NCBI GenBank assembly: GCA_949296825.1
Contig: CASFQZ010000075.1
Span: 1-44,512 of the forward strand
Direction of reading: 5' to 3'
From: an uncultured Eubacteriales bacterium
Lineage (GTDB): Bacteria > Bacillota > Clostridia > Oscillospirales > Acutalibacteraceae
Length of the DNA: 44,512 nucleotides
The position numbers and the translations under genes were made by a program. Of the stretch, positions 1 to 44,512 are shown piece by piece. Each line of letters begins with the position of its first letter. The stretch's first letter is position 1. The notes under the pieces are model-generated. The model was not told the DNA's origin. It saw nothing but the letters and a program-made list of their open reading frames with translations, and made no database searches.

Positions 1-1545
1 CGGCGCAAGCAAGCGCTGGGAAGAAATGCAAGCGCCCTTTTCTTTCATTTGGTTAAATAAAATCCTTTCATGCAGCGCGTGCTTATCAATCAGAAGCAGT
101 CGATCCTCCGTCTGTGCAATCAAATAAGTCTGAAACGCCTCGCCAAGATAAAGAAATTCCGGAATTTCATCTTGCCCGGAGAGTGGCTTTTCATCCCCTT
201 CTGCTGCAGGAAGCGCTTGTTTTTCGGGCTTTTCGGTTTCTTCAGCCGCAGAAGGCTCATTCATTTTGACAATCGATTCCGTGCTTTCCGTCTCCTTTTC
301 ACAATCCATCGCATTTTCCTGTAGGGAATCCGAAGATTGCGCCACTAAGAAAGCATCTTCTCCCGGGGTATAGACGGTGACCTGCGGTGCAGTCCGCACA
401 AAGGGACGACCTTCTGCCTGCGGAAAAGCGGGTGTCGATACGGCACGAACCGTTGGCGGAACGGCTTCCTGTTTTGTCGTCGGAGAAGAAAACGAAACTT
501 GCTCCCCCTTTAAGGGCGGCTGGAAGGGGGAATCCAAATGCAATTGCGGACGTCTGTCGCCAACAGAAATCGCACTTTTCGCCGCGTAGTATATTGCTTC
601 AAATACGCGCTTTTCATCAGAAAAACGCACCTCGGTTTTTGCGGGATGCACATTTACATCTACGACGTATGGAGGAAGAATCAGGTTGATGACGCAAGCG
701 GGAAATTTTCCGACCATAACGGAGTTCTTATATGCGGCATCCAACGCGGATGCGCCCATTGGCATTTTTACATAACGGGAATTTACATAAAAATACTGCC
801 CGTTGCGCGTCGCTCTGCCCGCGCGCGGAAGGGAAACAAACCCCTTTATGCCAATACCATTCAGTTCATAATCGCACGGGATTAAGGTTTCGGCAAATTC
901 CTTACCCAGAACTGCGCGAATCGCAGAAAGCATATTCCCGTCGCCGGGTGTAAAAAAGACCTGTTTCCCGTCCTTAATCAAGCGGAAGCTGACCGAAGGA
1001 TTTGCCATTGCGCATTTACCAACAATATCGGCAACGTAATTGCCCTCTGTTGCATCCTTCTTCAAGAACTTCATCCGCGCCGGCGTATTGTAAAACAATT
1101 CGCGCACAGCGATGGTTGTCCCGTCCGGACAGCCCGCGTCGTCGATCAGAATTTCCTTACCGCCTTCTACAATATATCGGGTGCCAAATTCTTCGTCCGG
1201 TGTTTTGGTCAGCATTTCCACCTTTGCAACGGCGGCAATAGACGCAAGTGCTTCACCACGGAAGCCCAAGGTGCAGATCGCATCCAAATCCTGTGCGGTC
1301 GAAACCTTGCTGGTCGCATGGCTGATAAACGCCTTTGGGACATCCTCTTTCGCAATACCGCAGCCGTTGTCGGTGACGCGGATATAACGAATACCGCCAT
1401 TCTGAATTTCCACGGTTAGTTTTGTGCTATTTGCGTCAATGGCGTTTTCGACCATTTCTTTAATCGCAGAAGCCGGTCGTTCAACCACTTCACCGGCAGC
1501 GATCAATTCTGAAACATTTTTTGGTAAAACATGGATCGCAGGCAA
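1..1545 (-). CDS. mutL: DNA mismatch repair protein MutL (N-terminal 515 residues; 3' end outside window)
   Basis: MutL is the ATP-dependent matchmaker that couples MutS mismatch recognition to strand incision. The reading frame is open to the window edge. The GHKL ATPase region is clear: ELIAAGEVVERPAS near the start and GFRGEALASIAAVAKV around residue 95-110. A long variable linker (about residues 330-470) leads into the C-terminal endonuclease domain, where DKHALHERILFN matches the metal-binding DQHA(X)2E(X)4E motif except that the last Glu is Asn. I chose the TTG at 1545 because it gives the family-typical MPAIHVLP start and lies five bases after a GGTGG-like ribosome site; an in-frame GTG at 1554 is the alternative. 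It begins 24 bases after the mutS stop, so the two are cotranscribed. Confidence 0.95.
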   Translation of the reverse strand, partial: MPAIHVLPKNVSELIAAGEVVERPASAIKEMVENAIDANSTKLTVEIQNGGIRYIRVTDNGCGIAKEDVPKAFISHATSKVSTAQDLDAICTLGFRGEALASIAAVAKVEMLTKTPDEEFGTRYIVEGGKEILIDDAGCPDGTTIAVRELFYNTPARMKFLKKDATEGNYVADIVGKCAMANPSVSFRLIKDGKQVFFTPGDGNMLSAIRAVLGKEFAETLIPCDYELNGIGIKGFVSLPRAGRATRNGQYFYVNSRYVKMPMGASALDAAYKNSVMVGKFPACVINLILPPYVVDVNVHPAKTEVRFSDEKRVFEAIYYAAKSAISVGDRRPQLHLDSPFQPPLKGEQVSFSSPTTKQEAVPPTVRAVSTPAFPQAEGRPFVRTAPQVTVYTPGEDAFLVAQSSDSLQENAMDCEKETESTESIVKMNEPSAAEETEKPEKQALPAAEGDEKPLSGQDEIPEFLYLGEAFQTYLIAQTEDRLLLIDKHALHERILFNQMKEKGACISSQRLLAP

Positions 1546-1569
1546 TTTATCCACCGCCTTTCCGAAAGC

Positions 1570-4167
1570 TTAATCGCCGCACATCTTTTTGTATTCGTAC
1601 ATGAGATTTAACGCCTCCAGTGGCGTTAAAGTATTCAAATCGGTGTCCCTGATTTTCTGAATCACTGCGTTGTTGACTTCGCCCATCATGGAAAACTGAA
1701 GAGAATCCGCTTCCAACGAAGACTTTGCTGCGGGAGATGGCGTCGGCGCCGCCTCTTCCAATTGTGCAAGAATTTGCTTTGCACGACTTACCACCTTTGG
1801 CGGGACGCCGGCAAGTTTTGCCACCTGGATACCATAGCTGCCGTCCGCACCACCGCGAATGATCTTACGCAGGAAGGTAATATCATCACCGCGCTTTTTC
1901 ACGGCAATATTATAATTTTTTACACCGTCAATCGTACTCTCCAACTCCGTCAGCTCGTGATAATGAGTCGCAAACAGCGTTTTTGCGCCGATTTTCTTTT
2001 TGTCAGTTACATATTCCAAAACGGCGCGGGCAATGCTCATACCGTCATATGTAGAGGTGCCTCTGCCGATCTCGTCCAAGATAATCAGACTTCTTTTTGT
2101 TGCGTTCTTTAGGATGGAGGCAACCTCATTCATTTCCATCATGAAAGTGGACTGCCCCATGGACAAATCATCTGCTGCGCCGATTCGCGTAAAAATTTTG
2201 TCTACGATGCCAATCTCCGCAGATTTTGCCGGAACAAAACAGCCCATCTGCGCCATAATGACAATCAAAGCAATCTGGCGCATATAAGTGGATTTACCAG
2301 CCATATTCGGACCGGTGATGATTGCTGTCCGGTTTTCTCCGCAATCCAGATTCGTATCATTGGGGACAAAAGGCGCGTCTCGAAGAAATTTTTCAACAAC
2401 CGGGTGCCGACCATCTTTGATGATCAACGCATCCTGATCGCTGACCATCGGCATGGAATAGCCGTTTTCCATGGAGACAAGAGCAAATGAAGCAAAAACA
2501 TCCAGGCACGCCACTGCGGCAGCGGTTTTTTTGATTCTTCCCTGCTGTGCGGCGACCCGATCGCGCAATTGCGCAAACAGCTCATATTCCAGCTTTGTGA
2601 TCCGCTCCTGCGCGCCGAGAACCTTGGATTCCAACTCCTTCAACTCTTCGGTAATATAGCGCTCGCAATTGGTGAGCGTTTGTTTGCGGATATAGGTGTC
2701 CGGCACAAGAGCTTTATAAGCGTTTGTCACTTCAATATAATAGCCGAAAACGCGATTGTATCCGATTTTCAGTTTTTTGATGCCGGTTCTTTCCTGTTCT
2801 TTCGCTTCGATTTTTGCAAGAAACTCTTTTCCGCCATTTACAATTTCAAAAAGAGAATCCAGTTCTTCATGATATCCTCGGCGGATCATATTTCCCTCAC
2901 GGACAGAAAAAGCCGGATCATCCAAAATTGCGCGGTCAATCCAGTCGCGCACATCCTGCAAAGGATCAAGATCTTTATCAATGTTTTGCAGCAAGCGGGT
3001 TTTCGCCCCGCGAAGGCAATCCTTCAATTCCGGTATCGCTGAAATGGCGTTTGCAAGAGAGCGAAGCTCCCGGGCATTGGCGGTACCATACACAATCCGC
3101 GTCAAAATCCTCTCGAAATCATTGATCGCCGCAAGAGCCACCCGAATCTGTTCCAATTGCGACGGATGACTGATCAATTCATTCACACAATACAAACGGC
3201 TGTTAATTGCGTTGACATCCACCAGAGGATTCTCCACATAAGAACGCATCAGACGTTTCCCCATGGCGGTTTTTGTATGATCGATCACCCAGAGCAAAGA
3301 TCCCCGGGTTTCCCGGCGCTGTATGGATTCCGTCAGCTCCAGATTCCGGCGGGCAACCGCGTCCAGCCCCATATATTTGGCATCGTCGTACACATCAATT
3401 TCCTGCAGATTCAAAAGATCTGCCTGCTGCCCCTGCTGTAAATACATCAATGCAGCGCCAAGAGAACATATCGCTTCTTTTTTATCAGCCAGTCCCAATT
3501 CTTCCGGAGATTTTTGAAAACGATGCCGCAGGATAGAAACGGCAGCACTGTAATCAAACAGACTTTCGTCCGTTTTTTCAGGAAGATGCAGCTGTCGGGC
3601 ATTCAAAAACGCGCGCAGCGAAGAATCGCACAGGGCATTTCGATTCAAAAGCAACTCCGCAGGAGAAAAACGGGCAATTTCATTCTCCGTTTTTTCCGTC
3701 AAAAGATTGCCGGTCAGCATAGTTACATGCACTTCGCCGGTAGAAATGTCCGCAAAAGTCAAACCGCAAGCCTGCTCCGTTAAAACAATCGACGCCAGAT
3801 AGTTATTTTTCGCCTCGTCCAGCATACTGCTTTCAATGACAGTGCCGGGCGTCATGACACGGATTACATCCCGCTTGACAATACCCTTTGCCTGCGCCGG
3901 ATCCTCCATCTGTTCACAAACGGCGACCTTATACCCTTTTGCAACCAGCTTTGCGATATAGGAATCCGCTGCATGGTAGGGCACGCCGCACATCGGCGCC
4001 CGTTCCGCTTCGCCGCAATCTCTTCCGGTCAGCGTCAGCTCCAGCTCCTTTGACGCGATCTTGGCATCGTCAAAAAACATTTCATAAAAATCACCAAGCC
4101 GGTAAAACAAAAGCGTTCCGGGGTATTGCTCTTTTACGGCAAGATATTGCTGCATCATAGGAGTCAT
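1570..4167 (-). CDS. mutS: DNA mismatch repair protein MutS
   Basis: MutS binds base mismatches and small loops and signals through ATP to MutL. The 865-residue length is normal for the family. The N-terminal mismatch-binding domain carries GDFYEMF (the Phe-X-Glu wedge). The C-terminal ATPase has Walker A GPNMAGKSTYMRQ, Walker B LIILDEIGRGTSTYDG and the FATHYHEL H-loop region. A short low-complexity stretch (PTPSPAAKSS) precedes the C-terminal dimerisation segment. The ATG start has GAGGTGAGG seven bases upstream. The gene sits between a RicA/YlbF-like gene (39-base gap) and mutL, the order seen around mutSL in Bacillus. Confidence 0.98.
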   Translation of the reverse strand: MTPMMQQYLAVKEQYPGTLLFYRLGDFYEMFFDDAKIASKELELTLTGRDCGEAERAPMCGVPYHAADSYIAKLVAKGYKVAVCEQMEDPAQAKGIVKRDVIRVMTPGTVIESSMLDEAKNNYLASIVLTEQACGLTFADISTGEVHVTMLTGNLLTEKTENEIARFSPAELLLNRNALCDSSLRAFLNARQLHLPEKTDESLFDYSAAVSILRHRFQKSPEELGLADKKEAICSLGAALMYLQQGQQADLLNLQEIDVYDDAKYMGLDAVARRNLELTESIQRRETRGSLLWVIDHTKTAMGKRLMRSYVENPLVDVNAINSRLYCVNELISHPSQLEQIRVALAAINDFERILTRIVYGTANARELRSLANAISAIPELKDCLRGAKTRLLQNIDKDLDPLQDVRDWIDRAILDDPAFSVREGNMIRRGYHEELDSLFEIVNGGKEFLAKIEAKEQERTGIKKLKIGYNRVFGYYIEVTNAYKALVPDTYIRKQTLTNCERYITEELKELESKVLGAQERITKLEYELFAQLRDRVAAQQGRIKKTAAAVACLDVFASFALVSMENGYSMPMVSDQDALIIKDGRHPVVEKFLRDAPFVPNDTNLDCGENRTAIITGPNMAGKSTYMRQIALIVIMAQMGCFVPAKSAEIGIVDKIFTRIGAADDLSMGQSTFMMEMNEVASILKNATKRSLIILDEIGRGTSTYDGMSIARAVLEYVTDKKKIGAKTLFATHYHELTELESTIDGVKNYNIAVKKRGDDITFLRKIIRGGADGSYGIQVAKLAGVPPKVVSRAKQILAQLEEAAPTPSPAAKSSLEADSLQFSMMGEVNNAVIQKIRDTDLNTLTPLEALNLMYEYKKMCGD

Positions 4168-4206
4168 GGAACCGCCTCACCTCACAAAAATAAATAAACC
4201 GTACAA

Positions 4207-4617
4207 TCAGCCGCAGCCACCGCAAGTCGAGCAGGAGCCGCCGCAGGAATGTTCTTCGGGAATTTCGCAGGTCGCAGGATCCTCCCCGTTGACGCAAAGG
4301 GACAGCAGCTGCATTACTTCATTCATCATCGCGTCCACTTCCGCTTTCGCGGCCTGATAAGCAATCATATTCGGATTTTGCATGATCTGTGCGTATACTT
4401 CCCGAAACTCTTTATCGTAGCCTTCCATCTTGGATTCATCGGGCTGGTCTTTGGAGGACTCGTTCTGATACGACATCTGGATCAGATTGAGCTTACCGAT
4501 CAAACCGTTGAGCGCGTCGTCGGCTTCATTGGCTTTTCTTGCCTCAGTAAAGCGAAGATACCGCTCATCCTGCTGGATTACAGCGCCGAGCTCACGGGTT
4601 TTTGCAATAACGTTCAT
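4207..4617 (-). CDS. YlbF/YmcA (RicA/RicF) family protein with Cys-rich tail
   Basis: A 136-residue helical protein of the Com_YlbF family. In B. subtilis the family members RicA (YmcA) and RicF (YlbF), with RicT, form an iron-sulfur complex acting in RNA maturation and development. Position just after miaB and before mutS matches ymcA (ricA) synteny. The C-terminal 30 residues hold six cysteines (tail CGGSCSTCGGCG), suitable as cluster ligands. I start at the second ATG (4617), seven bases after GGAG; the ATG at 4623 is too close to that site. The gene overlaps the 3' end of miaB by 26 bases, suggesting coupled translation. Which Ric paralogue it equals cannot be settled from sequence alone. 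Confidence 0.85.
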   Translation of the reverse strand: MNVIAKTRELGAVIQQDERYLRFTEARKANEADDALNGLIGKLNLIQMSYQNESSKDQPDESKMEGYDKEFREVYAQIMQNPNMIAYQAAKAEVDAMMNEVMQLLSLCVNGEDPATCEIPEEHSCGGSCSTCGGCG

Positions 4618-6064
4618 GTTCATTCTCCGTTTCTAATCTTTCATTTTTTGATTCCATCGCGAGTCTGCCGGAAAGGGTCCAGTTACCCGCGTCTGTAACA
4701 ATAACATTGGTAAAGCTGCCCACAAGGTTTTTTTTGCCAGGAAAAGTAATACAGAAATTTTCTGACGTTCTGCCGGTTAACATGCCTTCATTTTCCTCTT
4801 CAACCAACACACAGAAAGACTTGTCCACCAGGTTTTTTGAACGCATGGCGGCGATCTGCTCCTGATCGCCGCAAAGCTTGCGGAACCATTCACTTTTTGT
4901 TTTCGCGCCGATGGGATCAGACATGGCCGCAGCACGGGTGCCCTGCCGCGGTGAATAAAGAAAAGTGAATAAGGACGAAAACCGAACCTCGTGAACCAGA
5001 TCAAGGGTTTTTTGGAAGTCCTCTTCCCTCTCACCGGGAAATCCGACAATAATATCACTGGTAACAGCAAGATCGGGCATTAACCGATACGCTTTCTCAA
5101 TCAGGCATAAATATTCTTGCGCCGTATAACCGCGATTCATCTCCCGCAGCACCCTGTCGGAACCGCTTTGTACCGGCAAATGAAGATGATGCTCGACCTT
5201 TTCGCAATCTGCCATGGTTTGCAGCAGCTCATCGGAACAATCCTTCGGATGCGAGGTCATGAAGCGAATGAGAAAATCGCCATCCAGCGCATTGATTTTT
5301 CGCAGTAATTGTGCAAAATTCATGCCGCAATCGGGCGTTTTGCCATAGGAGTTTACATTTTGTCCAAGCAAAGTGATTTCCTTCGCACCATTGGCAATCA
5401 GTTCCTTTGCTTCCGCAAGAATCTGCTCCGGCAGACGGCTGCGTTCCCGCCCACGCACATGGGGCACAATGCAATAGGTGCAAAAATTATTGCAGCCATA
5501 CATGATGGGCAGCCATGCCTTAAAAGAACGGTCGCGCCAGACCGGGAAGCCTTCAGCGATTTTCTCGTCCTCCTCTTTGATATCAAAAATCCGCTTATTT
5601 TCCCGCAGATGACGATATAGAAGCTCCGGAAAACGATAAATGGCAAAAGTACCGAAAACCAGATTGACATAGCTGTAACTGCGGCGGATTTTTTCGGCGA
5701 TATGCGCCTGTTGCATCATACAGCCGCAAAGGACGATGATCATATGATGATTTTTTGCTTCTTTGATCGGCTTCAGCGCTCCGACATTGCCGAGAACCCG
5801 CGTTTCCGCGTGTTCTCGCACCGCGCAGGTGTTAAACAGCACCAAATCGGCATCCTCCGGCTTGTCACAGAAAACAAAGCCCATTTCATGCAGCATTCCC
5901 TTAATGCGTTCTGAATCGGACACATTCCCCTGACAGCCGTAGGTATGAACAAACGCCCTCGGCGTATCACCAAACCGGCGAATCAAAAGCTCTGAGGCAA
6001 GACGGCAATATTCTCTCTGCTGTGTCACCGCCTGAGCGGAAACAAAAACATCTTTTGTGTTCAA
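4592..6064 (-). CDS. miaB: tRNA-2-methylthio-N6-dimethylallyladenosine synthase MiaB
   Basis: Radical-SAM methylthiotransferase that adds a methylthio group to i6A37 of tRNAs reading UNN codons. The UPF0004 domain supplies three cluster cysteines (HTYGCQGNVSD, FNTCAVREHAE, CGCMMQQ). The radical-SAM CxxxCxxC is in YGCNNFCTYCIVPHVRGRE. A C-terminal TRAM-like segment ends the 490-residue protein, a usual length though with a roughly 35-residue extension before the first motif. The start is TTG at 6064, which overlaps the TGA of the aldo/keto reductase gene and lies eight bases after GGAGAG, so translation is probably coupled. MiaB rather than MtaB or RimO is favoured by motif spacing and by the ricA-mutS-mutL neighbourhood. 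Confidence 0.96.
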   Translation of the reverse strand: MNTKDVFVSAQAVTQQREYCRLASELLIRRFGDTPRAFVHTYGCQGNVSDSERIKGMLHEMGFVFCDKPEDADLVLFNTCAVREHAETRVLGNVGALKPIKEAKNHHMIIVLCGCMMQQAHIAEKIRRSYSYVNLVFGTFAIYRFPELLYRHLRENKRIFDIKEEDEKIAEGFPVWRDRSFKAWLPIMYGCNNFCTYCIVPHVRGRERSRLPEQILAEAKELIANGAKEITLLGQNVNSYGKTPDCGMNFAQLLRKINALDGDFLIRFMTSHPKDCSDELLQTMADCEKVEHHLHLPVQSGSDRVLREMNRGYTAQEYLCLIEKAYRLMPDLAVTSDIIVGFPGEREEDFQKTLDLVHEVRFSSLFTFLYSPRQGTRAAAMSDPIGAKTKSEWFRKLCGDQEQIAAMRSKNLVDKSFCVLVEEENEGMLTGRTSENFCITFPGKKNLVGSFTNVIVTDAGNWTLSGRLAMESKNERLETENEHERYCKNP

Positions 6065-7188
6065 ATCGCATTCTCTCCGATGAGCCCGCTGATCTTACCA
6101 AGAAGATCGGGGATTTTAATTTCTTGCGGGCAAAATTCCATGCATTTTTTACACTGAATGCAAGCCTGCGCGCCGGCGGAAAAAGCAGCCGCCTGATAAT
6201 TCTGCCGGAAGGCCTCACGATCCCGTGCAAGATTATATTGATTATAAAGAGAGAGAATCTTCGGAATCTCAATCTCCTTCGGACAGACGCCGCAATACCC
6301 GCAGCCGGTACAGGGCACGGCAAAATACTCGCGGAACTGCTCGGACGCGCGCCGGATGACATCCCTGTCTTTTTGCGACAGCGGCTCCAACGGAGAAAGC
6401 GTCTGGATATTATCGGCAAGCTGCGCCAGATCGGACATACCGCTCAAGACCGTCATGACCCCGTCCAGAGAAGCGGCAAAGCGGATGGCTCTGGACGCAT
6501 AACTGCCACCGGAGTCACATTCATCCAGCACGCGACGCGTTCCATCGGTCAGCTTCGCCAGTTTGCCGCCCATGACCGGCTCCATAATGATCACCGGCAA
6601 TCCATGCTTGCGCACCAATTCATATTCTTCTCTCGCACTGCCGTTGTACCAATCATAATAATTGATTTGCAGCTGCACAAATTCCCAGTCATAGTCCTCT
6701 AAAAGATGCGTCAAAAGAGGCAGATCGCCGTGGAAGGAAAAGCCAAGATGGCGAATCGCGTCTTCCTCGCGCATTTTGCGGATAAAATCGTAGGAATGAT
6801 TTCGCTCAAAAACCTCCCAGGTGGACGGCTGGACACTGTGCAGCAGATAAAAATCAAAATAATCCGTTTGCAGTTTTTGCAGCTGTTCCTCAAACAGGCG
6901 GGCATTGTCGTCTTCTGTCTTTATGTACCAAGACGGCAGCTTCGTCGCCAGATGAAAGGCGGAACGGTCATATTGCCGCATGGTTTTGCCAAGAAAAATT
7001 TCAGAGCCTTGATCATGGTAACCATAAGCGGTATCAAAATAATTAACGCCGTTTTTCAGTGCCGTATCCACCATTTCCGCGGCGCGGTCATAGTCGATTG
7101 CTTCTTTGCCAGCTTCCTTAACGGGGAGCCGCATACAGCCCAACCCCAGAAGGGAAATTTCATTCTCAAAAAAATGCGTATATTCCAT
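6061..7188 (-). CDS. Aldo/keto reductase with C-terminal ferredoxin-like domain
   Basis: Predicted NAD(P)H-dependent oxidoreductase of the aldo/keto reductase fold fused to a dicluster-type iron-sulfur domain. Residues about 1-270 form the barrel: LGLGCMRLP, NYFDTAYGYH (catalytic Asp/Tyr), ATKLPSW (Lys), DFYLLHSV (His). Residues about 285-365 carry CTGCGYCGVCPKEIEIP and CIQCKKCMEFCPQEIKIP, two sets of CxxCxxCxxxCP-like ligands. Such fusions are common in anaerobic Clostridia; the substrate is unknown. The gene is first in the miaB-ricA-mutS-mutL transcription unit, with AAGGATG seven bases before the ATG and an extended -10 promoter 60 bases upstream. Confidence 0.9.
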   Translation of the reverse strand: MEYTHFFENEISLLGLGCMRLPVKEAGKEAIDYDRAAEMVDTALKNGVNYFDTAYGYHDQGSEIFLGKTMRQYDRSAFHLATKLPSWYIKTEDDNARLFEEQLQKLQTDYFDFYLLHSVQPSTWEVFERNHSYDFIRKMREEDAIRHLGFSFHGDLPLLTHLLEDYDWEFVQLQINYYDWYNGSAREEYELVRKHGLPVIIMEPVMGGKLAKLTDGTRRVLDECDSGGSYASRAIRFAASLDGVMTVLSGMSDLAQLADNIQTLSPLEPLSQKDRDVIRRASEQFREYFAVPCTGCGYCGVCPKEIEIPKILSLYNQYNLARDREAFRQNYQAAAFSAGAQACIQCKKCMEFCPQEIKIPDLLGKISGLIGENAI

Positions 7189-7246
7189 ATTGCCACATCC
7201 TTTTTATCAAAAAATACGATGGGTAAGCGCTGGAACTTAATAATAA

Positions 7247-7255
7247 ATTATATCA
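7247..7255 (-). promoter_or_regulatory. Extended -10 promoter for the AKR-miaB-ricA-mutS-mutL unit
   Basis: On the minus strand TG-A-TATAAT (7255-7247) is a perfect extended -10 element in the 106-base gap between the nfo stop and the reductase start. No good -35 is visible at 16-18 bases, which fits an extended -10 promoter. Inference from sequence only. Confidence 0.55.
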
Positions 7256-7294
7256 CGAAAATCTGTCATTGGGAATAGATTTCATTGAAAATTT

Positions 7295-8131
7295 TCATTT
7301 TTCGGCGAAAATCGTTTCTCGCAGCATTTTAATCTCCTTCCCATGCCCAGCATCGTCAGTGGGCGTTTCCAATACAAAGGGAAGATCTTTCAAAAACGGA
7401 TGGGTTAAAACCCTGCACAACGCCTTCAGACCGATCTGCCCCTTGCCGATCCCTGCATGACGGTCTTTTTTGCTGCCACAGGGGTTCAGGCTATCGTTCA
7501 AATGGACGACTTTCAATTTTTCCAGACCTAGAACCTTATCAAACAAGTGAAGCACGCCATCCAAATCGCGAACAATATCATATCCGCCGTCCCACACATG
7601 GCAGGTGTCCAAACAAACGCCAACTTTTTCCGGTAACTTCAGTCGATGAAAAACCTCGGCGAGCTGTTCAAACGTTCCGCCGATTTCACTGCCCTTCCCC
7701 GCCATGGTTTCCAGCAGAACCATGGATTGCATTTCTGGTCTGATAATATCGTTTAATCCGTCCGCAATGAAATCCATCGCCTGTTCCGCCGGCTGTCCGA
7801 CAGCGCAGCCGGGATGAAAATTATAAAAATTTCCCGGGAAATACGCCATGCGCTGCAAATCTTCCCGCATCATCTCCAAGCCAAAAAACCGAACATTTTC
7901 TTTTGGAGAGCAAATATTCATTGTATACGGCGCGTGAACCACTACCGGGAAACATTCGCTCTCGCACAAGCGGCGCCCGAATTCCGTCAGTTCCGATTCG
8001 TCTATCGCTTTTGCCTTACCACCGCGGGGATTGCGAATAAAAAACTGCATGGTATTGCAATTGATTTTTTGTGCCTTTTCAAACATGGCGACCAATCCGC
8101 CGGAAGATGAAACATGGGCTCCGAGCTTCAT
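7295..8131 (-). CDS. nfo: Endonuclease IV (deoxyribonuclease IV, AP endonuclease)
   Basis: Zinc-dependent AP endonuclease of base-excision repair that cuts 5' to abasic sites. The 278-residue TIM barrel begins MKLGAHVSSSGGL and shows metal-ligand signatures typical of Nfo: VVHAPYTMNICSP, NFHPGCAVG, LLETMAGKGSEIG, GVCLDTCHVWDGGYD, VVHLNDSLNPCGSKKDRH and FVLETPTDDAGHGKEI. GAGG stands eight bases before the ATG. It follows the CorA-like gene by 19 bases and is likely the last gene of the HAD-corA-nfo unit. Confidence 0.95.
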   Translation of the reverse strand: MKLGAHVSSSGGLVAMFEKAQKINCNTMQFFIRNPRGGKAKAIDESELTEFGRRLCESECFPVVVHAPYTMNICSPKENVRFFGLEMMREDLQRMAYFPGNFYNFHPGCAVGQPAEQAMDFIADGLNDIIRPEMQSMVLLETMAGKGSEIGGTFEQLAEVFHRLKLPEKVGVCLDTCHVWDGGYDIVRDLDGVLHLFDKVLGLEKLKVVHLNDSLNPCGSKKDRHAGIGKGQIGLKALCRVLTHPFLKDLPFVLETPTDDAGHGKEIKMLRETIFAEK

Positions 8132-8150
8132 AAATCAAACCTCTATCCTG

Positions 8151-9077
8151 TCAAAACATTTTCTTTTTCTTAAAAAAGATAATTTCCGCAATTACCAGCA
8201 CCACGACCAGCAGGATAACCAGAGGGTATCCCCACGGCGAATTGATGGCTGCCATATTGGAGAAATTCATACCATACCAGGCGGCGACCAAAGAGAGGGG
8301 CAAAAACATGGTGGTTACCACCGTCAAAAGAGACATGACCCTGCCCTGACGAATATCCATCTGCGAGCGATAAAGCTCTCTGAGCTGTAATAAATATTCA
8401 TTCAGAGCTTCGGTGTTATTGTGCAGCCGTTCGCATCGCTGTCCCAAAAGCTGCCAGGCATTGCTCTGCTGCTCACTGACCATGGCAAAACTACTTTCCA
8501 TGACATCCGCCACATCGGCAAGCTGCTCATAATAGGCATGAAGCCGAGACAGCTTACGGCGCTGCTTCATTAAATAACCGTTAAAATCAGAAGGTATGGT
8601 ACGCAAAAGCAATTCTTCCTTCTGCGTAAACTCCTCGTCAATGGATTGAAGATATAAAACATCATTTGACAAAAAAGCATCCAGCATACGCAAAAGAACA
8701 ATCGGCGCGCAAAGACCTTCCATCGGAGTTTCCGCTACGGCGGCAACAGAAGCGCGCAAACATTCCAAGTCCCCGACAAGAATCAGCGTATTTTTCTCCA
8801 AATGAAACGCAAGCTGCACAGCTCCCTTTGTCTCTGCCAATTCAGACGGAACATGCAGTGTGCCGATTATGCTGTCTCCAAAGGCTTCTGCTTTGCAGAA
8901 GCGAAGAGCGCGCAGCGATGCTAAAAACGCAGAACGGCGAGAAAGCTCTGGGGGCAGATCCTGCGCTTCCTCATAGGAATATAAAAAAACACCGTCCTTT
9001 TCCTCGCCGGGAGCCTCCCCGGGGGTGCTGCAATGGATCAAATTTTTTTGATCTTCGGAAAAAATATATTGTTCCAT
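8151..9077 (-). CDS. CorA-like magnesium/divalent cation transporter
   Basis: A 308-residue membrane protein of the CorA family, which forms pentameric divalent cation channels. The N-terminal two thirds is soluble and helical. The C-terminus has two membrane helices with YGMNFSNM, the GMN selectivity signature, between them and a basic tail (FFKKKKMF). I start at the ATG at 9077 because AAGAGG lies seven bases upstream; an ATG at 9116 forms an ATGA overlap with the preceding stop but has no ribosome site. Substrate (Mg2+, Co2+ or Zn2+) cannot be told from the sequence. Confidence 0.88.
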   Translation of the reverse strand: MEQYIFSEDQKNLIHCSTPGEAPGEEKDGVFLYSYEEAQDLPPELSRRSAFLASLRALRFCKAEAFGDSIIGTLHVPSELAETKGAVQLAFHLEKNTLILVGDLECLRASVAAVAETPMEGLCAPIVLLRMLDAFLSNDVLYLQSIDEEFTQKEELLLRTIPSDFNGYLMKQRRKLSRLHAYYEQLADVADVMESSFAMVSEQQSNAWQLLGQRCERLHNNTEALNEYLLQLRELYRSQMDIRQGRVMSLLTVVTTMFLPLSLVAAWYGMNFSNMAAINSPWGYPLVILLVVVLVIAEIIFFKKKKMF

Positions 9078-9112
9078 TTGCCATCCTCTTCCTTTGCAAT
9101 TACGAAAATATT

Positions 9113-9940
9113 TCATTCATCGCGCCATCGGATGCGGTTTTCCTCCAAAAAAAGCGCGACGCCGTCTTCTTCATTGTTTAAGATCACAGCAGTCGCTATT
9201 TCTTTCAGCGCAGGGTCGGCATTTTCCGGTGCATAAGCTTCATCAGCAATCTGAAACAATTCCAAATCGTTCTTTCCATCGCCGAAAACAATCAGCCGGT
9301 CAAAGGCATACATCTCCTTTAAACAAAGAACAGCAGCCGCTTTGGAAACACCATTCGGCATCAACTCAAGCCAAAAGAAATCTGTATAATAATCTTTCGC
9401 AAAAATCACATGACAATCTGCCTCCAGCATTTTTGCCAACGGCGCTGTTTTTTCCTTTTCATCGATGCAATTAAAATAAAACACATCGCCGTCCAAAAGC
9501 GATTGCCAATTGCTCACCGGACGCAGGCGCGGATCGTTTTTTCTGGAGTCTAAAAACTCTTTCATGCCCGGCGACATAGTCCCCGGCAGAAAAGAAAACG
9601 TTTCCCGTCCGTTAAGGAAGGAATAAACGATTGGAGAAATCTCCTGCTCCCGCAGCAAAATCGCAATTTGCTCCCGCTGCTGAAGCGAGAATCGACACAC
9701 CTGCATCGGGCGCCGGCGGACTGTATCCATCAGTGCTGCGCCGTTGTATACAACAGCAGGCAGAGACAAGGATAGACCTTCGATTGTGCGCGATGCCGTA
9801 ATCCAAGAGCGCGCCGTTGCCACGGTAAAACAAAGCCCCTGGTCGATCGATTGATTCAGCACATCGATCGTGTGCTGCGATGCTTTTTCATTGTTGCGCA
9901 GCAAAGTTCCATCCAAATCCGAAACCACGAGCACGGACAC
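9113..9940 (-). CDS. HAD superfamily (Cof-type) phosphatase
   Basis: Predicted haloacid-dehalogenase-fold phosphatase of the Cof/IIB type with a C2 cap, usually acting on sugar phosphates or flavin precursors. Motif I is VVSDLDGTLL with the nucleophile and acid Asp, motif II TVATARS, a Lys before ALCLKEMYAF, and motif IV VFGDGKNDLELF. The 275-residue length is normal. The GTG at 9940 lies seven bases from AAGGAG; the ATG at 9946 is only one or two bases from that site. It is first of three close minus-strand genes (then corA-like and nfo). Substrate unknown. Confidence 0.88.
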   Translation of the reverse strand: MSVLVVSDLDGTLLRNNEKASQHTIDVLNQSIDQGLCFTVATARSWITASRTIEGLSLSLPAVVYNGAALMDTVRRRPMQVCRFSLQQREQIAILLREQEISPIVYSFLNGRETFSFLPGTMSPGMKEFLDSRKNDPRLRPVSNWQSLLDGDVFYFNCIDEKEKTAPLAKMLEADCHVIFAKDYYTDFFWLELMPNGVSKAAAVLCLKEMYAFDRLIVFGDGKNDLELFQIADEAYAPENADPALKEIATAVILNNEEDGVALFLEENRIRWRDE

Positions 9941-9967
9941 AGACATTCTCCTTCTTATTCAGCATAC

Positions 9968-9996
9968 TTGACATCCATTGACAGGCTTGGTAAAAT
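9968..9996 (+). promoter_or_regulatory. Promoter for the yoaK-type gene
   Basis: TTGACA (9968-9973), 17-base spacer, TAAAAT (9991-9996). The predicted start near 10003 lies only a few bases from that of the opposing promoter (10042-10014). Confidence 0.7.
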
Positions 9997-10028
9997 CAAT
10001 GCGACCGCATAAAAGTATACTTGATTTT
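9992..10028. repeat. Inverted repeat spanning both opposing -10 boxes
   Basis: AAAATCAA (9992-9999) and TTGATTTT (10021-10028) are perfect 8-base inverted arms. A small AAGTATACTT palindrome (10013-10022) overlaps the inner edge of the right arm. The arms cover or adjoin the -10 boxes of both promoters, so the site could be an operator. No regulator is identified. Confidence 0.45.
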
Positions 10029-10042
10029 GCGATAAAACGCAA
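10014..10042 (-). promoter_or_regulatory. Promoter for the HAD-corA-nfo unit
   Basis: On the minus strand TTGCGT (10042-10037), 17-base spacer, TATACT (10019-10014). It faces the promoter of the neighbouring plus-strand gene. Confidence 0.65.
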
Positions 10043-10060
10043 GTCTTAGGAGCAGGCAAT

Positions 10061-10756
10061 ATGCAGCGACCCGAAAAAAATAAAAGCAGCCGCCAAATGT
10101 CAGAATCTTTTTTAACCGCAGGGTTTCTTTCTCTGTCCGGCGGCTTGCAGGATGCATACACCTATCTTTCCCGCGGCGCGGTTTTTGCCAACGCGCAAAC
10201 GGGAAACATTGTGTTATTCAGCCACAGTCTATTCCAGCAAAACTGGTCCGGCGCTCTGCACTATTTTATCCCGCTTCTTTTTTTTGCCTTCGGCGTCGCA
10301 GCAGCTGAGGGACTGCACGTTCTGTTTGAAAAATCGAACCGTCTGCACTGGCGGCAGCCGGTTCTTCTGGCGGAAATTATTCTATTGTTTTTGGTTGGCT
10401 TCTTGCCGGAGGAACAGAATCTGATTGCCAACGCCCTGGTCTCATTTTCCTGCGCCATGCAGGTACAGGCGTTCCGAAAGGTCAACGGCTACAGCTTCGC
10501 CAGCACCATGTGCATCGGCAATCTGCGCAGCGGAATGGAAGCCTTTTGCGTTTTTCTGCGCACCAAAGAACGTGCGGCACTGAAAAAAGCCGCCGCTTAT
10601 TTTGGAATTATCCTGCTGTTCGCTTTGGGCGCCGGTCTTGGCGGAGCACTGCTCTCCTTATTTAGGATAAAAACCATCTGGTTCTCCTGTCTGTTTCTAA
10701 TCATCGGTTTTTGTTTGATGTTTATAAGGGAGAAGACGGTAAGAAAATCCTTCTGA
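10061..10756 (+). CDS. YoaK family (DUF1275) membrane protein
   Basis: A 231-residue integral membrane protein of the YoaK/DUF1275 family, which has no firmly assigned function. Family hallmarks are GFLSLSGGLQDAYTYL near the N-terminus, FANAQTGNIV, and the later repeat-like ASTMCIGNLRSGMEAF. About six hydrophobic segments are visible. AGGAG stands eight bases before the ATG, with a good promoter further upstream. It is a single-gene unit ending at a GC-rich hairpin and is convergent with the PHP-domain gene. Confidence 0.85.
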   Translation: MQRPEKNKSSRQMSESFLTAGFLSLSGGLQDAYTYLSRGAVFANAQTGNIVLFSHSLFQQNWSGALHYFIPLLFFAFGVAAAEGLHVLFEKSNRLHWRQPVLLAEIILLFLVGFLPEEQNLIANALVSFSCAMQVQAFRKVNGYSFASTMCIGNLRSGMEAFCVFLRTKERAALKKAAAYFGIILLFALGAGLGGALLSLFRIKTIWFSCLFLIIGFCLMFIREKTVRKSF

Positions 10757-10762
10757 AATCAA

Positions 10763-10795
10763 ACGGAGCGACCGCCCGCCGAGGGGTCGCTCCGT
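10763..10795. terminator. Hairpin between convergent genes
   Basis: Perfect 11-base stem ACGGAGCGACC / GGTCGCTCCGT with an 11-base loop, followed on the plus strand by CTCCTTTATTT. It lies between the convergent yoaK-type and PHP genes and probably serves both, although the U-tract is weak. Confidence 0.75.
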
Positions 10796-10800
10796 CTCCT

Positions 10801-12162
10801 TTATTTGCCCTGAATGGCTTTAATCAGCTCGGAAAAAACCGTATACAACTTGGTTCCCTTAAATTGCAGCCAAAGCTGCTGCAAGGGGGGCAATTCTTTC
10901 TCGGCGAACGACAGCGGCTCCTCCCCTTGATCTATCACAAGTGCCTGGCTGAAGCACAGTCCGCCTTCGCCGAACAGCTCCACGCGCACATAGGAAAAAT
11001 CCTGCGCGCCGGAGATTTGATCAAGATCCAGCGTTACCGGCTTGTCGTCGATTTCCGTTTTATAGATGACATTACCGTCAGCGATAAACTGAACAGTTTG
11101 GCTGTCCCGGGCACTGACTTGAACAGAATGCCCCTGCACCGTAAGACTTGTAAACATCGGCACGGGAAGATCGGAATTCATCACATCAATATTTTCTTCC
11201 GGTCCAATGGTATCGTTGGCGCGCAGACTCCTTGTTACGCCAAAAAACGCACCGGATTGCATGGTCTTTTTGATATTCTCTTCGCTGTTTTCTTCCATCA
11301 TAAAAATACTGTAGGATGAATCGACTCTGGCAACCCGGTGGGCGTCCGTATTACTGAAACCAATCACGGTTTTTCCGTAAGGCAGACAATATTGCAGAAG
11401 ATTATCCCACAAAATGCGATCATAACCGGTGGTTCCGTTGTTTTCATTGAAAACTTCTATCCCCAGACAGGAATCATATTTCAGAATCAGGTCACCAAAG
11501 AGAGAAATGTTATACGGATCATTTACCGCATCTGGGTTGGAATTGGAATCGATCCAGTCACCGGGATGGTTGATATGGGAAAGTCCGCCGCAACGATCGA
11601 TATACGCCAACGCCTGATCGTAGCCGATTTCATTTTCCGCCCCGATGAAACCATTGCCCTGGTCGGAGGCGAGAAAATAGCCGTTGACGTGATTTTTGGA
11701 AAGGGAAAGATTGTTGAATTCATTGGCGCCCAAAACCGGCACCATTCCCTTGCCGCGGTTAAGATAGGTTCCGTCCCGAATTGCCTGTTCATCCGCATCG
11801 CTAAGGTGTGCAAAGGGATGATCAATGATTGGCTGGTAAAAATAGAGCGGATGCATATATGGTTCTTTATTCCACGCCACGCCGGTGATGCCGTGATCAG
11901 AAATTGCCAGGAAATCGTAATCCTGTCGGTATGCCTCTTTGACCATGACTTCCAACGTATCTTCCGCATCGCTGTAAGATGTGTGTGAATGCAGAGAACC
12001 TTTATAGGCACCCCAGGCGTTTTCGCCGCTCCAGATCACTTCTTCATACGGCGAACGGATCACATAATTCACCGGGGGCTCCGCCGCCAGCGCCATGCCG
12101 CCGCTTTGCGCGAAAAGAAGCAAAACCAACATGAAAGCCAAAATTCCTCTTTGCTTTTTCAT
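10801..12162 (-). CDS. Secreted PHP-domain metal-dependent phosphoesterase-like protein
   Basis: A 453-residue exported protein. Residues 1-27 are a signal peptide with a cleavage-like ALAA-E. The PHP-type metal centre is visible: GSLHSHTSYSDAEDT (HxH), LAISDHG, later LSHINHPGDW and GFSNTDAHR. PHP domains usually hydrolyse phosphoesters; exported versions are uncommon and the substrate is unknown. The C-terminal 130 residues look like a beta-sandwich (SLTVQGHSVQVSARDS...), perhaps for binding. A consensus promoter lies upstream and AAGGAGG precedes the ATG by eight bases. Single-gene unit. Confidence 0.85.
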   Translation of the reverse strand: MKKQRGILAFMLVLLLFAQSGGMALAAEPPVNYVIRSPYEEVIWSGENAWGAYKGSLHSHTSYSDAEDTLEVMVKEAYRQDYDFLAISDHGITGVAWNKEPYMHPLYFYQPIIDHPFAHLSDADEQAIRDGTYLNRGKGMVPVLGANEFNNLSLSKNHVNGYFLASDQGNGFIGAENEIGYDQALAYIDRCGGLSHINHPGDWIDSNSNPDAVNDPYNISLFGDLILKYDSCLGIEVFNENNGTTGYDRILWDNLLQYCLPYGKTVIGFSNTDAHRVARVDSSYSIFMMEENSEENIKKTMQSGAFFGVTRSLRANDTIGPEENIDVMNSDLPVPMFTSLTVQGHSVQVSARDSQTVQFIADGNVIYKTEIDDKPVTLDLDQISGAQDFSYVRVELFGEGGLCFSQALVIDQGEEPLSFAEKELPPLQQLWLQFKGTKLYTVFSELIKAIQGK

Positions 12163-12199
12163 TAAGCAAACCTCCTTACATAGTCACCTCTTTATGGCA

Positions 12200-12228
12200 A
12201 GTTTACCAAATTATTTATGATATGTCAA
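12200..12228 (-). promoter_or_regulatory. Promoter for the PHP-domain gene
   Basis: Minus strand TTGACA (12228-12223), 17-base spacer, TAAACT (12205-12200), about 40 bases upstream of the ATG. Confidence 0.7.
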
Positions 12229-12332
12229 TATGTTTTATTTACTTTCTCTTCAACCAAAAAAGTTAGCCATAGCACGACCATCGGACAACCTATACAGATG
12301 AAGAATTTGTCATGTCATTCGTATTGACTCGG

Positions 12333-13097
12333 TTATATTTTTTCAGAAAGGATATATTTTTCTATGTATTGTGCCACACCATCCTCTTCATTGCTTGCCA
12401 TAATCTCGCCGGCAATATCAAGCACCGCTGGAATGGCGTTTGCTGCCGCAACGCCAAATCCGCACCTTGCGATTGGCTCCGCATCATCGTTATCATCGCC
12501 GAAATAAACGGCGTCCTTTGGCGTAAGATTAAAACAGACCAGCATGTGCTTGACCCCGTTCCACTTAGAAGCTTTTTTACTCATAATTTGCAGCAGGTCA
12601 TTCCCTGCAATGGTCTGGTACACCTCATCCGGCAAATGAAAATCAATATTATTATAAAATGATTTATCTGAGGCGCTAACCAATATTTTATAAAGGACGC
12701 AATGCTCCGGCAGCTTAGGAAAACGATCATATACAATGGGCTGCCAATGCGGAATTTCCCGATTGGCATAAAATCCGGTGCTCGTTTCAATCGCCAACGT
12801 AAGATCCGGCACGCGCAGGAGCTTCTCACAAATTCTCTCGCCGATTTCTGGCGGAATTCCGAATTCCATCACGCCATTCGGAAGAGAAAGCACCGCGCCG
12901 TTTGTGGCTGTTATCGCGTCAAAACCAATCAACCGATGATAAGACATTATGCTTCGCAATGGTCTTGCGCTTGCAGCCATAACCGGGATGCCCAGGCTGC
13001 GGCATTTTTTGAGAACGGCGAGTGTATATTCGGACAGTGTTCCGTCGTTACGCAACAGTGTTCTGTCCAAATCAGTAATAATTGCCTTTCGCGCCAT
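12333..13097 (-). CDS. HAD superfamily (Cof-type) phosphatase
   Basis: A second Cof-type HAD phosphatase, 254 residues. Motif I ITDLDRTLL has Arg where most members have Gly (DLDGT), a known kind of variation. Motif II is MAASARPL, the motif III Lys is in SKWNGVKHML, and motif IV is VYFGDDNDDAEPI. I start at the ATG at 13097 (GGGGAG upstream), which puts motif I close to the N-terminus as in relatives; an upstream in-frame start at 13145 would add a non-conserved extension. It follows the TIM-barrel gene by about 120 bases. Substrate unknown. Confidence 0.87.
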   Translation of the reverse strand: MARKAIITDLDRTLLRNDGTLSEYTLAVLKKCRSLGIPVMAASARPLRSIMSYHRLIGFDAITATNGAVLSLPNGVMEFGIPPEIGERICEKLLRVPDLTLAIETSTGFYANREIPHWQPIVYDRFPKLPEHCVLYKILVSASDKSFYNNIDFHLPDEVYQTIAGNDLLQIMSKKASKWNGVKHMLVCFNLTPKDAVYFGDDNDDAEPIARCGFGVAAANAIPAVLDIAGEIMASNEEDGVAQYIEKYILSEKI

Positions 13098-13216
13098 TCT
13101 CTTAATCACTCCCCTAAAAATATTTACCGATTGATGCGCCAACAAAGCGATATTTTTACTTTATTGCTTCCGCCTTTTATATGAAATTTACTCAAATCGA
13201 TTTTGCCTGAGCAAAA

Positions 13217-14065
13217 TCAATGTTTATTGAAGCTTTGATATGCTTTTAGATGGTCCACAGATTTTTCTAACGCTGCAACCGTCTTTGTTTCCAACACACA
13301 TCTTGCATTACTATTGCCAGCCATAGAAAGTCGTTTAGGAATGTCAATTTCCCCGTCACCGAGCGCAAGGTGATTATACCCTTTTTTGTTTGGCGATTTT
13401 GCAATGGCGTCATGAATGTGAAAATGTGTCAATTTGTTGGCATGCGCCATAATAAACGGCACATCTGTTTCTCCAATCGCCCAGGAATGTCCTATATCCC
13501 ATGTCAAGCCGAATTTCGGACTGTCCAATAAACATTCAATCGCCCTTTTCTCGTAGTCGCGAAAACCATCTGTATTTTCTATTGCAATGGTTATATCGGA
13601 ATCGCCAATCCATTTTTCACAAAGCGTCCGAAATTTGAAAAAAGTGTCCATGTATACATCAAAATTTCTGTCATACATCTGCACTTTTCTATCCGGAAGT
13701 GTAATATAAATTCCATGATTCATGTGCATATTAACAACAAGCGATTGACTTTTATCCCCATACTTATCTCGCAGAGGAAGCAGCCTCTTTGCGGCTTCAA
13801 TGGTTCGTCTTACCGTTTCCAGATATGCGTTTGCAACAAGCATATTAAAATCAGCAATATTAAGATTTTCATCCAAATGGACGGTATAATACACGCCCGC
13901 TTCCTCTGCTGTTTTGTAAAAATACTCCGTATGTTCCAGCCTGTGCAGCTGATACTCGGGAAAATTCATATTAAGTTCCAAAAACTGCAGGTTCAGTTTT
14001 TTACATAAGTATATATTATCTTCAAGCGTACCATTTTCAAGTAAAGTCGGCATTCCAAATTGCAT
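13217..14065 (-). CDS. Sugar phosphate isomerase/epimerase-like TIM barrel protein
   Basis: A 282-residue protein of the xylose-isomerase-like / AP endonuclease 2 superfamily. Likely metal ligands are YTVHLDENL, TIAIENTDGF (Glu), GLTWDIGHSW (Asp/His), THFHIHDA (His) and CVLETKT (Glu). Relatives isomerise or epimerise keto-sugars or inositol derivatives, but the substrate cannot be read from sequence. GGAGGGG precedes the ATG by seven bases. It starts 56 bases after rlmD and precedes a HAD phosphatase, suggesting a small carbohydrate-related unit. Confidence 0.8.
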   Translation of the reverse strand: MQFGMPTLLENGTLEDNIYLCKKLNLQFLELNMNFPEYQLHRLEHTEYFYKTAEEAGVYYTVHLDENLNIADFNMLVANAYLETVRRTIEAAKRLLPLRDKYGDKSQSLVVNMHMNHGIYITLPDRKVQMYDRNFDVYMDTFFKFRTLCEKWIGDSDITIAIENTDGFRDYEKRAIECLLDSPKFGLTWDIGHSWAIGETDVPFIMAHANKLTHFHIHDAIAKSPNKKGYNHLALGDGEIDIPKRLSMAGNSNARCVLETKTVAALEKSVDHLKAYQSFNKH

Positions 14066-14121
14066 AACTTATCCCCTCCGCCATCATCTATGCTATATAA
14101 TCGGATTAAAGTCTCCTTTCA

Positions 14122-15306
14122 CTACCTGCAGTCCCATTCTTTTTTATAGGAAAGCAGTACGATCGTCTCAATATGTGCGGTATGGGGGAACATGTCTACC
14201 GGCTGGATTTTCCGGACGCGGTAACCGTTTTTGGCCAGAAAACCGAGATCCCGCGCCTGGGTTTCCGGGTTGCAGGAGATATAGACCATGCGCTGCGGCG
14301 CGAGAGCAACGCAGGCAGAGAGGAAATCGCGGCTGCATCCGGCACGTGGCGGATCGCAAATCAGGACATCTGCTCTTTGATTTTCCTTTGCCGCCGCTTT
14401 CAGGAATCTGCCGGCATCGTCGCATAAAAACCGGACTTGCTCCACGCCATTGCGTTTCTTATTAATTACCGCATCCCGAATCGCAGTCTCATTATTCTCG
14501 ATCCCGACAACCCGGCAGCCGTACTGTTTTGCGGCAATCAACCCAATGGTACCGATGCCGCAATAGGCATCAATCAGGAGGTCCTTCGGCGAAAGCTCGG
14601 CATAATGCAGAGCAATATCGTAAAGTTTTTCGGTCTGCGCATGGTTAATTTGATAAAAAGAGCGCGCAGAAATTCTGAAAACACAGCCGCATAGGGTATC
14701 TTCAATATAGCCGCTGCCGTATAAGACTTTCTGCGTTTTTCCAAGAACCATACTGTCATGTCCGGAATTGATATTCTGCACAATGGTCGTAATCTGCGGA
14801 TGCGCCGCCAAAAGCGCCTGTATGAAATGATTTTTTCCGGGGAAAACCGGCGTTGCCGTTACAATGGCAACCAAAATCTGTCCAGACTCTGCACCCGTAC
14901 GCACCAAAACATGACGAAGGCAGCCAACGCGCCGATCTTCATCATAGATCGGCAGCCCGACGGATTCTGCGAGCCGGCGGATTGTTACAATAATTGCGTC
15001 CGCTTCCGGCGACTCCAGATAACAGGAATCCGTTGTCGCAATGATATGTGTGCCGCTTTGATAAATACCGGAAATGATTCTGCCGCGGGCAGTTCTGCCG
15101 AACGCCGCTTGGGCTTTGTTCCGATAATGATAGGGCTCGTCCATGCCGATGATCTCATCCACATGCCCAAAACGGGACAATAGCTTGATGGATTTTGCCA
15201 TTTTCCAGCTTAGCTGCTCGGGATAGCTCATATTTTGCAGCTGGCACGCGCCGCATTTTCTGGCGATGGGACAAAATCGGTTGTTTTTCTTTTTCGGTTC
15301 AGACAA
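14122..15306 (-). CDS. 23S rRNA (uracil-5-)-methyltransferase, RlmD/RumA family
   Basis: SAM-dependent RNA m5U methyltransferase of the TrmA/RlmD class, 394 residues. The N-terminal Fe-S cysteines are FCPIARKCGACQ, plus a later DSCYLESP. The SAM site is LIDAYCGIGTIGLIAA, the catalytic region is ICDPPRAGCSRD and the nucleophile loop is MVYISCNPETQARDL. A TRAM domain at the N-terminus is absent or very short. The start is TTG at 15306 with GGAGG seven bases upstream. Whether it modifies U1939, U747 or another site is not certain; Bacillota often carry several paralogues. Confidence 0.9.
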   Translation of the reverse strand: MSEPKKKNNRFCPIARKCGACQLQNMSYPEQLSWKMAKSIKLLSRFGHVDEIIGMDEPYHYRNKAQAAFGRTARGRIISGIYQSGTHIIATTDSCYLESPEADAIIVTIRRLAESVGLPIYDEDRRVGCLRHVLVRTGAESGQILVAIVTATPVFPGKNHFIQALLAAHPQITTIVQNINSGHDSMVLGKTQKVLYGSGYIEDTLCGCVFRISARSFYQINHAQTEKLYDIALHYAELSPKDLLIDAYCGIGTIGLIAAKQYGCRVVGIENNETAIRDAVINKKRNGVEQVRFLCDDAGRFLKAAAKENQRADVLICDPPRAGCSRDFLSACVALAPQRMVYISCNPETQARDLGFLAKNGYRVRKIQPVDMFPHTAHIETIVLLSYKKEWDCR

Positions 15307-15395
15307 GGCGACTCCTCCAGGAAATGATTTATCATAGTCAAATCAAGGTGCAAAAGAATCAAATATGAATAAGATGTAAAATAATATAAACCCAA

Positions 15396-15424
15396 TTGCA
15401 TTTATGACAATTATCACGTATAAT
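15396..15424 (+). promoter_or_regulatory. Promoter of the TetR gene with operator-like quasi-palindrome
   Basis: TTGCAT (15396-15401), 17-base spacer, TATAAT (15419-15424). The spacer holds TGACAATTATCA (15405-15416), symmetric at 10 of 12 positions. It is a candidate autoregulatory operator for the downstream TetR protein (inference). Confidence 0.65.
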
Positions 15425-15463
15425 AAGAAGAAAAACTAACATCACAAGACAGGTGAAACCAAA

Positions 15464-16108
15464 ATGGCGCAAAAAAGAGCAGAATACAGAAGTTCCCGGC
15501 GCTCCAAAAACATGATCAAAAAGGCGTTTGCGAAGCTTCTTCATGAAAAGGATCTTTCAAAAATCACAGTGACCGATATTATCAAAGAAGCCGAAATCAG
15601 TCGCGGCACCTTTTATGCCCATTATCCGGATGTTTACGGGCTTTTAGAGCAGATTGAAAATGAAGAAATGACCAAATTGATGAATTTTATCTATGAATTG
15701 GGCTTTGAAAGCATCTCGGACGATCCGACAAAGCTCATCAAGGAAGTGGTCAACTACATCAACAGCGATCTGGAATATTATAAACTCCTTTTTCTCTCCA
15801 AAAGCGCAGACCGGTTTTTAATCCGTATCAAAAACTTTATGACTGATCAAATTCTGTCCAATGAAGTGATTGCACTTTATCATGCCAGCTCTACCGGCGA
15901 AGCTTCCATATATATTTCTTTCTTTACCGCTGCAGTTGCCAGTGTATTTATTGATTGGCTCAAGGGTAATATTGATGTTACAATTGATGAGCTGACCGAC
16001 ACCCTTTCGCGCATCATTACCAACGCCTTGATCAGTGATAAAACACTGATGGCGCGCATAGCAAAAACCAGCGCCATGGCAACGGACAAGCCGAACCATA
16101 CGTCATAA
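15464..16108 (+). CDS. TetR/AcrR family transcriptional regulator
   Basis: A 214-residue repressor-type regulator. The N-terminal helix-turn-helix is standard: ITVTDIIKEAEISRGTFYAHY (residues about 35-55). The C-terminal ligand domain resembles the TetR_C_7 type common in Bacillota (YYKLLFLS, AAVASVFIDWLKG). It is divergent from the rlmD-type gene and has its own promoter with an operator-like site and its own terminator, so it may regulate itself or the divergent unit. No ligand can be inferred. Confidence 0.9.
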   Translation: MAQKRAEYRSSRRSKNMIKKAFAKLLHEKDLSKITVTDIIKEAEISRGTFYAHYPDVYGLLEQIENEEMTKLMNFIYELGFESISDDPTKLIKEVVNYINSDLEYYKLLFLSKSADRFLIRIKNFMTDQILSNEVIALYHASSTGEASIYISFFTAAVASVFIDWLKGNIDVTIDELTDTLSRIITNALISDKTLMARIAKTSAMATDKPNHTS

Positions 16109-16146
16109 AGGCCTACGGAAAATAAAGCAAATTCAAAAACACAAAA

Positions 16147-16183
16147 AGCTCCCGAATGCAAGAGACTTCGGGAGCTTTTTTTT
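16147..16183. terminator. Bidirectional intrinsic terminator (tetR / tRNA-Arg)
   Basis: Perfect stem AGCTCCCGAA / TTCGGGAGCT, 10-base loop, eight T on the plus strand and TTTTTGTGTTTTTG on the minus strand. It abuts the CCA end of the tRNA gene and serves both convergent transcripts. Confidence 0.9.
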
Positions 16184-16259
16184 GGCCCGCACGAGAGGAT
16201 TTGAACCCCCGACCTTCAGAATCGGAATCTGCTGCGCTATCCAGCTGCGCTACGTGCGG
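16183..16259 (-). tRNA. tRNA-Arg (anticodon CCG)
   Basis: A 77-base cloverleaf with encoded CCA. The acceptor CCGCACG pairs with CGTGCGG, the discriminator is G, D-arm stems are GCGC/GCGC, the anticodon loop TTCCGAT gives CCG (reads CGG), and the T-loop is TTCAAAT. The outermost anticodon-stem pair (27-43) is a G-A mismatch. Confidence 0.95.
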
Positions 16260-16309
16260 ATATCAGACGCGAAAACGCGTGACTTACCCATATATGAAAA
16301 GAGATTTAC

Positions 16310-17407
16310 TTAAACATTAAAGCGGAACAAAACAATGTCTCCGTCCTGCATGACATACTCTTTGCCTTCGGAACGTACAAGACCTTTTTCTTTGGCAACC
16401 GTCATACTGCCGCAAGCCATCAGATCATCATAGGAGACGACCTCCGCTCGAATAAAACCGCGCTCAAAATCGGAATGAATCTTTCCTGCTGCCTGCGGCG
16501 CTTTGGTGCCCTTCTTGATCGTCCAGGCGCGGACCTCCGGTTCGCCCGCCGTCAGATAAGACATCAACCCCAAAAGATCATAGCTGCGCTGGATCAGAAG
16601 ATCCAGACCTCCCTGCTGTACGCCGAGATCGGCAAGAAACATTTCCTTTTCCTCTTTCGGCAAATCGGCGATTTGCGCCTCCAGCTCCGCGCAAATCGGC
16701 AGGACCTCGCTGCCTTCCGCCTCGGCGATGGCTTTGACCGCCTGATATCTTGCGTTTTCCTCAATAACCCCGGAGGCATAATCTTCTTCGCAGAAATTGC
16801 AGGCATAAATAACCGGTTTCGCCGTTAAAAGCGCAACGGAACTCATCCACTCCGCCTCGTCTTCCTCCACCGAAACCGCGCGAGCGCATTTACCGCCATC
16901 CAACTCTGCTTTCAGTCGCTTGAAGAAGTCCACGCTATTGGCAAGGGACTTATCGCCTTTCATTGCCTTCGTATCGCGATCGATCCTGCGCTCTAAAATC
17001 TCAATATCGGATAAAATCAATTCCAGATTGATGGTCTCGATATCCCGGACGGGGTCAATGCTGCCTTCCACATGAATAATATCATCATTCTCAAAGCAGC
17101 GAACCACATGGACAATCGCATCCACCTCACGGATGTTGGCGAGGAACTTATTCCCCAAGCCCTCACCCTTGGAGGCGCCCTTCACAAGACCTGCGATATC
17201 GACAAACTCCACTGTCGCGGGCGTAACCTTTACGGGATGATACATCTCCGCCAGCCGATCCAGCCGCTCATCAGGGACAGGAACAACGCCGACATTCGGC
17301 TCAATGGTACAGAACGCATAGTTGGCAGACTGCGCGCCGGCATTTGTCAGCGCGTTAAACAGGGTGCTCTTGCCGACATTCGGCAAACCAACGATGCCAA
17401 GCTTCAT
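16310..17407 (-). CDS. ychF: Redox-regulated ATPase YchF (OLA1 family)
   Basis: P-loop protein of the Obg family that prefers ATP over GTP and associates with ribosomes. It has 365 residues, the normal length. G1 is [16 protein letters not shown]3 [18 protein letters not shown], the G4-equivalent region is YACNFCEED (the usual NKxD is replaced, as in the ATP-specific members), and the C-terminal TGS domain ends [10 protein letters not shown]. Own promoter upstream; convergent with nothing, lying between tRNA-Arg and the pel operon terminator. Confidence 0.97.
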
Positions 17408-17437
17408 TCCGATCCGTTCCTTTCCGATAGCTTGTTT

Positions 17438-17466
17438 ATTGTATCACAGCCAAACGAAAAATGCAA
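17438..17466 (-). promoter_or_regulatory. Promoter for ychF
   Basis: Minus strand TTGCAT (17466-17461), 17-base spacer, TACAAT (17443-17438), about 30 bases before the ATG. It separates ychF from the pel operon. Confidence 0.7.
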
Positions 17467-17486
17467 GCATTTTCTTATTTCTTAGT

Positions 17487-17518
17487 AAGAATCGGCAAAC
17501 GTTTGTCTGCCGATTCTT
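17487..17518. terminator. Hairpin at the end of the pel operon
   Basis: Stem AAGAATCGGCA / TGCCGATTCTT (11 bases) with a 10-base loop, starting six bases after the last pel-operon stop. The T-tract is strong on the plus strand (TTCTTTTTGTTTT) but poor on the minus strand, so termination of the operon may be partial. Confidence 0.65.
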
Positions 17519-17524
17519 TTTGTT

Positions 17525-18967
17525 TTATGAAAAACGGAACAATACCGTCATTTTGCCGATCTGCTCTGTTTGGGAGGCAAATACGACTGCAGGATTTCCG
17601 GTGGCGGGGTCTTCGATTCCGATGCAAAGCGCCGCCGCATCCCGGGGAGACTGTCCGGAGGAAATCGGGACGGAAAAGGTATAGGTTTCTCCGGGAAGAA
17701 TCTCCGTTAATGCGATCTCTGTAGAAACGCGGGAAAGTACCTGATTTTGCGCATCGAGATAATATAAACAGACATCCCAATCCCAATACATGGGCGCGAC
17801 GCCGGTATTCTGCCATTGCAGCGACAGCACGCTGCCGCCGTTTTCCCTATCATATAGAGTGGCGACACTGATATATTGGCGATACCCCATGGTTTTCAGC
17901 ACCTCAGCGATGCCGTCCTCCAACCCCTTGCCGTTTTCCTCATCCAGCGCGTGAGGAAATTTCGGCCCAAGAAAAGTTGTGTGGGAGCGACGCAAAAGCG
18001 ACAGGGTCTGCTCCAAGTTATCGCCGAGCATTTCATCAAAGGTCAAACTGCTGTTGAATTCGCCGCCGACGGGCGCAACTTTCCACTGATCCGGCATGGC
18101 GGATAAGGCGTCTTCTTCTTCAGCCTGAGAATAATCTCCGCCGTTCTGGATCCAGTCCAACCAGTCCTCCGTTGCTTCCGGATTCCCGGCGGAATCATCA
18201 TAGAGCCCGAAGCCATGGACCTTTGCCGTCTGAAACGGGCGGCGCATCAGGATTTTTGCATTGGGGAACGCCGCCAGATAAGGTATGACATACTGTTCCC
18301 GGATTTCCGCCTGAGGCATACGCACAATTCCCGATTCGTAATTGACATGCCATTCGCCCCAGTGACCGAGACTTCCCAACTCCACAAAAGCAACAAAATC
18401 ATCGCCGGAAAAATGCGCACCAAGGGCAGCAATCACCTTTTCATGCGCCGCGATCAGCGTTTCATTGGAGTAGTCCGGCGAATAACCTTTATGGGTTTCA
18501 TCATAGGCATAGTGCGTGCCATCGCCGGTTTTTTCATAAAGCCACTCCGGGATATCCATATGTTCTTCTTCTGAGGGCTTATCACAGATAAACCGCAGAA
18601 CCGCGCGTTTCCCTTCTGCTTTCCATCGGGCAATCTGCTTCTGCTCGTCTACGGCGGAAAAATCATAAACCCCTTCCTCCGGTTCAATTTCCCGCCAGAG
18701 GACATCCACATAAACCAGAGTATTCCGCCCGACAGCTTCCGGGTAATCCGCTTCCGCAGCAAAGCCCATCAGCGGATTATACAACACCTCATCGCTTTCC
18801 GCAAAATGCTGCTGCGCAATGATTTCACCGGATTCTGTCGACGTTTCCGCCTGCGCGGAGGGCTCCGGCTCAGAAACTGCCGGCTGTCCGACGGTGTTAC
18901 AGCCGGACAGCAGCAGAAGCAGTGACAGCAACAGGCAAAAAGCACTGCGAAAACGGCGATTACGCAT
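17525..18967 (-). CDS. DUF4832 family lipoprotein, glycoside-hydrolase-like, last gene of the pel operon
   Basis: A 480-residue exported lipoprotein: basic N-terminus, hydrophobic core and lipobox LLSGC with Cys23, followed by a Ser/Glu/Thr-rich linker. The central region looks like a sugar-active TIM barrel (LVYVDVLWREIEPEEGVYDF, then AVLRFICDKP, then VELGSLGHWGEWH with conserved Glu). The C-terminal DUF4832 part is a beta domain (VLSLQWQNTGVAPMYWDW). Function is unknown in the family. In this operon the PelA-type protein lacks a hydrolase domain, so this protein might trim or bind the polymer; that is inference. The ATG at 18967 follows GGAG by six bases and overlaps the DUF4956 stop by eight bases. 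Confidence 0.8.
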   Translation of the reverse strand: MRNRRFRSAFCLLLSLLLLLSGCNTVGQPAVSEPEPSAQAETSTESGEIIAQQHFAESDEVLYNPLMGFAAEADYPEAVGRNTLVYVDVLWREIEPEEGVYDFSAVDEQKQIARWKAEGKRAVLRFICDKPSEEEHMDIPEWLYEKTGDGTHYAYDETHKGYSPDYSNETLIAAHEKVIAALGAHFSGDDFVAFVELGSLGHWGEWHVNYESGIVRMPQAEIREQYVIPYLAAFPNAKILMRRPFQTAKVHGFGLYDDSAGNPEATEDWLDWIQNGGDYSQAEEEDALSAMPDQWKVAPVGGEFNSSLTFDEMLGDNLEQTLSLLRRSHTTFLGPKFPHALDEENGKGLEDGIAEVLKTMGYRQYISVATLYDRENGGSVLSLQWQNTGVAPMYWDWDVCLYYLDAQNQVLSRVSTEIALTEILPGETYTFSVPISSGQSPRDAAALCIGIEDPATGNPAVVFASQTEQIGKMTVLFRFS

Positions 18968-19658
18968 GATACTCTCCATCGTACTGGATGGTTGTCACAT
19001 CCTCGACCCCTTCAATGGCGCGCAGCTTTTCCGCAAAAACCATACTCTGATTGCCGACATAAACTTCCAGCGCCAGCTCGGTCAAGTCGCCGCGGGAGGT
19101 TTTTGATTTGATGCGGTATTTTGTTGTACCCATGGCTCGTTTGATGGCGTCGGTTGTCACATCATCTTTATAATGTACAACGGCAATATAAAGCTTGCCC
19201 CTGGCGCTGCGGCTATTGAAAATCAAAAGCACAATCGTCATAATAACCGCCGCAATGACAGCCAGAAGATACATCTGCGCACCAGCGGTAATCCCGGTGG
19301 TAATTGACCAGAACAAATAAACCAGATCCAGCGGGTCTTTGATTGCAGTACGATAACGGACAATACTCAGGGCACCGACCATACCGAGGGAGATCACGAT
19401 ATTGGTACTAATTGCCAGCGTCACCATACAGGTCAGAACCGTCATGCCGACGATGGTAATGACAAACGCGCGATTATAAACCACGCCCTTAAAGAACTTA
19501 TGATACAACAGGGCGATAAACAGCCCAAACAATAGGGCTACCACCAGTGAAATGATCATCGGCAGGATGTTCTCGGATGTGGTCGTTCCGGTAAAGGACT
19601 CCAAAAAGGATTTTTTAATGACATCCTGCGTGCTCATACTCAAAATTAAATGTTCCAT
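18960..19658 (-). CDS. DUF4956 membrane protein
   Basis: A 232-residue protein with four or five membrane helices and a soluble C-terminal alpha/beta domain of about 80 residues. The family signature is clear: ISLGMVGALSIVRYRTAIKDP, then YLFWSITTGITAGA. Function is not established. DUF4956 genes often lie beside VTC-domain and CotH genes, as here, suggesting a membrane partner of the polyphosphate polymerase-like protein. The start is the ATG at 19658 with AAGGAGG six bases upstream; the longer in-frame reading from 19718 overlaps the preceding gene and lacks such a site. Confidence 0.85.
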   Translation of the reverse strand: MEHLILSMSTQDVIKKSFLESFTGTTTSENILPMIISLVVALLFGLFIALLYHKFFKGVVYNRAFVITIVGMTVLTCMVTLAISTNIVISLGMVGALSIVRYRTAIKDPLDLVYLFWSITTGITAGAQMYLLAVIAAVIMTIVLLIFNSRSARGKLYIAVVHYKDDVTTDAIKRAMGTTKYRIKSKTSRGDLTELALEVYVGNQSMVFAEKLRAIEGVEDVTTIQYDGEYHA

Positions 19659-19669
19659 AATGCTCCTCC

Positions 19670-20374
19670 TTAAACAATCGATGTAATTGCCGACATATAG
19701 TTGATCGTATCGCAGCACAACGTGTATTTTGAAAACGCCGCCATTTCCGCCGCCTGTGCAGGCAAAAGCTGCTTGACGATGCGGGGAAGAAATTCCGTAT
19801 ATTTCACTTCCATCACCAGCTTACCCGGTTCCAGGACATAGTGGAAGGTCATTTCATCGGAAAACATCGGCTGCGACGGGTATGCGCCGCGCACATTGCG
19901 GTCAAAGGTGATCCGCACATCGCCGCTATCCAAAACATAAGGTTCGCGTTCATAATCCACATAAACCTTTGGGCGAAGGATCCGGCTGATACACTCATAA
20001 TACAGCTGCTGCTTCAATGGATCGGGAGATTGCAGAAGAAAACCGTAATCTCCGTAAAGAATCCGCGCGAGCTCTTCCCGTGTCAAGGGAGCGCTGAGCT
20101 TGGAAACATAGGACAAGTCCTTCAGCTTACACTCCAGACGGATAAAGCTGTCGTCCAGATTATACACCCGCACGCGGTATTTTTTTCTCTGCGGCGCGCC
20201 GTTGATTTTATCGATATACGCAGTATTAAAAATATCATCAAAATACAGGCTTCGGATGGAATAGCTTCCCTGCTGCGCGTGCGGATCCGCCTGCAGCAAG
20301 GGAGACAATCGCTCGCGGATCAGCTCCGCATCGCCCTCGTTGATTAAATATTTCAGTTCGTGGCGAAATTTCAA
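19670..20374 (-). CDS. VTC-domain (polyphosphate polymerase-like) protein
   Basis: A 234-residue protein of the VTC family, a triphosphate-tunnel fold. In yeast Vtc4 this fold makes inorganic polyphosphate from ATP. Tunnel-lining acidic and basic residues are preserved: FRHELKYLIN at the start, SIRSLYFDD, RKKYRVRVYN, FIRLECKLKD, DYEREPYV, RITFDRNVRG and LVMEVKYTEFLP. There is no SPX domain. The TTG at 20374 gives the typical MKFRHELKYL start and has AGGGGG seven bases upstream; an ATG at 20422 would lie inside the CotH gene. Soluble and probably cytoplasmic at the DUF4956 protein. Whether it polymerises phosphate or acts on another substrate is open. Confidence 0.88.
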   Translation of the reverse strand: MKFRHELKYLINEGDAELIRERLSPLLQADPHAQQGSYSIRSLYFDDIFNTAYIDKINGAPQRKKYRVRVYNLDDSFIRLECKLKDLSYVSKLSAPLTREELARILYGDYGFLLQSPDPLKQQLYYECISRILRPKVYVDYEREPYVLDSGDVRITFDRNVRGAYPSQPMFSDEMTFHYVLEPGKLVMEVKYTEFLPRIVKQLLPAQAAEMAAFSKYTLCCDTINYMSAITSIV

Positions 20375-20387
20375 ATGACCGCCCCCT

Positions 20388-22145
20388 TTATCCTCGGACA
20401 ATGGTACCGTCAGCGTTGACATAGAAACAGATGACGCCGTAATATGTCACCTCGTCCTCGCCTTCGTAGTCCGCCATAGCGGTCTGCGTATAGCCGCTTT
20501 CGTTCTGACAAGTCACGCGGAAGAAGTATTGACCGGCAGGAAGCGGATCGCAGAACGCCTGAGGCGTAATCAGATTTTCCTGCACGCTGATCGGATGATT
20601 GAATTGATAATTGTCGGCAAGTTCAAACTTATAGGTAACCGCTTCATCATCAAAATCATAGGACGCTTCCCAACCGAAACTCAGCTGTCCGTTCAGAATA
20701 AGCGGATCATCAACGTAGAAAGGCATCGGACTTTCCAGACTTGCCTTGTACAGCTCATAACGATAATCGATTTCATTGGGGATTTCGGCAATCACCGCGT
20801 TGAATTCTTCCTCTACCAAAGGAGAATAGTTATAATCGGGCATACCAAAAAGATAAGGACGCACCACGGCGGAATACGTATTGACCATCTCCGTCAGCCA
20901 TTCCTTGCTCAGAAGCTGGCGCAATTCCTGAATCTTGTCATCCAACATTTTACGATAGGTGTCGGATTTCAAAACCCGCTGATGCAGAATCACACCCCAA
21001 TAATTGGAAACACCGGTATTATAACGGTAGCCGGAGGGTTCGCCGTCAATGGCTGTCTCCTCGTAATACTCCCACGCACCATCATTATCCCAAGGGATGA
21101 AATACCATTTATCGCTGCTGCGCGGGCTGTAGAGATAAAAGTTCTGGCTGTTGGTATCGGTATTGCCGGTAATAATCTGGAATGCGAACCAGGTAAAATA
21201 GTTTTCCAAATCAAAATATTTCGGCAAAGTTTCTTCAATAGGCACCGCGTAATTATTGACCGCTGTCAACATTTCAATCAATTTAGAATGATCGTCATCC
21301 CCCTTGATCTCCAAAATCTCTTCAAAGGCAGACTGATCATAATCGGGATCCGTCGTCAATTTGATATTATCGTCATACAGCATAAACTCAAACATCGACG
21401 CTTTATACAGCTGCCCGTTTTCATCCAGACCATGGTTGCGCAGATAAGTCTTATTGATCTGCTCGGCGTGGGTATACAAGCCATAATCCTCAAACTGTCC
21501 GGAGCCGCCGGGGGTCAGATCACGCACGTAAAGATGCACAAACTGGGTGCGAACGCTAAAGGCGCCGGGAATGGTTTTCAGAATGTCATAGCTCATTTTA
21601 TTACGAAAACGAACGGAATCATAAACGTGCTTGTTCAGATTGATAATTCGCTGTTCGCGCCAAGTGCCTTTGTTGCGCTTAATATCAATCTTATAAGATT
21701 TCTGCGGCGAGCGGGTGCTGGTCTGACCGCGAATGGTCACCGTACAGTTGGGCGCTAAATCCGTAAAACCAAACTGTCCGCTGACCGGACCGTTTTCATC
21801 GCCGACCTGCAGCAAACCTTCCACCCCGAATTTTTCAAGATTGTTTTCCTTGTAATAATAGGTCGAATGCGCATTGACCTCCGTCCAGGTGTGATTGGTA
21901 TGATCCGAGGCATTGCCGGTCGAGACCGTTAAATACATTGTCACAACAGAATCCTCATCATCATCGGCGTAAATCACCTCGGAATCCCGTGTCAGCGAAT
22001 CCACCATCGCGTTCGGGGCGCTTTCGGTTTCTGCGGTCGTCGTTCCCTCCTCCTCCACCGGGTCGGAAACACCGCTTTTACCGCAGGAGGAAAAGAAACA
22101 GCAAAGCGCCAATAAAACAGCCAGCGAGCGAAGTGCTTTTTTCAT
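20388..22145 (-). CDS. CotH kinase family lipoprotein
   Basis: A 585-residue lipoprotein (lipobox FSSC, Cys21) with a Glu/Thr-rich linker and a CotH domain at about residues 110-440. Recognisable elements are VTIRGQTSTRSPQKSYKIDIK (cut short here by family habit), LNLNKHV-like region INLNKHVYDSVRFRNK, YGLYTHAEQINKTYL and FIPWDNDGAWEYY with the metal-binding Asp pair. CotH of B. subtilis is an atypical protein kinase of the spore coat. The C-terminal 120 residues look like a fibronectin-III-type sandwich. The ATG overlaps the pelG stop by one base (TAATG). Being outside the membrane, it may phosphorylate or attach a surface component; the substrate is unknown. Confidence 0.9.
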   Translation of the reverse strand: MKKALRSLAVLLALCCFFSSCGKSGVSDPVEEEGTTTAETESAPNAMVDSLTRDSEVIYADDDEDSVVTMYLTVSTGNASDHTNHTWTEVNAHSTYYYKENNLEKFGVEGLLQVGDENGPVSGQFGFTDLAPNCTVTIRGQTSTRSPQKSYKIDIKRNKGTWREQRIINLNKHVYDSVRFRNKMSYDILKTIPGAFSVRTQFVHLYVRDLTPGGSGQFEDYGLYTHAEQINKTYLRNHGLDENGQLYKASMFEFMLYDDNIKLTTDPDYDQSAFEEILEIKGDDDHSKLIEMLTAVNNYAVPIEETLPKYFDLENYFTWFAFQIITGNTDTNSQNFYLYSPRSSDKWYFIPWDNDGAWEYYEETAIDGEPSGYRYNTGVSNYWGVILHQRVLKSDTYRKMLDDKIQELRQLLSKEWLTEMVNTYSAVVRPYLFGMPDYNYSPLVEEEFNAVIAEIPNEIDYRYELYKASLESPMPFYVDDPLILNGQLSFGWEASYDFDDEAVTYKFELADNYQFNHPISVQENLITPQAFCDPLPAGQYFFRVTCQNESGYTQTAMADYEGEDEVTYYGVICFYVNADGTIVRG

Positions 22146-23665
22146 TACGGTTCCATCCTTTCTTTGCTATTGTCGTCATATTTATGCGCATAAGCATAGC
22201 GCCGTTTCTCCACGCGGGCGGCTCTTGCTTCCATGCGATCTGCCAAGCGGGTAAAAAAGCCTTTATTCAAACTGACAAACATCGGCTGCTTGCTTAGAAC
22301 GTTATATTTCAGTTTTTTCAGGTAATGACAGAGGCGGATCCAGGCAGCCAGGCAAAAAATAGCGCTGCCAATCAAAAAGCCGAAGCCATAAAAGGAATCC
22401 AAAAATAACGCCTGCAAAACGGACAACAGATTGGCAACGCCGGCAAAAATCGCAGCGCTGATCATCGCGCCTTTCAAATCGGAAAAATACTGCGAAATCA
22501 GCATAACGGCATTGCCAATGGCATAAAACGCGTACCCCACGCAAAGCGTACGAAAAATACGGAGCATTTCACTGGAAAAACCCAGGGGCAGCGCCGGAAG
22601 TATAATCGTTCCGAAAATGATGAAAATTAACGTCGAAAAGACCTGCTTAACCGCCAGATAACCGAGTTCCTCACTGAGAATGCGGATCATGGAGGTTTCC
22701 GCTTCGTTGATGTTCTCAATGGAGCCACCATCATTGAACAGGCTGAAATACTCTTTATACTGAGGATAAAATCGAGTTTCGACCGATGTGGTAAAATTGA
22801 CCGTCGTGATCAAAATGGAGAAGAAAGCGAAAATTGCCGGGACATCATAGGTCGGCGCACCGTAAAACAGACCTTCGACCTGCACCTTCAACGGACTGAA
22901 CCACCACATAATCACCAGATGGCCGAACAATCCGAGCGTCAGGAAAAAGCCGGTGAACCCAAGCTGCGGCGTATGATCAAACCATTCAAGGAAGCGAACG
23001 GACGTCCCAAACCCCTCGGGCAGATAGCGGTATAGGATTCCAAAATACCATACCATGACAATGGAATATCCAACGGTAATCGAGATAAGAACCGCCAGCA
23101 CCGGATCCATGTGGAACACCCACAAAAACAGCACCATCAGAAGAAGCGATACCAGCACCGCTACGGTAAATGCCAGCATAATGCTTCTGAAATCCTTCAG
23201 CATGGTCAAATAATTGATCTCTGTCCAGACGACGATCAGAACCATGAAAAGCAGAAAGCTTACGACCCGATATTTCAATTCTACACCGCAGAAGCACAAA
23301 AACGCACCATACAGGATGCCGCCGACAATCAGCATCATCCAGAGGCTGCCATAAAAGGAGGAAATCAGGCGGTCATATTTTTTTTCGTAAATCATATCCG
23401 CGCAGAAGCGCGTCGTCAACATGGAAAACAAAGAGGTTACAACAAGAGATGCCAGCAGATCGTGCGTCAGAATGGTAACGGCGACTTCCCGCAGATGACG
23501 GCTCGCCCCGTAAAAATCAATCATCAGCATGGAGCAAAGAAGCAATAGAAAGCCCAGGAGCATCGGGCCGGCGCAGACGGCGGTCGCGTAAGAGTAGGCG
23601 CGCACCGTAGCAACAAGACCCTTGCGGGAAAAAAGCTTTTTCAGTTCAAAGCCGATGCCTGCCAC
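22145..23665 (-). CDS. pelG: Pel exopolysaccharide transporter PelG
   Basis: A 506-residue polytopic membrane protein of the PelG family (MOP-flippase-like), which in Pseudomonas moves the Pel polymer across the inner membrane together with PelD and PelE. The diagnostic start MAGIGFELKKLF is present, followed by about twelve hydrophobic helices and the FNFTTSVE-like region VNFTTSVETRFYPQYKEYF. The C-terminus is basic and cytoplasmic. The start codon is GTG at 23665 with AGGAGG ten bases upstream, inside the last 25 bases of pelF. Confidence 0.94.
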   Translation of the reverse strand: MAGIGFELKKLFSRKGLVATVRAYSYATAVCAGPMLLGFLLLLCSMLMIDFYGASRHLREVAVTILTHDLLASLVVTSLFSMLTTRFCADMIYEKKYDRLISSFYGSLWMMLIVGGILYGAFLCFCGVELKYRVVSFLLFMVLIVVWTEINYLTMLKDFRSIMLAFTVAVLVSLLLMVLFLWVFHMDPVLAVLISITVGYSIVMVWYFGILYRYLPEGFGTSVRFLEWFDHTPQLGFTGFFLTLGLFGHLVIMWWFSPLKVQVEGLFYGAPTYDVPAIFAFFSILITTVNFTTSVETRFYPQYKEYFSLFNDGGSIENINEAETSMIRILSEELGYLAVKQVFSTLIFIIFGTIILPALPLGFSSEMLRIFRTLCVGYAFYAIGNAVMLISQYFSDLKGAMISAAIFAGVANLLSVLQALFLDSFYGFGFLIGSAIFCLAAWIRLCHYLKKLKYNVLSKQPMFVSLNKGFFTRLADRMEARAARVEKRRYAYAHKYDDNSKERMEP

Positions 23666-25068
23666 TTTTTAACGACCTCCTCATAGTTTTGATTGTAGTG
23701 ATCCACCATGTCTTTGTGTACATAATAGGCTCTGGTTCTCTTTTTTCCGACAGCCGCCATTTCCCTGCGCATATCCGGCCGGCGGCACATCAGCTCCATC
23801 GCATCCGCCAATGCATGAGAGTGCATCGGCGGGACCACCAGTCCGGCGACACCGAATTCGTCGTCCTTTTCCCCTTCCAAAAGGGATCGGCAACAGCCAA
23901 CATCCGTCGTTACACAGGGTCTTCCGGCGGCAAGGGATTCCAACACAGCCAGCGGCTGTCCCTCGGAAATACTGCTCAAGACCGTAAAATCGGTGTTGGC
24001 AAGGTATTGTAAAACATTCACGTTGCCCGGCATATCGATCCCATCCACATGAAGCTGATCAATCAGCGCGCGGCATTCATCGGCATACTCTTCATCGTCG
24101 GTATCGCCTAAAATATGCAAACGCGCGTTGGGCACCCTCTGCCGAAGAGCAAAAAAGGCATGAATCATGGTTTTAATATCCTTGATTGGATGGATACGAA
24201 CGACAGCCGTGATGTCAATAAAACCATCCGGTTTCTTTTCCGGAACAGCATTGAAGCGCTCGACCTGAATGCCGTTTTCAATGACGGTCTGTTTTTCCGG
24301 CGGGCAGCCGAGTTCGACCTGAATATCGGCATAACGCCGGAACAATGCGGTCACACTGGTGGCATGGTCATATGCGCACTGGGACAGCATATAGAACATA
24401 TTGATCCACTGACGGCGGAACGCGGGGACAATCCACCTCGCGCGAAGAATTTCTTCTTCCCGTTCCCGGGTATAAATACCGTGTTCGGTCACAACATAGG
24501 GCTTATGATATTTCCAGGAGCCAAGCGCTCCCAGGACACCGCCGTAGCCGGTGGTCGTGGAGTGATAAATGTCCGCTTCCGGCACCTCGCCGCTAATCAA
24601 ATAAAGCGTCGGCAAAAACATGGAGCGTATGGTATGGAAAAAATCAGCAAAAGAAACATGGGGATAATCGTTTTCGCATACATCCAAAAGGATTTTCAGA
24701 AATGTTTCACTCATCAGAAAAGACAGCGCGCCGACCTTATCCTGATTATACAGACGGAAGAGCTCATCCCAATCGGGATTCTGACAAAGCACCAGCTTTT
24801 TCAACTCCTCAATCTGCCGATCATTAAAAGGATACTGATCCTTCAAGCTTGCATGAAGACGAAGGGCGCTGTCCAAAAAAACTTCATGGACCTCCACCAC
24901 ATTTTTCGGAAGCTCATATTTATAATTGCCCTTATCCTCCTCTTTGGCGCCAATCAGCCATAACACATACTCGTGCTGCGGATTGGCAAGCATCAGACCA
25001 TGCACCCAGCTGGACACGCCGCCGCGAACATAGGGATAGCACCCTTCCAGGATCATACAAATTCGCAT
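23641..25068 (-). CDS. pelF: Pel polysaccharide glycosyltransferase PelF (GT4)
   Basis: A 475-residue cytosolic GT-B glycosyltransferase that polymerises the Pel backbone from UDP-sugar. Family marks are MILEGCYPYVRGGVSSWVH at the N-terminus, VVTEHGIYTRERE, VIENGIQVERF and the GT4 donor-site SISEGQPLAVLESLAAGRP. The length agrees with P. aeruginosa PelF. GGAGG is nine bases before the ATG, which follows the DUF2194 stop by one base. In Pseudomonas PelF activity needs PelD bound to cyclic-di-GMP, which the neighbouring gene can supply. Confidence 0.96.
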   Translation of the reverse strand: MRICMILEGCYPYVRGGVSSWVHGLMLANPQHEYVLWLIGAKEEDKGNYKYELPKNVVEVHEVFLDSALRLHASLKDQYPFNDRQIEELKKLVLCQNPDWDELFRLYNQDKVGALSFLMSETFLKILLDVCENDYPHVSFADFFHTIRSMFLPTLYLISGEVPEADIYHSTTTGYGGVLGALGSWKYHKPYVVTEHGIYTREREEEILRARWIVPAFRRQWINMFYMLSQCAYDHATSVTALFRRYADIQVELGCPPEKQTVIENGIQVERFNAVPEKKPDGFIDITAVVRIHPIKDIKTMIHAFFALRQRVPNARLHILGDTDDEEYADECRALIDQLHVDGIDMPGNVNVLQYLANTDFTVLSSISEGQPLAVLESLAAGRPCVTTDVGCCRSLLEGEKDDEFGVAGLVVPPMHSHALADAMELMCRRPDMRREMAAVGKKRTRAYYVHKDMVDHYNQNYEEVVKKWQASALN

Positions 25069-25069
25069 A

Positions 25070-26905
25070 TCATTCCGCCTCCAAAGGTTCCATGGTTACG
25101 CTGACATTGGCAGAAGTTGCGCGCAAAAGCCAGTGGTCGCCGCTAATGCGCTCAATCGTGCCGCCGGTGACTTCGACCGGTTTTTCTCCGTTGCAGCGAA
25201 CCATCAGATACGTTTCATCCCAAAAACCGCCCAAGCGAAGATCAAATCCGTTTTCTGTTTCGGTGCGCTTGATTGAACAGGCGTCGAATCTCTGCACCGC
25301 CGCTCCGCCGTCCGAGGCGGTTAAATTTCGGATATTCGGCGCAGAGGTATAAAGCCATTCCATATAATTGGAAAAATTTTCATACATCTGTCCCCAGCCC
25401 ATCGCCGCGCCGCGGTCGGTATCCAACGTATCATCCGGGTGCATGAAATGAGTATTAACATAGAACAGATTCAGCGCATTGATTGCAGCCCAATAATCGA
25501 ACTGATCCAGAATACAGCCGGAGATCACACGGGGATATTCAATAACCCCATCCTCACTCACTTCAAACTCCTGGCTGTACTCGATTTCGCCCTCCAAATA
25601 CAGACTGGAAAGAATCTTAATCTGCGGATACTTGGTCACCAGAAGCTCTCGTCCTTCTTCGGACAGGATATTGGATGGCGGAACATATACTTGCAGCTTG
25701 TTTTCAGGAAATAGATCCGTGGTGAAATCGATAACCTCATCCAACCCGTTACAGGCAGCCTCTTCAGACGCCCAGGTTTTATAATCCACTTTATCCTGGA
25801 AATCAAAGCCCGCAAAACAGAGGGGCTGGTGATTATACCCGTGAATACCAATCTCCCCGCCGTTGTCCAGGAGCATTGCGCCAAAATGATTGAAACGCTC
25901 TCGATCCGTCTGGCGCGTCATGACGCCGTCAATATTCTCATTGTAATCCTCTATGACAACGCCGGTATATTTTACGCCGTATGTATCACAGAGCTTCAGC
26001 ATATCGGGCCACCAGACATTGGAATAGAAGCTTGAAATATCCCGGTTGTAATATTGGCGGATATAGGAGCCGTCACCCATGGGAACCGGAGATGGAAAGT
26101 CATCCAGGAAAAAGGAGGAGGCATTGATTACGGGATAAACGCAGGTATCCTCCAGAAGCGCGTAGGCAGAACAGCTCAGCCCGCGGGAGGATTTTTCTGA
26201 AATGCCGTGGTTCATGATAACCAATCTGCCTTCGCCGTATTCGGCAGACCAGATCAGCGGGACCTCATCCTCATCGTCAGAAACCGCCCAGACCTTTGCC
26301 GTATCATTCAGCGAAACGCTCATTGTCGTAGCAATCGGCTCTTCCCAGTTGAAGACGAAGCCATCCTCGGAGCCAATCATAAAACCGGGAAGCAATTTAA
26401 TACCTGTGATATATGCAAAAGAAACGCCGCCGTCTTCCACGCCCAAAAGCGGCTGAAAATAGGAAAATACCGGACCGGCGGTGGGAGTACAGAAAAACAT
26501 CAAACGCCCGCCGTCCTGAGAAATCCAATCGGAAAGCTCCTGAATCGAATACGCCAGGACATCCAGATCCTGGAAACAGACCACCGCCGTCTGATAGGAT
26601 GAAAAATCCGGCGCCGGCTGTTCGGCGAGATCCACTGCATCATATCCGACGCGCATAATATCAAGCACATCCATCATATGACCGGTAAAAACATCATCGT
26701 TCTCCTGCCGGCTGTCGGAAAGAAGAAGGCAGGTTTTCGGGGTATTGGCGATCTCCTTCTTTTCTTCCATAACGGAATCAGGTACGAACTCCATCTGCGG
26801 CTCCGTTATTTCGTACTGCACGCCGACGTTATCCATAACAAGAAAAATTGTTAAAAAGCAAAGAGTCAAAAAGGTGATCAAAACTACTCTGAATTTTTTA
26901 TACAA
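25070..26905 (-). CDS. pelA: DUF2194 PelA-type polysaccharide deacetylase-like protein
   Basis: A 611-residue membrane-anchored extracellular protein: one N-terminal helix (about residues 5-26), a Rossmann-like domain (about 55-250), then a NodB-type deacetylase domain. Deacetylase motifs are FFLDDFPSP (Asp268-Asp269), IGIHGYNHQ (His355, His359), YVPPSN and NTHFMHPDD (His486, His489). A beta-sandwich closes the protein. It corresponds to the deacetylase half of PelA; no GH166 hydrolase half is seen. The TTG at 26905 is nine bases after a perfect AGGAGG and overlaps the PelE stop by eight bases; a TTG at 26929 is the alternative. Gene symbol given by position and domain, not by full-length similarity. 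Confidence 0.85.
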   Translation of the reverse strand: MYKKFRVVLITFLTLCFLTIFLVMDNVGVQYEITEPQMEFVPDSVMEEKKEIANTPKTCLLLSDSRQENDDVFTGHMMDVLDIMRVGYDAVDLAEQPAPDFSSYQTAVVCFQDLDVLAYSIQELSDWISQDGGRLMFFCTPTAGPVFSYFQPLLGVEDGGVSFAYITGIKLLPGFMIGSEDGFVFNWEEPIATTMSVSLNDTAKVWAVSDDEDEVPLIWSAEYGEGRLVIMNHGISEKSSRGLSCSAYALLEDTCVYPVINASSFFLDDFPSPVPMGDGSYIRQYYNRDISSFYSNVWWPDMLKLCDTYGVKYTGVVIEDYNENIDGVMTRQTDRERFNHFGAMLLDNGGEIGIHGYNHQPLCFAGFDFQDKVDYKTWASEEAACNGLDEVIDFTTDLFPENKLQVYVPPSNILSEEGRELLVTKYPQIKILSSLYLEGEIEYSQEFEVSEDGVIEYPRVISGCILDQFDYWAAINALNLFYVNTHFMHPDDTLDTDRGAAMGWGQMYENFSNYMEWLYTSAPNIRNLTASDGGAAVQRFDACSIKRTETENGFDLRLGGFWDETYLMVRCNGEKPVEVTGGTIERISGDHWLLRATSANVSVTMEPLEAE

Positions 26906-27836
26906 CCTCTTCCGCCTCCTCCAAATCAACCGCAGCGGAGGGATCCCAAAATCGAATCGTCGCTCTGCCTTCGGGCGTCAAATAGATTTTTCTGCGCATC
27001 ATCTCGGAAATGATCCGTTTGATTCCGTCACCGTTGTTCATGCTGCGGTAAATTTTCAGCTTCGCGAACCAGGCATCTTCCTCCGAAGGCCACTTTTCAA
27101 TCATTTGATTCGCGTATTCTTCTGCGCGGGTAAAGGAGCCAAGGGACAGGCAATTATCAACCGCTTCCGAGTAACAAGACATATCATCCGGTTTCTTTTT
27201 GATTTTATCATCCAGAAGCTCTGAATACCGGCGCGTGTAAACAAACAAGATGTTTTCGTCAATCAATCCGCTGGCAATATACTGCTGCAATGTGTGCAGG
27301 TAAAAATCCAGCTTTTCCTGTGAATCCGGATCGTCGTTATAATCCTTTTCCGCTTTCTGCAAAGAAAGTTCATATTCGCGCTCGACCTCCATCATGGCAG
27401 TGGACGCGTAATGCGACACCTCAATGTCATCATCCAGGCGCGCCTTCTGCAAGAGAGAGAGATATTCGTTAGGATTACGGTGAAGAATTTCCAGCATCAG
27501 CTTCCGGCGTGTTTCCGCATCATTGATTGATATGGCTTCTTCCAGGGGTATGATTGTCTCGTTATCCGCCGTATCCTCCTCAACATGGGAAAGCCGAAGA
27601 TCTTCCAACCCAAGATGCAACTCTTCCAGACTGATCGGCTTGCTGCCGGCTTTGCGCAGACGAGACAAGATATCCGCCACGATCGCAGCTAAAACACCGG
27701 CAACCGGTACCAGCACAACAATCGGAAAAAGCTGGGTAGAAAACTTCAGCACGCGAGAACGGATGCCAAGATAAATCAGCACGCAAAGCAAAATATGAAG
27801 GATGACATAAACAATCAAAACAATACGCAATGTCAT
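26898..27836 (-). CDS. pelE: PelE-like membrane TPR protein
   Basis: A 312-residue protein with two N-terminal membrane helices (about residues 4-26 and 36-58) and a long soluble helical region that reads as tetratricopeptide-like repeats (LDFYLHTLQQYIASG, YSEAVDNCLSLGSFTRAEEY, DAWFAKLKIYRSMNN). This matches PelE, which forms an inner-membrane complex with PelD and PelG. Primary sequence is poorly conserved in the family, so the name rests on topology and position between PelD and PelA. The ATG at 27836 comes one base after the PelD stop with GGTGAT upstream; a GTG at 27845 is possible. Confidence 0.78.
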   Translation of the reverse strand: MTLRIVLIVYVILHILLCVLIYLGIRSRVLKFSTQLFPIVVLVPVAGVLAAIVADILSRLRKAGSKPISLEELHLGLEDLRLSHVEEDTADNETIIPLEEAISINDAETRRKLMLEILHRNPNEYLSLLQKARLDDDIEVSHYASTAMMEVEREYELSLQKAEKDYNDDPDSQEKLDFYLHTLQQYIASGLIDENILFVYTRRYSELLDDKIKKKPDDMSCYSEAVDNCLSLGSFTRAEEYANQMIEKWPSEEDAWFAKLKIYRSMNNGDGIKRIISEMMRRKIYLTPEGRATIRFWDPSAAVDLEEAEEVV

Positions 27837-27837
27837 A

Positions 27838-29937
27838 TCAATCACCGGAATTCATTTCATGGAAGGCAAAGCCTGAATTTTTAATGCGGCTCAATACCAC
27901 ATGGATATTCTTTTGGTTGGACTGAGAAAGGCAGAGATACAGCGCACCGTCACTTCCCTCGCCCAGAAGATCGGTCGAGCGAACCAGAGAATGAATTTTT
28001 TCAGCAACGGGAATGCGCTGCTTTTCTCCGACATCAAAGCGCAGCAGGACATACTCTGCCGTACCGTTTTTTGACATTTCTTCTTTGACCTGGATGATCT
28101 TGCTAAAATAGGAAGCACGAATGATATGGCTGCCCGGCAAATACATTTCTTCTTCCGTTTTTTCGGTATACTCAATGGCGCGCACCAGAGAAATACGGAT
28201 CAGACCGCAGACAACTTTGATCATATTTTCATAATAGACCGCCATTTGCTCATAACTGCACTGGCGGATCAAAATAAGCGCAAGTATCTTTCCGTCGCGA
28301 TACAGCGGAACGGCGTACTCCGGGTATCCTTCCAGTCGCTCGCGATTTACCCATACTTCGCCTTCGCGGAACTGATCGACCATCTGCGAAAAGGAGGCAA
28401 GATTTAGAGATTTATCGGTCGTTGCAGCAATTTCGCGGGAGCAGACAATCAGTCTGCCGAAGAGCATGGAATCATCGCAGCGATACAGGCAGACCGAATG
28501 ATTGTCAAGAATGCCCTCCAACGCATTGAGCGCCTCGCTGAAAACCTGATCAATCACATTGCTGTCCAGATTTCTTGCCACATCAAATAATCTCCCAAAG
28601 GAATCTCGATAGGACATAATCTGATTTTTATACTGCTCCTTGCTTTGTACAGCGCTGACATAGAACTCATTCAGCAAAATATATTTATCCTCCAGCACAG
28701 CTTTTTCGCCAGCAAGGAACTCATAATCGCTCGCGCGACGGTCTTTAATATAGCCGGTAACGGCGCCAACCAGGAAATAAAAGATATATGGCAGCCAGGT
28801 TGAAGCATCATAAACTGTCGCCGCCCAGTTATTTTCATTCATAATCGATGCGACCAAAAGGGAAATACTGGCAAGTCCTGCCGCGCCGAGACCAGTTTTC
28901 AACCCGTGGATTGTACCAAGCAGGACAATGTATAAAAGTCGAAAATCAATATAGGAAAACAAAATGGTGGTAGAAGTGATCCGATTCAGCAGCTCCATCA
29001 AAATGAAGCCGATAATCAGCTCAATCAGCTTGATCACAAAATTATGCCTTTTGAAAAAAGCACGAAGCCGTACCCACCGCTCCCCACGCTGTTTTTGCGG
29101 CGTACGGTCCTGGGCAAAAATCACTTCCGGCAATTCATCACGGAGATAAAGGATCGGAACCCAGTCATACTCCTCTTTCGCCGCATTGTTGCCCTGATCG
29201 CTGACGCCTTCCTCCGCGGGAGCACCATAGGAAATGCGAGCCGTCGGGTACTTGGTTTTCAATAAATCGCCCAGCTCCCGAAAAGAGAGATAGGAAGCGG
29301 CCGTCAAAGAAAAGTAAGTCTGCTCCGTCGACCAGTTTTCCACCATGCGCAGCAAAAGCTCAGACAGGTCCTTTTGCGAAAGGTAACCAAGCGTCTGATT
29401 TTCTCTGCCGCGGAAACGAATGGCAGCGGTATTTTTTGCCTGCGCAATCGCATCGCCGACAACAGAAGCGGACTCTCCGTATCCGAAAAGGACAGGCGTT
29501 TCCACGGTTAAGATGGAAATATTTTTCTTTTCGTGATAGTAATCAATCAAAAGATCCGAGGCCTCATATAGAACAGAAAAAGAGTCACTCTGTTTACCGC
29601 CCGAAGCCGCCCGTATCGACGGTCGGATATAAATTACCTTGCCGCACTCGTGAACGCGGCAAAGCTCCAGACAGCGCTCCAAGTCGGAATATTCGCCATA
29701 ATACTCTTCACCGCTGAAAACCGGCTGCGCGAAGTAAATGACGACATGAAAATGATACGAGTGGAAAATCCGTTCAAAATCCCTGTCGCTGGGCGACGCC
29801 TTAAACCGATTGGATTGCTTTCCCAGTTGTTCGGGACAAATATCTTCTGACGCAAAAATAACCTTATGACGCTTCGACAGCTGCTCACTGATTGCCTCTG
29901 TCGCCGTTGCCAGTCTGCCCGTGATTAGGATATTCAC
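27838..29937 (-). CDS. pelD: PelD cyclic-di-GMP receptor with fused degenerate epimerase (SDR) domain
   Basis: A 699-residue fusion. Residues about 1-270 form an extended-SDR fold beginning VNILITGRLATATEAI, but the TGxxGxxG glycines are partly lost and the YxxxK motif reads Y124-EAS-D128, so catalysis is unlikely. About 290-400 hold four membrane helices, then a short coiled coil, a GAF domain (about 450-600) and a C-terminal degenerate GGDEF. There RSTD (653-656) sits exactly five residues before SDGAL, which replaces GGDEF. RxxD is the inhibitory-site motif with which Pseudomonas PelD binds cyclic-di-GMP. The domain ends only 33 residues later, shorter than usual. GTG at 29937 overlaps the HD-GYP stop (GTGA), with AGGGGGAG upstream. 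Confidence 0.88.
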   Translation of the reverse strand: MNILITGRLATATEAISEQLSKRHKVIFASEDICPEQLGKQSNRFKASPSDRDFERIFHSYHFHVVIYFAQPVFSGEEYYGEYSDLERCLELCRVHECGKVIYIRPSIRAASGGKQSDSFSVLYEASDLLIDYYHEKKNISILTVETPVLFGYGESASVVGDAIAQAKNTAAIRFRGRENQTLGYLSQKDLSELLLRMVENWSTEQTYFSLTAASYLSFRELGDLLKTKYPTARISYGAPAEEGVSDQGNNAAKEEYDWVPILYLRDELPEVIFAQDRTPQKQRGERWVRLRAFFKRHNFVIKLIELIIGFILMELLNRITSTTILFSYIDFRLLYIVLLGTIHGLKTGLGAAGLASISLLVASIMNENNWAATVYDASTWLPYIFYFLVGAVTGYIKDRRASDYEFLAGEKAVLEDKYILLNEFYVSAVQSKEQYKNQIMSYRDSFGRLFDVARNLDSNVIDQVFSEALNALEGILDNHSVCLYRCDDSMLFGRLIVCSREIAATTDKSLNLASFSQMVDQFREGEVWVNRERLEGYPEYAVPLYRDGKILALILIRQCSYEQMAVYYENMIKVVCGLIRISLVRAIEYTEKTEEEMYLPGSHIIRASYFSKIIQVKEEMSKNGTAEYVLLRFDVGEKQRIPVAEKIHSLVRSTDLLGEGSDGALYLCLSQSNQKNIHVVLSRIKNSGFAFHEMNSGD

Positions 29938-31805
29938 TGCGGCACTCCCCCTTTGTTGGTATTGGCTGCATCCTTCTTCGCTGCCGGATGGTAGCTGAGA
30001 TATTGCATATAAAGCCGTTCTTTTTCTTTTTTCAAAGCAGCGACGATTTCCTTGTCGTAATATGTACCGCCGCGCTCGCAAATGTATTGATACGCATCAT
30101 CAAAGCTCCAGGTTCTTTTATAGCCGCGATTGGACGTCAGCGCATCCAGGACATCGGCAACGGCGACGATTTTAGCAGGCATGGAAATCTGTTCGCCGCG
30201 AATGCCGAGATAACCGGAGCCGTCCACATGCTCATGGTGCTCTCGCGCGATGATGGCGGCAAGGTCGAAAAACTCGGAACCAGTACCGGAAAGAATTCGT
30301 TCCCCGTATCTATGGTGACGGCGAATCTCATCAAATTCCGCTTCCGTCAATGGACCGGTCTTATGCAGAATCGCATAGGGTACCGACAATTTTCCAATAT
30401 CGTGCAGCAACGCTGCACCGGCGATTTCATCCGCTCGATCCGGCTGAAGCCCAATTCCCAGAGACAAAATACGCGTATAGGCGGCGACATGGAGCATATG
30501 ATCATCCGGTGCGCTGCATTTTTTCTGGACAAGCTCCCGCAGGCGATCGTCCTGCATTTGCATGAGCAGCCGATCATCCATAATCGGGTTGCCCTGCGCA
30601 GGCGCTGCCACAGGTGCCGGTAAAGACGCATCACTTTTTTTCTCACGCGGCGCGCGAACCGACCGCAGCAGCCCGGAAAAAGTAACTGCGCTGCCGGTCA
30701 GTAGCGCGGGAATATACAAAAGCAGACCTCCGTCGGCAAAAAGCCGAAAATCCACATCCAGCCAGAAAAACAGGAGCGGAACAAAACAGGCAAGAGAGAC
30801 CGCAGCATCCAGCGGTGAACTCGTCAACTCCTTCTCTTTGAAGAGCATTGCCAATGCCAAAAAAATCGCCAAATGGAAAATCACGCCGAATTTCAAAAGC
30901 ACCGCAAAAAACACCTCATATGGCCAGAACAGAATTGCCGCTATATAAATAATATTTAAAGCGCTGACGATTTCGAGCTTGGTGTTCCAGCCGCAAATTC
31001 CGATTGCTGTCGATAACGGCAGCATAAAAATCGCCAAAAAATTCAGCGCGCTGACAAGCGCAAACATTCCGTCCGGCGCAAGTTCAGAATGCGACGAGCA
31101 ATGATATTGAATAAACAAAGAAATTGCCAAAAGCAAAAACGCCAACGTCGGCAAAACGAGACGGAGCTTTATTTCACGGTGCTCCCTGCGATTCAGCACA
31201 ACGGAAAGAATCGAGACCAGCGCCAAGACCAAAAACAGCACGCCAAAGACCAGCAGTTGAACAAAAAAACCTCGGAAGCCGGACATCGGCGCAGCGCTGT
31301 CGGTCAGCGATGCGGAAAAAGAAAACGCATTCGGGCTGTAAAGAAGCACGGTCACCGTTTTTTCCGTATCGGTTTGAGGAACAAAGACAGTAATCACCGC
31401 CGAAGAAGAAAAAGAATCGTTTTGATGATCTGTCAGCGAATCATATGCCGTCTCTCCACCAATCGAAACGCTCAACAGCGCATTGGATGTTTTGATATGA
31501 AGATTCCCGCTTTCCTCCCCTGAAAAAGAGCGGCGAAGCAGAACATAGACATCCCCGCTGCTAATCCTTAAGTATTCGCCCCACCGGAGTTCCTGCCATT
31601 CTTCGTTTTTCCCGTCGCCAATTCCTGCAAGCCGATCGGAGCTGACATATTGCCAGTCGGCGATGGCGTACCGGCTGTCCGGACGAGCGGCAAAACCGCA
31701 TAAAAGAAAAAGAGCCGTTGCCGCAACCAAATAAAGGCATACGAAACCATAAAAACGGCTCTTCGGAAACCGGGAGACAGAAAAAACTTGCTTTTCCGTT
31801 CCCAT
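29934..31805 (-). CDS. Membrane HD-GYP cyclic-di-GMP phosphodiesterase
   Basis: A 623-residue sensor enzyme. One helix (about 17-38), an extracytoplasmic beta-rich domain (about 45-180), seven or so helices (185-390), a linker, then an HD-GYP domain (about 430-600). Metal ligands are present: LLHDIGKLSVP, RRHHRYGERIL, REHHEHVDGSGY and VADVLDALTS. The GYP triplet reads GYL, a mild variant. HD-GYP enzymes hydrolyse cyclic-di-GMP to GMP or pGpG. The ATG has GGGAG eight bases upstream and starts 34 bases after the coiled-coil gene. It is inside the riboswitch-controlled operon, so it could act as negative feedback. Its topology matches the diguanylate cyclase at 33244. Confidence 0.9.
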   Translation of the reverse strand: MGTEKQVFSVSRFPKSRFYGFVCLYLVAATALFLLCGFAARPDSRYAIADWQYVSSDRLAGIGDGKNEEWQELRWGEYLRISSGDVYVLLRRSFSGEESGNLHIKTSNALLSVSIGGETAYDSLTDHQNDSFSSSAVITVFVPQTDTEKTVTVLLYSPNAFSFSASLTDSAAPMSGFRGFFVQLLVFGVLFLVLALVSILSVVLNRREHREIKLRLVLPTLAFLLLAISLFIQYHCSSHSELAPDGMFALVSALNFLAIFMLPLSTAIGICGWNTKLEIVSALNIIYIAAILFWPYEVFFAVLLKFGVIFHLAIFLALAMLFKEKELTSSPLDAAVSLACFVPLLFFWLDVDFRLFADGGLLLYIPALLTGSAVTFSGLLRSVRAPREKKSDASLPAPVAAPAQGNPIMDDRLLMQMQDDRLRELVQKKCSAPDDHMLHVAAYTRILSLGIGLQPDRADEIAGAALLHDIGKLSVPYAILHKTGPLTEAEFDEIRRHHRYGERILSGTGSEFFDLAAIIAREHHEHVDGSGYLGIRGEQISMPAKIVAVADVLDALTSNRGYKRTWSFDDAYQYICERGGTYYDKEIVAALKKEKERLYMQYLSYHPAAKKDAANTNKGGVPQ

Positions 31806-31839
31806 TATATACGCTCCCAGCCGTAAACAGCCGACCGGA

Positions 31840-32751
31840 TCAGCCGTTCACGATATTCTTCGGATTAACGCTGATGGAAATGCCGATCTCGCCGGGCACG
31901 TCACGCAGCGCTTCCCGCGGTTTCTCCACGGCAGGAGCCTGCGCCGGCTCCTTCGACGCATCCTCTTTGGCGGCAGGCTCGACAACCGTCTCTTTTTTGG
32001 TGTCTGCCCGCTTTTTTAAAGCGCGGAAAATTGCGCGCTGGGGCTCCATCTCCTCGGCGGGCTCTTCCGGCTGCTCGTCGACAGGCTGGACGTCGCTTTC
32101 CTCCGGTTGATCCAGCTCACGCAGCGCCTCGTCAATATCCGCCTTTACGCTTTCTTCCAGCGCATCCATCTGGTCAAAATACTTTGCAAATTTTTCCGCA
32201 CTGCCATTCAGATCGGAATACTGCTGCAAAATCGCGTCGGCAGCAGCCAAAAAGCTTTCGCGGCTCTCGTCGCACGCACGGGAAACTTCGGCGGTAACCG
32301 CGTCGATCTTCTGCCGGTAAGAAGCCCATTGCGACAAAAATTCGCCGACAAAACGAGCAAGCTTTTCTTTGGTATCCTGTTTTGCGTCCGCCATGTCCGC
32401 ATACGCAGCGCGGCAGATCTGGCTGACTTTGGTCAGATCGTCTGCCTCGGCAGCGGCGGCGTTCTTCTGCGCGTCCAGTTCTTTTGCCATATTGCGGATG
32501 GTCGTCTTCATCTTTTCATTTTCAATTTTAAGAGAAGCGATTTCTTCCTGCGCTGCCGCAAGCTCTTCGTCATTTTTTGGCGCATCCGGCAAGTCAGCCA
32601 GCGCTTCAAATTCACGATCGGTGTTTTTTAGCGATTCCAATTCCGCCGTCAACTGCTTGACCTGCTTCTCGAGTTTGGCGTTCATCTCCTCGAGATATTC
32701 CATGTTTTCATCCACTTCACGGATATTGTAGCCAAAAAATGCCTTTTTCAT
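31840..32751 (-). CDS. DivIVA-like coiled-coil protein, first gene of the pel operon
   Basis: A 303-residue soluble protein. The N-terminus FFGYNIREVDENMEYL resembles the DivIVA/GpsB pattern (F-x-GY-x3-EVD), followed by coiled coil (residues about 20-110) and a second helical region (115-205). The C-terminal part is acidic and Pro/Glu-rich, with a conserved-looking end EIGISISVNPKNIVNG. I do not recognise a closer family. DivIVA-type proteins mark poles or septa; a role in positioning the Pel machinery is inference. GGAG lies seven bases before the ATG. It is the first cistron after the riboswitch terminator. Confidence 0.7.
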   Translation of the reverse strand: MKKAFFGYNIREVDENMEYLEEMNAKLEKQVKQLTAELESLKNTDREFEALADLPDAPKNDEELAAAQEEIASLKIENEKMKTTIRNMAKELDAQKNAAAAEADDLTKVSQICRAAYADMADAKQDTKEKLARFVGEFLSQWASYRQKIDAVTAEVSRACDESRESFLAAADAILQQYSDLNGSAEKFAKYFDQMDALEESVKADIDEALRELDQPEESDVQPVDEQPEEPAEEMEPQRAIFRALKKRADTKKETVVEPAAKEDASKEPAQAPAVEKPREALRDVPGEIGISISVNPKNIVNG

Positions 32752-32785
32752 AACGTTGCTCCGCCTTTCATAATTTACTTAAAGC

Positions 32786-32830
32786 AAATAAAAAAGGCTG
32801 CAAAAACTGAATCTATCAATCTTTGCAGCC
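32786..32830 (-). terminator. Riboswitch-controlled intrinsic terminator in the pel leader
   Basis: Minus strand stem GGCTGCAAA (32830-32822) with TTTGCAGCC (32804-32796), 17-base loop, then six T (TTTTTTATTT). The 5' arm is the 3' closing strand of the riboswitch aptamer, so the two structures exclude each other. Confidence 0.88.
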
Positions 32831-32905
32831 GGACAGACATGGTTAAAAACTTTAGTCTCCAAAGCTTTGCGTCGCCGTCTTTCGACGGTTTTGCCCATAT
32901 ATTCG
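32825..32905 (-). promoter_or_regulatory. Cyclic-di-GMP-I (GEMM) riboswitch
   Basis: The leader of the pel operon carries the conserved GEMM core on the minus strand: GGGCAAAACC, a CCGTC-GAAA-GACGG hairpin with GNRA tetraloop, the invariant CGACGCAAAGC, ACTAAAG, then AACCATG and CCGGCTGC closing the aptamer. It lies about 60 bases after the predicted transcription start and directly before an intrinsic terminator that shares its last strand. This layout fits an ON switch: cyclic-di-GMP stabilises the aptamer, blocks the terminator and lets RNA polymerase enter the pel genes. The direction of control is inferred from the overlap. Confidence 0.92.
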
Positions 32906-32940
32906 GATGTAACAGCGAATATCGATGAAAAATAAGCGAT

Positions 32941-32960
32941 TACACTGTATTGCGAGTGTA
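32941..32960. repeat. Inverted repeat at the pel operon start
   Basis: TACACT and AGTGTA form perfect 6-base arms eight bases apart, immediately after the -10 box. Could be a repressor site or a 5' RNA hairpin. Confidence 0.4.
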
Positions 32961-32988
32961 TTCTATCACACCCAAGCAATCATGTCAA
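32960..32988 (-). promoter_or_regulatory. Promoter of the pel operon
   Basis: Minus strand TTGACA (32988-32983), 17-base spacer, TAGAAT (32965-32960). Predicted start near 32953, upstream of the riboswitch. Confidence 0.82.
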
Positions 32989-33064
32989 CAAAAAAACAAA
33001 AAAATATGAAAATTTAAGCCGGAAATTTTTCTAAAGTTTTAGGGAAAACAGGGCAGCCTGCCTA

Positions 33065-33076
33065 TTGCGTACGCAA
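33065..33076. repeat. Perfect palindrome between divergent promoters
   Basis: TTGCGTACGCAA is a perfect 12-base palindrome midway between the pel and diguanylate cyclase promoters. Next to it GGCAG-C-CTGCC (33052-33062) is also symmetric. Candidate regulator sites; no binding protein known. Confidence 0.35.
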
Positions 33077-33132
33077 ATTCTCCACAGAATGAAAATAGTG
33101 AATTATACAAACACTTTTCATGAAGAAACGGA

Positions 33133-33161
33133 TTGACAATCCATGATGGGAACTTTATAAT
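33133..33161 (+). promoter_or_regulatory. Consensus promoter of the diguanylate cyclase-sfsA unit
   Basis: TTGACA (33133-33138), 17-base spacer, TATAAT (33156-33161): a full sigma-A consensus. About 75 bases of leader follow, without a riboswitch I can recognise. Confidence 0.85.
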
Positions 33162-33243
33162 ACTAATATATGAACTTTTCTGACGATTCTTTCCTCTATA
33201 CGTGCGACGCACACTGATTTTTCAATGAAAGGATGATACCGGT

Positions 33244-34956
33244 TTGTCAACAACGGACCATTCCACGACTGCCGGAAAAGCAGTCCGATTTCTGAAAAAT
33301 AACGCCGCTTTTCTTTTTACCGTCATTACGGTTCTTTGCATGCTTGTGGTATGCATTTATATCAACCATTCTTTTACGCTGGAAAATTCACCCTTTCTCT
33401 TCGCCGCCAATAAAAATGCGCGGGAATTGGCGGCTGCCGACATGGAAGTCGAAAGAAACGGCGAGTGGCACAGTGCGGTTTCTCTTGCTTATGGCAACGG
33501 ATTGCATGTAAACGGAGAGACCCGTCTGCGCTGTAAAATCCCTGAACAACTTGACGAGCAAAACGCGCTTTCCTTTGCCAATGTCGGAACGGCGGTAACC
33601 GTCTATCTGGACGGAATGGAAGTCTGCCGCTCAGCAGTTTCCACCCATCTGCCCTTTGGCAGATATTTTGGCAGCGAATGGCTTGTTGTTGAGCTGACAC
33701 CGAACGACGCCGGGAAATATCTGTATTTTGAAATGAGTGAGGGCAGCAACGGTATTCTGCGCGATTTTTTACTATCCAGACAGGCGGCGCTTGTCCAGCA
33801 GGCATGGACCTCCTCCCTGCCGAGGCTGCTGATGCTGGTTGTTTTTCTACTATTCTTTATCGTCGAAGGCTTTTATCTTCTGGCTTCTCGGCTTCGCGCA
33901 CCAAAAAAACATTTTTATCTCAGCGGATTTCTTTTTATTTTATCTCTTTGGCTGTTTACGGAATCCCATCTTGCCAATTTTCTGTTTGAAAACCGCGCCG
34001 TTGTATATTACCTGTCCGCGTTTTTCTTTTCTCTCCTGCCTTTGTCCCTCTGCCTTTTCTGTCAGGAGTCTTTCCCATGGGCAGGAAAATGGTTCGGCGG
34101 TTTTTGTCTTTTATTTTCCGTATTCTTCTTTACAGCAGTGGGCTTTGTTTTATCCGATACGGCGGAGCTGAGCACCTTCCTGCCCCTTGTTTTCGGCGAA
34201 TTGCTGCTGACACTCGTCATCGGCTTGATTTTATGCATCAAACATCGAGAAGAGGACGGTTTTCACGCGTCGGGAATACTGTTTGTCATTGCTATTTTCA
34301 CCGCCGTCTCCGGGTTCTTTGCCTATTATTCTCTTTGGTTTGAACGAAGCGTATATGGAAATATCGTGCTGATCGGCGCCTGGGGCATCTGGTGCGTTGG
34401 CATGTTTTCTCGAGCAGCCAACGCGCGCAAAGCGATGACAGACGCACATTTACTGGGATATTATAAAAAAATGGCATATACCGATTATCTGACCGGGCTT
34501 CACAACAAAGCCGCCTATGACCGGGATCTGCCGCTGATCGACAAGAAAAGCCCGGCGCTAGCCGTGATTATGTTGGATTCCAATAATCTAAAAGAGATCA
34601 ATGACTGCCACGGGCATGATTGCGGCGACAAGCTGCTGCGCTCCACCGCATACTGCCTGGCAACCGCCTTCGGCGAACACAATCCCGTCTATCGTGTCGG
34701 CGGCGATGAATTTATCGTTTTAATACCGGCGAATGCAGAGGAAAATATTCAAGAGCTGCTTACGAAAAAACTGAATAAATTCAATGAGCTGGTCGTCCGC
34801 AACAACGAAAACAGCGAATGGAAAATCAGCGTCGCTTATGGCTATGCCCTGCGTCAGGCCGGTGAACCCATCACTGCGGCAGCAATGGCAAAAAATGCGG
34901 AATCCATTATGTATCGCAATAAACGAGAGGGCAAACAGCAAAAATCCCACACATAA
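33244..34956 (+). CDS. Membrane diguanylate cyclase (GGDEF)
   Basis: A 570-residue sensor enzyme that should condense two GTP to cyclic-di-GMP. One helix (about 20-42), an extracytoplasmic beta domain (about 45-190), seven or eight helices (195-395), then a GGDEF domain with YTDYLTGLHNKAAYDRD, MLDSNNLKEIND and an intact RVGGDEF (486-490). The product-inhibition RxxD motif is absent (GEHN at that place), so feedback inhibition is unlikely. The first possible start is TTG at 33244, after an in-frame TGA, with AAAGGA ten bases upstream. Divergent from the pel operon and 13 bases before sfsA. The topology parallels the HD-GYP protein. Confidence 0.93.
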   Translation: MSTTDHSTTAGKAVRFLKNNAAFLFTVITVLCMLVVCIYINHSFTLENSPFLFAANKNARELAAADMEVERNGEWHSAVSLAYGNGLHVNGETRLRCKIPEQLDEQNALSFANVGTAVTVYLDGMEVCRSAVSTHLPFGRYFGSEWLVVELTPNDAGKYLYFEMSEGSNGILRDFLLSRQAALVQQAWTSSLPRLLMLVVFLLFFIVEGFYLLASRLRAPKKHFYLSGFLFILSLWLFTESHLANFLFENRAVVYYLSAFFFSLLPLSLCLFCQESFPWAGKWFGGFCLLFSVFFFTAVGFVLSDTAELSTFLPLVFGELLLTLVIGLILCIKHREEDGFHASGILFVIAIFTAVSGFFAYYSLWFERSVYGNIVLIGAWGIWCVGMFSRAANARKAMTDAHLLGYYKKMAYTDYLTGLHNKAAYDRDLPLIDKKSPALAVIMLDSNNLKEINDCHGHDCGDKLLRSTAYCLATAFGEHNPVYRVGGDEFIVLIPANAEENIQELLTKKLNKFNELVVRNNENSEWKISVAYGYALRQAGEPITAAAMAKNAESIMYRNKREGKQQKSHT

Positions 34957-34969
34957 AGAAAGGCATTCC

Positions 34970-35647
34970 ATGAGCTTATCCCCATTCATCCACCGAGGAT
35001 CCTTTGTGCAGCGGCTGAACCGTTTTACCGCGACAGTCCGAATCGACGGCAAAGAAACCCTTTGTCATATTCCGAATACCGGCAGGCTGCGCGAACTGCT
35101 GCATAAGGGCGCGCCGGTCTGGTTAAAATTGTCAGAGCAGCCAAATCGCAGAACCGCCTATGATCTGATTGCCGCGGAAAAAAACGGAAAATTGTTTTCC
35201 ATCGACAGTTTTGCGCCGAACCGGGCAACGGCTGTCTTTTTGCGTGAACAGCTCGGTGAATATGCAAAAATTCAGCCGGAAAAAACATACCGTAATTCCC
35301 GTTTTGACTTTTATATTGAAACGAACGGCAGAAAGATTTTTTTGGAAGTCAAGGGCGTAACGCTGGAGCAGGACGGCATTGCTCTATTCCCGGACGCGCC
35401 GACCGAACGGGGCGCAAAGCATCTGCGGGAACTGAGTGAATGTATCGACGACGGATACGAAGCCGCTGTATTATTTGTGATCCAATTTTCGCCTGTCTGC
35501 GCCTTTCAGCCGAATGAAAAACAAGACCCTGCCTTTACCCAGGCACTGCGGCAAGCGCATCAAAAGGGCGTGCGCATCCTCGCATACGACTGTGCTGTTG
35601 CGGTCGATTCCATTCGTCTGAACGTACCTATTCCGGTACTTTTGTAA
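34970..35647 (+). CDS. sfsA: DNA/RNA nuclease SfsA family protein
   Basis: A 225-residue SfsA protein, first described as a sugar fermentation stimulation factor and later as a nuclease. Conserved parts are FVQRLNRFTATVRIDG (OB-fold start), HIPNTGRLRELL, SRFDFYIE, FLEVKGVTLE (the PD-(D/E)xK-like core) and FPDAPTERGAKHL. I start at the ATG at 34970, after AAAGG; the open frame extends upstream into the cyclase gene but that part is not SfsA-like. It probably shares the cyclase promoter, though a functional link is doubtful. Confidence 0.93.
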   Translation: MSLSPFIHRGSFVQRLNRFTATVRIDGKETLCHIPNTGRLRELLHKGAPVWLKLSEQPNRRTAYDLIAAEKNGKLFSIDSFAPNRATAVFLREQLGEYAKIQPEKTYRNSRFDFYIETNGRKIFLEVKGVTLEQDGIALFPDAPTERGAKHLRELSECIDDGYEAAVLFVIQFSPVCAFQPNEKQDPAFTQALRQAHQKGVRILAYDCAVAVDSIRLNVPIPVLL

Positions 35648-35666
35648 AATTTTTACAGTTTTTTTT
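35643..35666 (+). terminator. AT-rich intrinsic terminator after sfsA
   Basis: TGTAAA / TTTACA stem overlapping the stop codon, followed by eight T. The stem is weak but the U-tract is long. Confidence 0.5.
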
Positions 35667-35699
35667 GATATATTCCCCTGATTTTAAAGCTGCGATCCA

Positions 35700-35728
35700 T
35701 TGACAAAAAAACGCTGAATGGATATAAT
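35700..35728 (+). promoter_or_regulatory. Consensus promoter for glutamine synthetase
   Basis: TTGACA (35700-35705), 17-base spacer, TATAAT (35723-35728). Confidence 0.85.
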
Positions 35729-35740
35729 GTTAGGGTAATG

Positions 35741-35777
35741 ACGAGGGCGTCGCGGGGAGGTTCCGTGCCGCCTTTTT
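35741..35777 (+). promoter_or_regulatory. GC-rich hairpin and T-run in the glutamine synthetase leader
   Basis: The 80-base leader has a GACG-AGGG-CGTC hairpin and an overlapping GC-rich segment ending GTGCCGCC-TTTTT. This resembles a transcription attenuator, which would suit nitrogen control. No known riboswitch or ANTAR hexaloop pair is recognisable. Confidence 0.4.
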
Positions 35778-35813
35778 CATTTTTGAGAGATTCTTTTTTA
35801 GGAGTGTTGCTCT

Positions 35814-37913
<2,100 letters not shown>

Positions 37914-37921
37914 CAGAAATC

Positions 37922-37952
37922 CACCGCCGGAGCAACATTTGCTCCGGCGGTG
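37922..37952 (+). terminator. Terminator after glutamine synthetase
   Basis: A 14-base perfect stem CACCGCCGGAGCAA / TTGCTCCGGCGGTG with a 3-base loop, then TTACCTATATTTTC. Very stable hairpin with a broken U-tract. Confidence 0.8.
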
Positions 37953-38110
37953 TTACCTATATTTTCTATATTTTCTATGCGCGTCGCGGCTTTGCTATTA
38001 TTTACAAATAATTTATTTTTTCACATTGTTTCAAGCAAAAAAATGATAAAAATTTGATACGGCTGATTTGTATGAATTTTACGAGTCAAGCTGATATTCG
38101 GATCATTATA

Positions 38111-38518
38111 ATGACGGGAAGGTGCTTTACGGCCGCTATTTTTACGAAACTCATTGCAATTCTTTTAGGCATTGTCGCGATTTTTTCCGGCGGCAGGTAT
38201 GAGCAGGTGGATGCCACGCTGGCAAGCGAGATTACTACGGCAAGCGAGGAAATTGTTGTTGAAATCTTCAATTATACCGGCAAAACCCTGAACTATGGTA
38301 TGTCATTTATGCTGGAAAAGCAGGACGGCGATACCTGGACTTACCTGGAACCTGCCGAACCGTTCACCGAACTTGGAATTGTTCACCGCAACCTGACCAC
38401 CCAAACCTTTACCGTTGATTTGCTGCGGTATTTTGGCGGACCACTGGAAGAGGGCACCTACCGTCTGAGCAAAACCTATCACGCCGATTATTCTTTTGTC
38501 ATTGAATTCACTATCTGA
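38111..38518 (+). CDS. Small exported Ig-like domain protein (Big_14-like), start uncertain
   Basis: About 135 residues: a hydrophobic N-terminal helix (LIAILLGIVAIFSGG), then one beta-sandwich domain with the pattern NYGMSFMLEKQDGDTWTYLEP and LEEGTYRLSKTYHADY, as in bacterial Ig-like domains that modify extracellular proteins. No clear ribosome site is seen; starts at 38054 (TTG), 38072 (ATG) or 38111 (ATG) are possible, and 38111 gives the most signal-like N-terminus. No obvious partner. Function unknown. Confidence 0.6.
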   Translation: MTGRCFTAAIFTKLIAILLGIVAIFSGGRYEQVDATLASEITTASEEIVVEIFNYTGKTLNYGMSFMLEKQDGDTWTYLEPAEPFTELGIVHRNLTTQTFTVDLLRYFGGPLEEGTYRLSKTYHADYSFVIEFTI

Positions 38519-38535
38519 GGCGAGGAATCAATATA

Positions 38536-38567
38536 TCAAACCAGTCGGAGCATTTCGACCGGTTTGA
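38536..38567 (+). terminator. Hairpin after the small Ig-like gene
   Basis: TCAAACC-A-GTCG / CGAC-C-GGTTTGA stem with one mismatch, just before the ileS promoter; no strong T-run. Confidence 0.45.
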
Positions 38568-38589
38568 TTCATGAAATTATAAAAAACTA

Positions 38590-38618
38590 TTGAAAACGGA
38601 GATTTTCCGTGCTATACT
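38590..38618 (+). promoter_or_regulatory. Promoter of the T-box-ileS unit
   Basis: TTGAAA (38590-38595), 17-base spacer, TATACT (38613-38618). Confidence 0.75.
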
Positions 38619-38624
38619 GTCTTA

Positions 38625-38860
38625 CAATAGAACAAAGACGATGACGAAGACAGTACTTTTGCCGGAAAAGGCACAGAGAAGGGGCGGTTGGTGCAAGCCC
38701 TGCTTGGTACGGCAAAAAGGAATATCCCTTCCGAGTCCCACGCTGAACCTTAAGTAAGCGGCGGCGGTTTTCCCCCGTTACCGGGAACGCATATCAAACA
38801 GTATGCCGATAAGGGTGGTACAGCGAAGCTTCTTCGTCCCGGGCGGGACGGAGATTTTTT
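38625..38860 (+). promoter_or_regulatory. T-box leader (isoleucine) with terminator
   Basis: The leader has a large Stem I region (AGTA at 38656-38659 on the loop-E side), a probable ATC isoleucine specifier at 38724-38726, the T-box core AAGGGTGGTACAGCG (38811-38825) and a terminator with stem CTTCGTCCC / GGGACGGAG followed by six T (38832-38860). Uncharged tRNA-Ile would pair with the specifier and the GGTG bulge, stabilise the antiterminator and allow ileS expression. The specifier is inferred from the downstream gene and sequence, not from a folded model. Confidence 0.92.
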
Positions 38861-38894
38861 ATACCTTACGCGGCAAAAGAAAGGAATGCAGAAA

Positions 38895-41800
38895 ATGGCT
38901 GTATATCAACCGGTCTCGTCCGACCTGAACTTTGTCAAGCGAGAAAAGGAAGTAGAAAAATTCTGGGACGAGAACAAAATCTTTGAAAAAAGCATGGAGA
39001 ACCGCCAGGGGCACCCGACCTATATGTTTTACGACGGACCTCCGACCGCCAACGGCAAACCGCACATCGGGCATGTGCTGACCCGCGTGATCAAGGATAT
39101 GATCCCCCGCTATAAAACCATGAAGGGCTATGATGTGCCCCGCAAAGCCGGCTGGGACACTCACGGGCTGCCGGTGGAGCTGGAAGTGGAAAAACTGCTG
39201 GGGCTGGACGGCAAGGAGCAGATTGAGCAATACGGCATTGCGCCCTTCATTGAAAAATGTAAGGAAAGCGTTTGGAAATATAAGGGGATGTGGGAAGATT
39301 TTTCCAACACCGTCGGCTTTTGGGCAGACATGGATGACCCGTATGTAACCTATCACAATGACTATATCGAGTCGGAATGGTGGGCGCTGAAGCAGATCTG
39401 GGAAAAAGGGCTTTTATACAAGGGCTTTAAAATTGTTCCCTATTGCCCGCGCTGCGGCACTCCCCTTTCCTCCCACGAGGTCGCCCAGGGGTATAAAAAG
39501 GTCAAAGAGCGTTCAGCAATTGTCCGGTTCAAGAAAACCGACGAGGACTGCTATTTCCTGGCATGGACAACCACACCCTGGACCCTCCCGAGCAATGTCG
39601 CGCTCTGCGTTCATCCCGACGAAGCTTACTGCAAGGTCAAAGCGGCAGATGGGTATACCTATATTTTAGCCGAAGCGCTGCTGGATACCGTACTCGGCTC
39701 CCTTGCCAAAGAGGGAGAAAAGGCATATGAAGTCCTTCAAACCTATCGCGGCAAGGATCTGGAATACAGCTCCTATGTCCCGCTGTTTGACGCTGCCTCC
39801 AGGGAAGCGGAAAAACAGCATAAAAAAGCGCATTATGTGACCTGCGACACCTATGTTACCATGGGCGACGGCACCGGAATCGTTCACATTGCGCCTGCTT
39901 TTGGTGAAGACGACTCCAAGGTCGGCAGAAAATATGATCTGCCCTTTGTACAGTTTGTGGACGCTAAAGGCGAGATGACCAAAGAGCTGCCCTACGCCGG
40001 ATTGTTTGTCAAGGATGCCGATCCGAAGATCCTGGTCGATCTGGACAAAGCGGGACTTCTGTTTTCCGCCCCAAAATTCGAGCACGATTATCCCTTCTGC
40101 TGGCGCTGCGACACGCCGCTGATCTATTACGCGCGGGATTCCTGGTTCATCAAAATGACGGACGTTCGGGACGATTTATTGCGCAACAACGATACGATTC
40201 ACTGGATTCCCGAAAGCGTCGGCACGGGCCGCTTCGGCGAATGGCTGAAAAACGTACAGGATTGGGGGCTTTCGCGCAATCGCTACTGGGGAACCCCGCT
40301 GAATATCTGGGAATGCGAGGAATGCGGACACCGCCATGCCATCGGCAGCATCGCCGAATTGAAAGAGCTTTCCGACAACTGCCCGGACGACGTCGAGCTG
40401 CACCGCCCCTATATTGACGAGGTTACCTTCCCCTGTCCGGAATGCGGCAAGACGATGAAGCGCGTTCCGGAGGTCATTGACTGCTGGTTTGATTCCGGCG
40501 CAATGCCTTTTGCGCAGTATCATTATCCTTTTGAAAACAAGGAATATTTTGAAAGCCACTTCCCTGCCGATTTCATTTCCGAGGCGGTGGACCAGACCCG
40601 CGGCTGGTTTTATTCTCTTTTGGCGATTTCCACTTTGATTTTTAACAAAGCGCCCTACAAAAATGTTATCGTACTGGGGCATGTACAAGATAAGGACGGC
40701 AAAAAAATGTCCAAATCCAAGGGCAATGCCGTTGATCCCTTTAAAGCGCTTGAAAAATTCGGGGCAGATGCCATTCGCTGGTATTTCTATACCAACTCCG
40801 CCCCCTGGCTGCCCAACCGATTCCACGATGACGCGGTTACCGAAGGACAGCGTAAGTTTTTGGGCACGCTGTGGAACACATACGCATTCTATGTCCTGTA
40901 TGCCAACATCGACAGCTTTAACCCCAAAGAGCATACGCTGAACAAAGAGAAGCTTTCGGTCATGGATCGCTGGCTGCTGTCTAAGATGAATACCATGGTC
41001 AAGACGGTGGACGAAGAGCTGGACGGCTATCACATCCCCGAAGCCGCCCGGGCGCTGGATAATTTTGTGGATGAAATGAGCAACTGGTATGTGCGCCGCT
41101 GCCGTGAGCGTTTCTGGGGCGGCGGAATGACCGACGATAAGGTCAACGCCTATATGACGCTGTACACCGCGCTGGTTCATGTGGCAAAAGCAGCTGCGCC
41201 GATGATTCCGTTTATGGCGGAGGAAATTTATCAGAATCTTGTCCGCAGCATTGATCCCGACGCACCGGAAAGCGTCCATCTGTGCAACTTCCCTGTTTGC
41301 GACGACAATATGGTCGATCCCGCACTGGAGGATGCCATGGAGGAAGTGCTGCGCATTGTCATTCTCGGTCGTGCCGCCCGCAACGGCGCGAACATTAAAA
41401 ACCGCCAGCCTCTTGCCTCCCTGCGCGTTGCAGCAGAACATACTCTGGATAAAATCTACACCGACATCATTCAGGATGAATTGAATGTCAAAGAAGTGCT
41501 GTTTATCGATAATGCCGATTCGCTGCTGAGCTATACCTTTAAGCCACAGCTGAAAACCGTCGGTCCGAAATTTGGCAAGAAGGTCGGAGAGATCCGCAAT
41601 GCGTTGGCTACGGCGAACGGCAGCGCTCTGAAAAAAGAACTGGACCAGACCGGTTGCGTGCGATTGTCGCTTTCGGACGGTGAAGCGGTGCTTGCCGAAG
41701 AGGACCTTTTGGTCGAAACCAAGCAGAGCGAGGGACTTTATACCTTATCTGACAACGGTGTGACCGTGGCGCTGGATACGGTGATTACGCCTGCCCTGGA

Positions 41801-42056
41801 AAAAGAAGGCTTCGCGCGGGAAATGATCAGCAAAATCCAGACCATGCGCAAGGAAGCAGGCTTTGAAGTGACCGATCATATTCGCGTAACCATCGCCGCC
41901 GATGATAAACTTCAAGAGCAGATCACGCCGTTTCTCGATGAAATCTGCCGGGTGGTGCTGGCGGAAGAGCTCACTTTTGCCGAGCCGAAAGGCTATGTCA
42001 AACAATGGGATATCAATAAGGAAGAAGCTGTTATCGGCGTTGAAAAGCTGAGCTGA
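38895..42056 (+). CDS. ileS: Isoleucyl-tRNA synthetase
   Basis: Charges tRNA-Ile with isoleucine. The 1053-residue length and layout are of the larger ileS2 (eukaryote-like) type. Class I motifs are GKPHIGHVLTR (HIGH) and KKMSKSKGNAVDP (KMSKS). The editing domain has AWTTTPWTLPSN and MGDGTGIVHIAPAFGEDD. Zinc-type cysteine pairs occur (CPRCG, CEECGH, CPECGK). I start at the second ATG (38895), nine bases after AAAGGA; the ATG at 38886 is too near that site. Type 2 enzymes are typically less sensitive to mupirocin (family knowledge, not shown here). Controlled by the T-box. Confidence 0.97.
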   Translation: MAVYQPVSSDLNFVKREKEVEKFWDENKIFEKSMENRQGHPTYMFYDGPPTANGKPHIGHVLTRVIKDMIPRYKTMKGYDVPRKAGWDTHGLPVELEVEKLLGLDGKEQIEQYGIAPFIEKCKESVWKYKGMWEDFSNTVGFWADMDDPYVTYHNDYIESEWWALKQIWEKGLLYKGFKIVPYCPRCGTPLSSHEVAQGYKKVKERSAIVRFKKTDEDCYFLAWTTTPWTLPSNVALCVHPDEAYCKVKAADGYTYILAEALLDTVLGSLAKEGEKAYEVLQTYRGKDLEYSSYVPLFDAASREAEKQHKKAHYVTCDTYVTMGDGTGIVHIAPAFGEDDSKVGRKYDLPFVQFVDAKGEMTKELPYAGLFVKDADPKILVDLDKAGLLFSAPKFEHDYPFCWRCDTPLIYYARDSWFIKMTDVRDDLLRNNDTIHWIPESVGTGRFGEWLKNVQDWGLSRNRYWGTPLNIWECEECGHRHAIGSIAELKELSDNCPDDVELHRPYIDEVTFPCPECGKTMKRVPEVIDCWFDSGAMPFAQYHYPFENKEYFESHFPADFISEAVDQTRGWFYSLLAISTLIFNKAPYKNVIVLGHVQDKDGKKMSKSKGNAVDPFKALEKFGADAIRWYFYTNSAPWLPNRFHDDAVTEGQRKFLGTLWNTYAFYVLYANIDSFNPKEHTLNKEKLSVMDRWLLSKMNTMVKTVDEELDGYHIPEAARALDNFVDEMSNWYVRRCRERFWGGGMTDDKVNAYMTLYTALVHVAKAAAPMIPFMAEEIYQNLVRSIDPDAPESVHLCNFPVCDDNMVDPALEDAMEEVLRIVILGRAARNGANIKNRQPLASLRVAAEHTLDKIYTDIIQDELNVKEVLFIDNADSLLSYTFKPQLKTVGPKFGKKVGEIRNALATANGSALKKELDQTGCVRLSLSDGEAVLAEEDLLVETKQSEGLYTLSDNGVTVALDTVITPALEKEGFAREMISKIQTMRKEAGFEVTDHIRVTIAADDKLQEQITPFLDEICRVVLAEELTFAEPKGYVKQWDINKEEAVIGVEKLS

Positions 42057-42074
42057 TTCAATTTTTACAAACGG

Positions 42075-42111
42075 ACTGCCGCCGCAAGGGCTTCTGCTTT
42101 GCGGCGGCAGT
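42075..42111 (+). terminator. Hairpin after ileS
   Basis: A 13-base stem ACTGCCGCCGCAA / TTGCGGCGGCAGT with an 11-base loop, then TTTCATAAAC. Very stable; weak U-tract. Confidence 0.75.
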
Positions 42112-42134
42112 TTCATAAACGAGACGGTGATGGT

Positions 42135-44512
42135 ATGATCGATGAAATTATTGTCAGGGGCGCACAGGTCCACAATCTGAAAAATATTGATGTAAATATT
42201 CCACTATATAAAATCGTCGGAATCGCCGGGGTATCGGGCTCGGGAAAATCCTCCCTGGCGCTGGGGGTATTGTATGCCGAGGGCTCCCGCAGGTATCTTG
42301 ATTCCCTTTCCACCTACACGCGCCGGCGCATGACCCAGGCGCCAAAAGCTGCGGTAGACGAAATTCTCTATGTTCCTGCGTCTCTTGCCTTGCGGCAGCG
42401 TCCGGGTGTAGGCGGCATCCGCTCCACCTTTGGGACCGGGACAGAGCTTTTGAACAGTCTGCGGCTGATGTTTTCCCGTCTGGCGAGCCACCGCTGTCCC
42501 AATGGACATTATCTGAAACCGTCGTTGGCTGTAGCAGCCGGCAAGGAGTTGATCTGCCCGGAATGCGGCGAAGCCTTTTACGCCCCCTCCGCAGAGGAGT
42601 TGGCGTTCAACTCTCAGGGGGCGTGTCCAACCTGCGGCGGCGTGGGGACAGTACGGGAAGTTGATCTGACAACACTGGTGCCGGACGAAAATCTAACCAT
42701 CGATGAAGGCGCGGTGGCGCCATGGAACAGTCTGATGTGGTCGCTGATGACCGATGTCTGTCGGGAGATGGGCGTTCGCACTGATGTCCCTTTCCGGGAG
42801 CTAACCGAACAGGAGAAAGAGATTGTTTATCACGGTCCCGCCGTAAAAAAGCACATTTTATACAAAGCAAAAAACTCTAATCAAGCGGCGGAGCTGGACT
42901 TCACCTACTACAGCGCCGTGTATACCGTAGAAAACGCCCTCGCCAAGGTTAAGGATGAGAAAGGCATGAAGCGGGTCGAGAAATTTCTGAAAGAGAGCAG
43001 CTGTCCGGACTGCGGCGGTACGCGGCTGTCGGAAAACGCCCGCGCACCGAAGCTCTGCGGCATGACGCTGCCCGAGGTCTGCGCGATGCCGCTGGCAGAG
43101 ACCAACCGCTGGGTGGGCGAACTTCCGCAACATCTGCCGGAAGAAATGCGGCCAATGGCACAAAGCATCTGCGACACATTTTTACTGAACAGTAAACGGC
43201 TTTTACAGCTGGGGCTTGGTTACCTTTCTCTGGATCGCGCCGCCACGACCCTTTCCACCGGCGAGCGGCAGAGAATGCAGCTGGCGCGCGCTGTACGCAA
43301 CCGGACCACCGGCGTTTTATATGTGCTGGACGAACCGTCCATAGGGCTTCACCCCTCCAATATACAGGGACTGGTCGGTGTCATGAAAGACCTGACTGCC
43401 GACGGAAATTCCGTGGTATTGGTTGATCATGACACAAAGATTCTAAAACAGGCGGATTATCTGATCGAAATGGGCAAGGGCGCGGGAGCAAGGGGCGGTG
43501 AAGTAATCGCCTCTGGGACTCCACAGGAAATTCAGACGGCAAAATCATCACAAATCGCTCCGTTTTTGCATCACGATCCGCCAAGACAGCGCCCCGCCCT
43601 TCCTGCCGAACGAATTTTTGCGCATGGCGAGATTCATCTAACCACGAAACCGCTGCATACCGTCAAAGCTTTGGACGTACGGATTCCCAAAGGCAGAATG
43701 ACGGTGGTTACCGGCGTATCCGGCTCAGGAAAAACAACACTGGTCCTGGAAAGCCTCGCGCCCGCCCTGTCGGCGATGATACAGGGAAAGAAGCTGCCCG
43801 ATCACGTGACAAAGCTGGAGGCAGCAGGCATACGTCATGTCAAGTTAATTGACGCGTCGCCCATTGGCATCAATGTACGCTCCACCGTCGCAACCTATGC
43901 TGACGTTCACGATGAGCTGCGCAAAGCCTTTGCTAAAAGTGAAGACGCAAAAAAGCGAGGGTATAAAGCCGGAGATTTCTCCTACAACACCGGCTCCCTG
44001 CGCTGTAAAAGCTGCGACGGCACCGGCGAAATCAGTCTGGACATTCAGTTCTTACCGGATGTGACCATTCCCTGCCCCGACTGCCATGGCTCACGCTACG
44101 GAAAGGATGCCGAGCATGTCCGGCTGACCAATTCCGACGGCAAATCCTGCTCGCTGCCGCAGCTGATGAATATGGATATTGATTCCGCACTGCAATTTTG
44201 CAAAGATATGCCGGCTGTCTTCCGACGGCTAAAGGTGCTTGCCGACCTGGGATTAGGGTATCTGACGCTGGGTGAACAAACCCCAAGTCTGTCCGGCGGC
44301 GAAGCACAACGGCTGAAACTGGCGGAGGAAATGGGAAAAACGCAAGCGGATTCGGTCTTTCTGTTTGACGAACCGAGCATCGGGCTGCATCCGCTGGATG
44401 TGAAAATTTTACTGGACAGCTTTCGGCTGCTGGTAGAAAGCGGCGCGACGGTGCTGGTTATTGAACACGACACTGATATGATCCGCAATGCAGACTATGT
44501 AATCGACATGGG
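42135..44512 (+). CDS. UvrA-like ABC ATPase (UvrA paralogue; 3' end outside window)
   Basis: 792 residues visible, open at the window edge and near its natural end. Two ABC modules: Walker A GVSGSGKSSLALG (about residue 35) and GVSGSGKTTLVLE; signatures TLSTGERQRMQLARA and SLSGGEAQRLKLAEE; Walker B VLYVLDEPSIGLHP and VFLFDEPSIGLHP. Zinc modules are CPECGEAFYAP...CPTCGG, and CKSCDGTGE...CPDCHGSRY. Canonical UvrA has about 940 residues; this version is shorter and its first signature reads STGERQR instead of SGGEAQR. It is therefore likely a UvrA2-type paralogue, some of which protect against DNA-binding drugs. Start by ATG 42135 after a GGTGAT-like site. Not excision-repair uvrA with confidence. 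Confidence 0.88.
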   Translation, partial: MIDEIIVRGAQVHNLKNIDVNIPLYKIVGIAGVSGSGKSSLALGVLYAEGSRRYLDSLSTYTRRRMTQAPKAAVDEILYVPASLALRQRPGVGGIRSTFGTGTELLNSLRLMFSRLASHRCPNGHYLKPSLAVAAGKELICPECGEAFYAPSAEELAFNSQGACPTCGGVGTVREVDLTTLVPDENLTIDEGAVAPWNSLMWSLMTDVCREMGVRTDVPFRELTEQEKEIVYHGPAVKKHILYKAKNSNQAAELDFTYYSAVYTVENALAKVKDEKGMKRVEKFLKESSCPDCGGTRLSENARAPKLCGMTLPEVCAMPLAETNRWVGELPQHLPEEMRPMAQSICDTFLLNSKRLLQLGLGYLSLDRAATTLSTGERQRMQLARAVRNRTTGVLYVLDEPSIGLHPSNIQGLVGVMKDLTADGNSVVLVDHDTKILKQADYLIEMGKGAGARGGEVIASGTPQEIQTAKSSQIAPFLHHDPPRQRPALPAERIFAHGEIHLTTKPLHTVKALDVRIPKGRMTVVTGVSGSGKTTLVLESLAPALSAMIQGKKLPDHVTKLEAAGIRHVKLIDASPIGINVRSTVATYADVHDELRKAFAKSEDAKKRGYKAGDFSYNTGSLRCKSCDGTGEISLDIQFLPDVTIPCPDCHGSRYGKDAEHVRLTNSDGKSCSLPQLMNMDIDSALQFCKDMPAVFRRLKVLADLGLGYLTLGEQTPSLSGGEAQRLKLAEEMGKTQADSVFLFDEPSIGLHPLDVKILLDSFRLLVESGATVLVIEHDTDMIRNADYVIDM

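Follow-up and report, generated by a model that had tools for sequence, protein, structure and literature searches.

We report that the pel operon of an uncultured Eubacteriales bacterium is very probably controlled by a c-di-GMP-I riboswitch that turns transcription on, within what looks like a one-locus circuit for this messenger. The window, by which we mean the whole 44,512-nucleotide stretch of DNA that was analysed, belongs to a genome of 2.10 Mb in 109 contigs that is 92.4% complete. As an RNA, the switch adds one more ordinary member to a known riboswitch class, and its fold and ON-by-terminator design are also already known; the interesting and new part is the proposed double c-di-GMP gate on Pel together with the built-in breakdown of the messenger.

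A Gram-positive pel operon with two additional genes at its head

The operon consists of the 11 genes below, whose ten intergenic gaps are all 34 bases or shorter, nine of them being 1 base or overlapping.

31840..32751 (-), first gene; coiled-coil protein of 303 aa, MKK..GYN..EVDE motif at the N terminus
29934..31805 (-), putative HD-GYP-type phosphodiesterase of 623 aa; HD_5 at 94.4 bits against a cut-off of 27.2; 8 membrane-like segments
27838..29937 (-), pelD, an SDR-PelD fusion; SDR domain, 3 membrane-like segments, GAF, degenerate GGDEF region
26898..27845 (-), pelE-like TPR protein; TPR_14 under cut-off, and synteny
25070..26929 (-), pelA deacetylase-like; DUF2194/DUF2334
23641..25068 (-), pelF, GT4 glycosyltransferase; NF038011 at 346.9 bits against a cut-off of 100
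22145..23665 (-), pelG exporter; PF16933 at 404.6 bits against a cut-off of 29
20388..22145 (-), cotH-like kinase; PF08757
19670..20422 (-), VTC-domain (polyphosphate polymerase-like) protein; PF09359
18960..19718 (-), DUF4956 protein, by domain match
17525..18979 (-), DUF4832 protein, the last gene of the operon

Because pelD, pelE, the pelA deacetylase, pelF and pelG occur together, with PelF and PelG scoring over curated cut-offs and pelE recognized by a weak TPR match and synteny, the operon is, as judged from its predicted gene content, a Gram-positive pel operon matching the clostridial type that Whitfield et al. described (2020; PMC7112168). The pelDEA(DA)FG operons of that paper share SDR-PelD, PelE, the PelA deacetylase, PelF and PelG, followed by CotH, a polyphosphate polymerase, DUF4956 and DUF4832, whereas the coiled-coil and HD-GYP genes at the head go unmentioned in the parts of the paper on which we draw. 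A sequence-only reading of the window had placed the switch at the head of the pel operon; the pel genes do lie downstream, but the first two genes are not pel genes.

The first gene has a counterpart in 10 of the 13 aptamer-bearing pel loci described below, of which the window and six others were recognized by BLAST and three by the N-terminal motif and gene place, at 12-21% identity. We take its GYN..EVDE motif to recall DivIVA/GpsB, for which Pfam support is weak: DivIVA matched 5 of the 10 members weakly, with a best E of 0.0031, amid many coiled-coil matches. Among the best 60 matches listed from the PDB, the profile of this family found coiled-coil and other helical proteins only. The protein could position the Pel machine in the cell. 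The second gene encodes the motifs HDIGK and HHEHVDGSGYL; the full HD-GYP motif is HD plus HHExxxGxGYP, and its final P is L here.

For pelD, the proposed GTG start overlaps the stop codon of the HD-GYP-type gene, and a longer open reading frame begins at 30081. The degenerate GGDEF region contains RSTD and a second R, and these c-di-GMP-site residues (R, D and second R) are kept in all 12 sequences of alignment A3, the window included, from which the fused PelD proteins of loci L052 and L069 were left out. This conservation is consistent with the allosteric control through PelD that had been proposed from the sequence, by which c-di-GMP would activate the protein. Sequence searches of the PDB with PelD gave no match for the single protein or for a C-terminal profile, and the full-length profile matched SDR epimerases and related enzymes. 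When the predicted structure of the C-terminal half was compared (mean pLDDT 85.8), the matches were GAF domains, in a list that barely probes the GGDEF part of the GAF-plus-GGDEF fold known from 4dmz; PelD of P. aeruginosa was among them and had the highest identity of the best 50.

Elsewhere, an HD-GYP-type domain and SDR-PelD are encoded together in single open frames of 929 to 976 aa (L052:1865-4792, L069:1760-4546, L045, L035 and L073). Such frames would join a phosphodiesterase to the c-di-GMP receptor of its own pathway, and the HHE motif of L069 is unmatched by the pattern.

The leader contains a c-di-GMP-I aptamer

Along the minus strand, the leader presents a near-consensus promoter, a c-di-GMP-I aptamer and a terminator with six T, in that order.

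32960..32988 (-), operon promoter TTGACA-17-TAGAAT with TG ahead of the -10; 11/12 consensus matches, ranking second among 5 sites in the region
32821..32905 (-), c-di-GMP-I (GEMM-I) aptamer, RF01051; G at position 20 (32895), equivalents of A47 and C92 at 32868 and 32825, respectively
32825..32830 (-), shared strand GGCUGC; aptamer closing helix and C92, and also base of the terminator 5' arm
32790..32830 (-), intrinsic terminator; 15-pair stem 32830..32796, loop of 5, T6 at 32795..32790

Transcription of the operon probably starts near 32953. The GEMM core motifs proposed from the letters alone, namely GGGCAAAACC, a GAAA-capped hairpin, CGACGCAAAGC, ACTAAAG and CCGGCTGC, are all present on the minus strand. 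The covariance-model search by which that proposal was to be checked, and which might have returned nothing, gave a significant match: cmscan against Rfam placed RF01051 at 32905..32821 (-). Its score of 63.6 bits (E 2.9e-10 in the 44.5-kb window) is 28.6 bits over the gathering cut-off of 35, and the match spans model positions 1-87 of 87. In a lax-threshold Rfam scan of 32400-33600, the three other listed matches were all far under their own cut-offs.

The pocket bases G20, A47 and C92 are all kept, in a numbering that we mapped with what we take to be the 4YAZ sequence and its ligand contact list. The GAAA tetraloop is present as well, and its receptor in the window is ACUAAAG/CCAUG, compared with a consensus of CUAAg/uAuG. 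ViennaRNA folding of the window prefix gave -16.5 for the canonical aptamer fold against -20.3 for the free fold, and the canonical fold was the minimum in 2 of 13 prefixes but not in the other 11. This result gives the aptamer fold no support, from a program that ignores tertiary contacts and ligand and may therefore miss the fold.

The same leader arrangement recurs in relatives. To define its distribution, we searched family-, order- and class-level draws of genomes for PelG (PF16933) and a set of named genomes for PelF, and then searched the same genomes for RF01051. This gave 13 distinct pel loci in which an aptamer precedes the pel genes in the same orientation: the window, L031, L038, L039, L040, L041, L043 (Candidatus Avimonas narfia, Clostridia), L052, L065, L066, L067, L068 and L069.

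The identity of position 20 bears on which ligand is recognized. One alternative holds that the RNA is a GEMM-Ib switch for 3',3'-cGAMP, and Geobacter cGAMP switches do have the same fold and were initially annotated as c-di-GMP switches (PMC9262584). A G at position 20 favours c-di-GMP over cGAMP (PMC10333796), and G is found there in 12 of the 13 pel leaders, including the window (32895), the exception being the A in L069; furthermore, the PelD of this operon has c-di-GMP-site residues and the neighbouring gene encodes a GGDEF protein. We therefore rejected cGAMP as the ligand, an identity that we regard as extremely unlikely given that the window lacks the A at position 20, and we take the predicted ligand to be c-di-GMP. 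The aptamer of L069 (1624-1710, +) is a separate observation: it heads a pel operon with A at position 20, as in cGAMP switches, and may represent a natural specificity shift within one operon type. A at position 20 also occurs in L006, L007, L008 and L014.

The aptamer and an intrinsic terminator share a strand

Among 34 terminator-like sites in a scan of 16 kb (17300-33300), the leader terminator has the longest stem, the runner-up having 13 pairs and a broken T tail. In the aptamer alignment, GGCU (32830..32827) lies in the closing helix, and C at 32825 occupies the place of C92, a ligand contact. The six bases GGCUGC (32830..32825) are thus common to both structures, which bears out the claim that the last strand of the aptamer is the 5' arm of the terminator, and the overlap is real because the first six bases of the terminator fall within the RF01051 match. 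By ViennaRNA, the full terminator has an energy of -22.1 kcal/mol, and removal of GGCUGC leaves a remnant of -5.2. For the leader fragment, the margin of the terminator state over the aptamer state was 14.4 kcal/mol in the window and ranged from 5.8 to 21.3 kcal/mol over the 13 loci, such that the ligand-free terminator fold wins in 13/13 leaders. Therefore, the default state would be OFF, and the ligand would have to act co-transcriptionally, ahead of synthesis of the 3' arm.

We evaluated how readily such an overlap arises by chance. In dinucleotide shuffles of the 75 downstream bases, a 6-pair terminator on the aptamer strand appeared in 145 of 2000 for the window, and in 21 to 155 of 2000 (1 to 8%) for each of the 13 loci, which is not rare per locus. 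The overlap at one locus is by itself weak evidence against chance; it exceeds chance because it is conserved with covariation in 13 loci. In alignment A2 of the 13 leaders, from which the L038 terminator was also taken, all 104 cells of the lower terminator stem are paired, 5 of its 8 pairs change on both sides, 10 further pair types occur, and none of 500 shuffles was as high on any of five measures. When slid along the alignment, the same stem reached at most 55.9% paired. For the aptamer, 84.6% of 234 cells are paired in A2, and the covariation score was 0.494 against 0.223 in shuffles (0/500 as high). Less telling is the count of aptamer pairs changed on both sides, which was 8 compared with 6.7 in shuffles, since 114 of 500 shuffles reach 8. 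Helix 2 is 92.3% paired with all 6 pairs changed on both sides across the 13 loci, and helix 3 is 76.9% paired with 2 of 10 pairs so changed. Taken together, both folds are maintained across loci, as a switch requires.

These data also bear on whether the aptamer is a relic that no longer responds, leaving a terminator that attenuates the operon constitutively. Some C. difficile c-di-GMP riboswitches are non-functional (PMC6366702), and the tetraloop receptor of the window is non-canonical, yet the margin of the RF01051 score, the intact pocket and the changes at every pair of helix 2 make a relic highly improbable.

The direction of switching was considered in light of characterized class I switches. 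In C. difficile, all seven functional class I switches are OFF, although the review that reports this cautions on extrapolation (PMC6366702). One of them, Cd1, resembles the present leader in combining a class I aptamer with a transcription terminator (PMC9262584, PMC6366702), but its aptamer and terminator can coexist (PMC9262584). An OFF switch of this kind, in which c-di-GMP promotes termination and an antiterminator uses part of the terminator, is difficult to reconcile with the window: the 5' arm is the aptamer's own last strand in 13/13 loci, so that the bound aptamer and the full terminator are mutually exclusive, and the terminator fold wins already without ligand. It would furthermore silence the Pel genes exactly when PelD has its activator. 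Based on the shared strand and the terminator default, we rejected this alternative, which we consider very unlikely.

In contrast, the ON topology has a precedent in the pilM riboswitch (GEMM-Ib) of Geobacter metallireducens, a GEMM-I fold in which an aptamer strand is the terminator 5' arm, strand A takes part in both folds and the resulting mutual exclusion turns transcription on (PMC9262584). The window has the same configuration, with an aptamer strand within the terminator and mutually exclusive folds. The two differ in ligand and target: pilM responds to cGAMP and governs pili, whereas G20 of the present leader points to c-di-GMP and the genes under its control would be a pel operon that includes a phosphodiesterase gene. 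By analogy to this topology, and given the terminator default in 13/13 leaders, the proposal that c-di-GMP would switch on transcription of the operon is supported. A second ON switch, Bc2 of Bacillus thuringiensis, also belongs to class I, responds to c-di-GMP and works through read-through in a Gram-positive bacterium (PMC6366702), although it is likened here by description rather than by sequence and its target is cap, a collagen adhesion protein gene.

A minority of sampled pel genomes carry the switch

In the family draw, PelG was over its cut-off in 5 of 150 genomes, in two of which the switch lies 8-10 kb upstream in the same orientation. The order draw gave PelG in 12 of 394 genomes and the switch in five of the 12, 1 of the 12 (G347) being cut by a contig end, and the class draw gave PelG in 15 of 391 genomes, our own included, and the switch in three of the 15 (two additional), with contig ends unchecked. 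These counts leave out genomes with PelG matches below the cut-off (6 in the family, 11 in the order and 4 in the class). Combined, the three draws show the switch in 8 of 30 pel genomes, with our own counted once. Of the 27 PelF loci from named genomes, one of which is archaeal, the pel genes are preceded by the switch in 6 (L038, L039, L040, L041, L043 and L052, with L040 also in the order draw), and several others are cut by contig ends. The majority of sampled pel genomes thus lack the switch, which weakens our reading.

Within the genus, PelG is found in 2 of 7 genomes (our own and G154) and is absent from the other five; G154, which also carries the switch, is the genome of L038, with identical coordinates. 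RF01051 was found nowhere in the pel genomes G023, G036, G500, G377, G495 and G436, and eight pel loci with no nearby RF01051 contained no other c-di-GMP riboswitch over its gathering score. A search of the leader against plasmid records gave no match.

The overlap design is not specific to pel, as it is found at other RF01051 loci of the family. A crude script applied to 29 RF01051 loci detected it in L024, a pel locus at the same place as L031, and in six others (L015, L016, L020, L023, L026 and L030), the overlap in L020 having a weak T tail; this count is a lower bound because some loci, at least L011, L021 and L025, were misoriented.

Other arrangements of this aptamer class were observed during the survey. 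In Bacillales (Alkalicoccus, Exiguobacterium and Pseudalkalibacillus), a c-di-GMP-I aptamer near the pel operon heads a gene for a GH114-type hydrolase, perhaps the PelA hydrolase (L056:1524-1614 (+), L059:5884-5968 (-), L060:5828-5918 (-) and L061:5885-5969 (-)); the GH114-type call is from a Pfam scan of L056, L059 and L060, and the protein start of L061 is nearly identical to that of L059. In genome G012, an aptamer (L033:6468-6554, +) lies at the head of a dCache-HAMP-PAS-GGDEF gene, which is convergent with the pel operon. Tandem c-di-GMP-I aptamers with starts about 130 to 250 bases apart occur in relatives of the same family (G061 contigs C19, C45 and C56; G021 contigs C22, C28 and C29).

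A proposed one-locus c-di-GMP circuit

The sequence-only reading had passed over the two head genes described above as well as a cyclase gene that diverges from the operon.

33133..33161 (+), promoter-like site of the diguanylate cyclase gene, TTGACA-17-TATAAT; 12/12 consensus matches
33244..34956 (+), divergent putative diguanylate cyclase; intact GGDEF, 7 membrane-like segments, GEHN in place of an RxxD inhibition site

The congeneric locus L038 has the same divergent GGDEF gene, likewise without an RxxD inhibition site. Searches of our own genome matched PF00990 to the divergent cyclase only, PF13487 (HD_5) to the HD-GYP-type gene of the operon only and RF01051 to this pel leader only, and EAL (PF00563) gave no match; c-di-GMP genes may have been missed because the genome is 92.4% complete. 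Given these sole matches, the signal would therefore be made, sensed twice, used and destroyed in one locus, as far as the genome is known.

In the mechanism that we propose, without ligand the GGCUGC at the aptamer end would pair with the downstream GCAGCC and polymerase would stop at U6. With c-di-GMP bound, GGCU would be retained in the closing helix of the aptamer and C92 would contact the ligand, the base of the terminator would stay open and the 11-gene operon would be read through. The products would include a Pel-type polysaccharide machine, whose PelD would require c-di-GMP a second time, and the HD-GYP-type phosphodiesterase, which would remove c-di-GMP. A pulse would thus begin when cyclase output rises and the RNA opens the operon, such that Pel machinery and phosphodiesterase build up together, and would end when c-di-GMP drops, PelD shuts and the terminator closes again. 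Overall, the locus appears to be a self-contained c-di-GMP circuit in which negative feedback is delayed.

A broader version of this model, which we put forward tentatively and rate somewhat below an even chance, is that the whole c-di-GMP system of the lineage is this one locus, with one cyclase that has no inhibition site, one riboswitch-controlled phosphodiesterase, and RNA and PelD receptors in series. Negative feedback would then come from the riboswitch in place of the missing inhibition site, and the locus would be a self-limiting generator of Pel pulses.

Relation to known Pel regulation

Links between c-di-GMP enzymes and Pel are known from other Gram-positive bacteria: the B. cereus enzymes CdgF and CdgE act on Pel, and bifidobacterial pel loci contain a gene for a dual cyclase/phosphodiesterase (PMC7112168). 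The word riboswitch is absent from the main text of that paper, and our literature search found no described c-di-GMP riboswitch on a pel operon, nor one controlling a phosphodiesterase together with PelD; this absence is unproven because most subscription journals lie outside the search. The riboswitch adds a putative transcriptional layer to Gram-positive Pel regulation. The same messenger seems to gate Pel at two levels, transcription (by way of the RNA) and enzyme activity (by way of PelD), and to bring about its own degradation, with everything encoded in about 17.5 kb and with no further GGDEF, EAL or HD_5 gene in the incomplete genome. If this is true, the locus would offer a minimal circuit of natural origin, where feedback and double gating are directly measurable.
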